NCBI RefSeq assembly: GCF_027941955.1 | Contig: NZ_CP115960.1 | Location: 1,550,001 to 1,614,000 of the forward strand | Direction of reading: 5' to 3' | Length of the DNA stretch: 64,000 bases | Source: Sphingomonas sp. 7/4-4 | Lineage (GTDB): Bacteria > Pseudomonadota > Alphaproteobacteria > Sphingomonadales > Sphingomonadaceae | Shown here: positions 1 to 64,000 of the stretch, piece by piece | How the letters are laid out: every line of letters starts with the position of its first letter | How positions within the stretch are numbered: the stretch's first letter is position 1 | The notes under the pieces: model-generated | Databases searched by the model: none | Told to the model about the DNA's origin: nothing | The model's input: only the letters and a program-made list of their open reading frames with translations | Position numbers and translations under genes: made by a program

Positions 1-675
1 GCGAGATCACCGAATAGACTGCGTGCTCCATCATCAGCACAATATTGCCCGCCGCCAGCGCCACCGCGCCGCCCGAGCCGCCCTCGCCAAGAATCGTCGC
101 GACGAGCGGCACCCCGAGATTGAGGCACTGCTCGGTCGAGCGCGCGATCGCTTCAGCCTGGCCGCGCTCCTCGGCCTGCACCCCGGGAACGCGCCCGAAG
201 TGTCAACCAGGGTGAGGACCGGGAGCCGGAACTTGTCGGCCAGCTGCATCAGCCGGATCGCCTTGCGGTAGCCCTCGGGCTTGCCCATCCCGAAATTGTG
301 CTTGAGCCGGCTCGCGGTGTCGTCGCCCTTCTCGTGGCCGATCACCATCACCCGACGACCGCGGAAGCGGCCCAGCCCGCCGATGATCGCATTGTCGTCG
401 GCAAAGGCGCGGTCGCCGCCCAACGGCATGAAGTCCTCGATCAGCCCTGCGACGTAGTGCTTGAAGTGCGGCCGCTCGGGGTGCCGCGCGACCTGCGTCT
501 TCTGCCATGGCGTCAGCCTGGCATAAGTATCGTGGAGCAGCCGCTCGGCCTTGGCCTGGAGCGGCGTGATTTCCGCCTGGATATCCACCGATCCGCCTTC
601 GGCGGTACGGCGCAGCTCGTCGATCCGGCTCTGCAGCTCGGCGATCGGTTTCTCGAAGTCGAGGAAGGTTGCCAT
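1..675 (-). CDS. accA: Acetyl-CoA carboxylase carboxyltransferase subunit alpha (partial, frameshifted)
   Basis: AccA forms the carboxyltransferase with AccD and moves the carboxyl group from biotin to acetyl-CoA, the first step of fatty-acid synthesis, in the cytosol. The start is ATG at 675, giving an N-terminus [20 protein letters not shown] typical of the family. Later come the helical region ending [14 protein letters not shown] and the crotonase-fold stretch with VDTSGAFPG. Near residue 163 (C run at 181-184) the frame slips by one missing base; the family sequence [15 protein letters not shown] and the glycine-rich [10 protein letters not shown] continue in the next frame to the window edge. 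The 3' end of the gene lies outside the window. Identity is secure. The frameshift in an essential gene is more likely a base-calling error than a true mutation. Confidence 0.93.
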
Positions 676-685
676 CGCTGCGCGG

Positions 686-1624
686 TTAGGACGGGCCGGG
701 CTTTGCGTCAACGCGCGCCGCACCCGCGGCCTTGCCCAGCGCCTCGCCCAGCGGGTGCCGCTGATTGACCAATTCGACCAGCCTTTTGCTGTCGACATGC
801 GTATAGATCTCGGTCGTCGCGATATCCGCGTGCCCCAGCATCGCCTGCAACGCGCGCAGGTCCGCCCCGCCCTCGAGCAAATGCGTCGCGAAGGCGTGGC
901 GCAGCACGTGCGGGCTCACGCGATCGGGCGGGATCCCCGCTTCCGCCGCCAGCGCGCGGACGAGCTGATAGAGCCGCACACGCGAGAGATGCGCCTTGCC
1001 CGAGGGAACAGCCACGGCCGACCGACGGCGACGTGCTCGCGCCACGCAGCCACTGCCGCCCGCGCCCGATCGGAGATCGGCACCAGCCGCTCGCGCCCAC
1101 CCTTGCCCTTGAGGATCAGATACGGCCGGTCCGGCGCCACTGCGTTGCGCGGCAGCGACACCAATTCGGTCGCGCGCAGCCCGATCCGTAGAGCAACTCG
1201 ATCAGGGCCGAGAGCCGCAGATCGAGCGGATCCGGCGGCACCCGCGCCTGCCGTGCCGCGATCACTGCGAACATCGCATCGACATCCTCGATACTCAGCA
1301 CCTTCGGGAGCGCCCGCGCCGTCCCCGGCCGCGGCAGCGCCGCGCTCGGGTCATCCCCGCGCAGTCCCTCGTCCGCCAGAAAAGCGTAAAAGCGCCGGAG
1401 CGCCGCCGCCTTGCGCGCCACCGTCGATCGCGCAAGCGCCTGCCATTCGCCTGCCAATCGTTCGATTTCGGCCGCGCCGGCTTCGCCCAACCTCCTTCCA
1501 GCACTTCGGAGGCCAACCGCAGATCGGTGCCATAGGCCGCGATCGTATTCCCTGCCGCGCCCGCCTCCGCCCGCATCATCTCGAGGAAGCGCTCGATCAG
1601 CGCGTGATCGGCATGCCCGGTCAA
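686..1624 (-). CDS. xerD: Site-specific tyrosine recombinase XerD (three apparent frameshifts)
   Basis: XerD works with XerC at dif to resolve chromosome dimers. Translated pieces in three successive frames join into one protein of about 313 residues, the normal length. The N-terminal SAM-like DNA-binding part reads [14 protein letters not shown]. The catalytic domain shows the tyrosine-recombinase residues: Arg after LLYGSG, Lys in [11 protein letters not shown], the HxxR in [14 protein letters not shown], His in [15 protein letters not shown] and the Tyr of IYTHV. One base appears to be missing near 1491, near 1180 (CCC) and near 1004 (GGG). The start is probably TTG at 1624, because TTGA overlaps the stop of the upstream exported-protein gene. 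The spread of intact motifs across all frames argues for sequencing error rather than decay. Confidence 0.86.
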
Positions 1625-3405
1625 GCCGACCGCGTTACCGCCTCGACGGCGATCATCCGCGCATAATTGACCATCCCCGCGGCGCGCATCGCCGCGACGA
1701 TGTGGAACAGGGCCTCGGGCGCGACATGGTCCCAGTTCACCGATTGCATGCCCACGCCGGCGAGCAGCGCCACCGTCGCCGCGTCGCCGCGTTGCCCGGC
1801 GGCATCGATCGCCTGGGTCCAGGCATTGACCCCGCCGATCGGCACGTCGAGCGTCGCCGCCACGTTCTGTGCATCGCCCGCGTTCAATCGGCCGAGGCCG
1901 GCAAGCCCCGCCGCAAGCATCTGCGCCTTGCGCCGCGATCCGCTGTCGGCAAAGCCCGTGACATCGCCCGCAACCACGCGCGACAAGCCCGGATCGGCCA
2001 GCGCGAGCAATGCCCAGCCTTCGCTGCGAGGCTTGACCGCTGCCCGCCATTCGAGCGCCGCGGCCTCGTATCCCGAGGACAGCATCGCCGCGATCAGCCG
2101 GTCGGAATCCTCCAGTTTGTCGCTCGCCGGGATCCACGAAGCCGCGCGTGCGGTCAGGATCAGCCGGGCATAGCGCGTGCGCGGGCTGTTCGCGCCGTCC
2201 CACAGGGTGCGCAATGCCTTGACGCGATTGTTCACGTCGCCGTCGGTATAAGCGGTGCGCAGATCACGGGCGATCGTCTGGCCGGGACCCGAATCGCCGC
2301 TTTGCTCGATCTCCGAATAGAGATCGACCAGCCCCGCGTTGGAGAACACGCCTGCCGTTGCCGCCAGTTCGGCCGCGGCCGCGCGTGCGGCCGGATCGAT
2401 ATTGGGTGCCAGTGCCTGCCAGTAACGGACCTGCGGCCCGGCGGTCTGATAAAGCTCCGCCGGCACCTCCACTCCGGTCGCGGTCGCCAGCCCCCAGCGC
2501 CACGCGGTGAGCTGGGGCACAGAATTCCACTCGATCGTCACTGCCCGGCGGCCCTGCGCGCCGGTGCCGAGCACCTTCTCGGCGAGCAGATTGTCGATGT
2601 CCGACGGGCTCGTCCCCGAACGCGCCTGGGTGAGCCGCTGCCCCGCTTCATTGGGCTTGCCGGCGAGCCCGAGGCACATCGCCTGCGCCAGCGCCCAGCC
2701 GCGTTGCTGGATGGCCGCCGCGCCCTTCTCGGCGAGCGGGCACAAAGCCGCCGGATCCCCGGTCGCCAGTGCGGTCTGCATCGCCACCTGATAGAGCCAA
2801 ATCGTGTAGTTATCGGCGTCTACATCGTCGATCACCGCGCGTGCGGCATTGGCCTCGCCCATCCGCAGCAATGCCCAGGCGCGGTCTGCGGCGAAGTCGG
2901 CGCCGTTGACGTTGGCCGGGGTGTCGAGCGGCGACATCAGCGCACGGCGGAGCACGATCGACGCCCAGCGCGACGCGATCGGCGCGTTCATCCGCCGCAT
3001 CAGCACCTGCAGGAAGCGCCCGTCGCTCCGTCCGAACGAATTGGCGGGGAATGCCGTATTGCCCGCGGCGAGCACGCCCACCCGATCGAGCGAATGCCGC
3101 GCGAATTCGGGAAGCTCGTATCGCGACAGATCGACCGTGGCCGCTTGCGGCACCTCGACCTCGGCCACGTTCCCCAACACATTGTCGAGCGGCAGCGCCA
3201 CGCCGTCCGTTGGTGCGATCGGCTCGGCGGCGCGCGTCGGCGCGGGGGCCGGCCTGGGCGCGGGCACAGGCGTCGGCGCGGGATCGTCGAACCCCGGCGG
3301 CAGCAGCGATTCGGGCGTGTCCTGCCCCAGCGCGGGCACCCCCACGCCGGCGAGCAGCAGCGCCGCAAACCCGATCCGCGAAAACTTATTTCGTGAGGTT
3401 TTCAA
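1621..3405 (-). CDS. Exported protein of unknown function, between xerD and aroK
   Basis: A 594-residue protein that I cannot assign to a named family. Residues 1-28 form a signal peptide (basic start, hydrophobic core, cleavage near VPALGQD). Residues 30-65 are a Pro/Ala-rich linker, and the rest is Ala-rich and helical with repeated patterns that resemble TPR-like solenoids. The location is therefore probably periplasmic or cell-surface. Its stop overlaps the TTG start of xerD (TTGA) and its start overlaps the small membrane-protein gene upstream by 20 bases, so the three look co-translated. The function is unknown; a role in envelope assembly is only a guess from the signal peptide and repeats. 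Confidence 0.8.
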   Translation of the reverse strand: MKTSRNKFSRIGFAALLLAGVGVPALGQDTPESLLPPGFDDPAPTPVPAPRPAPAPTRAAEPIAPTDGVALPLDNVLGNVAEVEVPQAATVDLSRYELPEFARHSLDRVGVLAAGNTAFPANSFGRSDGRFLQVLMRRMNAPIASRWASIVLRRALMSPLDTPANVNGADFAADRAWALLRMGEANAARAVIDDVDADNYTIWLYQVAMQTALATGDPAALCPLAEKGAAAIQQRGWALAQAMCLGLAGKPNEAGQRLTQARSGTSPSDIDNLLAEKVLGTGAQGRRAVTIEWNSVPQLTAWRWGLATATGVEVPAELYQTAGPQVRYWQALAPNIDPAARAAAAELAATAGVFSNAGLVDLYSEIEQSGDSGPGQTIARDLRTAYTDGDVNNRVKALRTLWDGANSPRTRYARLILTARAASWIPASDKLEDSDRLIAAMLSSGYEAAALEWRAAVKPRSEGWALLALADPGLSRVVAGDVTGFADSGSRRKAQMLAAGLAGLGRLNAGDAQNVAATLDVPIGGVNAWTQAIDAAGQRGDAATVALLAGVGMQSVNWDHVAPEALFHIVAAMRAAGMVNYARMIAVEAVTRSA

Positions 3406-3523
3406 GCGGGACCACCTTCTCCATGCGAACCGGCTCCTTCTCGGTGCTCCGCGTCGAGAGAAAGACGATTCCTCCCACCAGCACGAGGACGATTACAATG
3501 AGCACGACTAGGAAACGGGACAT
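3386..3523 (-). CDS. Small single-span membrane protein, 45 aa
   Basis: A short frame starting ATG at 3523 encodes MSRFLVVLIVIVLVLVGGIV followed by a short polar tail ending in ENLTK. Residues 4-22 are one strongly hydrophobic helix, and the tail is rich in Glu and Lys. Its 3' end overlaps the start of the exported-protein gene by 20 bases, which suggests translational coupling and a shared membrane-linked job. An in-frame extension to 3610 exists but its sequence looks non-coding. It lies divergently beside aroK with about 70 bases between the starts. The function is unknown; it is reported because length, hydrophobicity and overlap together look like a real small gene. Confidence 0.6.
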   Translation of the reverse strand: MSRFLVVLIVIVLVLVGGIVFLSTRSTEKEPVRMEKVVPLENLTK

Positions 3524-3595
3524 GGAAAGGTCCGTGATTTGAGAAACGCGAGGGCCTTTTGCCCGAGACCGTCCCCCGCTGTATAGCCCCCGACG

Positions 3596-4135
3596 ATGTT
3601 GCAAGCGCATGCCCCTGACTGGCCCTGGAAGGGCAAGCCGATCGTGCTGGTCGGATTGATGGGCGCCGGCAAGACCACGGTCGGCCGGCGCCTCGCGCAG
3701 CGCATGCGCCTACCCTTTGTCGACGCCGATCACGAGATCGAGGCGGCGGCCGACATGACGATCTCGGATATTTTCGAGCGCTTCGGCGAACCCTATTTCC
3801 GCGACGGGGAACGTCGCGTCATCGCCCGGCTGATCGACGGCACCCCCAAGGTGATCGCCACCGGCGGCGGCGCGTTCCTCAACGAAGCGACGCGGGCGCT
3901 GATCCTCGACCAGGCGATCGCAATATGGCTCGATGCCGAGCCCGCGGTGCTCGCCGATCGCGTCCGCCGCCGCGACACCCGCCCCTTGCTGCGCGGCCGC
4001 GATCCCGAGGAAATCCTCACCGAGTTGGCGACGCTAAGAAATCCTTTCTATGCGCTCGCCCCGATCCGGGTTCAGAGCGTGGCGGCTCCGCACGACACCA
4101 CCGTCGATGAAATCCTGAAGGCGATCCGCACTTGA
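3596..4135 (+). CDS. aroK: Shikimate kinase
   Basis: Phosphorylates shikimate with ATP in the cytosolic route to chorismate and aromatic amino acids. The 179-residue protein has the expected features: Walker A GLMGAGKTT at residues 20-28, the metal/substrate acidic pair in FVDADHE (D43, D45), the shikimate-binding triple glycine at 90-92 and the lid arginines in RDTRPLLRG. The length is normal for AroK. Its stop overlaps the TTG start of aroB by four bases (TTGA), so the two are translationally coupled, a common aroK-aroB arrangement. Confidence 0.96.
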   Translation: MLQAHAPDWPWKGKPIVLVGLMGAGKTTVGRRLAQRMRLPFVDADHEIEAAADMTISDIFERFGEPYFRDGERRVIARLIDGTPKVIATGGGAFLNEATRALILDQAIAIWLDAEPAVLADRVRRRDTRPLLRGRDPEEILTELATLRNPFYALAPIRVQSVAAPHDTTVDEILKAIRT

Positions 4136-5220
4136 ATACCGTTCCCGTCGCACTGGGCGACCGCAGCTACACCGTCCGCATCGAAGCCGGCCTGCTCAGC
4201 CGCGCCGGCGAGGCGCTCGCGCCCTTCGCCAGGGGCCGCCGCTTCGTCATCGTCACCGACGCCAATGTGAGCGCACACTTGGCCACGCTCCAGGCCAGCC
4301 TCGGCACGCCCAGCGAGGCGATCGTCCTCCCGCCGGGCGAATCGACCAAGAGCTGGGACCAGCTCGAGGCACTCACCGACAAGCTGCTCGATCTCGGCGT
4401 CGAGCGCAGCGATCATGTCATTGCGTTGGGCGGCGGCGTGATCGGCGACCTTGTCGGCTTCGCGACCTCGATCCTCAAGCGCGGCTGCAACTTCGTCCAG
4501 ATTCCCACCACCTTGCTCGCGCAGGTCGACAGTTCGGTCGGCGGCAAGACCGCGATCAACAGCCGCGCCGGCAAGAATCTGATCGGCGCTTTCCACCAGC
4601 CGAGCATCGTCCTGATCGATCCGCAGGTACTCGACACGCTTCCGCCGCGCGAGCTTCGCGCCGGCTATGCCGAAGTCGTCAAATACGGCTTGATCGACGA
4701 TTTCGCCTTCTTCGAATATTGCGAGGCCAATGCCGCGGCCTTGCTCTCCGGCGATTCCGCCGCGCGCGAATATGCGATCTCCCACTCGGTCGCCGCCAAG
4801 GCGCGCATCGTCGGCGAGGACGAGCGCGAGACCACCGGCAAGCGCGCATTGCTCAACCTTGGCCACACCTTCGGCCATGCGCTCGAGGCCGAGGCCGGCT
4901 TTTCCGACAAGCTGCTCCACGGCGAGGGCGTCGCAGCGGGCATGGCGCTTGCCTTCGCTTATTCGGCGCGACTTGGACTCTGCTCCGGACAGGAAGCCGA
5001 ACGCGTCGCCGCCCACCTCCGCACGATCGGCCTGCCGGACGGTCTCGCCGCCGCCGGTGTCTCGGCCTCGGGCGCCCGCCTCGTCGAGCACATGCTCCAC
5101 GACAAGAAGATGGCCGCCGGCACCCTGCCCTTCCTCCTCGCCCGCGGGATCGGCCAGACCTTCCTCGACAAGACGGTGGATTTGAGCGACGTCGCGGCGT
5201 TTCTGGACGAAGCGCGCTAA
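4132..5220 (+). CDS. aroB: 3-Dehydroquinate synthase
   Basis: Converts DAHP to 3-dehydroquinate, the second step of the shikimate pathway, with NAD and a divalent metal. The 362-residue protein shows the NAD-binding glycine-rich run GGGVIGDLVGF, the block PTTLLAQVDSSVGGKT with its Lys, and the metal ligands: Glu in GYAEVVKYG, His in NLGHTFGHALEAE and His in LLHGEGV. The start is TTG at 4132, chosen because it overlaps the aroK stop as TTGA and gives the right N-terminus (NTVPVALGDRSYTV). It forms an operon with aroK and is followed by a large palindromic element. Confidence 0.96.
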   Translation: MNTVPVALGDRSYTVRIEAGLLSRAGEALAPFARGRRFVIVTDANVSAHLATLQASLGTPSEAIVLPPGESTKSWDQLEALTDKLLDLGVERSDHVIALGGGVIGDLVGFATSILKRGCNFVQIPTTLLAQVDSSVGGKTAINSRAGKNLIGAFHQPSIVLIDPQVLDTLPPRELRAGYAEVVKYGLIDDFAFFEYCEANAAALLSGDSAAREYAISHSVAAKARIVGEDERETTGKRALLNLGHTFGHALEAEAGFSDKLLHGEGVAAGMALAFAYSARLGLCSGQEAERVAAHLRTIGLPDGLAAAGVSASGARLVEHMLHDKKMAAGTLPFLLARGIGQTFLDKTVDLSDVAAFLDEAR

Positions 5221-5223
5221 TAA

Positions 5224-5354
5224 GATCCTCCCCGGCACGGGGAGGGGACCAGCCGCAGGCTGGTGGAGGGGCTCTCCACCGGCGACACTGTTTGGGGCAC
5301 GCCCCTCCACCACCGCCTTCGGCGGCGGTCCCCCTCCCCGTGCCGGGGAGGATC
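5224..5354. repeat. Long intergenic palindrome, sphingomonad REP-like element
   Basis: The arms 5224-5250 and 5327-5354 are near-perfect inverted repeats built on CCTCCCCGGCACGGGGAGG. Between them are two smaller hairpins, CCAGCC..GGCTGG near 5249-5263 and an ACCGCC/GGCGGT one near 5311-5329. It sits between aroB and the aminopeptidase gene, both on the plus strand. Elements of this type recur in sphingomonad genomes (established in general, not checked here). It may act as a terminator or RNA-stabilising hairpin; no protein is encoded. Confidence 0.75.
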
Positions 5355-5395
5355 ACTCAGTTGCCGTTCAGCCGCGATCGGCATAGCAGCGCTGC

Positions 5396-7279
5396 ATGCG
5401 CATCCTCACCACTGCTCTCGCCGCCGTCTCGCTGACCGCTCTCACTGCACCCGCCATGGCCCAGCAAGCCAGGCCCGCGCCGATCCTCACCACGCCCGAG
5501 GCGAAGGACGTGTGGACCCATGCCGAGCCGCAGGTCGCCCGCGTCACGCATGTCGATCTCGATCTCGAAGTGAGTTTCGAGAGCAAGACGCTCTCCGGCC
5601 GCGCCTTGCTCGACATCCTGCCGTCGCCGGGCGCGAAGCAGATCGTGCTGGACGTCGATGATCTCGACATCACCGAAGTCACTACCGCCGACCGCAAGCC
5701 GCTGCACTACACCGTCGGGCCGCGCGACAAGGAGCTCGGCTCGGCGCTGACCATCGATCTCCCCGCAGCCGGCAACCAGATCGCGATCCGCTACCGGACC
5801 AAAGCCGGCGCCAGCGCGCTGCAATGGCTCCCGCCCGAGCTCACCGCGGGCAAGAAGCTGCCCTACCTCTTCAGCCAGGGCCAGCCGATCAACAATCGCA
5901 GCTGGATCCCGACGCAGGACAGCCCGGGCATCCGCCAGACCTGGTCGGCGACGCTCACCGTGCCCGACGGCTTCGTCGCGGTGATGAGCGGCGAGCGGCT
6001 CGACGGCGCGAAGGGCGAGCTGGTCCCCCACCAGAAGCGCCGCTTCCGCTTCAAGATGGACAAGCCGGTCCCACCCTATCTTATCGCGATGGCGGTCGGC
6101 GATCTCGCCTTCAAGGCCACCGGCCCGCGTTCCGGCGTGTGGAGCGAGCCCTCGATGGTCGACGGCGCCGCGTATGAAGTCGGCGACGTCGAGAAGATGA
6201 TCGATGCCGCCGAGGCGCTCTACGGCCCCTATCGCTGGGGCCGCTACGACATGCTCGTATTGCCGCCGAGCTTCCCGTTCGGCGGGATGGAGAACCCCAC
6301 GCTCACCTTCCTCACCCCGACCATCGTCACCGGCGACCGCTCGAACACCGACGTCGTCGCGCACGAGCTCGCGCATAGCTGGTCGGGCAATCTCGTCACC
6401 AACGCGACCTGGTCGGATTCGTGGCTCAACGAGGGTTTCACCACCTATTTCGAGAACCGCATCATGGAGGCGGTCTATGGCAAGGAGCGCGCCGCGATGT
6501 ACGCCGATCTCGACTGGGACGGCCTGCAGAGCGACATCACCGATGCCGGCGGCCAGGCTGCGCCGACCACGCGCCTCCACGGCGATCCCGGCGCCACGGC
6601 CGGCCAGCTCGATTATTTCAAGGGCTCGACTTTCCTGCGCACGATCGAGCGCGCGGTCGGCCGCGAGCGCTTCGATGCGTACCTTCGCTCCTATTTCGAC
6701 CGCCATGCCTTCCAGCCGCAGACCACCGCGGGCTTCCTCGCCGATATCCGCAAGAACCTGATCAGGGGCGATGGGGCGCTCGAGGACAAGCTCCAGCTCG
6801 ATCGCTGGGCCTATCAGCCCGGCCTCCCCGAGAATGCGGTCCATATCCAGTCGGCGACGCTTGCGAAGGTCGATGCCCAGCTCGCCGCGGTCAAGGCGGG
6901 CGGCCCGGTCTCGGCGGTCGATCCCAAGGGCTGGGCGACTCAGCAATGGCTGCGCTTCCTGAACGGCCTGCCGCGCCAGCAGAGCCCGGCACGCCTCAAG
7001 GAACTCGACGAGACGCTCCTCCTGTCGGGCTCGACCAACGCCTATGTCCGCTCGGCCTGGGCCGAACTGGCGATCGCCAACCGCTATGATCCCGCGCTTC
7101 CTTCGATCCAGGCGTTCGTGAAAAGCGTCGGCCGCGGGCTGCTGATCCGCCCGATCTACGAAGGGCTGATGAAGCAAGGCGAATGGGGCCAGCCGATCGC
7201 AAAGCGCTTCTTCGAAGGGGCTCGATCGACCTATCACCCGGTCACCGCCGCGCAGATCGAGAAGATCGTCAGCAACTAA
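5396..7279 (+). CDS. Secreted M1-family aminopeptidase (leukotriene A4 hydrolase type)
   Basis: A 627-residue zinc metallopeptidase that should remove N-terminal residues from peptides outside the cytoplasm. Residues 1-22 are a clear signal peptide ending AMA-QQ. An N-terminal beta domain is followed by the exopeptidase motif GGMENP, the zinc site HELAH (H323, E324, H327) and NEGFTTYFE, whose Glu (E346) lies at the expected 18-residue spacing. A helical C-terminal domain of the LTA4H type (from about residue 460) completes the architecture. The closest family is the bacterial LTA4H-like aminopeptidases. It stands alone between a palindrome and a secreted hydrolase gene on the same strand. Confidence 0.93.
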   Translation: MRILTTALAAVSLTALTAPAMAQQARPAPILTTPEAKDVWTHAEPQVARVTHVDLDLEVSFESKTLSGRALLDILPSPGAKQIVLDVDDLDITEVTTADRKPLHYTVGPRDKELGSALTIDLPAAGNQIAIRYRTKAGASALQWLPPELTAGKKLPYLFSQGQPINNRSWIPTQDSPGIRQTWSATLTVPDGFVAVMSGERLDGAKGELVPHQKRRFRFKMDKPVPPYLIAMAVGDLAFKATGPRSGVWSEPSMVDGAAYEVGDVEKMIDAAEALYGPYRWGRYDMLVLPPSFPFGGMENPTLTFLTPTIVTGDRSNTDVVAHELAHSWSGNLVTNATWSDSWLNEGFTTYFENRIMEAVYGKERAAMYADLDWDGLQSDITDAGGQAAPTTRLHGDPGATAGQLDYFKGSTFLRTIERAVGRERFDAYLRSYFDRHAFQPQTTAGFLADIRKNLIRGDGALEDKLQLDRWAYQPGLPENAVHIQSATLAKVDAQLAAVKAGGPVSAVDPKGWATQQWLRFLNGLPRQQSPARLKELDETLLLSGSTNAYVRSAWAELAIANRYDPALPSIQAFVKSVGRGLLIRPIYEGLMKQGEWGQPIAKRFFEGARSTYHPVTAAQIEKIVSN

Positions 7280-7345
7280 GCGTCGGGCTTGCCCCGCCCG
7301 CAAAGCGGCTTAGGCTGGCCTCCTCACAGATCGGGGGATCCCAGC

Positions 7346-8935
7346 ATGAGCGGCCTGCAACTCAACCGACGCCAGGCGCTCGCGCTGTCGCTGACGAGCC
7401 TCGGCGCCGCGGCGCTGCCGAGCTTGGCCTTCGCCAAGGAGGCGGCCGACCCCGCGATCGACGGCGTCGTCGCGCGCTTCATGGCGGCGTTCGAGACCCC
7501 GGGCATCGCCGTCGCGGTGATCCGCCCCGGTTTGCCCGTCTATCTCAAGGGCTATGGCGTCCGCACGCTCGGCAAACCCGCGCCCGTCGGCGTCCACACC
7601 CGCTTCGGCATCGCCTCCAACTCGAAGTCGTTCACCGCCGCGTCGCTCGCGATGCTGGTCGACGAAGGCAAGGTCGCATGGGACAAGCCGGTCAAGGACT
7701 ACCTTCCCGATTTCCGCATGCACGATCCGCGCGTGACCGAATTGATGACCGTCCGCGACCTGCTCGTCCATAATAGCGGGCTCGCGCTCGGCGCCGGCGA
7801 CCTGATGCAGTTCCCCGCCACCGAGCGTCCCGCGAGCGATGCGATTCGGGCCTTGCCCTTTCTCGCTGCCGAGCGCGGTTTCCGCACCGGCTATGCCTAT
7901 GACAACATCCTCTACGTCATCGCCGGCCTGCTGATCGAGAAGCTTTCGGGCAAGCCGTGGCACGCCTTCGTCTCCGAACGGCTGCTCGGGCCCATCGGCA
8001 TGACCGACTCAGTGCCCGCGCTTCGCTTCCTCAACACGCCCGACGTCGCCGGCCGCCACGCCCGGCTCGGCCCGCCGGTGCGCGGCATGGGGCCGATCGA
8101 AGTCATCGCGCCCGACGAGGGGATCATGACCGACGCTGCCGGTGGCATCAACGCCAGCGTCAGCGACGTCGCCAAATGGCTCCAGCTTCAGCTCGCCGGC
8201 GGCAAGCTCCCCGACGGCCGCGCATTGTGGAGCCCGACGCAGCAGGCCGAATTGTGGAAGCCCCAGACGATCGTCGCCTCTTCGGATGGCCCGAGCGACA
8301 TCTGGCCCGCACGCGGCGTCACCCAGACCTACGCGCTCGGCTGGTTCATCCAGGATTATCGCGGCGAACGGCTGATCCACCATTCGGGCGGCCTCTCGGG
8401 ACAGGTCACCCAGACCGCGATGCTTCCGGGCCGCAAGGCCGCGGTGGTCGTGCTGTCGAACACCGAGGACGCGGTCTCGGGCGCCATCCGCAATGCGCTG
8501 CTCGACCAGATCGTGGGCGCCCCCGCCTTCGATTGGGTCGCGGCAACACAGGCGCGGGTGAAGAAGCAGGAAGCCGAGGGTCTCGCCGAGCTCGGCAGCG
8601 GCGGCGTCGACAAGGCGCCCGCTGGCGGTCCCAGCCTGCCGCTCTCGGCTTATGCCGGGCGCTATCGCGATCCCTGGTACGGCGACATCCTCGTCGCCAC
8701 GCGCGGCAAGGGGCTCCACATCGACTTCCTGCCCACCCCGGTGTTCAAGAGCGCGCTCGAGCCCTGGGGTCCGGATACCTTCCGCACGCGCTTCCCCAAG
8801 GGCGCGGGCGAAGACGCGACAGTCACTTTCGTCGTTGTGAACGGCAAGGTCACGGGCGTCACGATGAAGCCGCTCTCACCGCTCGCCGATTTCAGCTACG
8901 ACTTCCAGCACCTCGCCTTCGTGCCGATAGGCTGA
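7346..8935 (+). CDS. Secreted serine hydrolase, class C beta-lactamase fold
   Basis: A 529-residue member of the serine beta-lactamase/D-alanyl-peptidase superfamily. The start at ATG 7346 gives MSGLQLNRRQALALSLTSLG, a Tat-like signal (NRRQAL) ending ALA-type before KEAADPA. The catalytic motifs are S91-N-S-K94 (SxxK), Y185-D-N187 (YxN) and H346-S-G (HxG, equivalent to KTG). A C-terminal beta domain of about 100 residues (from LPLSAYAGRYRDPWYG) resembles DUF3471. Such proteins are usually esterases or peptidases of unknown substrate rather than antibiotic-resistance enzymes; nothing here shows true beta-lactamase activity. Confidence in the fold is high, in the substrate low. Confidence 0.9.
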   Translation: MSGLQLNRRQALALSLTSLGAAALPSLAFAKEAADPAIDGVVARFMAAFETPGIAVAVIRPGLPVYLKGYGVRTLGKPAPVGVHTRFGIASNSKSFTAASLAMLVDEGKVAWDKPVKDYLPDFRMHDPRVTELMTVRDLLVHNSGLALGAGDLMQFPATERPASDAIRALPFLAAERGFRTGYAYDNILYVIAGLLIEKLSGKPWHAFVSERLLGPIGMTDSVPALRFLNTPDVAGRHARLGPPVRGMGPIEVIAPDEGIMTDAAGGINASVSDVAKWLQLQLAGGKLPDGRALWSPTQQAELWKPQTIVASSDGPSDIWPARGVTQTYALGWFIQDYRGERLIHHSGGLSGQVTQTAMLPGRKAAVVVLSNTEDAVSGAIRNALLDQIVGAPAFDWVAATQARVKKQEAEGLAELGSGGVDKAPAGGPSLPLSAYAGRYRDPWYGDILVATRGKGLHIDFLPTPVFKSALEPWGPDTFRTRFPKGAGEDATVTFVVVNGKVTGVTMKPLSPLADFSYDFQHLAFVPIG

Positions 8936-8957
8936 GGCACATCGGAGCGGCTGCACA

Positions 8958-9485
8958 GTGGCGATCCTTCGAACAACGAGCAGGTCGCGCACGATCGCGG
9001 TGGTCCTCCTCGTCGGCGGGCTTTCCGCCCTGCTGGGCTGGACTTTCGCAACATGGCAAGCGCATCGAGCTGCTGCGGAACAGGCCAGCCTCGTACATCA
9101 ATTGCAAGCCAGGTTGCGCTGCGCCGATTACTGGAACGCCCGGTACGGCGCTGCCGATGCCCGGTTCGAGTTTGAACGGGGACGCGCCGCCTTGCTCGAA
9201 GTCGTGACGGCGGATCATTTCTCGATCGACTATGGAACACCAGGGCTGCGCAAGGGCGTGTCGATCGCCGTCCGCCGTGACCATCCCTTCCGCGGCCCGA
9301 ACCTGGCCGATCTAGATATTGCCCGACGCAACCTGCCGGCCGCCCTCCGATGCTACGGGCTGATATCCTACGCCTATGATTACAATGTTGCGATGCTGGC
9401 GCTGCTCAATCGCTCGGGCGATGCCTATAATCAACCGGTGAGCCCCGAGTTCAGAGCAGCGGAGAGATCGGTCGGCGGCCGCTAA
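8958..9485 (+). CDS. Hypothetical protein with N-terminal membrane anchor
   Basis: A 175-residue protein starting GTG at 8958, 22 bases after the hydrolase gene. Residues 12-32 form one hydrophobic helix (TIAVVLLVGGLSALLGWTFA), followed by a short helical region and a globular domain with Cys at about 55 and 141. I recognise no family. The same orientation and tight spacing suggest co-transcription with the upstream hydrolase. Most likely an inner-membrane protein with a periplasmic domain. Confidence 0.65.
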   Translation: MAILRTTSRSRTIAVVLLVGGLSALLGWTFATWQAHRAAAEQASLVHQLQARLRCADYWNARYGAADARFEFERGRAALLEVVTADHFSIDYGTPGLRKGVSIAVRRDHPFRGPNLADLDIARRNLPAALRCYGLISYAYDYNVAMLALLNRSGDAYNQPVSPEFRAAERSVGGR

Positions 9486-9521
9486 TCATGCGGAGCCATA
9501 TCGATCGGGGATCGCGTTGGG

Positions 9522-9854
9522 CTAGCGCCGTGCCGCCCCGACGGCCAGGCAGATCCACCCCGCGATCAGCGCCGCGCCGCCGATCGGAGTTATCGCACCG
9601 AGCCAGCGCGGCATTCCCAGCGCCATCAGGTATAGCGTTCCCGCGAACACGCCTGACCCGCCGACGAACAGCCACGGCGAAATGCGCGCGCCCATCCGCA
9701 CCGCCACCAACGCCGCCACGGCGTGGATCAGCTGATATTGTCCGCCGGTCCGCAGCCATTCCGCAGGCTGGCCCGTGACGCCGTGCGCCCCGAACGCCCC
9801 GGCCGCCACGGCGAGCGCGCCCGAAAGCGCCGCGAGCACCGTAACCAGCCTCAC
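9522..9854 (-). CDS. DUF423 family small membrane protein
   Basis: A 110-residue integral membrane protein. The start is GTG at 9854, where GTGA overlaps the dgkA stop. The N-terminal AGAFGAHG motif and four hydrophobic helices match the DUF423 (YgdD-like) family. The family function is unknown. It is the last gene of the overlapping chain Fe-S scaffold, K+ efflux antiporter, dgkA, DUF423. Confidence 0.85.
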   Translation of the reverse strand: MRLVTVLAALSGALAVAAGAFGAHGVTGQPAEWLRTGGQYQLIHAVAALVAVRMGARISPWLFVGGSGVFAGTLYLMALGMPRWLGAITPIGGAALIAGWICLAVGAARR

Positions 9855-10228
9855 CAGCCGAGCTCCGCGAGGAACTTCGGAGCCGTCGCCCCCACCATCG
9901 CCACGCCGACCACCAAGGCCGCGATGCTTGTCGCCAGCACCGCCCCAGCCAGCATGTCCTTTGCCACCTTGATCGACGGGTGGACGCCCGGGTGGAGCAA
10001 GTCGATCACTGCCTCCATCGCCGAGTTGAGCAGTTCGAGTGCGAGCACAAGCGCGCAGGTCACCGCCACCAGCCCCCACCAGATCGGCGCCGGCCGCAGC
10101 ACGATCAACGCGAGCGATGCGACGCCCGCCAGCGCGGTCTGCGTGCGAAAGCTCGCCTCGCGTGCCCAGCCCGTGCGAATGCCCTCCAGCGCGAAGCCCA
10201 TGCGTTCGCGGAAGGGCCGGTTCTTCAC
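9851..10228 (-). CDS. dgkA: Diacylglycerol kinase
   Basis: DgkA phosphorylates diacylglycerol in the inner membrane to recycle it into phospholipid. The 125-residue protein has the family hallmark ALELLNSAMEAVIDL, whose acidic residues form the active site, followed by KVAKDMLAGAV, and three transmembrane helices. The start is GTG at 10228, overlapping the antiporter stop as GTGA; the end overlaps the DUF423 start the same way. Length and motif are normal for the family. Confidence 0.93.
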   Translation of the reverse strand: MKNRPFRERMGFALEGIRTGWAREASFRTQTALAGVASLALIVLRPAPIWWGLVAVTCALVLALELLNSAMEAVIDLLHPGVHPSIKVAKDMLAGAVLATSIAALVVGVAMVGATAPKFLAELGW

Positions 10229-12005
10229 TTTTGCTCGAGGTCCGCTTCGGCGGCCGCCGCCTGACCGGCCTGGCTGAACATCGAATCGCGCGCGGCATAG
10301 ATGTCGCCGGTCTCGCGCTGGAGCTTGAGTCGCTCGTAATCGCGGCGGCGATATTCGGCCTCGGTCTTTTCGATCTCGGCGGCGTCGACCCCCACTGCGT
10401 CCATCGCGCGCCGGGCCATCACGATCGCGCTCTCCAGCATCTCGCGCACCGCGCCCGCGATCGGCGCGCCCTTCATCTTCATCACCGACCGCCGATCATA
10501 AGCGCGCACGAAGATCGTCGCCTTGGGGAAGGCATGATGGATCCCCTCCAGCGCCTCGGTATCGAGCCCGTCGCCGTCCTGGCAGAAGAGCAGCAACTCG
10601 GCGTCGGCGGCACCGGCCTGCCGGAGAATATCGGTCCGCGTGCCGTCGCCATAATAGACCTTCATCCCGAAGGTGCCCGCAGTCTCGATCATCTCGACGT
10701 CGGTATCGACCAGAGTCACCGGAATGCCCTGACCGATCAGCATCTGCGCAACGGTCTGGCCGAAGCGGCCATAGCCCACCACCACGGCGTTCGACCCGTC
10801 ATGCTGCGGCGTTTCCATGCCGTCGGCGCTCCGTTCGGGCTCGGTGCGCAGCTTCTTCGTCGCCATCATCAGGAACGGCGTGGTGGCCATCGACAGCGTC
10901 ACGATCGCCCCGAAGATGCTCGCCGCCTCGCCGGTGATCAGCATCGCGGACTGCGCCTGCGCGAACAGCACGAATCCGAACTCGCCGCCCTGGCTCAGCA
11001 ATATGCCCAGCGCGAAAGCCGGCCGTCGCTTCATCCCGAACAGCAGGCCCAGCCCCATGATCAGCACCGCCTTGGTCGCGATCAGCGCCAGCGCCATGCC
11101 CGCGACGAAGAGCGGCCGCTCTGCGATCGCGTGCAGGTTGAGCGTCATACCCACGGCGAGGAAGAACAGGCCGAGCAGGATCGCGCGGAACGGCTCGACA
11201 TCGGCTTCCAGCTCGTGGCGATAGGGCGAATCCGCCAGCATCACGCCCGCGATGAACGCCCCCAATGCCGCCGAAAGCCCCAGCATCTCCATGATCGCCG
11301 CGCTCGCGATCACGGTGAACAGCCCCGCGAACACGAACATCTCGCGCTCGCCGAGATTGCCGATGAGCCGGAAGGCGGGGCGCAGCACATAGCGCCCGGC
11401 GAGGATCAGCCCCACGATGGCGAGCACGGTATAGATCCCGAGCAGCCAGCCCGGGGGCCGTGCAGGTCCGCGGGATTGCGCGACATCGCCGCGACGATCG
11501 TGATCAGCGGCACGATCGACAGGTCCTGGAACAGCAGGATCGCGAAGGCACGCTCGCCCAAGGGCGTCCGCAGCCGGCCCGCCGATTGCAGCAGCGGCAG
11601 CACCTGCGCGGTCGACGAGAGCGCAAGCGGCAGGCCCAACGCGAGTGCCGCGGCCAAGGTCGATTCGGCGGCAAGCCAGACGATCCCGGCCACCGCGAGC
11701 CCGCACAGGGTCACCTGCATCAGGCCGAGCCCGAAGATATCGCGCCGCATCCGCCATAGCCGCGACGGGCTCAGCTCGAGCCCGACGAGGAACAGCAGCA
11801 ATGCGATGCCCAGTTCGGCGATGCCCAATTTGCTCTCGGCGTCGCCCACCAGCCCCAGCACTTGCGGCCCGACCACCGCGCCGGCGACGAGGAAACCCAG
11901 GGTCGCGCCCAGCCCCAGCCGGCGGAAGATCAGGACGAAGACGAGCGCGAAGCCGAGCAGCGGCACGCCGTCATGCAGCAGCGAAAGGCCGGAATGATCC
12001 TCCAT
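10225..12005 (-). CDS. KefB/KefC-type K+:H+ efflux antiporter with RCK domain (one frameshift)
   Basis: A CPA2-family transporter of about 593 residues. The N-terminal part (from MEDHSGLSLLHDGVPLLGF) has about 12 membrane helices including LLLFLVGLELSPSRLW and SQGGEFGFVLFAQ. The cytoplasmic RCK/TrkA-N domain reads NAVVVGYGRFGQTVAQML, an NAD-type nucleotide fold, with the acidic LVDTDVEMIE after it. Kef systems export K+ to protect against electrophiles, usually gated by glutathione (family knowledge). The frame breaks at a G run at 11453-11457, where one base seems to be missing (HGP-PGWLLGIY). The ATG at 12005 overlaps the stop of the Fe-S scaffold gene. KefB and KefC cannot be told apart here. 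Confidence 0.88.
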
Positions 12006-12428
12006 CAGCCGCGCGCCTGAAGCGCAGCCTCGGCCGCGGCTTCGAACGCTAGCCGGATCGAGGCGTGGCGTCCGCGATGCGCGATCGCCGGGGCGAGGAT
12101 GTCTAGCCCGGGCCATCCCGGGGATCGCTCCGCTCACCTGCCAGCCACGCAGTCAGTTCGTCGCGTGCCCCGGCGATTTCCTCAGGCGTCCGTCCGACGA
12201 CATGCGCGCCCATCAACGCCGCGGATGCCTGTCCCAGCGCACAGGCCCGCACCAGCATTCCCACCGCGCCGACCCGCCCCTCGGCGTCGAGATCCACATC
12301 GACCGTCACTCGGCTCCCGCACACCGGCGAGCGCTTCTCGACGCTGCCGGCGGGGTCCACCAGCCGCTCGTGAAAGGGATCTCGGCGGCGAGCCGAAGGA
12401 TCTGCGTGTTGTAGAGTGGGGCGTTCAC
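12005..12428 (-). CDS. NifU/IscU-like iron-sulfur cluster assembly scaffold (two frameshifts)
   Basis: Pieces in three frames join into about 141 residues: VNAPLYNTQILRLAAEIP, then FHERLVDP..VEKRSPVCGSRVTVDV, then LDILAPAIAHRGRHASIRL. The Cys in SPVCGS and in RACALGQASAAL are the conserved scaffold cysteines of the NifU N-terminal family. Bases appear to be missing near 12376-12378 and near 12111-12114. The start is GTG at 12428. It is the first gene of the overlapping chain leading to the antiporter. Alphaproteobacteria often carry such a stand-alone scaffold-like protein; its client is unknown. Confidence 0.75.
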
Positions 12429-12577
12429 ATCTTGCCATGTAAGCGGCAAAGCGCCGCACGCCCAGCCCCTTCGACCGCCCCTGAAACGAGATTGACGGCC
12501 CGGCACGCCTTGTAGATCGTGCGGTCGCGATGCCCGTCAGGCGCCTCGCCGTACGAACGATCGAGCCGAGGAACTCA

Positions 12578-13734
12578 ATGATCATCAAACCGGAACTGGC
12601 GCTTGCCGCACTGCTGCTGTGCGAGCCACTTTCCGCCCGCGCCCAACTCGTCGGCGTCGGCCTCGACGGTGAGGCGAGGATGGTTGACGGAGAAGTGACG
12701 CCCCCGCCGGCGCTGGTGCCGGATCGCCTCGTCTTCCTCGAATTCCGCGACGGCAAGGTGACGGGCCGGCGCGAGGTCGAGGCCCCGGTGAGTTTCCAGG
12801 GCCCGCCTTCGGCGATCGCTTTCTCCCCGACCGGCGGACCGCCTTCGCCACCGCCGCCACCGGCCGGGCACCGGGCGAGCCGGGCAAGATGGCTCCCATC
12901 GATACCTTGACCCTCGTCGATCTCGCGGGCGAAAGGCCGCGCGTCGTCCAGAGTCTCGCGCTCGGTGCCGCGCCCGTCTCGCTTGCGCTCAGCCCGGACG
13001 GCACGATGCTGATCGTACCGCATGCCGATGACGACAGCGCCACGATCCTGCACGTCGCGAACGGTCACGCGGCGATCGTCGAGCGCGTTCGCTTCGCCAA
13101 GGGTTCTCGGCCACTGGCGGCGGTGTTTCTTCCCTCCGGGAAGGGGGCGTTGCTGACCTTCGCGGGGCAGAACGCGGTGCGGTTGTTCGCGATCGAGGCT
13201 GGTCGCCTCAAGTCGGAACCGCGCGCCGAGTTGAGCGCCGGCGTCTACCCCGCCGCGCTCGCGATATGTGGCGCCAGCGGTCTCGCGGTCGTCGCCAATT
13301 ATGGCGTGGTGAGCGGCGACGCCGACACGATCAGCCTCATCGATCTTGCCGGCGATCGGCCGCGCGTGATCGACACGGCAAGCGTCGGCCCGGCGCCCGA
13401 GGGCGTTGCCTGCTCTGGCGACGGCCGCTGGGCGGCGGCCGCGATTCAGAACAGGAGTACCGTCCCCGCGGCCGATCCCCGCCACGCGCCGGGCAGCAAG
13501 GTGGTGCTGCTCGCGATCGAGAACCGGCGCCTGAAACGTCGCGCCGAGGCCGATATCGGCGCATGGTCGCAGGGCGTGGCCTTTATCGACGGCACCGCGA
13601 CGCTCGTCGCCGAAAGCATCGTCGACAAGGCACTGCACGTTCTCCGCCTCACCGGCGATCGGCTCGAGCCGGTTGGCGCTCCGATCCGGTTCGAGACCGC
13701 CGGCCCCGCGTCGCTCGGCATTGCGCGGGATTGA
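12578..13734 (+). CDS. Secreted beta-propeller (YncE/lactonase-like) protein (one frameshift)
   Basis: The start at ATG 12578, after a GAGGA ribosome site, gives MIIKPELALAALLLCEPLSA, a signal peptide. The mature part has repeated blades with the pattern LSPDG / FLPSG / SGDGRWAAA and repeated phrases LIDLAGDRPRVI and LVDLAGERPRVV, typical of seven-bladed propellers. The frame slips at the C run 12825-12828 (one base missing, FSPDRRTAFATA..), and the repaired length is about 385 residues. It is transcribed away from the Fe-S scaffold gene. The ligand or activity is unknown. Confidence 0.8.
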
Positions 13735-13747
13735 TCGCCGGCCCGGC

Positions 13748-14308
13748 TCAATTGTCGTTGGCGATCGCGGCCGTATTATCTTCTTCGTCCCCGCCGAACA
13801 CCGGCTCGCCCTTGCGCCGCCGATCGACGAAATCCGCCACCGTCGCGCTCGATTTGTCGAGCAAGGGATAGGTGGTCGAGTGCGTGATCCAGTCCGGCCG
13901 TCCCGTCGGTCCGCCGCCGACGGTATCGAAGACGAGAACCAGCAGCAGGAAGCCGATGCTCACCAGCACCAGTCCCTTGAGCGCTCCGAAGCCGAACCCC
14001 AGCGCCCGGTCGATCGGTCCGAGGATGCTCTGGCGCATCCGCGAGCCGATGGTGTTGGCGATCAGCCGTCCGCCGAGATAGGTCACGCCGGCGAGGATCG
14101 CGAAGGCGAGCACCGCCCCGCCCTGCGCGGTGCCCACCGCACCCGACATCAATTCGGCGAACGGCGCGTGGAACAGCTTGAGCACCAGCACCACCGCCAG
14201 CCACGCGCCCAGCGCCAGCACCTCGGTCACGAATCCGCGGAGGAAGCCCAGCACCGCCGCCCCGCCGATCGCGAGCAGCACGACTATATCTAGTCCGGTC
14301 AAAGCCAT
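13748..14308 (-). CDS. cvpA: CvpA family membrane protein
   Basis: A 186-residue protein with four membrane helices. The start MALTGLDIVVLLAIGGAAVL, the motif FLRGFVTEVLALGAW and the loop SRMRQSILGPIDRALGFGFG match CvpA. CvpA was named for colicin V export; in most bacteria its role concerns envelope stress and its mechanism is unclear. It converges with the propeller gene, the two stops being 13 bases apart. The acidic C-terminal tail (GGDEEDN) is cytosolic by prediction. Confidence 0.9.
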   Translation of the reverse strand: MALTGLDIVVLLAIGGAAVLGFLRGFVTEVLALGAWLAVVLVLKLFHAPFAELMSGAVGTAQGGAVLAFAILAGVTYLGGRLIANTIGSRMRQSILGPIDRALGFGFGALKGLVLVSIGFLLLVLVFDTVGGGPTGRPDWITHSTTYPLLDKSSATVADFVDRRRKGEPVFGGDEEDNTAAIANDN

Positions 14309-14390
14309 GAAACGCGTCCCTCCCGCCGCCCTGATAATCGGCTGCCGGGCACCGCGATAGGCGTCATATTCGCTTTCGATCGCTCTACTT

Positions 14391-14507
14391 CTTCGTCACC
14401 CCGGCCTTGTGCCGGGGTCCACTGTGCGGCACGCGAGCGCCTCGAGGATCTTGCTGCTCTCCCGCGGCCTGGTGGACCCCGGCACAAGGCCGGGGTGACG
14501 AATGAAG
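14391..14507. repeat. Intergenic inverted repeat, CACCCCGG family, copy 1
   Basis: The arms 14391-14422 and 14472-14507 are inverted copies built on GTCACCCCGGCCTTGTGCCG plus GGGTCCAC. The 49-base centre is not conserved with copy 2 at 19246-19354. It sits between cvpA and the lipocalin gene. Two copies with the same arms but different centres in 5 kb point to a dispersed non-coding element. Confidence 0.8.
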
Positions 14508-14554
14508 ACGTGTTGATTGCCTCCACTACTGGATCGACACCGCACGTCCCCCGC

Positions 14555-15118
14555 TCAGCCCTGTCGCGTCACGCGCAGTGCCCAGCGGTCATAGCCGAGC
14601 GCCTCGACGCGCTTGAGCAAAGCTTCGGCCACGGCCGGAGCGGGTTTCGCCTCGCGGCTCAACAGCCAGAGATAGCGCCCGCTCGGCTCACCGACGATCG
14701 ACCATTCATACGCGTCGCCATGATCGAGCACCCAATAATCGCCGGTGTAAAGCGGGCCGAAGAACGACACCTTGAGCTTGGCATTGGTCGTATCGTCGGC
14801 GACGATCGCGTGGCCTTCGACATAGCTGCGCTCGCCCCGCGGCCCGCCCTGGACGCCGCTGTTGACGATGCCGATCCGGCCGTCCTCGTCCAGCGTATAT
14901 TCGGCCGTCACGGCATCGAGCCCCTTCTGGAAGCGGTTCTCGTGCCGGGCGAGTTCGAACCATTTGCCGAGATAGCGCGCCAGCTCGACCGGCTTTGCCG
15001 GCTCGGGCACCTGCGGGTTGATCACCGGCGGCCGCGTCGCGCGCGAATAGAGGAAGAGGCCGCCAATGGCGGCGGCGGCGACGCCGGTGGCGATCTTGAT
15101 CGCAGTCGATTGCTTCAT
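14555..15118 (-). CDS. Blc-like lipocalin with N-terminal anchor
   Basis: A 187-residue lipocalin. Residues 8-25 are a hydrophobic signal or anchor, and no lipobox Cys is present, unlike E. coli Blc. The lipocalin signature is seen in LARYLGKWFELARHENRFQKG, followed by beta strands such as AEYTLDEDGRIGIVNSG and the conserved late motif SGRYLWLLSREAKP. Lipocalins of this type bind fatty acids or lysophospholipids in the envelope. It is flanked by repeat copy 1 and by a DJ-1-like gene. Confidence 0.9.
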   Translation of the reverse strand: MKQSTAIKIATGVAAAAIGGLFLYSRATRPPVINPQVPEPAKPVELARYLGKWFELARHENRFQKGLDAVTAEYTLDEDGRIGIVNSGVQGGPRGERSYVEGHAIVADDTTNAKLKVSFFGPLYTGDYWVLDHGDAYEWSIVGEPSGRYLWLLSREAKPAPAVAEALLKRVEALGYDRWALRVTRQG

Positions 15119-15238
15119 GGCGCCATAGTGCGATGCGGCACGGCGGATTGATAGTCCCTCCGGACCGCCGCGCCGTGAAATCGCCTCTCCGCGCCGCCTT
15201 CACGTGCCGGCGCAAAACCGACGCCGCTTTGTCCCCGG

Positions 15239-15858
15239 TCAGGCGGCGATCGGCGTCGTCACCGGGAGGAACGGCGCCACGGCGGCCATCGCCTGTGCGA
15301 CATAGGCCCGTTTCTCGCCCACCGGCGCGACGTAATCGATCGCTTCCTCGGCATCACGGACGCTTGCGAGACGGGCGATGATCCACGCGGCGAGATATTG
15401 CGACGACAGGCATCCGCCCGCGGTCGCGACATTGCCGTGCGCGACGAACGGCGTGTCGAGCACGGTCACGCCGGCCTCGATCACCCAGGGCTTGGTCGTC
15501 AGATCGGTGCAGGCGGGAAGATCCCCACCAGCCCGAGCTTGGCGAGCAGCAACGTGCCCGAGCATTGCGCGCCGATCAGCTGGCGCGCGGGATCGAGTGT
15601 CAATTGCGCCAGCAGCGCCTGATCGGCGGCGATCTCGCGCGTCCTGATGCCGCTGCCGATGATCACCGCATCGGCCTCCGCCGCGAATTCCAGCGGTTTC
15701 TGCCGCTGGACGGTGACGCCGTTCATCGAAGTGACTTCAGGCGTCGGCGACGTGATATGCGCCCGCCAGCCTTTCGGCTTCATCCGATTGAGGATCGCGG
15801 CGGCGATGAATGAGTCCAGCTCGTTGAACCCGTCGAACGTCAGAACGGCAATCTGCAC
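15239..15858 (-). CDS. DJ-1/PfpI family protein (one frameshift)
   Basis: A ThiJ/PfpI-fold protein of about 206 residues. The start is GTG at 15858, preceded by GGGAGG, giving VQIAVLTFDGFNELDSFIAA. The nucleophile elbow reads IGAQCSGTLLLAKLG, with Cys in the position expected for DJ-1-like hydrolases, and the later part has VAHGNVATAGGCLSSQYLA. One base is missing in the C run 15523-15526, after which the frame continues as DLPACTDLTTKPWVIEAG. The family includes amidases, chaperone-like and deglycase proteins; the substrate is unknown. Confidence 0.82.
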
Positions 15859-15993
15859 GGCAACCTCCCGTCCGGGCCTCCCTGGCAGCGCGCCCGTCCG
15901 GCACAAATGGTCGCGCGGGCCCCGGATTGCCAGCTTCTTCACGCGCCTCGCACTGGTGATTATGGTGGGCCGTCCCTTCTCCGGAGTTCGTGT

Positions 15994-16425
15994 ATGCGCC
16001 CTGCCCTCTTCGCCTGCCTCGCTCTGGTCACGACCGCGAGTCCGGCACTTGCCCAACAAGCGGCGCTCGATCCGCAGACCGCCGTCTATGAATTGCGCAT
16101 CTATTATCCCGCGCCCGGCAAGCTCGCCGCGCTCAACGCCCGGTTCCGCGAGCATACGCTCAAGCTTTTCGAGAAGCACGGCATGCGCAACGTCGCCTAT
16201 TGGAACGAGCAGCCGACCAAGGATGCCCCCGAGGGACGCGTGGTCTATGTGCTCGCTTATCCCAGCCGCGAGGCACGCGAGGCGGACTGGAAGGCGTTCG
16301 GCGCGGATCCCGAGTGGCGCGCCGTGGTCGCTGCGTCCGAGGCGGACGGCAAGCTGGTGACGAAAGTCGACAGCATATTCATGACGATGGCCGATTATTC
16401 GCCGCCGATCACGTTACCGCGCTGA
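15994..16425 (+). CDS. Secreted NIPSNAP family protein
   Basis: A 143-residue protein with signal peptide MRPALFACLALVTTASPALA and a NIPSNAP dimeric alpha/beta-barrel domain (VYELRIYYPAPGKLAALNAR; later WNEQPT, FVxx-like VYVLAYPSREARE and WKAFGADPEWR). An ATG at 15994 with GGAG upstream is the best start. NIPSNAP domains are found in stress and small-molecule-binding proteins; this exported form has no known role. Confidence 0.88.
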   Translation: MRPALFACLALVTTASPALAQQAALDPQTAVYELRIYYPAPGKLAALNARFREHTLKLFEKHGMRNVAYWNEQPTKDAPEGRVVYVLAYPSREAREADWKAFGADPEWRAVVAASEADGKLVTKVDSIFMTMADYSPPITLPR

Positions 16426-16448
16426 GGGGCTGGAGGGTCTCGTGATCC

Positions 16449-17817
16449 TCACCGCCCCAGCAAATGATCCACGAACGCCCCGAGCGACTTGAACCCCGCC
16501 ATTTCCAGCCCGCCGGTATCGGCTTGCGCCGCCGGGGCCATCGCGCGGCCGAAGCCGAGCTTGGCCGCCTCGCGACAGCGGAGTGCACCATGCGCCACCG
16601 GCCGCACTTCGCCCGATAGGGCGACTTCGCCGAACGCGATCGCGTCGGCCGGCACCGGCCGCTCGGCCAGCGCCGACACCAGGGCCGCCGCCACCGCGAG
16701 GTCCGCGGCGGGATCCTGCACCCGATAGCCGCCCGAGATGTTGAGATAGACCTCGCAGGACGAGAAGCTCAGCCCGCAGCGCGCCTCGAGCACTGCGAGG
16801 ATCATCGCCAGCCGGCCGCTGTCCCAGCCGACCACCGCACGCCGCGGCGTGGCGCCGCTCGCCAGCCGCACGGTCAGCGCCTGCACTTCGACCAAAACCG
16901 GGCGCGTGCCCTCCAGCGCGGGAAAGACGATCGTTCCCGTCACGCTCTCGTCGCGATGCGTGAGGAAGAGCGACGAAGGATTGCCGACCTCGGCCAGCCC
17001 TTCGCTCTGCATCGCGAACACGCCGATCTCGTCGGTGCCGCCGAAGCGGTTCTTGACCGCGCGCAGGATGCGATATTGGTGGCTGCGCTCGCCCTCGAAG
17101 GCGAGCACGGTATCGACCATGTGCTCGAGCACGCGCGGCCCGGCGATGCTGCCGTCCTTGGTGACGTGGCCGACCAGCACCAAAGCCGTGCCGCGTTCCT
17201 TGGCGAAGCGGATCAGCTCGCCCGCACTCGCGCGCACCTGGCTCACCGTCCCCGGCGCGCCTTCGATCAGGTCCGAATGCATCGTCTGGATCGAGATCGA
17301 TCACCACCAGCGCCGGTGCCGGGCCCTGCCCTAGCGTGGTCAGGATATCGCGCACCGATGTCGCCGCGGCGAGCTGCACCGGCGCGTTGCCCAGCCCCAG
17401 CCGCCGCGCACGCAGCCGCACCTGGTCCGCCGCCTCCTCGCCCGAGACATAAGCGACACTCAGCCCGCGGCTGGCGATCTTGGCCGCCGCCTGGAGCAGC
17501 AGAGTCGATTTGCCGATCCCCGGATCGCCGCCGATCAGCGTCGCGCTGCCCTCGACGAAACCGCCGCCCAGCGCGCGGTCGAGCTCGGCGATTCCCGTGC
17601 TCGTCCGCTCGGGCAGCGCGATCTCGGAGTTGAGACCGACAAGCTGGATCGCCCGCCCGCCCGACTGGAGATTATGCTTCGCCTGGAACGGCGTGACGAC
17701 GCCGCCGCCATCCTCCACCAGCGTATTCCAGTCGCCGCAATCGGCGCATTGCCCCGCCCATTGCGAGGATACCGACCCGCAGGCCTGGCACACATATCGC
17801 TTCTTCGGCTTTGCCAT
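16449..17817 (-). CDS. radA: DNA repair protein RadA (one frameshift)
   Basis: RadA (Sms) is a RecA-like ATPase that drives branch migration in recombination. The zinc finger is C10-C13-C24-C27 in VCQACGS..QCADCGDW. Walker A is GGDPGIGKST at about 96-105, the RadA-specific KNRFGG motif follows, and the C-terminal Lon-like domain includes EVYLNISGGYRVQDPAADLA. The frame shifts near 17292-17300 by one extra base (a GATC repeat), between VVID and SIQTMHSDL. The repaired length is 455 residues, normal for RadA. An extra base in this gene is most simply a sequence error. Confidence 0.94.
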
Positions 17818-17928
17818 GCCGTCACGCTAGCGCAGGAACAGGAAGGGAACAACTGGATTTCGCTGGGCGATGGGCTTGCGCCCTTCGGGTTATCGACTAC
17901 AGATGTAATCGTTCAAGGGAGGGCCGAA

Positions 17929-19225
17929 GTGATCAGGTTGTTCATTGTCGTGGCGTTCGCACTTGCCGCCCCGATCGCCGCGCGGGCGCAGACCGGCCAA
18001 TGGGTCGTTGTCACAGATCGCTGGGGCAACAAGGAATATTCGACGCTCAACCTCGCCGCGGACGGCAAGATTGTCACCGGCGACTGGGACGGCGATGCAC
18101 TCACGGGCACGGTTCGCGGAACACGCTTCCAGCTTACCGTGAAGGACGCGCGCGGCACCTCCTACGGGTTCGAGGGCGAGGCGGGTCGCGACGGCCTCAG
18201 CGGCACCGCCGACTTCCCCGACGGCAACAATCCCGTGGCGCGGGTCCGGCACGCGTTCACTGCCCGGCGCGTTCCCGACCGCCCGCCCGGCGGGCCGCGC
18301 GTCCATGATTTCCGCCCGACCGACTATGCGAACAGCTTCACGCCCGATCGCCCGCCCGTCCTGACGATCTGGCCCGGCGATACGGTGCGCACCACGACGA
18401 TCGACTCCGGCGGCATGGACGCGCAGGGCGTCACCCGCGCATTGTTCGGCAATCCCCAGACCGGCCCCTTCTTCATCGCCGGCGCGGCGCAGGGCGACAC
18501 GGTGATCGTGCATATCAAGCGGCTGCGGCTGAACCGCGACTGGGCCGACAGCCTCGACACGATCGTCGGCCGCGCGCTGGGTTCGTCGCTCGTCCCCGAG
18601 GCCGGGAAGCTCGGCAAGCCGGTCCGCTGGCGGCTGGACCGTAGCGCCGGTTACGCCACGCCCGAAGGCGCCACCGGCGCATTGCGAAACTTCCGGGTGC
18701 CCGTCCGCCCGATGCTCGGAGGGCTGGCGCTGGCGAACGGCTTCGGCGCACCGCCTTTGTCGACCGGCGATACCGGCCGCGCCGGAGGCAATATGGACTT
18801 TCCGGAGGTCGTCGAGGGCAACAGCGTCTGGCTGCCCGTGCAGCAGCCCGGCGGGCTGCTCTATCTGGGCGACGCGCATGCCCGCCAGGGCGACGGCGAG
18901 ACTTCGCAATATGCGCTGGAGACGTCGATGGACGTCGAGTTCACCGTCGAGCTGATCAAGCGCAAGACAGTGCCGATGCCGCGGGTCGAGATCCCCCACC
19001 GAGCTGATGGTGCTCGGCCAGGCCGGCTCGCTCGACGAGGCGCTCAAACAGGCGAGCACCGGGCTGATCCAGTGGCTCCGCCAGGATTATGGGCTGAGCC
19101 TCTCCGAAGCGGCGCAAGTGATGGGAGCCGCGGTGCGCTTCACCGTCCCCAATCTCGCTGGGCGGAGCGTCGGCGTGGCGGCGCGGATCGACAAGGTATT
19201 GCTGCCGGCTCGGGCCGCGCAATAG
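17929..19225 (+). CDS. Exported acetamidase/formamidase-like protein with extra N-terminal domain (one frameshift)
   Basis: The start at GTG 17929, after AGGGAGG, gives a signal peptide ending ARA-QTG. Residues 22-110 form a small beta domain (WVVVTDRWGNKEYSTLNL, repeated DG and GxxxG turns) not found in simple formamidases. From about residue 125 the FmdA/AmdA domain follows: PVLTIWPGDTVRTTTIDSGG, then NPQTGPFFIAGA, GGNMDFPEVVEGNSVWLPV and LYLGDAHARQGDGE. The frame breaks at the C run 18993-18997 (one extra C), after which TELMVLGQAGSLDEALK continues to 19225. It probably hydrolyses a small amide in the periplasm; the substrate is unknown. Confidence 0.85.
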
Positions 19226-19245
19226 GGAGCGACTTCTTCTCTCTT

Positions 19246-19354
19246 CCGTCACCCCGGACTTGTTCCGGGGTCCACTAAGCCTCACCGGCTGATCTCCAAC
19301 CTATTTCTTCGGACTTGCCTCCCGGTGGACCCCGGAACAAGTCCGGGGTGACGG
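19246..19354. repeat. Intergenic inverted repeat, CACCCCGG family, copy 2
   Basis: The arms 19246-19275 and 19325-19354 are inverted copies of GTCACCCCGGACTTGTTCCG plus GGGTCCAC, the same arms as at 14391-14507 with few changes and a different centre of about 49 bases. It lies between the formamidase-like and glycosyltransferase genes. Confidence 0.8.
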
Positions 19355-19413
19355 TGGTAAGGTGGAGCGGCCCAAACTTGCCCCTCACCCCTGCCCCGGC
19401 TATCGCCCGCGCG

Positions 19414-20567
19414 ATGCAAGCGTCCGACCTCCGCGTCGCCCTGTTCAGCGGCAATTACAATTATGTCCGCGACGGTGCGAACCAGGCGCTCAACAAGCTC
19501 GCCGATCATCTGCTGCGCCAGGGTGTGACGCTGCGGGTCTATTCGCCGACCACGGACACGCCGGCATTCCCGCCCACGGGCGACCTCGTCAGCGTTCCGG
19601 CGCTCCCCGTTCCGGGTGGCCGCGCCGAATACAAGTTCGCCTGGCATCTGCCGCGTACGACGCGCGAGGACCTCGCCGCGTTCAAGCCCAATCTCGTCCA
19701 TGTCTCGGCGCCCGAGATCCTCGGCCACCGCGCGGTGAGCTGGGCGCGTGATCGCGGCATCGCCACCGTCGCCTCGCTCCATACCCGCTTCGAGACCTAC
19801 CCGGCTTATTACGGCATCGGCTTCCTTGCCCCGTTGATGATCAAGGGCCTGACGCGCTTCTACAACCGCGTCGATCAGGTCGTGACGCCCGGCGAATCCA
19901 CGGCCGAGATGATCCGCTCCTGGGGCGTCGCTACACCGGTCCGCATCTGGTCGCGCGGCGTCGATCACGCCCGCTTCACGCCCACCCGCCGCGACATGGA
20001 ATGGCGCCGCGGCCTCGGCATCGCCGACGACGAATTCGCGATCGGCTTTCTCGGCCGGCTGGTGCTGGAGAAGGGCCTCGACATCTTCGCTGACGTCTGC
20101 CGCGTCCTGCGCGAGCGCGACGTGCCGCACCGCGTGCTCGTCATCGGCGACGGCCCCGCGCGCGACTGGTTCGCCGAACGCGTCCCCGAGGCTGCGTTCG
20201 CCGGCTTCCAGCGCGGCGACGATCTCGGCCGCGCGGTCGCCTCGATGGACGTACTGTTCAATCCTTCGGTCACCGAGACCTTCGGCAACGTCACACTCGA
20301 GGCGATGGCCTGCGGCGTCCCCGTCGTCGCCGCGCGCGCGACCGGTGCGGTCGATCTGATCGACGACGGCATCGACGGCTATCTCGTCCCCCGCGCGACG
20401 TGAATGCCTATGCCGATGCGATCGCGAGGCTTGTGGCCGATCCCGCGCTCCACAAGGCGCAAGGTGCTGCCGGCCATGCGAAGGCGCAGACCTATCAATG
20501 GGATGCGATCAACCAGAAGGTGATCGACACCTATCTCGAAGTGATGGATCGCCGCGCGAAAGCCTGA
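19414..20567 (+). CDS. GT4-family glycosyltransferase (one frameshift near the end)
   Basis: A GT-B fold transferase of about 384 residues. The N-terminal domain has VALFSGNYNYVRDGANQAL. The C-terminal nucleotide-sugar domain has GFLGRLVLEKGLDIFADVC, VLVIGDGPARDWF and the E-x7-E motif region NPSVTETFGNVTLEAMACG followed by VPVVAARATGAVDLI. One base is missing in the C run 20388-20392; the next frame gives VNAYADAIARLVADPALH to a stop at 20567. It is similar in layout to MgtA/SqdX-type transferases for membrane glycolipids or polysaccharide. Donor and acceptor are unknown. Confidence 0.87.
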
Positions 20568-20570
20568 GCC

Positions 20571-20909
20571 TTAGAGCGTGGCGAGATGGCTCACGACCGA
20601 GGGATGGAGCCGCGTCCCGAACTTGACGCCCGCCGCGCCGTCGCGCACCCAGCAGATCCGCCCCGCGATCGGCGCGAGATGTGCCAGCGCGATGAGCACT
20701 TCGTCGCCGGTGGAATAGTCGGTGGCCATGATCCGGCATCCGTCGGTGGAGATGTCGACGACCTCGGCGCGGACCCGGAGCTTGCTTCCCCGCGCACGCA
20801 CGCTCGCCTGGATATCGGCCGATGTGCGGTCGCTCGCGCGGCGCTCGCCCCGCGTTGGCAATGAGCCGCCCCCTGCTCCCGGTACCAACTCGACGACTGC
20901 CTGGAACAT
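20571..20909 (-). CDS. PilZ domain protein
   Basis: A 112-residue protein with start ATG at 20909 (AGAGG upstream). It has an arginine-rich stretch ERRASDRTSA and the core DISTDGCRIMATDYSTGDEV followed by GRICWVRDGAAGVKFG, a PilZ beta-barrel pattern. PilZ domains bind cyclic-di-GMP through an RxxxR plus D/NxSxxG motif; both halves are roughly present here (ERRASDR, DISTDG). It is convergent with the glycosyltransferase gene, so the pairing may be chance. The target process is unknown. Confidence 0.78.
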   Translation of the reverse strand: MFQAVVELVPGAGGGSLPTRGERRASDRTSADIQASVRARGSKLRVRAEVVDISTDGCRIMATDYSTGDEVLIALAHLAPIAGRICWVRDGAAGVKFGTRLHPSVVSHLATL

Positions 20910-20962
20910 GCTGCCCACCTCTGCCGGCCAAGGGCTACGCATCACAGGTTAAAAAACTGCGA

Positions 20963-21460
20963 TTATCCTCGTACAAATAGACTGCGTAGCCAGAGCGGCC
21001 CGTTGCGCGCCGCCGCCCGCCAATCGCCATCCTCATCGACGCTATCGGGCTGATAGCCATTGGGATCGAACAGCTTGAGCCGCGCGCCCTTGAACGCGGC
21101 GGACTTGCGCGTGACGAGGGTCAGGCCATGCTGCAGCGCAGTGGCGGCGAACAATGCGTCGCGCGTATCGGCGAGCGGGATTTGTCCGCGCCGCCGCGCC
21201 ACCGCCGCATCGAGCGGCAGGAAATGGCCCTCGAACGCCGGCAGCACCTGCCGGTCGATCCAGCCGCGCAGTGCGGCGCCCGCCGCTTTGTCTCCCCGCG
21301 CAACGCGCGCGGCTTCCGCCTCCAGCTCGACGAGACTGATCGCAGAGAGGAACAGCCGTTCGCGCGCCACGTCCGCGGCCCAAGCGGCGAGGCCCGCCTC
21401 CGCCTGCCCCGCCCGGGCGTTGCGCAGCTCGAAGACGATCCCAGTATCGAGCAGGTACAT
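20963..21460 (-). CDS. PIN-domain ribonuclease toxin (VapC/FitB-like)
   Basis: A 165-residue PIN domain. The acidic active-site residues are in place: D5 in LLDTGIVFEL, E45 in SLVELEAEA and D98/D101 in LADTRDALFAA, with the family end pattern LTLVTRKSAAFKGA. A tail of about 30 residues beyond the usual VapC length (from NGYQPDSVDED) is unusual. It begins directly after the antitoxin stop with no gap. VapC-type toxins cleave tRNA or rRNA and are held in check by the cognate antitoxin. Confidence 0.85.
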   Translation of the reverse strand: MYLLDTGIVFELRNARAGQAEAGLAAWAADVARERLFLSAISLVELEAEAARVARGDKAAGAALRGWIDRQVLPAFEGHFLPLDAAVARRRGQIPLADTRDALFAATALQHGLTLVTRKSAAFKGARLKLFDPNGYQPDSVDEDGDWRAAARNGPLWLRSLFVRG

Positions 21461-21688
21461 TTACCGGTCCCAGCGTTCGGCGGGGCCAAGCTCGACATCG
21501 TCCGCGCCGGGCATCGCCAGCAGGTCGACGATGCTCTCGCGCTGGCCGCTCAACTGGCGGAAGGTCTGGATGCTCATCAGCACGTGGGTCGGCCGTCCGC
21601 GATCGGTGACGAATACGGGTTCGAGCCGCGCGAGTCGCTTCGCGGCGCTCACGTCCTGATTGAAATCGCGGCTGCTGATCACCTTCAC
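21461..21688 (-). CDS. Phd/YefM-type antitoxin
   Basis: A 75-residue antitoxin: VISSRDFNQDVSAAKRLA is the Phd/YefM DNA-binding N-terminus, followed by GRPTHVLMSIQTFRQL. The C-terminal tail is acidic and likely wraps the toxin. The start is GTG at 21688, and a second in-frame GTG two codons later is possible. It pairs with the adjacent PIN toxin, the usual order being antitoxin first. Such antitoxins repress their own promoter; a tandem repeat lies just upstream. Confidence 0.85.
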   Translation of the reverse strand: MKVISSRDFNQDVSAAKRLARLEPVFVTDRGRPTHVLMSIQTFRQLSGQRESIVDLLAMPGADDVELGPAERWDR

Positions 21689-21691
21689 TTC

Positions 21692-21707
21692 GTGCCTATG
21701 TGCCTAT
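21692..21707. promoter_or_regulatory. Tandem 8-bp direct repeat upstream of the antitoxin gene
   Basis: GTGCCTAT occurs twice without a gap, in a locally AT-richer stretch a few bases before the antitoxin start codon. The position suits autorepression of the toxin-antitoxin unit by its antitoxin. This is inference from position and symmetry only. Confidence 0.4.
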
Positions 21708-21883
21708 ATTGTCTGCGTTGTCATGTAGGTACGTTACTACTGTGTGCACGACACGCAACAGAAACATCCGCCCGGCCGGAAAAATGCATGGTCCTGCATA
21801 GATTGCAGTTGCGCCGGTCTCCCACGCTGCGCTCCTTGGGCCCACGCGACAGGCACAGAAGCTGCCGTCCGAGGGGAGGCCAT

Positions 21884-23248
21884 ATGCTCGATATACTGCA
21901 CAACGCCTGGTTCACGCTGACCGACGTGCTCAGTCCGCACGGTCCGGCCGTCAATGCCGCGAAGACCTATTCGCCGGCGGACTTCAGCGTCCATTTCTTC
22001 CTGCAGCTCGCAGTGATCATCCTCGCCTGCCGCGTCGTCGGCTGGCTGGGCCAGAAATTCCTGCACCAGCCGCAGGTCGTCGGCGAGATGATCGCGGGCG
22101 TCGTCCTCGGGCCGTCGCTGCTCGGGCTGCTCTTCCCCGATCTCCAGCTCGCGATCTTCCCCAAGGAGACGCGCAACGTCCTCTATGTCGGCGCGCAATT
22201 GGGCGTCGGCCTCTACATGTTCATGGTCGGCCTCACGCTGCGCCTCGACCATTTCCAGTCCAAGGCGAAGAGCGCCGCGAGCGTCTCGGCCGCCGGCATC
22301 GCCGCGCCGTTCCTGCTCGCCGGGCTGATCACGCCGTTCCTGCTCACCGTGCCGGGTCTCTTCACGCCGGGGATCAGCCAGTTCAACGCGACCCTGTTCA
22401 TGGGTGCCTGCATTGCGCTGACCGCCTTCCCGATGCTCGCACGGATCATCAACGAACGCGGCCTCGCCAATTCGTCGCTCGGTACGCTGTCGCTCACTGC
22501 AGGCGCATTCGACGACGCAGCATCGTGGTGCGTGCTCGCCGTTGTGCTCGCCACCTTCGGCGCGGGCCCGGGCGTCGCGGTGATCGCGATCGGCGGCGCC
22601 GTCCTCTACGCCGGCTTCATGATCCTCTACGGTCGCAAACTGCTCGCGCCGCTGGGCCGCGCAGTCGAGAAGCGTGGCGAGATGAGCAGCCAGGTGCTCG
22701 CGATCACCATGCTGCTCTTCTGCCTCTCCGCCTTCCTGATGGACGCGATCGGCATCCACGCGATCTTCGGCGGCTTCCTGATCGGCGCATGCATGCCGCG
22801 CGGCCTGTTCGTCGAGGAACTGAAGCGCAAGGTCGAGCCGCTCGCGGTGGTCCTGCTGCTGCCGATGTTCTTCACGTATTCAGGGCTCAACACCCGCATG
22901 GACATGGTCAATTCGATATCGCTGCTGCTGATCGCCCTGGGCATCCTCGCAGTCTCGGTGCTCGCCAAGTTCGGCGCCTGCTATGCCGCGGCGCGCCTCT
23001 CGGGCGAAGACAACCGCACTGCGCTCGGCATCGGCGCGCTGATGAACTCGCGCGGGCTGATGGAGCTGATCATCATCAATATCGGCCTGCAAAAGGGCAT
23101 CATCGGCCCGACCCTGTTCTCGATGCTGGTGCTGATGGCGATCGTCACCACCGTGATGGCCACCCCGGTGTTCGAGGCGGTCTATGGCAAGAAGGCCCGC
23201 GAGACCGGCGAGCTCGACCAGATCGACGGCCGCCTCGCCACCGCCTGA
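21884..23248 (+). CDS. CPA2-family cation:proton antiporter without RCK domain
   Basis: A 454-residue membrane protein with about 12 helices. The ATG at 21884 is preceded by GGGGAGG. Family features include HQPQVVGEMIAGVVLGPSLL, the long amphipathic GAFDDAASWCVLAV and LMDAIGIHAIFGGFLIGACM; the DD pair in GAFDD fits the ion-binding motif of electrogenic CPA exchangers. Unlike the antiporter at 10225-12005 it ends after the membrane domain. It probably exchanges Na+ or K+ for protons. A strong intrinsic terminator follows directly, so it is likely monocistronic. Confidence 0.9.
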   Translation: MLDILHNAWFTLTDVLSPHGPAVNAAKTYSPADFSVHFFLQLAVIILACRVVGWLGQKFLHQPQVVGEMIAGVVLGPSLLGLLFPDLQLAIFPKETRNVLYVGAQLGVGLYMFMVGLTLRLDHFQSKAKSAASVSAAGIAAPFLLAGLITPFLLTVPGLFTPGISQFNATLFMGACIALTAFPMLARIINERGLANSSLGTLSLTAGAFDDAASWCVLAVVLATFGAGPGVAVIAIGGAVLYAGFMILYGRKLLAPLGRAVEKRGEMSSQVLAITMLLFCLSAFLMDAIGIHAIFGGFLIGACMPRGLFVEELKRKVEPLAVVLLLPMFFTYSGLNTRMDMVNSISLLLIALGILAVSVLAKFGACYAAARLSGEDNRTALGIGALMNSRGLMELIIINIGLQKGIIGPTLFSMLVLMAIVTTVMATPVFEAVYGKKARETGELDQIDGRLATA

Positions 23249-23262
23249 AGTTCCTCCCTGTG

Positions 23263-23296
23263 CCCGCCCCGCGCGCATCGCGGGGCGGGTATTTTT
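23263..23296 (+). terminator. Intrinsic terminator after the antiporter gene
   Basis: A perfect 11-bp stem CCCGCCCCGCG / CGCGGGGCGGG (23263-23273 with 23279-23289), five-base loop CGCAT, followed by TATTTTT. It starts 15 bases after the stop codon and is the clearest plus-strand terminator in the window. Confidence 0.9.
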
Positions 23297-23313
23297 CGGG
23301 AAGAACCTCACGA

Positions 23314-23787
23314 TCAGAGTTTGCCCTCCGCGAGCAGCTCGCGGGTGCGCTTCAGTGTCGAAAGCAGGGCAGCCTTATACCCGTTGGCGCCGTCGAGTTG
23401 GGCCTGATCCGCTTGCTCCTCGGGGCTGTTCGGCGCCTTGTCGCGCAACCCGAGATAGCAATAGAAACGCAGCTGAAGCGCGCCGTCCTCGTCCTCGTAG
23501 AGCGCGTTGACGATCACGCCTTCGCGCGGGCCGGCGGCCTGGAAGAAGGTGACCTTGCGCTCCTGCTCCAGCACGACGATCTCGCGCAGATCGGCTCCGC
23601 CGATCGTGGCCTCGCGGACGAAATGCGTCGCGCTTTCCTCCACGACGTCGCACCGGGTGCAGAGGCCGGGAGGAAGGAACAAGCGCGCGTCGCGGGCCTT
23701 GAGCTCGAGGCCCGCCCAAGCCTGCGCACGGGTCAGCCTGGTTTCGCCCTCGGGGTTCACCGGAACGGTGGCGGTCGAATAGATCAT
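23314..23787 (-). CDS. DUF1857 (AtaL-like, SRPBCC fold) protein
   Basis: A 157-residue protein starting MIYSTATVPVNPEGETRLTR, with QAWAGLELKARDARLFLP and the beta-rich middle FVREATIGGADLREIVVLEQ, as in DUF1857/AtaL-like proteins of the START-like fold. These bind hydrophobic small molecules or act as cyclase-type helpers. It lies 23 bases downstream of the NmrA-type gene on the same strand, so the two are probably one operon, divergent from a LysR regulator. Confidence 0.8.
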   Translation of the reverse strand: MIYSTATVPVNPEGETRLTRAQAWAGLELKARDARLFLPPGLCTRCDVVEESATHFVREATIGGADLREIVVLEQERKVTFFQAAGPREGVIVNALYEDEDGALQLRFYCYLGLRDKAPNSPEEQADQAQLDGANGYKAALLSTLKRTRELLAEGKL

Positions 23788-23810
23788 GACGGATCTCCTT
23801 ATGCGTTGGT

Positions 23811-24674
23811 TCAAGCTGCGATTTCGGCGGCGAATTCGCGATAGGTGCGCAAGGGGCGGCCCAGCAGCTGAGTGAGGCGGTCGACATCGCCGGCGGCGGG
23901 GATCATTCCCTCGGTCTGGAAGCGCTCGGCCATCAGGCGCATGTCGTACGCCGTCCAGCTCGGCATGAACTGCCGCAGATTCTGCTCGAACCCGGCGGTA
24001 TCGTCGCCCGGATAAGCGATGGGGCGGCCAAGAACGTCAGTCCAGATCGCCGCGACGTCCGCACCCGTCAGGGTTTCGGGACCGACGATCGTGATCCGCT
24101 CGAGCGGAAGCGGCGTGCTCGCCTGCTCGCGGCGGACCAGTTCGATCGCCGCGATCTCGCCCAGGTCGCGTGCGTCGATCATCGCGAGCCCCTTGCCGCC
24201 GATCGGCATCGGATACACGCCGTACCCGGTCACCACGTCCTTGATGGTGGCGTCGTTCTGGATGAAATAGGCAGGGCGCAGGATCGTGGCGTTGAAGCCC
24301 ATCTGCTCGATCATCCGCTCGACGCCGAACTTGCCCGCGAAGTGGGGCACGTTGACGTACAGATCGCTGTGGATCACCGAGAGATAGACGATCCGCTCGA
24401 TGCCGGCTTCGCGCGCGAGATTGAGCGCGATCAGCGCCTGCGTGAATTCGTCGGCCGCCACTGCGTTGAGCAGGAACAGCGTCGAGACACCCGAGAAAGC
24501 ACTGCGCAGGGAATCGATGTCGAGCAGGTCGCCCTGAACCACGGCGACACCCGCCGGGAGGTTCGCTTTGGCGGGATCGCGGACGAGTGCGCGCACATCG
24601 GTGCCGCGATGGATGAGCTGATCGACGACGTGGCGTCCGACCTGGCCGGTAGCGCCGGTAACGAGGATGGTCAT
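23811..24674 (-). CDS. NmrA-like NAD(P)-binding protein
   Basis: A 287-residue atypical short-chain dehydrogenase. The start at ATG 24674 gives MTILVTGATGQVGRHVVDQL with the dinucleotide motif G7-ATGQVG. The middle has RIVYLSVIHSDLYVNVPHF and the C-terminal part resembles the NmrA/azoreductase-like group (LRPAYFIQND, AMIDARDLGEIAA). The usual YxxxK pair is absent, as in NmrA sensors, so it may be a redox sensor or a quinone/NAD(P)H oxidoreductase. It is divergent from a LysR gene that likely controls it. Confidence 0.85.
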   Translation of the reverse strand: MTILVTGATGQVGRHVVDQLIHRGTDVRALVRDPAKANLPAGVAVVQGDLLDIDSLRSAFSGVSTLFLLNAVAADEFTQALIALNLAREAGIERIVYLSVIHSDLYVNVPHFAGKFGVERMIEQMGFNATILRPAYFIQNDATIKDVVTGYGVYPMPIGGKGLAMIDARDLGEIAAIELVRREQASTPLPLERITIVGPETLTGADVAAIWTDVLGRPIAYPGDDTAGFEQNLRQFMPSWTAYDMRLMAERFQTEGMIPAAGDVDRLTQLLGRPLRTYREFAAEIAA

Positions 24675-24779
24675 GGGGGTCACTCCTGGTTGATGCCAAA
24701 TGGCATTCCCGGAAATTAGTGATCCACAGGCGCGCCAATAGACGCTATATCTGGACATACCGTCTCACTGGTGGAACAC
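24675..24779. promoter_or_regulatory. Divergent promoter region between NmrA-like and LysR genes
   Basis: A 105-base region separates two divergent starts, the usual layout for a LysR regulator and its target. The stretch near 24740-24765 (CGCTATATCTGGACATAC) is AT-richer and may hold the promoters. No exact T-N11-A operator could be singled out with confidence. Confidence 0.45.
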
Positions 24780-25673
24780 ATGGACCTACTCGCCCTCGCC
24801 GATTTCAATCTCGTCGCCCGGCACGGCGGATTTGGACGCGCCGCGCGCGCCGCCGGGCGGCCCAAGGCCACCTTGTCCCGCCGGGTTGCGGAGCTGGAGG
24901 CAAGCATGGACGTGCGGCTGTTCGAGCGCGGCGCGCGCATGCTCAAGCTGACCGAGGAGGGACGCGCGCTCCATCAGCGGACGGGCGCATTGCTCACCGA
25001 GCTCAACGAGACGGCGGCCGCCATCGCTTCCGGCGGGCACACGCCGCGCGGGCGATTGCGGATCAGCGCGCCCCTGCTGTTCTCGCAGATTGCGATGGGA
25101 AAGCTCGCCGCCGGCTTCGCCGCCCGCTTCCCCGAGATCCGGCTCGAAGTGACCACCGAGGATCGGCCGGTCGACATGATCGAGGAAGGCTATGACCTCG
25201 TGATCCGAGTCAATCCGGCCCCGGACGAGAGCCTTGTCGGGCGCGCCTTTCTGCGCGATCGGCTGGTGGTGGTGGCGAGCCCGTCCGTCGCCCGGCCGGC
25301 AGACGGCATTGCAGCACCCGCGGTCGTACGCGGATCGTTCGATCAGGTGGGGGACTGGAACGTGAAGACCCCGGACGGGGAATTGCGCATCGCAGTCGAG
25401 CCGGTCCTCAGCGTGTCATCGATGGTCATGAACCGCGACGCGGTCCGCGCCGGGGCCGGCGTCGGGCGCCTTCCCGTCTCGCTCGTCAGCCACGACCTCG
25501 CTGCCGGGACGCTGGTGCATTGGGGCGACATCGACGGACCGGAAATCGCCTTATGGGCGCTCTATCCCTCGCGCCGCCTGCTCAGCGCCCGCGTATCGGC
25601 GTTCCTCGACTATCTCAAATCGGCCTTCCCGACCGGAGAGCCCGACGAACTGGCCGCCTTCCTCGCCGGGTGA
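24780..25673 (+). CDS. LysR-family transcriptional regulator
   Basis: A regulator of about 297 residues. The winged helix is seen in MDLLALADFNLVARHGGFGR, AARAAGRPKATLSRRVAELE and LFERGARMLKLTEEG. The C-terminal periplasmic-binding-like domain starts near LRISAPLLFSQIAMGKL. ATG at 24780 has GGTGGA upstream; a GTG at 24771 adds three residues and is the alternative. It is the probable regulator of the divergent NmrA-like/DUF1857 pair. The effector is unknown. Confidence 0.9.
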   Translation: MDLLALADFNLVARHGGFGRAARAAGRPKATLSRRVAELEASMDVRLFERGARMLKLTEEGRALHQRTGALLTELNETAAAIASGGHTPRGRLRISAPLLFSQIAMGKLAAGFAARFPEIRLEVTTEDRPVDMIEEGYDLVIRVNPAPDESLVGRAFLRDRLVVVASPSVARPADGIAAPAVVRGSFDQVGDWNVKTPDGELRIAVEPVLSVSSMVMNRDAVRAGAGVGRLPVSLVSHDLAAGTLVHWGDIDGPEIALWALYPSRRLLSARVSAFLDYLKSAFPTGEPDELAAFLAG

Positions 25674-25679
25674 GCCAGG

Positions 25680-27211
25680 TCAAGCCCCCGGCGACGCCCC
25701 TGCGTTGATCTCGCGGATCAGCGCGCGGTGCCCCGGCAGATCCTCGGTCGCGCGTTCGCTGAACGTCCGGATCCGCGCGAACAGTTTCTCCGCCGCCTCG
25801 ACATTCGGGAAATCCCCCGCCCCGAGGACAGGTCCGTCCGGAATTCCATCCCGTAGAGGACATATTGGTAATTGAAGAAGGCGAAGCTCTCGAGATCGAG
25901 GAGGAAGTCGAAGCGGCTCGGCGGGCGCCAGCGCCACTGATCGAGCAACTCCCGCAATGCCTCCGGGATCGATGCCGGATCGGCATTGTCGCGCCAGAAC
26001 GGCTCCTGACGCCGGCTCAGGCAATAATGGAGCTTGAGGAAGTTGACGATGTTCGCATAGCGCCCGGCGATCAGCCGGTTGAACCGTGCCGCCGGCGCAT
26101 CGGCGGGACCGTTGTGCGGATAGAGCTCCGCGATCATCGCCACCGCCGCCTCGATCAGCACCACCCCGGTCGATTCCAGCGGCTCGAGGAACCCGCCCGA
26201 CAGGCCGACCGCGACGCAGTTCTTCACCCATTGCGCCTCGCGATAGCCGGGCTCGAACGGAATGATCCGCGCCTTGTAATCATCATGGCCGATATAACCG
26301 CGCAGCACGGCGGCCGCCTCCTCGTCCGACATATGCGCCGACGAATAGACGCAGCCGATGCCGCGCGCGCCTTCGAGCCCGATGTCCCAGGTCCAGCCCG
26401 CTTCGTGCGCGGTGGCGATCGTGAAGCTCTCCAGCGGCGCGTCGGGCCGGTCGTACGGGATCTTGCAGGCCAGCGCGCGATCGGTGAACAACTGGTGCTT
26501 CACCGATTTGAACGGCGATCCCAGCGCCTTGCCGATCAATTCGGCGCGGAAGCCCGAGCAATCCACATAGAGATCCGCTTCCAGCGCTCCGTGCGCATCG
26601 GTGCGGATGCAGGCGATGCTGCCGTCCTCCGCCAGCTCGACGCCGGTCAGCAGCCCGCGGAGATGGCGCACGCCCAGTTCGACCGCGCGCGCCTCGAGCA
26701 CTTCGGCGAGCCGCCGCGCGTCGAAATGATAGGCATAGTTCAGCGGCCCGGCATAATCGCCCTCGCCCGCTTTCTTGGGCGCGCGGCGTGCCTCGGCGAC
26801 GCGGTTCTGGATCGTCATCGCCTCGGCGAAAGGCGGTCGCGTCGCTTCGTCCTGGAGCAGCCAATACGGCACCAGGCTCCCGCCCTCGGTATAGAAGGGC
26901 GCCTCGAACGGATGGAGATAATGGTGCCGCGCACCGTCCGGCCCGGGCGCGTGCAGCCAGTCGTCGAAGCGGATGCCCTGCTTGAACGTCGCCGATGCCG
27001 CGCGGATGAAATGCGTCTCGTCGATGCCGAGGAACTGGAGCGTCGAGCGGATCGTCGGAAACGCGCCCTCGCCCACGCCGATGATCCCGATCTCGGGCGA
27101 TTCGAGCAATGTGATCGCGATCCGCCCCTCGAAGAAGCGCGCGAGATAGGCCGCGGTCAGCCAGCCCGCAGTGCCTCCCCCGACAACGATGATTCCCCGC
27201 TTATCCGGCAT
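25680..27211 (-). CDS. Flavin-dependent tryptophan-halogenase-like protein (one frameshift)
   Basis: A 510-residue FAD protein; family members chlorinate or brominate indoles using FADH2, halide and O2. The start is ATG at 27211 (MPDKRGIIVVGGGTAGWLTA, FAD motif GGGTAGW at 11-17). The block GVGEGAFPTIR and K77 in ATFKQGIRFDDW match the catalytic Lys region. The WxWxIP signature is present as WTWDIG, with Gly for Pro. The frame is lost at the C run 25820-25823 (one base missing), and the tail GAGDFPNVEAAEKLFARIR continues in the next frame to 25680. No partner flavin reductase, receptor or SapC gene lies beside it, which is unusual for sphingomonad halogenases. Confidence 0.87.
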
Positions 27212-27419
27212 TCCCGCCTTGCTAGCAGCGGGTGGCGGGCGTGAACAGGCGGGCCTTACATTCGTCCCTCGTGAAGCGGGGGAGATGGCGTGCGCAGCAT
27301 AGCCGGCATTATGTAGCAAATGCATCAAGGCGGTTACGGGTGTCATCACCCGCGAGGCAACCGTCTGCCTTTGTGACGTGCCGCCGCAAATAGGGAGCTG
27401 GAGCGTGTCTAAAAATTCT

Positions 27420-28409
27420 CTACGCGGGTGGCTGAAGTCCGGCAGCTAGTCCGGCTTGTTTAATATCCTCAGGCATGGCGGCCCATCGCGCCAAATCTTC
27501 TCGGCGGCAGTCCTCGTCGGCGCAGTTGTAGCTCTTCCAATGTCGATAGTTGACGCTAGGTGGTCCGACGGGGTCAGCGGGGTCGCCACTAAAGTTGGTC
27601 AGCTCAATACAAAATCTGGTTTCGTGTGATCGCCCGAAAACATCTTTATACCGGGCGCGTCCGAAGAAGAATAGGAGCGACCTCCCGGAGAATACCTGTT
27701 CCAAGTGGTCAATTGGCACAATGGCTGGGCCAGCGCGTCGAGTGGAGCCCGGCCCCAAATAAAATTCACCGCGGATAATTTCCTTATCTTCAAAGGGAAA
27801 CCAATCTGGGATGTTTTGATGAGGTCCGGCAGGTTCATCAGAGACATTCTGAAGCAGGAGGGTGTTGGTTGTAACGACGCAGCTAGTCGCCGGACTCTGG
27901 CCGGTATTTTTCCAAGGTATGTAGAACTGCCAAACATTCACGCTACCATCCTGAGCTTTCATCGCATAATGCTCGACGGTATCAGTAGAAACAAAGGCTC
28001 GTTGAACATCTTTCAAGCCTTGTTCGGCGATTCGATTACCTTTCCGAGTTTGCCCCAACGCGACGAGTACCAGAACAATTCCGATGAAGGAGAGAGCGGC
28101 GCCGGAAGCACTGACGTAGTTGGCAAAAATCGCGGCGTTTGCGGCCTTTTCCGTAGCGATAGTGGCGCGCCATTGAACACAAAGACCGGCTTTATCGTGA
28201 TCAGATGCCTGATAGCAGTCTGTGGCTTCTTCTATGGGATGCGCTACGTAGTTTCCTAGCGCCGTCTCCGCCTTGTATCTCTCTTGGGAGGTGATAGGGT
28301 AATCACGGTGTTGGCCTGGTTGACTAGCCCATGTTCCTGCTAGTACTCCGTATCCGAACGCTAGGCATCCGATAACCGCAGCGATTGTTCCCCAATTGCT
28401 TCGAGACAT
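27420..28409 (-). CDS. Orphan two-helix membrane protein, AT-richer than its neighbours
   Basis: A 329-residue protein of unknown family. Residues 7-27 (GTIAAVIGCLAFGYGVLAGT) and about 100-122 (SGAALSFIGIVLVLVALGQT) are membrane helices. Between them is a helical segment with two Cys, and after the second helix a soluble beta-rich domain carries Cys residues near its end (YNCADEDCRRED). Codon use is much less GC-biased than in flanking genes, suggesting acquisition by transfer. Flanking intergenic stretches of about 200 bases are also AT-richer. No partner gene is evident. Confidence 0.7.
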   Translation of the reverse strand: MSRSNWGTIAAVIGCLAFGYGVLAGTWASQPGQHRDYPITSQERYKAETALGNYVAHPIEEATDCYQASDHDKAGLCVQWRATIATEKAANAAIFANYVSASGAALSFIGIVLVLVALGQTRKGNRIAEQGLKDVQRAFVSTDTVEHYAMKAQDGSVNVWQFYIPWKNTGQSPATSCVVTTNTLLLQNVSDEPAGPHQNIPDWFPFEDKEIIRGEFYLGPGSTRRAGPAIVPIDHLEQVFSGRSLLFFFGRARYKDVFGRSHETRFCIELTNFSGDPADPVGPPSVNYRHWKSYNCADEDCRREDLARWAAMPEDIKQAGLAAGLQPPA

Positions 28410-28645
28410 TGAATCAAGAACACCGCTGTGAATTTGCCCCGGCTAATCTTGTTCCTGATATTCGGCTCGGAGTCTATAACGCTAATGTCAGCAAGCTTCC
28501 CGACCAGCTATGCGTAGGTAATGTTTCCGCGCTAGCTCCGCTTCCAGGAGGCGCGTCACAGTATCCACCCGGTCCCTTTCTGCACAAGCATTGTCGGTCG
28601 CTGCGCGAGCGGTCCCCGCTTCGCGAGGGAGGAATTGGTTCGTCG
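28410..28645. other. Intergenic stretch, no feature recognised
   Basis: 236 bases between the orphan gene start and the DUF2218 stop. The left part is AT-richer like the orphan gene and probably holds its promoter. No RNA, repeat or open frame worth reporting was seen. Confidence 0.5.
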
Positions 28646-28967
28646 CTATTGCCAGTCGAACGCCAGCGGCGCTTCGCGGAACGCGAAGCGGTCGAGGTGG
28701 CGGGCCACTGCGCCTTTCAGCCCTTCGAGCTGCTCCTCGGACGACGCATCGATGCGCACCTCCAGCCCCGTCTCGGCGACGTTGAACGTCGCGACGGCGT
28801 CGCCCGGATGGTTCGCCCCGCGCGCGTCCCGGGGAAGATCACCGTCCCGTTCTCGGGGTGAACTCCACCTGGAGGTTGTGCGCCCAATGCTTGCACAATT
28901 GCTGGAGATATTTGCTCGGGCTCTCGGTCGGCACCAGTGCGGTTGCGCTCGAAGTCGTGATCGTCAT
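28646..28967 (-). CDS. DUF2218 protein (two frameshifts)
   Basis: The start at ATG 28967 gives MTITTSSATALVPTESPSKY, then LQQLCKHWAHNLQVEFTP. After a missing base at the G run 28855-28858 the frame reads ENGTVIFP, and after a second missing base near 28829-28834 it reads RDARGANHPGDAVATFNVAE to APLAFDWQ and TAG at 28646. The joined protein is about 107 residues, the DUF2218 length, with the conserved KHWxH start and the VxxHLxRFAFRE end. DUF2218 genes often sit next to iron/siderophore or PadR genes. It lies 64 bases downstream of the PadR gene and is likely controlled by it. Confidence 0.75.
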
Positions 28968-29031
28968 GTCCCGTTCCTTCCTGGCGGCGCCAGCCCCAGC
29001 CGGCGCCGCAGCATCTCCAGTCACGGCATTT

Positions 29032-29637
29032 TCAGAGCCGCTCGATCTTCCGGGCCGCCTCGTCGAGAATGTCGGCGACCTGGTGCAAGGTCTCGGGATC
29101 AACTTCCGAACCGCCAAGTCGCTCCTGCAACACGGCGCGCAAATTGCCCATCGCACGGCGAATCGGGCCGCCGCTGGTGCGGGCATGGTGTTCGCCGAGC
29201 TCGGCGAGCCGCTGGAACAGCGCCTCGACCTCTTCGGCCTTCTCCTTGAGCTCGGCGCTGCCGGCCTCGGTGATCGCGAACGCCTTGCGGGTGCCGTCGG
29301 CCTTGGCCTCGACCTGGCCCATGTCGTCGAGCAAAGTCAGCGTCGGGTAGATCACGCCCGGGCTCGGGGCATAGGCGCCGCCCGAACGCTCCTCGATCTC
29401 GCGGATCAGGTCATAGCCGTGGCGCGGCTGCTCCTCGATCAGCTTGAGCAGGATCAGCCGCAGCTCGCTCCCGTCGAACATCCGCCGCCCGCGGCCGCCT
29501 TCGCGGCCTGGGTGCATGCCCCAGACGCCGAACGCCCAGGGGCCGCCGCGTCCCCAGCCGCCGCCGCGCGGTCCGCCATGCCGGCCGCCGCAATCCTGGC
29601 CGCGCTCGCGGCGGCCGTGGTGAAATCCAAATCGCAT
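29032..29637 (-). CDS. PadR-family transcriptional regulator
   Basis: A 201-residue regulator. The first 50 residues are rich in Gly, His and Arg, possibly metal-responsive. The winged-helix PadR domain follows: LRLILLKLIEEQPRHGYDLI, REIEERSGG, SPGVIYPTLTLLDDMG. The C-terminal helices include HHARTSGGPIRRAMGNLRAV for dimerisation. The leader at 29673-29684 carries a perfect palindrome, consistent with autoregulation. Probably an operon with the DUF2218 gene. Confidence 0.9.
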   Translation of the reverse strand: MRFGFHHGRRERGQDCGGRHGGPRGGGWGRGGPWAFGVWGMHPGREGGRGRRMFDGSELRLILLKLIEEQPRHGYDLIREIEERSGGAYAPSPGVIYPTLTLLDDMGQVEAKADGTRKAFAITEAGSAELKEKAEEVEALFQRLAELGEHHARTSGGPIRRAMGNLRAVLQERLGGSEVDPETLHQVADILDEAARKIERL

Positions 29638-29672
29638 CTCAAATCCTTTTAGTAGCGAGTCGTGATGCGTCT

Positions 29673-29684
29673 AAGATATATCTT
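29673..29684. promoter_or_regulatory. Palindromic PadR operator candidate
   Basis: AAGATATATCTT is a perfect 12-bp palindrome 36 bases upstream of the padR start, in an AT-rich gap shared with the divergent rarA promoter. The ATAT-centred symmetry and position fit a PadR self-operator. Confidence 0.6.
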
Positions 29685-29763
29685 GAATGCATTTACGCAA
29701 GCCTCTTGCGGGTAATGTTCGTCACTTTTGTATCCGGGGGCCCGCGCGCCTATCTTGGCGGCG

Positions 29764-31087
29764 ATGCCCGACCTCTTCGCCACCGACGAACAAACCGCTC
29801 CCGCCGAAGCTCCCACCACGGGCCCGCTCGCCGATCGCCTGCGCCCCCAGCAGCTCGATCAGGTCGTCGGCCAGGAACATCTCACCGGCCCGGAAGGCGC
29901 GATCGGCCGCATGGTCGCCGCGGGCAAGCTCAGCTCGATCATCCTCTGGGGGCCGCCCGGCACCGGCAAGACCACGATCGCCCGCCTCCTCGCCGACGCG
30001 GTGGGCCTGCGCTTCGTCGCGATCTCGGCGGTGTTCTCGGGGGTAGCCGACCTCAAGAAGGTCTTCGCCGAAGCCCGCGAATATGCCCGCATGAGCCGCA
30101 AGACCTTGCTCTTCGTGGACGAGATCCACCGCTTCAATCGCGCCCAGCAGGACGGCTTCCTGCCTTATGTCGAGGACGGCACCGTCACGCTCGTCGGCGC
30201 CACCACCGAGAACCCGTCGTTCGAACTCAACGCCGCGTTGCTCAGCCGCGCGCAGGTCCTGATCCTCCACCGGCTCGACCACAAGGCGCTCTGCAAGCTG
30301 CTCGATCGCGCCGAGGAGATCGAGGAACGCCCCTCCCCTCACGCCCGAGGCCCGCGACGCGCTGGTCGCCAGCGCCGATGGCGACGGCCGCTTCCTGCTC
30401 AACCAGGCCGAGACGCTCTTTTCGGTCAGCTTCGAGGCGCCGCTCGATCCCGGCGCACTGGGCGATTTCCTCCAGCGCCGCGTCGCGGTCTACGACAAGG
30501 ACCGCGAGGGGCATTACAACCTCATCTCGGCGCTCCACAAATCGATCCGCGGCAGCGATCCGCAGGCCGCGCTTTACTATCTCGCGCGCATGCTCACCGC
30601 CGGCGAGGAACCGCTCTACGTGCTGCGCCGCCTCACCCGCGCCGCGGTCGAGGATATCGGCCTGGCCGACCCCAATGCGCTGGTCCAGTGCATCGCCGCG
30701 AAGGATACCTACGACTTTCTCGGCTCGCCGGAGGGCGAGCTGGCGATCGCGCAAGCGTGCCTCTATCTCGCCACCGCGCCCAAATCGAACGCAGCCTATG
30801 CCGCGCAAAAGGCGGCGTGGCGCTCGGCGAAGGAGACGGGCTCGCTGATGCCGCCGCAGAACATCCTCAACGCGCCCACCAAGCTGATGAAACAGATCGG
30901 CTACGGCAAGGGTTACACCTACGATCACGATGCCGAGGGCGGCTTTTCGGGCGACAATTACTGGCCCGACGAAATGGCGCCCCAGACCTTCTATAGCCCC
31001 ACTGATCGCGGCATGGAAAAGCGCATCGCCGAGCGCATGGCGTGGTGGAGCGAGATGCGCGAGAAGCGGCGTGATTCCGGCGAATGA
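29764..31087 (+). CDS. rarA: Replication-associated recombination protein RarA (MgsA) (one frameshift)
   Basis: A AAA+ clamp-loader-like ATPase acting at stalled replication forks. The start MPDLFATDEQ is at 29764. Walker A GPPGTGKTT spans 63-71, Walker B is LLFVDEIHRF (D119, E120), sensor-1 is TTENPSFELN, and the C-terminal tetramer domain includes MPPQNILNAPTKLMK. The frame shifts near 30330-30333 by one extra base (or two missing) inside a C/T-rich run, between EERP and LTPEARDALV. The repaired length is about 440 residues, as expected. The stop overlaps the next gene as ATGA. Confidence 0.93.
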
Positions 31088-31317
31088 AGACGGTCTTTCT
31101 GCTTTGGCATTCGCGGGAGCTCGGCGATGGCGAGACGGACGATAAACTGGTTGGCGTCTATGGCAGCCAAGCCGAGGCTGAGGCGGCAGCCACGCGCAAG
31201 CTCGCGTTTCCCGGCTTTCGAGAGCATCCTGATGGGTTCGTCATAGACCGATACGAGCTGAACAAGGATGCCTGGAGCGAAGGATTCGGCGTCGAGCAGG
31301 AGCAGCGCGATGGATGA
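31084..31317 (+). CDS. DUF7336-like small protein
   Basis: A 77-residue protein, TVFLLWHSRELGDGETDDKL then VGVYGSQAEAEAA and FPGFREHPDGFVIDRYELN-KDAWSEGF, matching the small DUF7336 family pattern. The start overlaps the rarA stop (ATGA) and the end overlaps the next gene by 8 bases, so it is translationally linked to both. The function is unknown. Confidence 0.75.
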   Translation: MKTVFLLWHSRELGDGETDDKLVGVYGSQAEAEAAATRKLAFPGFREHPDGFVIDRYELNKDAWSEGFGVEQEQRDG

Positions 31318-31657
31318 TTGGGAAGGCGCCTGCGCCTTCGCCCGCACGCTGCCCGATGTCGAAATGGCGTCGTGGTGGGGCACGCTTTGCCCCAAGATCA
31401 ACGGCAAGGGCTTCCTGTCGCCCGGCCGTGAGAAAGGCAGCTTCGCGCTGATGGTCGCGACGCCGGAAAAGGAGATCCTGTTCGAAACCGATCCGGACAC
31501 CTTCTGGCAGACCGATCACTATGCCAATTACCCCATGCTCCTCGTCCGCTACGGCACCGACAGCCGCGAACGCGTCGAGCTCTACATCCAGCGCGCCTGG
31601 TGGGATCGCGCGAAGAAACCGCAGCGGATCGCCGCGGGAATGGCGGAGCGACCGTGA
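31310..31657 (+). CDS. MmcQ/YjbR family protein, copy 1
   Basis: A 115-residue protein of the MmcQ/YjbR (DUF419) fold, a double-wing domain sometimes called DNA-binding. The start is ATG at 31310. It contains WWGTLCPKINGKGFLS, FETDPDTFWQTDHYANYPML and the end motif RAWWDRAKKPQRIAAGMAE. The next gene repeats these motifs. The stop overlaps the GTG of copy 2 (GTGA). Confidence 0.85.
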   Translation: MDDWEGACAFARTLPDVEMASWWGTLCPKINGKGFLSPGREKGSFALMVATPEKEILFETDPDTFWQTDHYANYPMLLVRYGTDSRERVELYIQRAWWDRAKKPQRIAAGMAERP

Positions 31658-32006
31658 GCTTCGGCTGGGAAGAAGCGGTCGCCTATGCGCTCGGCTTTCC
31701 GGGCGTGACGATGGGCGCCGGCGCCAAAGGTTCAGTCTCGCCGCAAATCCGCGGCCGTCAGATCGTCTCGCAGGGGCGTGCAACCGGCACCTACGTCCTT
31801 CGCGCACCCGTGAGGAGATCGAGATACTCAAGGAGACCGATCCGGGAACCTTCTGGCAGACGCCGCAATATCAGGGCTGGCCGACCGTGCTGGTCAACGC
31901 CGCAAGCGCGGAGCCCGATCGAATGAAGCTGCTGATCGCGCGGGCATGGTGGGATCGGGCGAGCGGAGCGCAGCGCACCGCGGCGGGAATGGAAGCGCGC
32001 CCCTGA
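31654..32006 (+). CDS. MmcQ/YjbR family protein, copy 2 (one frameshift)
   Basis: A tandem paralogue of the preceding gene, about 117 residues when repaired. It starts VSFGWEEAVAYALGFPGVTM at GTG 31654. After a missing base at CCC 31807-31809 it continues EEIEILKETDPGTFWQTPQY and ends RAWWDRASGAQRTAAGMEA. Shared ETDPxTFWQT and RAWWDRA blocks show duplication. The stop overlaps the next gene as CTGA. Confidence 0.75.
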
Positions 32007-32862
32007 ACTTCACCGATTTCATCGCGATCGACTGGTCAGGGCAAGCGGTCGAGCACCCCAAGGGGCTGGCCGTCGCACATGCCCGCGCGGGCACCGCAGC
32101 GCCCCAGCTGATCGACCGGCGCTGGTCGCGGCAGGACATCCTCGAATGGCTCGAACAGCTCGCCGCCGCCGGCACCCGGGCGTTGATCGGCCTCGATCTC
32201 TCCCCGCTTTCCCCTTCCAGGACGAAGGCGCCTATTTCCCCGGCTGGGATGCGTCGCCGCCGGACGGTCCCGCGCTCTGGAAGCTGGTCGACGATCTGAG
32301 CGCCGGCGATCCGCATCTCGCTGCGACCAGCTTCGTCGGCCACGCGCCCGCGCGCCGCCATTTCCGCCAGCGCGGCGACTGCGGGGACCTGTTTCCGCCC
32401 GGCCGCGGGCGCTTCCGGGTGTGCGAGCATGGGCAGGAAGCGATGCGGCTCTCGCCTTATAGCTGCTTCAACCTCGTCGGGGCGAGCCAGGTCGGCAAAT
32501 CGAGCCTGACGGGCATGCGCGTGCTCCACCGTCTGCGCGGCAAGCTCGGTCTATGGCCGTTCGTGCCCCTGCCCGAAAGCGGCCCGGTGCTCGTCGAAAT
32601 CTACACCTCCCTAGCCGCCCGTCTCGCCGGAATGCGCAAGGGCATTTCCAAGATCCGCGACGCCGAAACGCTCGACGCGATGCTCGCCGCGTTCGGATCC
32701 CAGCCGCACGCCCCGCTTGCCCGTTATGACGACCACGCCACCGACGCGATCCTCTCCGCCGCATGGCTTCGCGTCGCCGCGTCGCAGCCCGAACTTTGGG
32801 CCCCGACAGGCCTGACGCCCGATCTGGCACGAACGGAGGGCTGGACCTTCGGCGTTCCCTGA
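32003..32862 (+). CDS. DUF429-like (RNase H-fold) protein (one frameshift)
   Basis: About 286 residues. The first recognisable stretch is FTDFIAIDWSGQAVEHPKGL. Later acidic positions (GLDLS, VEIYTSLAAR, YDDHATDAILSAAWLR) fit the RNase H-like DUF429 pattern. One base is missing at CCCC 32202-32205 (LSPAFPFQDEGAYFPGW). A CTG at 32003, overlapping the previous stop as CTGA, is the only start near the conserved N-terminus; no ATG, GTG or TTG fits. A P-loop-like GASQVGKS is present but in a position that makes ATP binding doubtful. The family assignment is tentative. Confidence 0.65.
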
Positions 32863-32879
32863 CGCATGGAAACGCACGC

Positions 32880-32955
32880 GCCGGGTTAGCTCAGCTGGTA
32901 GAGCAGCGGTTTTGTAAACCGAAGGTCGCGGGTTCGATTCCTGCACTCGGCACCA
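32880..32955 (+). tRNA. tRNA-Thr (anticodon TGT)
   Basis: A 76-base cloverleaf. The acceptor arms GCCGGGT (32880-32886) and ACTCGGC (32945-32951) pair with one G-T wobble. The D arm is GCTC..GAGC, the anticodon loop TTTGTAA reads TGT, the T loop is TTCGATT, and the CCA end is encoded (32953-32955). A polysaccharide-use gene cluster begins just after it. Confidence 0.97.
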
Positions 32956-32992
32956 TCTTTCCGCGCAGGCCTGACCGCCTCGGTCGCCCGGC

Positions 32993-35764
32993 CTAGAACC
33001 GGGCGCGCACTCCCGCATAGAAACGGCGCCCATAGGTTTCGATGATCGTGCGGCGGTAGATGCTGTTCGCATTCTCCGCGCGCACTGCGTTGGTCAGGTT
33101 CACGCCCTCGAAGAACAGCGAGAAATTCTGGTTGAGGTTCACCCCTGCCGATGCGTCCACCTGGCCGAAAGCCTCGCCGAATTCGGGATTGTTGCCCCGC
33201 CCGCGCGAGGTGATCAGATATTTCGAGCGCCAGTTGTACGAGACGCGGGCGCTGAACACGCTGTCCTCGTAAAAGCCCGACAGATTGTAGCTGTGCCGCG
33301 AAAGCCCCGGGAAGGTCAGCGCCGAGCCGGTAAAGACGTCGCGATCGGCGTAGCCCGAGTCCTTCGAATAGGTGTAGTTCGCGATCACGCCGAGATTGCC
33401 GAGCGCGCCGGGCAGGAAATCTAGGACATATTGCCCGCCGACCTCGGCGCCGTTGATCGTCACCTTGCTCGTGCCGTTGACCGGGACCGTCACCGTATAG
33501 GTCACGCCGGTGGTCGGCTCGACATAGGCCTCGCTGCCGTTCTGGATGAACGAGCCGATCTCCTTGCGGAACAGGGTCGCCGAGATATAGCCGGTGCGAT
33601 TGGGATAATATTCGATCCCGAAGTCATATTGCCGCGCGCGATAGGGCTCGAGGCCCGGATTGCCGCGCGAGCCGGTGAGGCCCACGGCGTCGAGCGCGAA
33701 GCGCGGCGCGAGCTGCGCCGGCGACGGGCGGGCGAGCACCTCGGTCGCCGTCGCGCGCAGCTGGAGCCGGCCGGGGATCAGCTCGGCCTTGAGGTTCAGC
33801 GAGGGCAGGAATTCGGTGTAATGCCCCTCGAACGACACCGGCGTCACGGTCCCGGCGCGGACCTGGAAGCCGTCCGAGGTGGTCCGCGTGTCGACCACGC
33901 GCAGGCCCGCCACGCCGGTCACCCGGATATCGCCGCCGAACGCGAACGCGGCCTGGCCGTAGCCGGCGAGATTGTCGTCCTTCACTTCCCAGGTGTCGAG
34001 CGGCACCGGATTGCCGAAGGGATCGGGGATGCCGACTGCATCGGCGACGTCCATGCCGAGATTGAGCCAGCGCCGGATGCCGCCGTCATAACCAAGATTG
34101 CCGTTACCGAAGAAGTCGTGGTCGCCCAGCGTCGCATTGGCGTCGATCAGATCGCGGATCTGCTGGGTGAGCTGCGCCGCGGGAACCGTCGAGACGGTGA
34201 CGTTCGAGCTGACGCCGGTGGCATAGCTGTTGGTGATCGTGGTCCCGTTATACCCGTTCAGCGTGACTGAGCGGTCGAAATAACGGCTGTCCGCCGTCAG
34301 CACGCGCTTCTGGATGCCGGCCTTGAGCGACGTGAAGAACCCGCCATCGGGCTTGAACTCTGCGTCCAGCCGGCCGTCATATTCCTCCTGATCGTTGTAG
34401 CGCGGCCGGCGCAGCACGATCAGCTGGTTGAGGCCCTGCGACGTGGTCTGGTCGATCGGCAAAGTGATGTTGGGCGCCTGCTGGTCGTTGTCATAGTCGA
34501 TCGTCAGCGACGAAATGCCGAGCGCCGCGGCGGTCGCGTTGATCTCGTTGTTATACGCACGCGACTTGGCATAGCCGCCGCGCGCCTGCAGCGTCAGCCG
34601 GCCGATCGTCCAGTCGAACCCGGCCTGGCCGTTGAAGGTGTTGCGATCCTGCGTGCCGAGGATGTTGCGGTAGCTGACAGCGAGCCCGTTCGGCGCCGCG
34701 AGCGCGCCGATGAAGCTTACGCTGGTCGCCGTGTCGTCGGGCCCGATCGTTGTGCGCGTCCGGTCGACGCCGCCATCGACGACATTCTGCACCGTGTTGA
34801 GCTGCAGGAACTGACTGTCGAGCGTCATCCGCGACTTGGTGTAGGTGCCCTCGATGAAGGCGCGGAAGTCGGTGTCGGGGCGCCATTCGAAGACACCGCT
34901 GATCGCGCCGCGCTTGGTCGACTCCCGGTTGATCACCGGGCGCGGAATGTCCGGATAAAAGTCGCCGCTGCCGTCGCCGTTGAGGTCGAGCGCCTGCACG
35001 CCTGCGGTCGCGGGATCGCGGTCGATCTGGCGCCAGCCGGTGGTGCGCATCTGATCGTACCACAGGCTGCGCTGCTCGTAGGTTGCCGAGACAAGGATGC
35101 CCATCGTGTCGTTGTTGAACAGCGTGCTGCCGATCAGCGCAAACTTGGGATCGATCTTGTCGGCGAGCGTGCTGTAAATGCCCTGCACCGATCCGGCGAT
35201 GAACGGCTTCTTGCTGTCGAACGGACGACGCGTGATGACGCGGACCGTGCCGCCCAGCCCGCCTTCGGTCATGTCCGGCGTGGCGGATTTCACCACCTCG
35301 ACGCGCGACACGAACTCGACCGGCAAGTCGCGGAACTCGACTGCGCGCCCGCTGCCGACCACCGTCGAGAGCGCGGTCTGGCCGTTGATCTCGACCCGGT
35401 TGAGCGACGGATCCGCGCCGCGGATCGACACGCTCTGCCCTTCGCCCGCCGCGCGCGTGATCTGCACGCCGGTCACGCGCTGGAGCGCCTCGCCGATATT
35501 CTTGTCCGGGAACTTGCCGATGTCCTCGGCCGAGATCGCATCGACCACCTGCGCCGAGTTGCGCTTGACGCTCTGCGCGTCGGCAAGGCTCTGGCGGATG
35601 CCGGTGACGACGATTTCGGCGCCCTCGTCCTGCGCCGCGGGTTCAGGGTCGGGTGCCGGCGTCTGCTCCGCGGTCTGGCCGTAAACCGTTGTCGAGAAAG
35701 CCAATGCCCAGGTCAGCGCGGCAGTGCCCGCCATAGAGCGAGTCGAACAACGAAACCTCATCAC
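32993..35764 (-). CDS. TonB-dependent receptor 1
   Basis: A 923-residue outer-membrane receptor. The signal peptide ends near VYGQ. The TonB box is EIVVTGIRQSL at about 49-59. The plug has EDIGKFPDKNIGEALQRVTG, SIRGADPSLNRVEINGQTAL and TPDMTEGGLGGTVRVITRRP. The barrel ends with the sorting signature FYAGVRARF. The sequence class is the large sphingomonad/Caulobacter group that imports oligosaccharides. Being in a uronate cluster, it likely imports uronate-containing oligomers. Its leader carries a palindrome resembling that of receptor 2. Confidence 0.94.
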   Translation of the reverse strand: MMRFRCSTRSMAGTAALTWALAFSTTVYGQTAEQTPAPDPEPAAQDEGAEIVVTGIRQSLADAQSVKRNSAQVVDAISAEDIGKFPDKNIGEALQRVTGVQITRAAGEGQSVSIRGADPSLNRVEINGQTALSTVVGSGRAVEFRDLPVEFVSRVEVVKSATPDMTEGGLGGTVRVITRRPFDSKKPFIAGSVQGIYSTLADKIDPKFALIGSTLFNNDTMGILVSATYEQRSLWYDQMRTTGWRQIDRDPATAGVQALDLNGDGSGDFYPDIPRPVINRESTKRGAISGVFEWRPDTDFRAFIEGTYTKSRMTLDSQFLQLNTVQNVVDGGVDRTRTTIGPDDTATSVSFIGALAAPNGLAVSYRNILGTQDRNTFNGQAGFDWTIGRLTLQARGGYAKSRAYNNEINATAAALGISSLTIDYDNDQQAPNITLPIDQTTSQGLNQLIVLRRPRYNDQEEYDGRLDAEFKPDGGFFTSLKAGIQKRVLTADSRYFDRSVTLNGYNGTTITNSYATGVSSNVTVSTVPAAQLTQQIRDLIDANATLGDHDFFGNGNLGYDGGIRRWLNLGMDVADAVGIPDPFGNPVPLDTWEVKDDNLAGYGQAAFAFGGDIRVTGVAGLRVVDTRTTSDGFQVRAGTVTPVSFEGHYTEFLPSLNLKAELIPGRLQLRATATEVLARPSPAQLAPRFALDAVGLTGSRGNPGLEPYRARQYDFGIEYYPNRTGYISATLFRKEIGSFIQNGSEAYVEPTTGVTYTVTVPVNGTSKVTINGAEVGGQYVLDFLPGALGNLGVIANYTYSKDSGYADRDVFTGSALTFPGLSRHSYNLSGFYEDSVFSARVSYNWRSKYLITSRGRGNNPEFGEAFGQVDASAGVNLNQNFSLFFEGVNLTNAVRAENANSIYRRTIIETYGRRFYAGVRARF

Positions 35765-35795
35765 CTCTCCTCCCGCGCGCCTGCATGTAAGCAGT

Positions 35796-35808
35796 GTCGT
35801 CAGACAAC
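35796..35808. promoter_or_regulatory. GntR-type operator candidate upstream of receptor 1
   Basis: GTCGTCAGACAAC is an imperfect palindrome (arms GTCGTC and GACAAC around A) 32 bases before the receptor start. It matches 9 of 13 positions with ATTGCCAGACAAT at 41119-41131 before receptor 2. The shared layout suggests control by the same FCD-type GntR regulator. Confidence 0.45.
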
Positions 35809-35987
35809 GGCACTCGCCGTCGGGAGGCAGAACTACATCATATGGGACGCATAGACAATATTTGGCACCGTACTTACGTGTCCGGCCACCGCGAAATAGC
35901 GGCGCATCGGCTCGATTCCTGTGGGGTTACGCTCGTCCTGCCCGACTTGCGGCGGTACGCCGGACGACAGCTAATGGGCGCGGCGCG

Positions 35988-36845
35988 TCACCGCAGCTGG
36001 CATATGTCGAGAACGTCCATGTCGTTATAGTCGAGGTTCTCGCCGGCCATCGCCCAGATGAAGGCGTAGTTGCTGGTTCCCGCGCCCATATGGATCGACC
36101 AGGGCGGCGAGATGACGACCTCTTCGTTCTTCATCACGATGTGCCGCAGATCGTCCGGCTGCCCCATATAGTGGAAGACGCAATTGTCCCCATCGAGGTC
36201 GAAATACAGATAGATCTCGGAGCGTCGCTCATGAACGTGCGGGGGCATGGTGTTCCAGACGCTGCCGGGCTCGAGCCGGGTCAGGCCCAGGCACAGCGAG
36301 GCGCTCTGGCAGGTGTGCGGCAGGATCAGCTGATAGATGGTCCGCTCGTTGGATGCCTCGAGACTGCCCCGCTGCAGCGGCTCGATATCGGCGGCAGTGA
36401 TCTTGCGGAGCGGAAAGGCGGCGTGCGCCGGCACCGACAGGAGATAGAAGCGCGCGCCATCGCCGGAGAAGGTGACGTCACGCGATCCCATCGGCACATA
36501 CAACGCTTCGTACTTCGCCAGGCGAACGGGCTCGCCGTCGACTTCGACCAGGCCGTCGCCATTGCCGATATTGACCACGCCCAGCTCCCGCCGTTCCAGC
36601 AATGGGTGTCCGGCGGCGCTCTCAGGCTCGCTCTGGTCCGGAAGACGAAGCACGCCCCCGGCCGGAACGGCACTCCCGATCACGAACCGCTCACCGTGCG
36701 AATAGGTCAGCACGATCTCGCCTGCGCGGAAGAGACCGGTCACCAGATGGCGATCGCGCAGATCCTCGTTCGAAGCGCCATGCATCATGTGCGGATGGGC
36801 GGCGTAGAAGGTCTTCTCGTACAGGGTCGCTTCTCCGGCCGTCAC
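35988..36845 (-). CDS. kduI: 5-Dehydro-4-deoxy-D-glucuronate isomerase, copy 1
   Basis: KduI isomerises the 4-deoxy-hexosulose uronate released from unsaturated uronides to 3-deoxy-D-glycero-2,5-hexodiulosonate. The 285-residue cupin has the metal ligands in [15 protein letters not shown] (two His and a Glu) and a third His in [11 protein letters not shown]. It ends [20 protein letters not shown], the KduI terminus. GTG at 36845 overlaps the GH105 stop (GTGA). A second copy lies at 54732-55570. Confidence 0.95.
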
Positions 36846-37990
36846 TGCGGACGCCTGTCGAGAGCGGCGACTTGCGTGGCCGCGAGCAGGAAGGCGCCGA
36901 CGCCGTAATATTGCGTGTCGCTGGCTTCGACCTTTTCGGGCCGATCGCTCACCTGCTGGACGAAGCCGAGCCTCCCATCCGGCTGGATCGCGCGATTGAG
37001 AGCGGACCAGCCACGCCGCACGGCCGGCTCATACTCGCGGCGCGACAGGAGCCCGGCCTGGATGCCCCAGGCAAGTCCATAGGTGTAGAAGGCGGTGCCG
37101 CTGGTCTCCGGCGGCGACTGCTCGGGCGCCAGCAAGGAGGGCGCCCAATAGCCGTCGGGTTTCTGCAGCGTCCTGATGCGGGCGGCCATGTCCTTGAACA
37201 AAGCCTCCATGCGGCGGCGGTCCGCGGACCCTTTCGCCAGCATCGGGATGACGCGTGCCATCCCGCCGAATACCCAGCCGTTCCCGCGGCTCCAGAACTC
37301 CTTGCGGCCTTTGGCGTCGCGGCGCTCGAAAAAGCGGCTGTCGCGATAGTAGAGCCGCTCGGCGGGATCGTAGAGGAAGTCCGTGGTCGCCCAGAATTCG
37401 CGCATCGCGAAGTCGAGATAGCGCCGGTCCCCGGTCTGCCGCGAAAGCTCGATAAAGGCGGCGGGCGCCATGAAGAGCGCATCGCACCAGCACCAGCGCT
37501 TCAGGCATTCAGCCGCGCCATAGCCTTCGGGCGGCACGTAGAATGCGAGCGAAACCATGGCGGGCTCGGCGAGAACCTGATCGAACAAGCGCTTCGTCGG
37601 CGCCCGGGCACCGGCGCCCGCGCCGTTGCGGGCCGCCCAGAGATAGGCCTGGGTGATGGCGTGGTCGTCGGCGAAATAGGGCTTCTCGCCCGGCAGCCAT
37701 TCATTCGCCCGCCCCATGTCGAGGATCGCCTTGCGGATCCGCGGCGGCGCGCCGGCATCGGCCAGGGCGGTCATGCCCACCCAGAAAACGGCCTGCTCCC
37801 ACGCCCTCGGCTTGCGCGTCTCGGATGTCGCGCGAGAAATTCCGGTGCCTCCCATGCGGCCGAGCTGCCAGTCGGCCAGCCGGACGGCAGTGTCGAGAGC
37901 CGACGCCTGCGTCACGGCAGGCGCGTTTTGGGCAACCGCGGCTACCGGGCTTGCCAGCAGCAGCGCTGCTGCGAGGGCGGATCGCTTCAT
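36842..37990 (-). CDS. GH105 unsaturated uronyl hydrolase, exported
   Basis: A GH105 enzyme (YteR/YesR type) that hydrates the double bond of unsaturated uronyl residues at oligosaccharide ends, releasing 4-deoxy-hexosulose uronate for KduI. The start is ATG at 37990 (AAGGAAA upstream), with signal peptide [20 protein letters not shown]. The (alpha/alpha)6 barrel features include [14 protein letters not shown], the catalytic Asp D170 in [12 protein letters not shown], and [17 protein letters not shown]. The mature length is about 360, normal. It is coupled to kduI, so the product passes directly to the next enzyme in the pathway. Rhamnogalacturonyl versus glucuronyl preference cannot be read from sequence. 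Confidence 0.92.
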
Positions 37991-38040
37991 GGGGTTTCCT
38001 TCAAATCGGCGGAGGAGTCCGGCCTCCATCCACCCGCCTC

Positions 38041-38074
38041 GAAAAATAGGGCGCCCGGTCGGTGCCGGGCGCCC
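38041..38074 (-). terminator. Intrinsic terminator between receptor 2 and GH105
   Basis: On the minus strand a perfect 10-bp stem GGGCGCCCGG / CCGGGCGCCC (38065-38074 with 38049-38058), six-base loop, is followed by TATTTTTC. It begins 9 bases after the receptor stop. It would end or reduce transcription into the GH105-kduI pair, a common way to express a receptor more than its enzymes. Confidence 0.85.
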
Positions 38075-38083
38075 TTAGGGAGA

Positions 38084-41043
38084 TCAGAAACGACCGCGGA
38101 TGCCGAACGAGATCGTCGTTCCGTTGAAGTACGAATTATCGCGTCGGCTCTGGCCGTTGCCGTCCGGCTGGGTCGGGTTCTCGTAGTAGAAATAGACATT
38201 CTCGTTCGTGATGTTCAGCGCGTCGATGCGCAGCTCGAAGAGATCGTTGAGCTTGTAGCTGATCGTCCCATCGAGGAACCCCTGCGGGGCGAGATAGGGG
38301 ACCTGGTCGTTGCCGGTATTTTGCGAGTTCTGGCCGGTCTTCGCGCGGTAATTATACGAGCCGCGGATCGATAGCGGGCCCTTCTCGTAGAACGCCGTCA
38401 CGCTGTACGCATAGTCAGGAACGCCCTGCATCGAGATGCGATCGCCATTCCTCAGAACGAAATCGTCACCCTGCTGGTCGATCAGCGTGAAGCTGCTGGT
38501 GATGCCCAGACCGTCGAAGGGCTTCGGCAGGAACGTGAAGTTCTGCTGATAGGCCAGCTCGAGGCCCTTAAGCTTCAACTCGCTTTGGTTCACCGTGATC
38601 GTACGGTCGAACAGGAAGTTGGGATCGATGGTGCTGCCGCCGAGGGCGGGAGGACAAGCTCCGGCGCCCAGCGAAGCGCAGCTGAACAGGTTCGAGGGTA
38701 TGCCCAGCGTGCCGAACGGCACACGTTCGATGATCGAGAAGGGACGATCGACGATGTTCTTCTGGAAAACACCGGCGCTGAGCAGCCCTCCGGTCGAGAA
38801 ATACCATTCGAGCGCCGCGTCGTAGGTCGTCGCGAGCTGCGGTCGCAGGTCGGGATTGCCGACGGTCACGGCGGGATTGAAAATGTTCGGCACCCGGGTG
38901 CCGGCCGCGATGGTCGCCAGCGAACCGCGCGTGAGCGTCTGGCCGGCGGCCCCCGCAGTACGAGCTTCGGGGTGATATCGAAGGTCAAATTCGCGGACGG
39001 GAGGAAGTTCTGATACCCGCCTTCGCGCTCTGCGGGGACGAATCCGACGCCGCCGGGGCCCGTCTGATAGTTGTTGATCAGCGTTCGGGTATCCGAAAAG
39101 CGAAGGCCCCAGTTGATGCGCAACGGGTGACCGGCGATCGGGATCTTGAAGCTGGTCTCGAAGAACGCAGACTTGACGATCTCCTCGGCCGTGAACGCCT
39201 GATTGAGCGCGGGTGTCGCCGCACGATTGGCGGCATTCGCGTCGAGGACGTTCATCACGAAATCGCGCGAAAAGGTCGCGAATTGCGACGGGTATCCCGA
39301 GTTGCCGCCATTGGCCAATTCACCGAACTGGACGAAGGGATCCATGTTCGCGAACACGCCGGTCGGATTGGTCGCGAACGTGCCCCTTGCGGAATCGGGC
39401 GGGTACTGGCGATGCTGCTGCCGTCCTGCCGCTGGACCCGCTTGGTGGTCGACACATAGCTGCCGCCCAGCTTGAGCGAAAGCAGCTGGTCTCCGCTATC
39501 GATCGGGGTCCAGTCCAGCACTGCCCGGGCAGTCTTTTCCTTGTCGAGCTCGTCGTTGATCGCGAAGCCGAGTGAGGGTGACCGATAGTTTGCGGTATTG
39601 GTGAAGTCGACGGGCGAGCTGATCGTCGGATAGGTCACGTTTCCGGTCGGATCGAAGGTCGTCGTGATGCCGAAGATGTTCGAGACGATCCGGTTCTCGG
39701 AATAGACCGCCTTGCTTTCGCTCAAGTTTGCTTGCGCCGAGAGCTTCATCGTGTCGGTGACGTCATAGGCCGCCCGGACGATGCCGTATTTGAACTTGGT
39801 CTTCGTGTCGCGGTAGAAGCTCTCGGTGAGGATGCTCGAGTTCCCGAAAGTGCCGTACAAATTGTTGTACTCATCGAGGTGCACGTCGAGCGGGATCAGG
39901 CCGGAATTGGTTCCCGTGCCGGGGGCACTGGTGGTGCCCGCAACCGTCCGCGAGTTGCGCACGGGCACGCCGAAAGTGAACTCGTCGGTCTGATCGGTCA
40001 GTTCGGAGAAGATGCCGTCGATGCTCGCTTCGAAACGGTCGCTCTTGTACTGAAGCGACCCGACGAAACCAAGGCGCTCGCGTTCCGTGTTGGAAGCGTA
40101 GATGCGATAGAAGCGCGGAAGATAGCCGTTTTCCACCTGCGAGCGCGTGAGACCGCCCAGATTGGCCAGCGGGCTGTCGAGGTTGAGCTCGAAATTAAAC
40201 GGTCCGCTGGTATTCGGGAGCACCGGATTTGCCGGAGTCGCGTAATAGGGCCGACGACCGAGCGCCGACGAGTTGTAACCGCTGGTGCCGCCGCCGGTCG
40301 ACTGGAAGCCGGAACGCTGGTTGACGTTCTTGGCATAGGCCACGCCGAACAACGCGCCGAAATTGCCCCACGTATCGCTGAGCAGCAGCGAGCCGCGCGG
40401 ACGCCACTCCTTGGACTGTGTGTTGTAATTGGCCTGCGCCGTATAGCGGATCACCCGCTCGTTGTTGTCGAAAGGGCGCGGCGTCTGCAGGTCGATAACG
40501 CCGCCGATGCCGCCTTCCTCGAGATTGGCGAGCGGCGATTTGTACACGTCCACCCGGCCGAACAGTTCGGACGGGAATACGTCATAGTTGAAGTCGCGGC
40601 TCGAACTGCCGACGTTCTGCGCTGAAGTCGTGCGGACGGGCGCACCGTTGATCGTCGTGACGGTGAAGTCGGAACCGAGGCCGCGGATACTGATGCGCTG
40701 GCCTTCGTTCGACGCCCCGTCGCGCGACAGGATCACACCCGGAATACGCTGCAGCGAGTCGGCGACGTTCGCCTCGGGAAACTTGCCGATATCCTCGGCG
40801 ACGATCGAGATCGCGGAAGCTGATCGATTCACGCTTCAGCTCGACGGCCTTGTTGAGGCTGCCGCGAAAGCCAGTGACGACGATGTCATCCGCGGTGCCC
40901 GCTTCGTCCTGGGGATCGGCTGCGGGCGCATCCTGCGTCGTGGCGGGAGCCGGCTCCACGGCCTGCGCGAAAGCCGGTGCGCCGGCGAGCATGATAGCGA
41001 GAGCGCCGGCCGAGGCGGCGCATGTAAGAGCGTATTTTCCCAT
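38084..41043 (-). CDS. TonB-dependent receptor 2 (three frameshifts)
   Basis: A 986-residue receptor after repair. The signal peptide is MGKYALTCAASAGALAIMLA, cleaved near AFAQ. The TonB box is DDIVVTGFRGSL, and the plug has AEDIGKFPEANVADSLQRIP and SIRGLGSDFTVTTINGAPVR. The barrel ends FGIRGRF. Frame changes occur near 40820 (one extra base), near 39403-39411 (one missing) and at the C run 38950-38954 (one missing), and conserved barrel sequence continues across each. It belongs to a different subtype from receptor 1. An intrinsic terminator follows, and two operator-like sites lie 45-90 bases before the start. Confidence 0.9.
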
Positions 41044-41087
41044 TTAGCCTCTCCCAATCACGTTCACGGGTCAGCCGCGCGTGTCGG

Positions 41088-41102
41088 ACTTATATGACAA
41101 GT
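41088..41102. promoter_or_regulatory. Operator candidate A (ACTTATATGACAAGT)
   Basis: An imperfect palindrome ACTTATA-T-GACAAGT, 45 bases upstream of the receptor 2 start. It shares the 11-mer TATGACAAGTC with the site overlapping the gntR start (42084-42094) and ATGACAAGT with the site at 41187-41195. Probable binding site of the adjacent GntR regulator. Confidence 0.6.
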
Positions 41103-41118
41103 CGCGAGAGATGCGTCA

Positions 41119-41131
41119 ATTGCCAGACAAT
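41119..41131. promoter_or_regulatory. Operator candidate ATTGCCAGACAAT upstream of receptor 2
   Basis: A 13-bp palindrome with one mismatch (ATTGCC-A-GACAAT). The related GTCGTCAGACAAC precedes receptor 1. The TTGTC-N-GACAA type of symmetry is typical of FCD-subfamily GntR operators. Confidence 0.5.
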
Positions 41132-41146
41132 TATTAGGCAGGCCGC

Positions 41147-41167
41147 TGCTTACGCTCAATGTAAGCA
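41147..41167. promoter_or_regulatory. Inverted repeat TGCTTAC-N7-GTAAGCA
   Basis: Perfect 7-bp arms separated by GCTCAAT in the receptor 2 / gntR intergenic region. ATGTAAGCA also occurs before receptor 1 (about 35784-35792). It may be a second regulator's site or part of the promoter. Confidence 0.45.
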
Positions 41168-41186
41168 ATATATTACAGGTACTTAT

Positions 41187-41195
41187 ACTTGTCAT
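41187..41195. promoter_or_regulatory. Operator candidate B (ACTTGTCAT)
   Basis: Inverted copy of the ATGACAAGT core found at sites A and C, about 145 bases upstream of receptor 2. Two opposed copies in one intergenic region suggest cooperative or looped binding. Confidence 0.5.
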
Positions 41196-41291
41196 CTGGA
41201 GCGTCTGCGATCAGTCAGCTCAAACCGATAGTATGATAACATTCCCTATCGGCGCCCGCTTGCGCCCCATATTGGACCTCCGCCGACTTCG

Positions 41292-42092
41292 TCAGTCGTG
41301 CGCCTGATGGCCGAGCGCGGATCCCTTCATCCGCAACGCCGCGCTGAGCGTGGAGTGCCGCGTAAGGCTCTCGTGCATGTGCTGCCGTGCGGCCTCGCGT
41401 GCCCGGGCCGAGTCCATCCTGACGATCGCATCGACGATCGCCTCGTGCTCGGCGAGCACCTTTGCCGCATAGGACTGGTGCACTTCATCCGGTTTGTCGC
41501 CGAGGTAGAGGGTGCGCGACGGCACGAGGCGCAAGCCGAGGAACTCCACGAAGCGGACATAATATTCATTCTGCGTGGCATGGGCGATCGCGAGGTGGAA
41601 TGCGCTGTCCGCCTCGGCCGACGCCATCGGGTCGTCGCCGACCGCGATCATGCGCTCGAGTGCCTCGCGGATCGTCCCGATGTCGGAAGTTGTACGACGA
41701 GCTGCCGCCAGACCTGCCATTTCCGTTTCCACGGCAAGGCGCATCTCGAGCAGCTTGATGACGTCGGAGAGCTCGTTGAGCTCGTCGCGGGTGATCTGGA
41801 AGGCGCGATATTCGGCCGTTTCGGCGACGAAGACGCCGGCGCCCTGGCGCGATACCGTCAGTCCATGCGCCGAAAGCCGCGCAACGGCTTCGCGAACCAC
41901 CGTCCGGCTGACATTTTCGGAAAGCGCGATCTCCTTCTGCGAGGGCAGACGAGAGCCGGCGCCCCATTCCCCCGAACGGATACGGCCTTCAAGCTTTTCG
42001 AACAGGTCATCGGTGAGCGATCCCGTCCTGCCGGTTTCCTCAGTCACGTTACCACCGTCGGGTTTGTCCATGGCTCCAGCTTGACTTGTCAT
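41292..42092 (-). CDS. GntR-family regulator, FCD domain (UxuR/ExuR/KdgR-like)
   Basis: A 266-residue regulator. The winged helix spans about 25-95 (DDLFEKLEGRIRSGEWGAGS, LPSQKEIALSENVSRTVVRE, GLTVSRQGAGVFV). The FCD ligand domain follows, with metal-binding-type positions in AEADSAFHLAIAHATQNEYY and VLAEHEAIVDAI. FCD regulators of this type sense uronates or aldonates. The start may be ATG 42092 or the in-frame ATG 42071 with better-placed GGAG; in the latter case the ACTTGTCAT site would lie fully in the leader. Its place between receptor 2 and a GH2 gene and the repeated site nearby make it the likely local regulator, probably autoregulated. Confidence 0.93.
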   Translation of the reverse strand: MTSQAGAMDKPDGGNVTEETGRTGSLTDDLFEKLEGRIRSGEWGAGSRLPSQKEIALSENVSRTVVREAVARLSAHGLTVSRQGAGVFVAETAEYRAFQITRDELNELSDVIKLLEMRLAVETEMAGLAAARRTTSDIGTIREALERMIAVGDDPMASAEADSAFHLAIAHATQNEYYVRFVEFLGLRLVPSRTLYLGDKPDEVHQSYAAKVLAEHEAIVDAIVRMDSARAREAARQHMHESLTRHSTLSAALRMKGSALGHQAHD

Positions 42093-42094
42093 AC
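42084..42094. promoter_or_regulatory. Operator candidate C overlapping the gntR start
   Basis: GACTTGTCATA on the plus strand; on the gene strand TATGACAAGTC, identical over 11 bases to site A. It overlaps the first codons of the longer gntR reading, as expected for autorepression. Confidence 0.5.
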
Positions 42095-42139
42095 TAATCT
42101 CCGGAAGCTACGCGTCCGTATCACCATTGAACACGCTAG

Positions 42140-45403
<3,264 letters not shown>

Positions 45404-45495
45404 TCGGCCGCGATCGGACGACGCGGGACCGGCTCCGAGCCGGTTGACGCCACCCTGCCCGATCAGTCCTGACCCTCCAGTTTCGGAACAGACCC

Positions 45496-46762
45496 ATGGA
45501 ACGTCGCAACTTCCTCGCATCCGCGCTCGGCGCCGGCGCCTTCGCGGCCGTCAACGCCCCTTCGCATGCGGCCGTCGGCCGCGGAGCTGCTGCGCCGGAC
45601 AGAGGCAGCGATCGGCGCTACATGGTGGATCTGCTCGCGAAGATGGCGAGCCCCATCCTCGCGCCGATGTCGCAGGGCAGGCTTCAGGCGACGTGGAAGC
45701 CGGAACTCAGCCCCACCTGGGACGGCCGCAATCCCAAGGTCGGCTATCTCGAGGCGTTCGGGCGCCTGATCTCCGGTATCGCCCCTGGCTCACGCTGCCC
45801 GACGACATTACTCCGGAAGGCAGGCTGCGCGTGACGCTGCGCCAGCAGGCGCTGGCGAGCTTCGCGCACTCCGTCGATCCCAGCAGTCCCGATTATCTGC
45901 TGTGGCGCAGCGAGGGTCAGCCGCTCGTCGATTCCGCTTATTACACCAACGCCTTCCTCCGCGCGCCCAAGCAGCTCTGGGAACCGCTGGACGCGGCCAC
46001 GAAGCGCAGGGTGGTCACCGAGATCAAGGGACTGCGCCGCGTGTCGCCGCCCTACACCAACTGGCTGCTCTTCGCGGCGATGAACGAGGCGTTCCTGCTT
46101 TCCATCGGTGAGGAATGGGACCCGATGCGGATCGATCTGGCGGTCCGCAAGATCAACGAATGGTATGCCGGCGACGGCTGGTATTCCGATGGGCCGCGGT
46201 TCCACTTCGACCATTACGGCTCGTACGTCATCCATCCCATGCTGGTGGAGATCCTCGAAGTGCTGGTCGCCACGGGGGCGAAGTTCAACAGCCTTCGGGC
46301 CGGGGAGCTGCTCGAACAAGCGTATAAACGCATGCAGCGCTATGGCGAGCATCTGGAGCGGCTGATCGGCCCCGACGGGAGCTATGCGCCCATCGGCCGA
46401 TCCTTGACGTATCGAACCGCCGTGTTTCAGCCGCTGGGCTTGCTCGGCTGGCGCAAGCGGCTTCCCAAATCGCTTCCGGAAGGACAGGTCCGCGCGGCGA
46501 CACTCGCCGCGCAACGCGCGATTTTCGGCAATCCGTCGAATTTCGACAAGGACGGGTATCTGACGATCGGGTTCGCCGGCCATCAACCTGCTCTCGGCGA
46601 CATCTATTCAAATGCCGGCAGCATGTACATTGTGTCCGAAAGCCTGATCGCTTTGGGATTGTCGCCTGACGACGGCTATTGGAAGGCACCAGCCCTTCCC
46701 TGGACGTCTAAAAAGCCTTCTCCGGACAGCAATTTCCCAAGGACTATTATGTCGATTACTGA
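45496..46762 (+). CDS. DUF2264 protein, exported (two frameshifts)
   Basis: A protein of about 422 residues. The start MERRNFLASALGAGAFAAVN is a Tat-like signal. The body matches DUF2264: GRNPKVGYLEAFGRLISGIAPW, DYLLWRSEGQPLVDSAYYTN, NEWYAGDGWYSDGPRFHFDHY-GSYVIHPM, LIGPDGSYAPIGRSLTYRTA. One base is missing at CCCC 45782-45785 and another near 46736-46740; the true end is then FPKDYYVDY with TGA at 46760-46762. The barrel-like (alpha/alpha) repeats resemble uronate-active hydrolases or lyases, and its setting between two GH2 genes supports a role in the same pathway. The activity is unknown to me. Confidence 0.8.
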
Positions 46763-46782
46763 TCGACCTCACGGGATGCTTC

Positions 46783-47207
46783 TCACCGTGCGGTGGGTCG
46801 GCTCAGCACGAATGCAGCACACCCTGCCAATGCGAACGCCACGATGACGTCCACGGTCAATCCCGGACGCGCCGTGAACCAGAAGATGGCGTAGCCCAGC
46901 GCCATCCCCGTGCAAGCGAGAAGCTTCCCTTCCTCGGGATCGCGCCATTCTCCCGCCACGCGCGGAGCGACGGTCCGAACCGCCGATGGTCGAGCAGCCA
47001 CGCCTCGAGCCGCGGCGACGACCGCGCGAAGCAGCCGACCGCGAGGATCAGGAAGATCGTCGTCGGCATCAACGGCAAAAGCGCGCCGACAAAGCCCAGC
47101 AGGACGAAGAACCAGCCCAGCGCCAGCCAGAGCGCGCGGGACGGGCTCGCCCCGCGATCAGGCTTGTTGTCTCGCCGCCACGTCATCGCGAGCGTCGGTA
47201 CCATCAC
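46783..47207 (-). CDS. YbaN-like DUF454 membrane protein (one frameshift)
   Basis: About 140 residues. Family sequence is seen in LWLALGWFFVLLGFVGALLP, LMPTTIFLILAVGCFARSSP, RLEAWLLDHRRFGPSLRAWR. After a missing base at CCC 46927-46929 it continues KLLACTGMALGYAIFWFTAR. There are three to four membrane helices. Start codon uncertain: GTG 47207, ATG 47204 or ATG 47186. It lies 16 bases downstream of the second GH2 gene and converges with the DUF2264 gene. Unrelated in function to the polysaccharide genes as far as is known. Confidence 0.78.
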
Positions 47208-47223
47208 CGCCGCATCGGGAACA

Positions 47224-50200
47224 CTATTTCCGCGCGACCGGCCCGTGGAAATCGACCTCGACCACGCCCAGCCGCCAGCCCGGCGGCACGGCGTCGGCGC
47301 CGGTGTCTCCCGCCTTGCGCGAGGTATCGAGTTCGATGACCTTGCCGAAGGCGTCGCGATCGGCGACCGGACCGATCTGGGTGATGCGGAGCACGCTGCC
47401 TGTGGCCGGGGCGAACGTCACATTGGCATAGCCGAGCTGGCGCTCGGTCTCGCCTTCCCACACCGTCTTGCCGTCGAGCGTGATCCGCAATTTGTAGCTG
47501 CGCGAGCGCCAGCCGACGAGCTTCAGGTCGATCTCGCTCAGCGTCGCGGGGGCGGCGAAGCGATATTCGATCCACGCCGAGCCGGGCTGGCCGTCGCTGG
47601 TCCAGCGAGAGAGCTCGTTGTCGTCGGTGCTGTTCACCGCCTCGCTTTGGTTCGATCCCGCGACGATCGATGCGGGCATGACGGTGGTGCGGCTGAAGGT
47701 GAACGAGGGGCGCGCGGGTGTCGGCCCCCGGGTGAGCAGGCCGAGCTGGTGATCCTCGGGGAAGTCGACCGATAGCCCGCCGGTTGCGGGCTTCACTGCC
47801 CTGGTCGGGATCGTCAGCGTCGCGCGCTTGAGCCCCGGCGCGGTTGCGGTGACACGCACCACCCCGCGGCCGGTCCCCGCGCGGAGCAGCACGCGGTTGA
47901 CCCCGGCCTCGACCGGCAGGTTGGGCGAGAGGATGTAATTGTCCTCGCCTCGCGCCGTGCCCGCATATTGCGTGGTCTGGTCGGCGCCCGCGGGCTTGGT
48001 CGGCTCGGCCGGACCCGCCGCCACTACCGCGCGCGACTTGCCGGAGGAATCGCCCTGCGCGATCCCGCCGCGCCATTCGGCGGGGCCGTCGAGCGTGAAC
48101 TTCACCATGTCGTGCGCGGTCGGCACGCGCCGCCCCTTGGCGTCGATCACTTCGACATCGACCAGCGCGATATCCGCGCCGTCCATCACAAAGCCGCGCG
48201 GCGATACATGCGGCGTAAGGCGCAGCGCGACCGGGGCGCCGACCGTCTCGACGGCGCTCTCGGACTTGCGGCCATCGGCATAGGTCGCCACCGCGCGGAG
48301 CGTACCCGGCGCCCATTGGACCTGCTTCCAGCCGAACAGGAAGCCGTTGCTGCGCTCGCCTCTGCCCAGCGAGCGGCCGTTCAGGAACAGCTCGACGCTG
48401 TCGCCATTCGAGATGACGGTTAGGTCCTTGCTCGTGCCGGGCGCGTAGTTCCAATGACCGATGATGTGCGTGCGCGGGGTGACGCTGTCGACCCAGTCGC
48501 TCCACATCACCTGGTGCGCATAGAACCCCTCCTTGGGCAGCCGCACTGCGTCGACTTCGCCCGAGCGGCGGTAATTATTGTCGCCGCGATAATGGGTGTT
48601 CGAGTCCGACCAGATGATGTTGACACCGCCCGAACTGACGCGCTTTCCGGTGCCCGGGCGGACGCGGTAGTAATCCCACCAGCGCTTGACGTCCTCGATC
48701 GCGTGGCTGTCCTGGTTGCGGTTATAGTCGGGCGAGTCCTTGTGGAACGGCGGGGTGAGCTCGTCCTGGTAGAGCCGGGCGCCCTCGTCGCGCGAATATT
48801 CCATCGCCCAGACCGGCTTGATGGCGCTCTTGTTGATGTAGAGCATCTCGCCGCCATATTCCGCGACCCTGCTGTCGAGCATCTCGCGCGATCCGATCGC
48901 GCGGCCGCCATGCGGGTCGTACTGGTCGCGGATCGCCTTCAATTCGGCCATGTGCGCGTCGCTGATATTTTCGTTGCCGCCCTCGTAGAACAGGATCGAG
49001 GGGTTGTTGCGATTGTAGACGATCGCGTCGCGCATCACTTCCTGCGCTGGTCCCAGCGGCGGCCGGTGACGTCGCTTTCGGCATCGCCCGCGGGCATCGC
49101 CTGGATCAGGCCGACGCGATCGGCGGATTCGACGTCCTGCTTCGACGGCGCGATGTGCATCCAGCGGACGAGGTTGCCGCCGCTCTCGACCATCAGCCCG
49201 TTGGAAAAGTCGCTGAGCCAGGGCGGAATCGACACGCCGACCGCGGGCCATTCGTTCGAGGTGCGCTGGGCATAGCCGTGCATCTGGATCACGCGGCCGT
49301 TGAGGCTGACCATGCCGTCGGCGAACTTCGTCTGGCGGAAACCGGTGCGGATATCGACGCTGTCGATGGCCTTGCCGTTCTCGGTCAGGATCGTGGTTAC
49401 GATGTAGAGATAGCCATAGCCCCAGCTCCAGAAATGGAGGTTTTCTGCAGTGCCGGCGGCCGTGAGCAGGCGCGTCTCGCCGGGCGCCAGCGTCGCGTCG
49501 CCGCCGTCGAGCCGGCGGACGACGCGGCCATCACGGTCGCGGATTTCGGCGCGGTAGCCGATCTTGCGCGAAGTCGCGCCGGCGTTGCGGATCTGGGTCT
49601 GCGCATGGATCGTCGCGGTGCGGGCCTTCACGTCGAATGCGTCGGCCCAGACATATTGGCCAATAGTGCCCAGGCCGGAGAAGAGCGGCAGCGTCTGATA
49701 GACCGGGCCGGTCAGGTGCAGCCGGACATTCTTGGTAATGCCGCCATAATTGACGTCGAAATTGTTGTTGTTCCACTGGAAGCCGCTGCCGGTCGCGCGC
49801 TCCTTGTACTTCCAGTCATTATCGACGCGGACCGCGATGAGGTTCTCGCCGGGCCTGAGCGCCGCGGTGATGTCGGCGCCGAATGCCATCGAGCCGTTCT
49901 CGGAAAGCGCGACCGACTGGCCGTTGACCCAGACCTCCGCCGCCTGACGCACGCCTTCGAACTCGAGGAAAGCGCGGCCGCCGGGACCCTGCGCGGGCAG
50001 GACGATCCGCTTGCGGTACCAGATGATGCCGGTCGAGAGCTCCTTGATGTCGCGCGCGAACGCTTCCTTCTCGTTGAAGGCATTCGGTAGCGTGACGTCG
50101 TGCCATTGGCGATCGTCGAAGCCGGGCTGCTCGGCGCCCGCCTGCTCGCCGGTCGTCGATCGCCAGCCGGGATTGAGATTGTACGTCGCGCGCGGCGAGG

Positions 50201-50288
50201 CGACTGCAGTCGACGCGTCGTGTGCGATCGCCGGGACTGCAACGGTCGCGAGGAGCATGCCAAGCACGGCACAGATAGGCTTCAACAA
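47224..50288 (-). CDS. Exported GH2 glycoside hydrolase with C-terminal accessory domains (one frameshift)
   Basis: About 1021 residues, a different GH2 subtype from the gene at 42176. TTG at 50288, preceded by GGGAGGG, gives a signal peptide ending AIA-HDAS. The sugar-binding domain (WHDVTLPNAFNEKEAFARDI) and immunoglobulin-like domain precede the barrel. The acid/base Glu is in NNPSILFYEGGNENISD and the likely nucleophile in KPVWAMEYSRDE. After the barrel come a DUF4982-like domain (TRTHIIGHWNYAPGTSKDLT) and an F5/8 type C-like domain (SRWTSDGQPGSAWIEYRFAA). One base is missing near 49040 (QRREVMRDAIV). It may act on galactose, glucuronate or another uronide; subtype alone does not decide. 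The start site lies about 26 bases from an operator-like ACTTGTC. Confidence 0.87.
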
Positions 50289-50313
50289 GACACCCTCCCA
50301 ATTGGTCAGGCCA

Positions 50314-50324
50314 ACTTGTCTTAT
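50314..50324. promoter_or_regulatory. Operator candidate D (ACTTGTCTTAT)
   Basis: Matches the ACTTGTC core of sites B and C, about 26 bases upstream of the GH2 gene start. It is the weakest of the four, differing after the core. Confidence 0.35.
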
Positions 50325-50361
50325 CGGCGCGACACCTGTCAAGCCAATGTGGAAACCCGTC

Positions 50362-51312
50362 TCACAAATTGGGAAGCCAGCCGTGGCGGCCGGCAAAGAG
50401 GCGGAAGAGATCGAACCAGATGTACGGCTTGCCGTCGGCGTCGAAGAGCGGAATGCCGTGCCCGCCCTTCTCGGCGATCATCAGCTCGGACGGGATACTC
50501 GCCGCCTGCAGCCCCGCGAACATCGCAAGGCTGTTCGCCGGCTTGACGGTCTTGTCGTCGGCGGCGTGGCAGACGAGGGTCGGCGGCGTCGCGGCGGGCA
50601 CGTCGAGCTCGAGCGACCATGATCGGGCCAACGCCTCGGAAGGATTGACGCCGAGCAACTCGCGACGCGACTGGTCATGCGCAATCGGCGGCAGCATCGA
50701 CACCACCGGGAAGAACATCGCGACCGCGATCGGCCGCGCGGGCAGCCGATCGGCGGCATCGATCGAATCATAGGTGACCTTGTCGGCGCGGGTGCCGAGC
50801 GAGCCCACTACGTGCCCGCCCGCCGAAAAACCCATAGCGGCGACGCGCGCGGGATCGATCCCCCATTTCGCGGCGCCCGCACGGATCAGCCGCATCGCGC
50901 GCTGCGCGTCCTGCAGCGATGTCGCCGGGCCGGCACGCCAGCCGTCGTGCGGCAGGCGGTAAAGCAATTCGAACGCCGTGATTCCCTGTGCGGCGAACAT
51001 CTGCGCGATCCTGCCCGGCCCACGACCCACCGCGACCCGGGCATAGCCCCCGCCCGGAATGAGCAGCACCGCCGCGCCACTGGGCTTGGCGGCGCGCGCG
51101 ACGGTCATCGCCGGCGTGCCGATATGCGTCCAGGCGATGTCGTCCGGCTTCGGCGAGCGTGGAACGGTCACGTCCGCGATCCCCAGCCCCTCTCCGCCCG
51201 GCGGCGTGCCCGGCCACAGCGGCACCCGCTCGATCTCGGCCGGCGCCGATGCACGCGCGGCACCGGCAATCCCCAATGCAAGCCCGGAAGCGAGGACGGT
51301 ACGACGATCCAT
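50362..51312 (-). CDS. Exported alpha/beta hydrolase, acetyl-esterase-like
   Basis: A 316-residue esterase with Tat-like signal (MDRRTVLASGLALGIAGAARA). The oxyanion motif is LLIPGGGYARVA, the nucleophile elbow GFSAGGHV, the acid CHAADDKTVKP and the base KGGHGIPLF, the BD-FAE/acetylxylan-esterase pattern. In this cluster it probably strips acetyl groups from the polysaccharide in the periplasm. It lies just upstream of the second GH2 gene on the same strand (74 bases between). Confidence 0.9.
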   Translation of the reverse strand: MDRRTVLASGLALGIAGAARASAPAEIERVPLWPGTPPGGEGLGIADVTVPRSPKPDDIAWTHIGTPAMTVARAAKPSGAAVLLIPGGGYARVAVGRGPGRIAQMFAAQGITAFELLYRLPHDGWRAGPATSLQDAQRAMRLIRAGAAKWGIDPARVAAMGFSAGGHVVGSLGTRADKVTYDSIDAADRLPARPIAVAMFFPVVSMLPPIAHDQSRRELLGVNPSEALARSWSLELDVPAATPPTLVCHAADDKTVKPANSLAMFAGLQAASIPSELMIAEKGGHGIPLFDADGKPYIWFDLFRLFAGRHGWLPNL

Positions 51313-51349
51313 AATGTTCTTCTCTAGAGTCTGATGACTTCACTCTGAT

Positions 51350-51425
51350 CCGTTCGTTTCGAGCGAAGTCGAGAAACATGGTTTCGCATCTGGCTCCGTT
51401 TCTCGACTGCGCTCGAAACGAACGG
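51350..51425. repeat. Intergenic inverted repeat, CCGTTCGTTTCGAGC family
   Basis: Arms 51350-51377 and 51398-51425 (CCGTTCGTTTCGAGC..GAAAC and its inverse) with a 20-base centre and few mismatches. Only one copy was seen in the window. It separates the esterase gene from the chemoreceptor gene. Confidence 0.75.
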
Positions 51426-51461
51426 AGAATGTGAGCGATTCAAGCACAAGTCATCCCTGCT

Positions 51462-52790
51462 CTAACGCGACACTTCGGTCATGAACTGGCCGACGGTCTC
51501 CTCGACCCGGCGGAGCGCGTCCCCCGCCTGTGCCGCCTGCCGCCCGGCATCCTGCGCAGCGGCGGCGAGCTCCGAGACGCGCCCGCTGATCTGCGCGATC
51601 AGAACCGCGATCTCGCGCGACGACATCGCGGTCTCGTCGATCGAGGCGAGGATCGCGCCGACCGTGCCCACCTGCGCCTCCATCTCGGACGAGAGGCTGC
51701 GCACCCGCTCCATCAGTTCGGTCACGATCGCGAGGATCGCCTGGTTGGTGTGTGCCATGACTTCGCTGGCATTTTGCGCCTGGCGGATCGTGACGGTGAC
51801 GCCGCCGGTGGCGTCGGCCGCCTGATCGGCGAGGCTGCGCACCTCCTGCGCGACCACGGCGAAGCCATGCCCGCTCTCGCCTGCGCGCGCCGCCTCGATG
51901 CTGGCATTGAGCGCGAGCAGCTTGGTCTGCTGGGCGATCCCCGCGATCAGTGTCAGCACCGATTCGATTTGCGCAGTGTGCGAGGCGAGATTCGCTGCGT
52001 TCTCGGCACCCTGCACCGCGATGGCATCGGCGCGCCCGGCGACTTCGGTCGCGATCAACGCCTCCTCGCGTGCACGATCGAAGGCCGAGATCAGCACCGC
52101 CGCGCTTTCCGCCGATTGCCCCATCGCCGTCGCCGACTGATCGGCGGCGGTCGCGACTTCGGCGGCGGGCTTGCTCAGCGACTGCATTTCGGCCGCAGTA
52201 CGTTCGGTGAAGCCGGCGACGTCGCGGCTGGCGCGGGCGCTGGTAGTGATCGCCTCGCCCAATTGTTGCCGCACCGCCGCTGCCTCCGCGCGCACTGCAG
52301 TCTGGTTGCGTGCCCGGGCAATCGCCCGCAACCGGCTGGCGATGATCTCGAACTCGATTCCGGCAAGCTTCTGGGTCGCGCGGGTGAGCCGTTCGAGCTG
52401 GTCGGAATCCCGGGTGAGTTCGAAGAACAAGGCGTGGATCCGCATCTGCGCGACGAGCATCGATGCCGCCACGACCGAGAAATCGAGATCGCGCTGCGCG
52501 ATCCGGTCCGCCTCGGCAATGACTGCGTCGAGCCAGCGCTGATCGATCGGCCGCGACAGCTTCTCGCGGGCATATTCGACTCGGGACGCGACGAGCTCGT
52601 CGGAAACGGCCGCGCCCGCGCGCCGCTCGAGCAAGTCGCGCGCGATGCCTGCGATGTGCGGCTCGATGAAGGTCCAGGCCTCGCGCAGCTCCGTCTCGAA
52701 GCCGTCGTCGATACCGTAGGTCTGCCGGAACGCTACTGCGCCCGGCCTTGGTAACGCCGCTTCATCCGCGACGATATTCCCCCTCGACAT
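51462..52790 (-). CDS. Soluble methyl-accepting chemotaxis protein with globin-like sensor region
   Basis: A 442-residue cytoplasmic chemoreceptor with no membrane helix. Residues 1-165 are helical and resemble a globin-coupled sensor ([56 protein letters not shown]). I do not find the expected proximal His, so heme binding is uncertain. The signalling domain has the conserved hairpin [20 protein letters not shown] followed by [23 protein letters not shown] at 52790 has GGGAGGG upstream. It sits inside the uronate cluster, possibly linking motility to substrate. Confidence 0.88.
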
Positions 52791-52823
52791 ACACCCTCCC
52801 ACGGGCGCCGTTGCGCCTCTTTG

Positions 52824-53831
52824 TCATCGACGAACGTCCAGTCCTCCGCCTTCGAAGGCCGCCAGATCGGCGCGCGTGAACAGGCTGGCGTCACCGGGCA
52901 GCGAGTGCTTGAGCGCGGTCAGCGCCAGGCCCGCCTTCGCGGCGGCACGCGGGTCGCCGCCGCTTTCGATGAGGCCGTGCAGCACGCCTGCGGCAAAGGC
53001 GTCGCCCGCGCCGATCCGGTCGACGATGCCGGCGATCAGCACTTCGTCGGTCTGGTGCGCGCCGCCCCGCGTATCGACTCGCGCCGAGAGCCGGTGGCTG
53101 TCCGCATCGTCGACGTGCCGCGCAGTGGATGCGATCGTCTGGAGCTTGGGGAAATGCGCGAACGCAGCCTCCGCCGCCTCGCGCCGCCGATCCGAGCCTT
53201 CGCCCGAAAAGGGCTTGCCGAGCAGCAGCGAGACGTCGCGATGATTGCCGAACAATATATCCGCATGCCCGATCAATCGCGTGAGCACCGCGCGCGGATC
53301 GCTGTCCCAGGCTTCCCACAGCTTCGCACGGTAATTGCCGTCGAACGAGACCGGGATGCCCTTGGCAGACGCTGCCTCGGCGGCGGCGATCGCCGCATCG
53401 GCAGTGTTGTGGCCGAGTGCCGGAGTGATCCCCGACAGATGCAGCCGGGTGGCGCCTTCGAGCAGGCGGTCCCAGTCCCAGCTGTCGGCCGGGCGCGTGG
53501 CGAACACCGAATGCGCGCGGTCATAGACGACCTCGGAAGCGCGGAGGCCCGCACCCGGAGTGAGGAAATAGAGGCCGAGACGGCCCTCCTCGCTCGCCAC
53601 GGTCGACGTATCGACGCCGCGCCGGCGCAGTTCGTTGATCACCGCGCCGCCCAGTGGATTATCGGCCACCGCGCTGATCATGCGCGTGGCATGGCCGAGG
53701 CAGGCGAGGCCGGTGGCGACATTCGCCTCGGCGCCGCCGACATTCACTTCGAGCTTGGGCGTCTGCAGCAGAAGCTCGCGCCCGGGCGGCGAGAGCCGCA
53801 GCATCACTTCGCCGAAGAATGCGATGGTCAT
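52824..53831 (-). CDS. kdgK: 2-Dehydro-3-deoxygluconokinase
   Basis: KdgK phosphorylates 2-keto-3-deoxygluconate (KDG) to KDPG for the Entner-Doudoroff aldolase. It is a 335-residue PfkB-family kinase: IAFFGEVMLRLSPPGRELLL start, EVNVGGAEANVATGLACLG, and the catalytic anion-hole motif DRIGAGDAFAAGVLHG. ATG at 53831 overlaps the kduD stop as ATGA. Last gene of the hexuronate operon. A KDPG aldolase gene was not seen in the window. Confidence 0.93.
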   Translation of the reverse strand: MTIAFFGEVMLRLSPPGRELLLQTPKLEVNVGGAEANVATGLACLGHATRMISAVADNPLGGAVINELRRRGVDTSTVASEEGRLGLYFLTPGAGLRASEVVYDRAHSVFATRPADSWDWDRLLEGATRLHLSGITPALGHNTADAAIAAAEAASAKGIPVSFDGNYRAKLWEAWDSDPRAVLTRLIGHADILFGNHRDVSLLLGKPFSGEGSDRRREAAEAAFAHFPKLQTIASTARHVDDADSHRLSARVDTRGGAHQTDEVLIAGIVDRIGAGDAFAAGVLHGLIESGGDPRAAAKAGLALTALKHSLPGDASLFTRADLAAFEGGGLDVRR

Positions 53832-54583
53832 CGTGCCAGCCACCCGCCGTCGACCGCGAGGACATGGCCCTGGACATAGTCCGAAGCGCTGGAGGCGAGG
53901 AACACCGCGGCACCGCCGAGGTCGCCCGGATCGCCCCAGCGGCCGGCGGGGATACGCTCGATGATCTGGCGGTTGCGGGTCTCATCGGCCTGCAGGGCAG
54001 TCGTGTTGTTGGTGGCGATATAGCCGGGGGCGATCGCGTTGACGTTGATGCCCTTCGACGCCCATTCGCAGGCGAGCAGCTTGGTCAGCCCCGCCACGCC
54101 CGATTTGCTCGCGGTGTAGCTCGGCACGCGGATGCCGCCCTGGAAGCTCAGCATCGAGGCGATGTTGATGATCTTGCCGCCGCCCTGCTTGACCATGTGG
54201 CGGCCGGCGGCCTGGCACAGGAAGAAGGTGGATTTGAGGTTGGTGTCGATCACCGCATCCCAATCCTCCTCCGAGAAATCGAGACTGTCGTTCCGCCGGA
54301 TGATCCCCGCATTGTTGACAAGGATGTCGAGCCCGCCGAGCTTTTCCACAGCTTCGTCCACAATTCTGCCCACAGGCTCGATCGTCGAAAGGTCGGCGGA
54401 GATGATCTCGGCCTGCACGCCCAGAGCGCGGGCCTTTTCGACCGTTTCGGTGGCGGCCGAGCGGCCCACCGCGGCGATGCTCGCGCCTGCTTCGGCGAGC
54501 GCGAGCGCGATGCCCTGGCCGATGCCGGTATTCGCACCGGTGACGATTGCGACCTTGCCGGTCAGGTCGAAGGGATTGGTCAT
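53828..54583 (-). CDS. kduD: 2-Dehydro-3-deoxy-D-gluconate 5-dehydrogenase
   Basis: KduD reduces 3-deoxy-D-glycero-2,5-hexodiulosonate to KDG with NAD(P)H. A 251-residue classical short-chain dehydrogenase: TGANTGIGQG near residue 14, NNAG in DILVNNAGIIRRND, catalytic Ser in INIASMLSFQGG and YxxxK in PSYTASKSGVAG, ending DGGWLAR. ATG at 54583 has AGAGG upstream, right next to a palindromic repeat. It lies between kduI and kdgK, the order of the pathway. Confidence 0.94.
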   Translation of the reverse strand: MTNPFDLTGKVAIVTGANTGIGQGIALALAEAGASIAAVGRSAATETVEKARALGVQAEIISADLSTIEPVGRIVDEAVEKLGGLDILVNNAGIIRRNDSLDFSEEDWDAVIDTNLKSTFFLCQAAGRHMVKQGGGKIINIASMLSFQGGIRVPSYTASKSGVAGLTKLLACEWASKGINVNAIAPGYIATNNTTALQADETRNRQIIERIPAGRWGDPGDLGGAAVFLASSASDYVQGHVLAVDGGWLAR

Positions 54584-54593
54584 GCTACCTCTT

Positions 54594-54724
54594 ACTCCCT
54601 CCCTGGAAGGGAGGGGCCGGGGTGGGTGCGCGGCGCGCAGCGTCGCGCTTCTTCGGTCGCGGAGGAGGGCCGAGCCTGGCGGCTCGGCACCCACCTCCAA
54701 CCTCTCCCTTGCAGGGAGGGGAGT
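54594..54724. repeat. Long intergenic palindrome, ACTCCCTCCC family
   Basis: The arms near 54594-54618 (ACTCCCTCCCTGGAAGGGAG) and 54701-54724 (CCTCTCCCTTGCAGGGAGGG) are inverted copies. The centre holds further inverted pieces, including GCCGAGCC..GGCTCGGC (54669-54687). It lies inside the hexuronate operon, between kduI copy 2 and kduD, where its hairpin could tune message stability. Confidence 0.75.
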
Positions 54725-54731
54725 TAAGTCG

Positions 54732-55570
54732 TTACGCCAGCTGGCAGATGTCCAGCACGTTCATGTCCGTATAGTCCTGGTTCTCGCCGGCCATCGCCCA
54801 GATGAAGGCATAGGCCTTGGTGCCCGAGCCCATATGGATCGACCAGGGCGGCGAGATCACTGCTTCCTCGTTGGCGATGACGATGTGCCGCATCGCATCG
54901 CCTTCGCCCATGTAATGGAAGACGCGGTCGTTCGGGCCATCGAGCTCGAAGTAGAAATAGATCTCGCTGCGGCGCTCGTGGATGTGCGGGGGCATCGTGT
55001 TCCACACCGAGCCCGGCTTGAGCACGGTCAGGCCCATCACCAGTTGCGCGGAGTCGCACACGCCGGGGATGACGAGCTGGAAGATCGTCCGTTCGTTGGA
55101 TTCTTCCAGCGAGCCGCGCTCGAGCGCGTTGGCGTCGGCGATCGAAAGCTTCCGGGTCTGGAAGCCCTTATGCGCCGGGCAGGAGGCGAGGTAGAAGCGC
55201 GCGCCCTGTCCAGAGAATTGGACGTCCTTCGCCCCCATCGTGACGTAGAGGCAGTCCTTGTTGCCCAGCGTGAAGCTTTCGCCGTCGACGGTGACGGTGC
55301 CTTCGACCGAACCCACATTGACCACCGCCAGCTCGCGGCGCTCGAGGAAGGATGGCCCGCCGCCGAAGCCGGCTCGGTCTGGTCCGGAAGCTTCACCGAT
55401 CCCGCGCCTACCGCGACCCCGCCGATCACGAAGCGGTCGGCATGGGTGTAGTTGAGCACGCACTCGCCTTCGCGGAACAGGCCGTCGATCAGATAGCGGT
55501 CGCGCAGTTCCTCGTTCGAGACGCACTCCATCATGTCGGGGTGCGTGGCGTAATAGGTACGGTCGAACAT
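54732..55570 (-). CDS. kduI: 5-Dehydro-4-deoxy-D-glucuronate isomerase, copy 2 (one frameshift)
   Basis: The second KduI, about 279 residues. It starts [20 protein letters not shown]. After a missing base near 55348-55352 ([19 protein letters not shown]) it continues with the metal motif [15 protein letters not shown] and [11 protein letters not shown], ending [20 protein letters not shown]. Clearly homologous to copy 1 over its full length. This copy is in the operon with kduD and kdgK, whereas copy 1 is with GH105. Confidence 0.92.
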
Positions 55571-55594
55571 GGAATACTCCGTTGGTTCTGTGGT

Positions 55595-57042
55595 TCAGGC
55601 TGCGGCGGCGACAGGCGCCGGCGCTTGTTTGTCGATTTTGTACGCCCTGCGTACGAGGCCGTTGGTCAGCTCGTGCGCGAGCTCAAAAGCTTCCCAGTCG
55701 AGCAGCCGCCCTTCGGCGACGAGCTGGCCGAGAAAGCCGCAATCGATGCGGCGCGCGACGTCGTGCCGCGCGGGGATCGAGAGGAAGGCGCGCGTGTCGT
55801 CGTTGAAGCCGACGGTGTTGTAGAAGCCCGCGGTCTCGGTGACCTGCTCGCGGAAGCGGCGCATCCCCTCGGGACTGTCGTGGAACCACCAGCTCGGCCC
55901 CAGCTTGAGGCACGGATAATGCCCGGCCAAAGGCGCCAGCTCACGCGCGTACACCGTCTCGTCGAGCGTGAAGAGGATGATCGACAGATCGGTCGAGGTG
56001 CCGAAGCGATCAAGCAGCGGTTTGAGCGCATGGACGTAGTCGGTGCGCATCGGGATGTCCGCGCCCTTGTCGCGGCCATGGCTTTCGAACAGCCCCCATT
56101 ATGGTTGCGGAAGCTGCCGGGATGGATCTGCATCACCATGCCGTCCTCGGCCGACATCGCCGCCATTTCGGTAAGCATCTGCGCGCGGAACAGCTCGGCG
56201 TCCTGCGGGGTCCAGTTGTCCGACAGAATCGTGCGGAACAAGCGCTCAGCCTCGTCATAAGGCAGGTTGGCGGTGCGGGCCGTGGGGTGGCCATGATCGG
56301 TCGCGGTGGCGCCCGCCGCGCGGAAATCGGCGCGGCGCTTGCGGTGCGCGGCGAGATAGCCGTCCCATGACCAGACGTCCTCGCCCGTCTTCTCGGCGAA
56401 GATCTTCATCGCCCCGGCGAACTGCTCGTGCTCGACGTCGATCACGGCGTCGGGGCGATACGTGGTGACCACCCGACCCTGCCAGCCGCTCTTATGGATC
56501 GCGTGGTGCGGCGAGAGGTCGTCCTGCGGCCCTTCGGTGGTGGCGAGGAACTCGATTCCGAAGCGATCGAACAATGCGCGCGGCTTGAAGGCGTCGCTGG
56601 CGAGCTTCTCATTGATGCGGTCGTAATACAGGTCCGCCGTGCTCGCATCGAGCGCGACCTCGAAGCCGAACACCTCGGCAAAGACATGGCCGAGCCACAT
56701 GCTGGACGGCGTGCCGCGGAACAGATGGAAATTCCCGGCAAAGGTCCGCCACGCTTTCCTGGGATCGGTCCTCGGCATCCCCGCCTTGCTCGGCACGCAG
56801 AGATCGTCAAGTGCGACGCCCTGCGAATAGAGCATGCGATAGAGATAATGGTCCGGCGAGAGCAGCAGTTCGGTCGCGTTCGACCAATTGGCGTTGGTCG
56901 AGAACCAGGTCGGATCGGTGTGGCCGTGCGGGCTGATGATCGGCAATCCGGCCACTTCCGCATAGAGCGCACGCGCGATGCTCCGCGTACGCTCGTCGGA
57001 CGGAAACAACCGGTCGGGATCGAGTTTGAGGGGCTTGGTCAT
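55595..57042 (-). CDS. uxaC: Glucuronate isomerase (one frameshift)
   Basis: UxaC interconverts D-glucuronate and D-fructuronate (or galacturonate and tagaturonate). The start is ATG at 57042 ([20 protein letters not shown]). Metal and substrate motifs include [15 protein letters not shown] near residue 35, [34 protein letters not shown] and [15 protein letters not shown]. One base is missing at the C run 56093-56097 ([18 protein letters not shown]). The repaired length is about 482 residues. It supplies the saturated-uronate branch; uxuB/uxuA or uxaB/uxaA are not in the window. Confidence 0.94.
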
Positions 57043-57052
57043 TTCGCTCTCT

Positions 57053-58599
57053 TTACGCTTGCGGCGCCTTCTCGCGGAACACCGTGTTGGCGACAATCGC
57101 AAGGATCGCAATCGCGGCGAAGACGGCGAGGATTGCCCAGTAAGTGCCGGTTGCGAAGCAGGGAGAGCCGAAACCCATCCAAACGGGCACGCAACCTTCG
57201 ACATTCTTGCCCGAAGCGAGGAAGAATATCACGCCGGCGATCCCCGATGCGACCGAAGCGATCACGGCCCAGGGCGTCGAGCGCCGGAAGCTCTCCACGC
57301 GCGCCAGCCGCGGCGTGAGCAGATGGACCGACAGCACCGCGAGGAAATAGGCCGCGCCCGCCGCGATGAACATCGGCGCATAGCTGCCCACCCGATCGAG
57401 CACGTCTCCCGAATATTTGGAGAACAAGGCCCCCCGATCGCCCCCAGCGTACCGCCGATGCCGATCACCGCGCCCACCGCGAAACGCGGAAAGGTGTCCG
57501 ACGGGATCGTGTAGAGATTGGCCGAGAAGCCCTGGTGCGCCGCCGCGGCGATGCCGATGATCAGCACGCTCACCCAGAGATTGGGCACCGATGTGGCGAA
57601 CACCACCGGCAGCACGCAGAAGGCGCAGAGCAGCATGGTGAGCTTGCGCGCCTTGTTGACGCTCATCCCGTTCTTCATCAGCCGGCCGGAGAGCCAGCCG
57701 CCGGCGACGCTGCCGACATCCGAGATCAGATAGATGCCGCCCAATGCGAGCGCCGCTTCAGGCGTCGACCAGGTCTTGAGATCAAGGCCGTATTGCGCGC
57801 CGAGATAGCCGGGCAGCCAGAACAGGTAGAACCACCAGATCGGATCGATGAAGAACTTACCGAGCGCGAAGGCCCAGGTCTCGCGCTGGGCGAGCAGGCG
57901 CAGCCACAGGCCCAGAGTCTTGACGTCGGGATCGGCCGGATCCTGAGTGATGTGCGCGATTTCGGCCGCGCCGACGCGCGAATGTTGCGCAGGATTGTCG
58001 CGATACATCGCCAGCCACGCGACCAGCCAGAGCACGCCGAAGATGCCGGTGACGATGAAGGTCATCCGCCAGCCGACCATCGGGACCAGCAGGAAGCAGA
58101 GCAAAGGCGCTGCGATCGCACCGACGTTCGAGCCGGCGTTGAACACGCCGACCGCGAAGGCGCGCTCCTTTTGCGGGAACCAGCTTGTCACTGCCTTGAC
58201 GCCGGCCGGGAAATTGCCCGATTCGCCGATGCCGAGACCGAAACGGGCCATCGCGAAATGGGTGACGCTATAGGCACCGCCATGCGCGACGTGCGCGATC
58301 GTCCAGACCACCACCGCGGCGGCATAGCCGAGCCGGGCGCCGATCGCGTCGACCACCTTGCCGAAGCCGAGATAGCCGATCGCATAGGCGATCTGGAACC
58401 AGACGACGATGTCGGCATAGGTCCGCTCGTCCATGTGAAGCGAGGGATCTTCCATCATGATCGGCTTGAGCAGCCCGATCATCTGGCGATCGATATAGTT
58501 GATCGCCGTAGCGGCAAACAGCAGGCCGACGATGACCCAGCGATAGCGCCCCACCCGCTCGGCGGCGGCTTGTATCGTCGCCTCTCGCGTATCGCTCAT
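57053..58599 (-). CDS. exuT: Hexuronate MFS transporter, ExuT-like (one frameshift)
   Basis: An anion:cation symporter family transporter for glucuronate/galacturonate across the inner membrane. The start MSDTREATIQAAAERVGRYR leads into GLLFAATAINYIDRQMIGLL, typical of ExuT. Conserved loops include GLGIGESGNFPAGVKAVTSW and FPQKERAFAVGVFNAGSNVG. One base is missing at CCCCCC 57431-57436, and the last helices continue as LFSKYSGDVLDRVGSYAPMF. The C-terminal part has an extra hydrophilic loop with two Cys (GCVPVWMGFGSPCF) before the last helix, making it about 515 residues, longer than usual. The start overlaps the upstream frame as ATGA. Confidence 0.9.
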
Positions 58600-59990
58600 T
58601 CAGCCTCTCCCGCTGTTATTCGCCACCGGGTTTCCCGCTCGCGGCCTGGTTGGTTAGCTGCAACCCCCTGCCGTGGGAAGCTTCGGAGCATAAATTTCGC
58701 ATTTTGCGAATCGCTCCCAATATTCGGGATGTCCTGCAGGGGTTTACGGCCGTTGACCAATATTCGCGAATTGGCCTGACACAGCAAGCTACTATTGCTG
58801 CGTCGTGTCAGGCCAGCGAAACGGAGCCAGATCAGCGCCTCGGCGGCGCGGACGGCAGGGTCGCTCGCGATTCGTGCGAGATCAGTCTCGAATGGCGCGA
58901 AATAGGCCGGTACGCCCTGTAGCCGATCGAACTCGGCACGTGCCTGGTCGAGGCTCCAACGCCGGTGATGGATCCCGGTGTCGATCAGCGCGCGGACGAT
59001 ACGGAACAACAGCCAGTGGACATGGCCGAGTTCCTCGAGCGGCGTGCCGCGATAGATGCCCCTATCGGCCATCAACTGCTCGGCATGGATCGCCCAGCCT
59101 TCGGAAAATGCAGGGAGATAGGCGATACGCAGCGGGTGCGCGTTCGCCTCCGCCTCGATCGGAAGCTGAACCATATGACCGGGCAGCAGCTCGTGATGGA
59201 CGACGCTGTGGAGGCTCCAGCGCGGCCGGCGACGGATCTGCCTGAGGTCGACGACATAGCTGCCGGACTGGCCCGCCGACGGGATCTGGCGATAGCCCTG
59301 CTTTCCCGCGACTTCGTCGGCGCGGCTCATCCGGCGGACGCCGACGTCGAGGCTGGCGCGCGGCACCGGCCCGACCAGAGCCGGCGTCGCGGCGCGTGCC
59401 TTGTCGAGCCAGCGGTTCATGTCGGCCACTGCGGCATCGCGGCCGGCATCGTCGTCCGGATAAAGCCAGCGCGGATCGGCGAAGGCGGCCTTGAAGCGAT
59501 CGCCGATGCTGCCCTTCGCGAAACCCGCGGCACGCATCAGCCGGCCGGCACGCACCCCGAGGCGGGCGGCTTCGCGCTCAAACCGCCGATGCGCCGCTTC
59601 GGGATCGACGCGTTCGCCGACATGGCGTTCGAGCAGCAGCTTGTACGCCTCGGCGCCATTGGCGCGGCGCCAGAGTCCTGGCTCGACGGCAGGCGGGAGA
59701 CGGTACGGTCCTTCCGACTTGCCGTCGGGAATGAGGCGCGCCAGTTGCGAATCTATCGCAAGAGCGTTGCGAATGGTTCGCAAATCGAGACTCGCCGACG
59801 CCGACAGCGCGGCGACATCGAAAGCCTCGAGCCGCGCCAGCCGGGCATCATAGCCGGAGACCGCGCTTAGCCCATCCAGCGTCTCGCGCAGCTTCGCATC
59901 GGCGCCCGGCCCGGCATGCGCCGGCATCGCGTGGAGCGCCGCGCAGGCGGCGAGACCGCCCAGCACCTCGCGGCGGCGCAGCGCGATCAT
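58596..59990 (-). CDS. DUF885 family protein, exported; 3' end uncertain
   Basis: A metallopeptidase-like DUF885 protein of up to 464 residues with signal peptide (MIALRRREVLGGLAACAALH). Family motifs are HHELLPGHMVQLPIEAE (zinc-binding HExxxGH type) and AFSEGWAIHAEQLMADRG. Similarity seems to end near EALIWLRFAGL (about 58810); the last 70 or so codons are AT-richer, of unusual composition, and cover several palindromes. The natural end may be earlier, with a lost stop or frameshift, or the frame may truly run on to overlap exuT. ATG at 59990 overlaps the LamG-protein stop (ATGA). The role in this cluster is unknown. Confidence 0.78.
   Translation of the reverse strand: MIALRRREVLGGLAACAALHAMPAHAGPGADAKLRETLDGLSAVSGYDARLARLEAFDVAALSASASLDLRTIRNALAIDSQLARLIPDGKSEGPYRLPPAVEPGLWRRANGAEAYKLLLERHVGERVDPEAAHRRFEREAARLGVRAGRLMRAAGFAKGSIGDRFKAAFADPRWLYPDDDAGRDAAVADMNRWLDKARAATPALVGPVPRASLDVGVRRMSRADEVAGKQGYRQIPSAGQSGSYVVDLRQIRRRPRWSLHSVVHHELLPGHMVQLPIEAEANAHPLRIAYLPAFSEGWAIHAEQLMADRGIYRGTPLEELGHVHWLLFRIVRALIDTGIHHRRWSLDQARAEFDRLQGVPAYFAPFETDLARIASDPAVRAAEALIWLRFAGLTRRSNSSLLCQANSRILVNGRKPLQDIPNIGSDSQNAKFMLRSFPRQGVAANQPGRERETRWRITAGEAE
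58690..58814. promoter_or_regulatory. Operator-rich region upstream of the hexuronate operon
   Basis: An AT-richer stretch with several symmetric elements: TTCGCA-TTT-TGCGAA (58696-58710, perfect arms); CCAATATTCGGGA (58717-58729) and CCAATATTCGCGAATTGG (58757-58774), whose first 10 bases repeat exactly 40 bases apart; and the inverted repeat GGCCTGACAC..GTGTCAGGCC (58773-58782, 58805-58814). This looks like a regulated promoter, though it lies within the reading frame of the DUF885 gene. Confidence 0.55.
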
Positions 59991-62900
59991 CGACGCACTA
60001 CCGTGCCGAGCGGAAGCACATTGTTGCGCAGGGTGACCTCGCGACCGCCATCGGCCGGCGCCAGCCGCAACCGCAGCGTTTCGACCGCGACGCCTGCCGG
60101 CACCGTGAGGCGCACCCGCGCCTTCTTGGGCATGAGGTCCGTCGGTGCGGCGAGCGCCGCGATCTTCGTGGAAGCCACGGTGCGACCCGAGGAATCCTCC
60201 AGATAAAGCACACTGCCCGGCGCTGCCGCCGAGCCGAGGCTGTGCACGATGACGGTGAGCGCGCGGCCCTTCAAGCTTACATCGTCGACCCCGATGCCCA
60301 GATCGGGACGAGTCGCAGGATCCTCGATGGGCTGATCCAGCGTGAAATCGAACACGCTGGTCGCGCGCGGGGCGAACATCAGATCGGTAGCAGCGCTGCG
60401 TTCGAGCGGAAGCGGTCTACCCGCTCCCAGATCCGACCCGTCCGCCAGCGTCCCGGCGCGCATCGTCCAGCGCCCGGCAGCGACGTTCCAGCTGCTCATC
60501 TCGGCCCGTTGGGGCCGATCGCTCATATTGTAGGCGATAACGCGGAAATGCTCGCGCGTGGCGCCCGGCACGAGAATCGCGACCTGCTCGGCGGCGCCCG
60601 GCTCGGCGAAGCGCCAGCTGACGGTGTGTCCCGGATAGCTCTGGTTGCGCGCGAGCGCGATGCCGCCCAGCCGCTCGCGCTGGAGCAGTTCCTGCGGCAT
60701 CGAGACACGATCGGACCACCAATGTCCTTCGGTCATCATGTACATGCGGTTGGTCTTCTGGCCGATCGCGTCGCGGTGGAGATCGGCGAGCGGCTTGGTA
60801 TCCCCGCTCTCCTGCCACTGGACATAGCGACCGAGATCACCGCGGCCCTTGAGTGCGGCGGCCCATTGCCTGCCCTCGGGAAGTGCCGTCAGCACATTCT
60901 CGTTGAACTCGCCGACCAGCGTCGGTCCCCCAGCGATCCGCGAGGTCACCGGCACCAGATATTTGGCGTCGCCGGTGAAGCGCCACGCCGCCCAGGCCGA
61001 CTGGAGCGGCACGCTCGCCCCGCCGCCATCGCCCTTGCGCTCGGCGTCGCTGCGCCAGTTGATCTCGTTGGGGAAGCTCCACTTTCCGGCGGCGTCCTGC
61101 TTGCCGTGCGCGAGCAGCCCATCGACTAGCCCGGTGACCAGCCGCTTCGCCGAAGGATTGGCATTGTACACGCCCATCAGGATCGGGGTGTGCGTGACCA
61201 CCCAGCTATAGGGCTTCTGCCATTCCCACGGCCCCTCGCGGTACATTTTCCGTGCGCCGTACCAGTTGCTCGCGAAGTGCATGTGCCCCGCGGGATTGGG
61301 CAGGATGACGGTCTCCAGCCCCTTCACCGTCGCCAGCATCCGCTCGACCGAACGCGGCTCGCCCCAATTGAGGTAGAGCCGCGCCGCATCGGCGTTCATC
61401 CCCTCCTCATAGGCATGGAGCTCGTCGGTGGTGAGCACCCCGAGCCCGTTTTCCATCATGCCGTTCTTGTAGACCGCCTCGGTCAGCGCGCGGAGCGAGG
61501 CGTTGATCTTGTCGGGCTCGACGCCCATCAGCGCGAGGCCGGGCCATTGCTGGACGAGATCGACATCGTCCGAGAGTCCGCCGCCGAAATCGCCGAACGG
61601 CACCTGACGATTGTCGATCCACCAGTTCACGAATTCGCGGACGCGGCCGAGGTCCTGCAGCTGATACCACGCCCATTCGGGCACCCCGCCGGCGCCGGGG
61701 CGATCGTGGCGGCGGGCATCTTCTCAGGCGCATAGCCGATATCCGCCCAATAGCGCCGCCCCTCGACATGATCGGGATCGACCCGGAGCAGGTCGCCGAT
61801 ATCGGCATAGAGACGGCGATAGAGCCCCTCGCGCTGCGAAGCGGTGTGCTCCTCGACGAGGAAGGCCCAATTGTCCTTCACCTGATTGAAGCGATCGGCG
61901 ACATGCTCGGCCTTCGCCGCCTCGCGCGCCTTGAAGACCAGGCGCACGTTCATGCCGTCGAGCGATTGCGCGTCGAAGTCCGGCGCGGCGGAGGCGATCG
62001 TCAGATAGAGATTGTCGTTGGTCAGGATGCGATCGCGCAGATCGAGCCAGAGCGTGCGCGCCTGCCCCGGCTTCACCGAGATCGAGACATCGATCATGTC
62101 GCGGCCGGGCCAGATCGGATCCTTGACCCGGATGTTGAGCGCGATCCGGCCGGACGCGTCCGGCGTGGCCTTCAGCGCGGGGATATCGAGCGCGATGCCG
62201 TCGAGCCCGTCATGGCTGTTTTCCCAGCCGTAATTCCATGCGCGGGCAATCGGCTTGCCGGGATCGGCGGACCCGAAGCCCGAGGGGATCAGGACATGGA
62301 CGATCGGCGCCTCGCTGCCGCTGCGCACCGCGGCACCGGTGGCGGCGGCGCTGCCGGCAGCCGGGGCGGCGCTGCGCGCGCCGGCGGGGAGCGCGATCAC
62401 GGTGGCGCGCTCGTCGGCGGGATAGCGGCCGGCGATGAAGCGATTGAGATCGCGCAGGCCAGCGAGATCGGCCGCGGCGCCGGCATCGACGGTGTAAGCC
62501 AGCTTGTAGGTGCCCTTGGGCTCGGCGCCCTCGGTGATGTTATAGGCCCAGATTTCCTGAATCGGCTGTTCCTGCTCGCTGTTGGTGAAGCGCAGGACGC
62601 CGCTGGTGCGGGAGGCGAGATCGTCGACGCTGCGGACGACGCCTTTCGGCCGCTTTGCCAACGAAGCGAAGCTGTCGCCATCGGCGCTCCATGCGAGGTC
62701 GCCATAGGCCGCGCCGCGTATCTCGACTCGGTTGAACGCCTCGTTCGCGGGGATGCGGAGCGTGTAGGCCTTGCCGCCGTCGACATAGACGTTCCAGTCG
62801 GGCAGGTCGAAATAGTCGCTGCGGCCGGGCAGCCGCGAGCGGTTATAGACGCCGGGCCAGGTCGTCTCGGCGATGCCGTCCACGCCCTTCCACATCCATT

Positions 62901-63819
62901 CCTTGAGATCCTTCGCGTCGGCGAACTCGACCTTGCGGATGCTGGTGGCTTGCGCGGCGAGGAGCGGCGGCGCGCCGCGGGCCCAGCCGAAGCGATGGAG
63001 CCAGGCGGCGCGATCGAGCGGGGCCGGCGCCTTGGCGGCAGGCTCCGCACCGGCGGCAAGCTGCGCGACCGCATCGGCAGCGAGCAATTGGTCGTAGACG
63101 CGGACTTCGTCGAAATCGCTGCCGCGGGTGAAATTGTAGCGGCTCTGGACCTGGTGCGGCGAGAGCACGCGCGCGGCGAGGCCGAACTGGTCGAGCCCGG
63201 CATCGAGATCGGCGCGGGTCGTGTCTTTCGCGACGAGCTTGCCGTCGACGAACAGGCGCACGCCCTGTGTCTCGTCCCATCCGAACGCGATATGGTGCCA
63301 CGCGTCGGGTGCCGGAAGCGCGTCCATCCGCCACGAGACGCGGACGCGCGACAGGTTCGCATCGGTGACGAAGGCGTCGAAGCCGTGGCCGTTATAGTCG
63401 ATGCGCAGGAACGCCATGTCCCAGCTCGAATGATCGGCGAACCCGGCGCGGAAGATCACGAACGGTGCTTCGCCAAGCGGTTCGCGCGCGCGCCAGAAGA
63501 AGGACAAGGTGCCGCGCTGGGCGAGCATGTTGCCGGGCGCGGACCAGGCCAGATAGCCGTCGTCTGGCCAGCGCATCGCGGATCCGTGCGCGCCATCGGG
63601 CACGATCGCCATGCCGCTCTGGAAATTGGGCTGGGCGTCGCCCTTCGCGACTTCGGCGGCGAAGTCCTTGTCGCCGCTCGCGCGGAACAGGAGCTCCTGC
63701 GCCGAAGCGGGCGGCGTCAATGCCGTCGCGGCCGCGAGTGCCAGCAGCACGCGCGCGCGCGTTCCGATGCGAACCCGGGGATCGGCAGCCGCTATCGCCC
63801 CTGCCCGCGCCTCAACCAT
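59987..63819 (-). CDS. Large secreted LamG-domain protein, candidate polysaccharide-active enzyme (one frameshift)
   Basis: 1277 residues after repair. ATG at 63819 (GGAGAGA upstream) with signal peptide ending ASA-QELL. Residues about 60-250 form a LamG/concanavalin-like domain (GTLSFFWRAREPLGEAPFVI, VSWRMDALPAPDAWHHIAFG, RGSDFDEVRVYDQLL). A middle beta-rich part includes WMWKGVDGIAETTWPGVYNR. The C-terminal 560 residues start WAWYQLQDLGRVREFVNWWI and look like an (alpha/alpha) barrel: DFGGGLSDDVDLVQQWPGLA, MENGLGVLTTDELHAYEEGM, HMHFASNWYGARKMY, MTEGHWWSDRVSMPQELLQR. One base is missing at CCCC 61684-61687. I recognise no named catalytic family. Coupling to DUF885 and placement in the uronate cluster make it a candidate depolymerase or glycan binder. 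Confidence 0.8.
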
Positions 63820-63847
63820 GCTCTCTCCATTTTACGCTTCCGCCTTC

Positions 63848-64000
63848 TTACGAGGCGGTGATCGTGCACGTCACTTCGAAACCGTCGCCGAACCGGCATT
63901 CGACCCGGTCGCCCGGCTTGACCGGGTGGACGCCGGTGACCGCGCCGCTCGACACCCATTGCCCCGCCTGCAGCGCGATGCCGCGCGCGGCCATCAGCTC
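63848..64000 (-). CDS. FAH-fold hydratase (2-keto-4-pentenoate hydratase-like), C-terminal part only
   Basis: The last 50 residues of a gene entering from the right edge: AARGIALQAGQWVSSGAVTG, then VHPVKPGDRVECRFGDGFEV and stop TAA at 63848. This is the conserved C-terminus of the fumarylacetoacetate hydrolase-fold hydratases, which act on 2-keto acids. It would suit dehydration of a keto-deoxy sugar acid, but the active site lies outside the window. It ends 28 bases before the LamG-protein start on the same strand. Confidence 0.75.
   Translation of the reverse strand, partial: ELMAARGIALQAGQWVSSGAVTGVHPVKPGDRVECRFGDGFEVTCTITAS

Follow-up and report, generated by a model that had tools for sequence, protein, structure and literature searches.

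A minus-strand gene at 59987-63819 of the window (the whole 64,000-nucleotide stretch of Sphingomonas DNA analysed here) encodes a LamG protein with a predicted (alpha/alpha)6 barrel. At roughly even odds (a probability of about 0.5), we read it as a member of an unclassified family of pectin-acting enzymes and as a hydrolase on pectin-type glycans, a hydrolase being likelier than a lyase. The gene product would be a carbohydrate-active enzyme of several domains, either secreted or periplasmic, in which polymer binding probably falls to LamG and further beta domains. The barrel, together with a small beta-sandwich, may form one active-site funnel with D39-D40, D87-x-x-H90-x-x-E93 and D325-R326 as its lining (numbering of the C-terminal ORF throughout). 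A carboxylate pair from these conserved motifs could then hydrolyse a glycosidic bond; the likeliest substrate is an acidic polysaccharide of the pectin type or oligosaccharides derived from it, and the freed uronates would pass to the neighbouring UxaC/UxaA and KduI/KduD/KdgK. We prefer a hydrolase because of the nearest folds, the invariant carboxylates and the link with UxaC and UxaA.

Reading frames, domains and relatives of the gene

The gene is read from two minus-strand ORFs, one N-terminal of 730 aa in its own frame (61627-63819) and one C-terminal of 565 aa (59987-61684), whose joint extent and strand agree with the initial annotation. The single ORF of 1277 residues proposed there is ruled out by their two different frames, and together they span 3833 bases, a number not divisible by 3; 1277 aa is the length of the relative L011. 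In intact relatives the frame runs unbroken through the point at which the window gene splits. Alignment places the frameshift in a run of C at 61684-61687, with one base fewer than in L002 (Root241), L011 and L003 (Sphingomonas gei), and the valid reading of the N-terminal part, comprising a signal peptide (by eye), LamG and beta domains, covers 61688-63819 on the minus strand.

Both ORFs are free of internal stops as far as the break, and dN/dS against L002 was 0.135 before and 0.15 after it, which indicates purifying selection on both halves. This gives the split the look of a sequencing error or of a lesion that arose very recently. Since single uncompensated base losses were also observed in three neighbouring genes of the window, coding for an MFS transporter (57430), UxaC (56095) and KduI (55350), an assembly error is likely; a one-base deletion at about 61687 arising in this way is probably the simplest account, and a genuine recent lesion a possible one. 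The frameshift would also suit a true pseudogene in decay, but the stop-free ORFs, the dN/dS values on either side and the comparable losses in adjoining genes speak against it and make decay very unlikely.

Residues 87-252 of the N-terminal ORF (63064-63561, minus strand) match Laminin_G_3 (PF13385; E 3.1e-11, 44.1 bits versus a cut-off of 27.6), and the second Croceibacterium copy matches it too, with 45.9 bits. A Sec-type signal peptide is discernible by eye in intact relatives. The initial annotation had proposed both features, and both stand.

It had also found no named family, and none was matched in the libraries covered, namely Pfam-A (beyond LamG), NCBIfam 20.0 and PDB sequences. The C-terminal ORF was without any Pfam or NCBIfam match and its PDB sequence search returned one chance match (E 0.56), while PDB sequence searches with the alignments A1 (34 rows left of 57 by a filter at 88% identity) and A4 (described below) returned none or chance matches. 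A further alignment, A2, kept 39 rows after a 93% filter. When 34 relatives were scanned downstream of LamG, no Pfam family was matched in more than one of them, the best being CARDB (E 0.0017, in 1 of 34). Similarly, Pfam and NCBIfam searches with the broken form, the intact forms and the distant homologues gave weak matches only beyond LamG. For these 34 members and the window ORFs, the Pfam model of GH76 was absent among matches at E<=1, and neither GH88/GH105 (PF07470) nor the PL10 Pec_lyase model (PF09492) was matched. Comparison by hhalign with two local GH88 proteins and with PL10-like and DUF2264 neighbours, weak tests with one to two rows each, detected no profile similarity.

A member of an existing CAZy family that has neither a Pfam or NCBIfam model nor a solved structure might behave in the same way, the comparison having covered Pfam-A, NCBIfam and PDB sequences. 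The name under which three plasmid records carry the gene, just 'LamG domain-containing protein', is uninformative. Against such membership, LamG alone exceeded a cut-off in Pfam-A, nothing did so in NCBIfam 20.0 or PDB sequences, and among the literature matches listed no title or abstract start names the protein or announces a paper on one of this kind. We consider it rather unlikely.

Relatives are encoded at 62 loci, of which 57 carry full-length single ORFs, 1243-1404 aa long when taken from the earliest possible start; L018, L036, L041, L058 and L061, cut off by contig ends, were excluded from the full-length alignment. The hosts are Sphingomonas and its kin, Caulobacter, Brevundimonas, Nitrospirillum, Rhodanobacter and Pseudoxanthomonas, to which a small phylum adds one MAG (genome G299, the one carrier among six genomes of that phylum). 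A phylum-wide sample gave a match in 5 of 299 genomes, including the window's own genome and one weak partial match. Although 96 of the 295 sampled Sphingomonas genomes carry it, as do members of the other genera named here, the family goes without a functional name in the libraries searched. Distant homologues were observed as well. The genome of L059 carries two, L074 (560 aa) and L075 (787 aa); a third, L089 (861 aa), comes from a Sphingomonas and shares 29% identity with L074 (E 9e-54) and 24% with the Croceibacterium copy L076 (E 7e-12).

Predicted barrel and invariant motifs

The helical-barrel-like C-terminal region noticed at the outset was backed by both structure models. Residues 1-459 of the C-terminal ORF were modelled with AlphaFold2 as twelve main helices, of which the final one has 8 residues, followed by a sandwich. 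The predicted barrel occupies residues 1-340 (60665-61684, minus strand; pLDDT 93.4, pTM 0.92; compared by VIA-align) and the beta-sandwich, from the secondary structure of the model, residues 355-452 (60329-60622, minus strand); the models place a further beta domain in the same ORF. Residues 252-1257 of L003 were modelled with pLDDT 84.8 and pTM 0.81, in the order beta domains, helical linker, helical barrel, small beta-sandwich and another beta domain.

Comparison with known CAZyme barrels, suggested in the initial annotation, gave GH76 as the best VIA-align match of the domain model (Z 17.0, rmsd 3.9, 281 aligned), followed by GH88 (3wiw, Z 15.5, rmsd 3.7, 287 aligned; 2fv0, Z 15.2), AprG (15.0), epimerases (about 14), GH47 (13.8) and GH105 (4xuv, 13.4), with 12.7 at rank 50. 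For mostly helical models in VIA-align, 14 is a typical best Z, and rank 50 can still reach 13. Because helical models often attain Z of about 14 by arrangement alone, only GH76, GH88 and AprG lie slightly above background. Identities were 5-13% over these matches, 5-10% for the GH76 rows. No entry named as PL12, PL15, PL17, PL39 or PL40 figured among the best 50 rows of either VIA list.

Foldseek with the domain model detected no match at E<=0.001, as was the case in the viral fold library. The whole model gave 15 PDB matches at E<=0.001, which we take as chance multidomain pairings because of their TM-scores of 0.07-0.24, and their rmsd was large; the one credible match was to GH76 4d4b (E 3.7e-3, TMt 0.50). 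The low identities, the blank Foldseek result for the domain and Z values near the helical background weaken the support that the fold gives to a hydrolase. It can safely be said of the predicted model that the barrel is of the (alpha/alpha)6 type common to many sugar enzymes and that no close solved family was found in these searches; the model carries the features of this superfamily, with closure of the toroid suggested by the GH76 match.

The three motifs that had been quoted for this region (FGDFGGGLSDD, TTDELHAYEEG and GHWWSDR) are present and near-invariant in 57 aligned relatives. GDFGGGLSDD (61565-61594, minus strand) lies at the start of helix 2 (residues 37-52) and holds the invariant D39 and D40; TTDELHAYEEG (61400-61432, minus strand), with invariant D87, H90 and E93, lies at the start of helix 4 (88-105), and GHWWSDR (60707-60727, minus strand), with invariant D325 and R326, ends 6 residues ahead of helix 12 (332-339). 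To 38 of the 51 rows that passed a 95% filter, alignment A4 adds the window protein, L076 and two of the distant homologues, the latter two being 19-20% identical to the window protein (L075 was omitted). Over its 42 rows the invariant polar and aromatic residues were W4, Q8, W21, W22, R26, D39, D40, W47, D87, H90, E93, R115, T318, D325, R326 and W357, so that the charged set comprises R26, D39, D40, D87, H90, E93, R115, D325 and R326. The even-numbered helices of an (alpha/alpha)6 barrel are all of one kind, inner or outer. Since the motifs stand at or before helices 2, 4 and 12, they are probably common to one rim of the modelled barrel.

LamG and the several beta domains would also suit a protein with a non-catalytic barrel that binds glycans at the surface or acts as a scaffold, and SusD-like glycan binding is elsewhere carried out by helical proteins. 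We find this quite improbable: the invariant charged clusters probably occupy a single rim, barrels of this type otherwise belong to enzymes, and the clusters are kept in the two distant homologues despite their low identity. More tentatively, and at somewhat less than even odds, the barrel may found a new CAZyme family within a superfamily reaching L089, L074 and in part L075, with a catalysis unlike that of GH76, GH88 or the toroid lyases and acting on a bond, within pectin or some related acidic glycan, for which no enzyme is known. GG(G/K)xxDD, DxxHxxE and (S/T)DRV are the candidate marks of such a superfamily in sequence.

Pectin and uronate genes around the gene

The window gene adjoins, on the same minus strand, a DUF885 gene (58596-59990; PF05960, E 4.3e-52), a family which we take to be of putative metallopeptidases. 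The translational coupling claimed for the pair is borne out by a 4-base overlap (59987-59990); DUF885 was found in 17 other loci, with a same-strand 4-base overlap in 9 of them. Further along this strand lie the MFS transporter (57262-58599; PF07690, E 3.3e-47; frameshifted near 57430), UxaC (55595-57204; PF02614, E 3.8e-47; frameshifted near 56095), KduI (54732-55570; NF002091 above cut-off; frameshifted near 55350), KduD (53828-54700; TIGR01832 above cut-off) and a PfkB sugar kinase, probably a KDG kinase (52824-53843; PF00294, E 5.9e-34, with no NCBIfam model above cut-off), which agrees with the uronate catabolic cluster of the initial annotation. A PaeX-like esterase of the pectin acetylesterase type (50362-51312; NF041902, E 1.1e-72, 244.8 bits versus 550 and hence below cut-off), a GH2 protein in two overlapping ORFs (47227-50396; PF02837/PF00703 and PF16355/PF18565) and a GH88-type unsaturated uronyl hydrolase (36845-38029; PF07470, E 2e-68) follow, all on the minus strand. 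The window additionally holds a second KduI and a DUF2264 gene; its GH2 genes are two.

The edge of the window cuts this cluster, which continues beyond it on the strand of the gene. There we observed an FAA-hydrolase-like gene (identified via the like gene of L008), UxaA (L097:1823-3304), a TonB receptor (L097:6138-9095), a pectate lyase-like gene (L097:9384-10823; PDB 9buj, E 5e-45; PF00544 below cut-off) and GH28 (L097:10703-12184). The ORFs of the last two (C1:1622383-1625183) lie 8.4 to 11.2 kb past the edge, and a PL10 gene occurs elsewhere in the same genome. The cluster had been described as lacking a recognisable lyase, with our protein as the possible missing depolymerase. Both statements fall, since pectate lyase-like and GH28 genes already belong to the cluster and the protein is not needed in that role.

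The neighbours of other loci were clustered by blastp and identified by Pfam scans, in which either a single member or the window's own gene stood for each cluster. The 25 Caulobacter-type loci were grouped by record title, Brevundimonas and an Alphaproteobacteria MAG with similar neighbours (L024) being counted among the 37 others. At least one of UxaA, UxaC, KdgK, KduD and KduI was found in the fetched flanks of 18 of these 37 loci, DUF885 in 17 of them, and 21 had a uronate gene or PL10, GH28 or a PaeX-like esterase, in a count that genes restricted to a single locus escape. The remaining 16, and in the same count all Caulobacter-type loci (0/25), had no uronate or pectinase genes in their flanks, with some contigs ending near the gene; this weakens the hydrolase reading.

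Among Sphingomonas genomes, UxaC was present in 96 of 96 that carry the gene versus 149 of 199 that do not (p 3e-10) and PL10 in 35 of 96 versus 30 of 199 (OR 3.2, p 7.5e-5), while the GH10 xylanase control gave 61 of 96 versus 123 of 199 (OR 1.08, p 0.80), all uncorrected for kinship. At least 31 of the 95 other positives carry UxaC within 11.5 kb of the gene, about 0.5% per genome being expected by chance, and 6 carry PL10 within 11.7 kb; the presence of all 96 positives in the UxaC table, and contig sharing, were checked by eye. The context of the gene in Sphingomonas is that of pectin and uronate.

Other neighbours, observed at single loci or in a few, also speak against the preferred reading. 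One Sphingomonas plasmid copy adjoins a TorF porin, GH68 and an alpha-galactosidase; a tryptophan-halogenase-type gene stands near the gene in five other Sphingomonas loci, and one Croceibacterium copy adjoins ORFs resembling GH37 and GH42 (by eye).

This context bears on a second catalytic reading, that the barrel is a polysaccharide lyase performing beta-elimination on a uronate polymer and feeding KduI and KduD; H90 or another residue would serve as base, and R326 or a metal would neutralise the carboxylate. Ten of the 37 loci have KduI, KduD or KdgK close by, which would fit, as would a Novosphingobium plasmid locus with kduI, kduD and a sugar kinase, whose incomplete gene table lists no lyase, GH88 or GH105 within 15 kb. 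GH88 acts downstream of lyases, and the distant homologue L089 adjoins one. Next to L089 are also GH28, an enolase-type protein and two sulfatases, and UxaC is encoded some 15 kb off, a setting that counts for our preferred reading as well. UxaC and UxaA, in contrast, act on saturated uronates and are each found in 10 of the 37 loci, versus 8 for KdgK, 7 for KduD and 5 for KduI. Moreover the nearest listed folds are hydrolases and epimerases, the invariant set is rich in carboxylates, and the window's own cluster already has its pectate lyase-like gene. A lyase thus appears unlikely, though still a serious candidate, and hydrolysis stays our preferred reading. If active, the protein would add an enzyme family to pectin or acidic-glycan breakdown by plant-associated and soil bacteria; its invariant residue set is testable, and the computed case suffices to choose the protein for expression.

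Comparison with known barrel enzymes

Among lyases, the PL40 ulvan lyase Uly1040 was considered because L089 sits at a sulfatase locus. PMC12915356 describes an enzyme with a uronate substrate and an (alpha/alpha)6 toroid, a likeness that favours a lyase, followed by a beta-sheet domain of about 410 residues at the C-terminus that provides the catalytic His; catalysis is by His/Tyr, with Asp-His-Mn support at the domain interface. The sandwich of the window protein has about 100 residues versus about 410 there, a comparison by description only. A related source, PMC8511951, has an ulvan dehydratase as its subject.

The GH88 and GH105 enzymes share the (alpha/alpha)6 barrel with the window protein, and GH88 genes co-occur with the family both in the window and beside L089. 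Unlike them, the 34 members are without a PF07470 match, and the window protein is far larger and modular. AGE-type epimerases and AprG (3wkf, 9lfi) are alike in barrel fold, with Z of 14-15 and identities of 5-13%. They act on small sugars and, to our knowledge, are not secreted modular proteins.

The best barrel match was to the GH76 alpha-1,6-mannanases (BcGH76 5agd, Salegentibacter 6shd and CtGH76 9r4p). The Asp residues whose replacement inactivates them, D125, D136/D137, and D163 and D164 according to the entry titles, would interpolate from the end-points of the aligned ranges to about residues 84-96 of the model, a stretch that holds D87, H90 and E93-E94. Unlike GH76, this stretch of the window barrel has no Asp-Asp, and the window protein, at 5-10% identity and without a Pfam GH76 match, carries LamG and beta domains in addition. 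The context likewise separates the two, being pectin for the window protein versus mannan for GH76.

Genes adjoining the LamG gene

The gene for the secreted LamG and predicted (alpha/alpha)6-barrel protein (LamG gene, 59987-63819, minus strand) and a DUF885 gene (58596-59990) share a 4-base overlap, which recurs in 9 of the 17 other loci with DUF885. DUF885 is a putative peptidase family, coupled here to a candidate glycan enzyme. A FAA-hydrolase-like gene (about 265-280 aa) was located at 63848-64000 and onward, past the window edge in the same genome (L097:849-1649); 11 of the 37 non-Caulobacter loci carry such a gene close to the LamG gene. Its relative in locus L008 showed weak similarity to 4-oxalocrotonate decarboxylase. 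This gene could be an overlooked uronate-pathway enzyme.

Split genes in the window

KduI (55350), UxaC (56095), the MFS gene (57430) and the LamG gene (61687) are each split by a single-base loss at a C/G run. A GH2 gene (47227-50396) and a TonB receptor (38087-40832) are also each present as two ORFs. The assembly seems indel-prone, hence ORF lengths in the Sphingomonas sp. 7/4-4 genome should be taken with caution.

Uronate modules and pectate lyase-like proteins

At 35991-38029 a second KduI directly adjoins a GH88-type gene; the window thus carries two unsaturated-uronate modules. The gene content of the Sphingomonas locus L089 (2176-13120) suggests that a sulfated uronate polysaccharide is used: a distant barrel homologue lies there together with two sulfatases, GH88, GH28 and an MR/MLE enzyme. 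In Croceibacterium, a second, divergent LamG-gene copy (L076:5174-9205) is flanked by ORFs resembling, by eye, trehalase (GH37) and GH42. Finally, the PL10-like proteins of two further loci (L041:2500-4236, 579 aa; L062:16261-17895, 545 aa) possibly form a divergent group: each aligned to no more than roughly half of the Pec_lyase model, and the former scored 81.7 bits, under the NCBIfam pectate lyase cut-off of 189.8.
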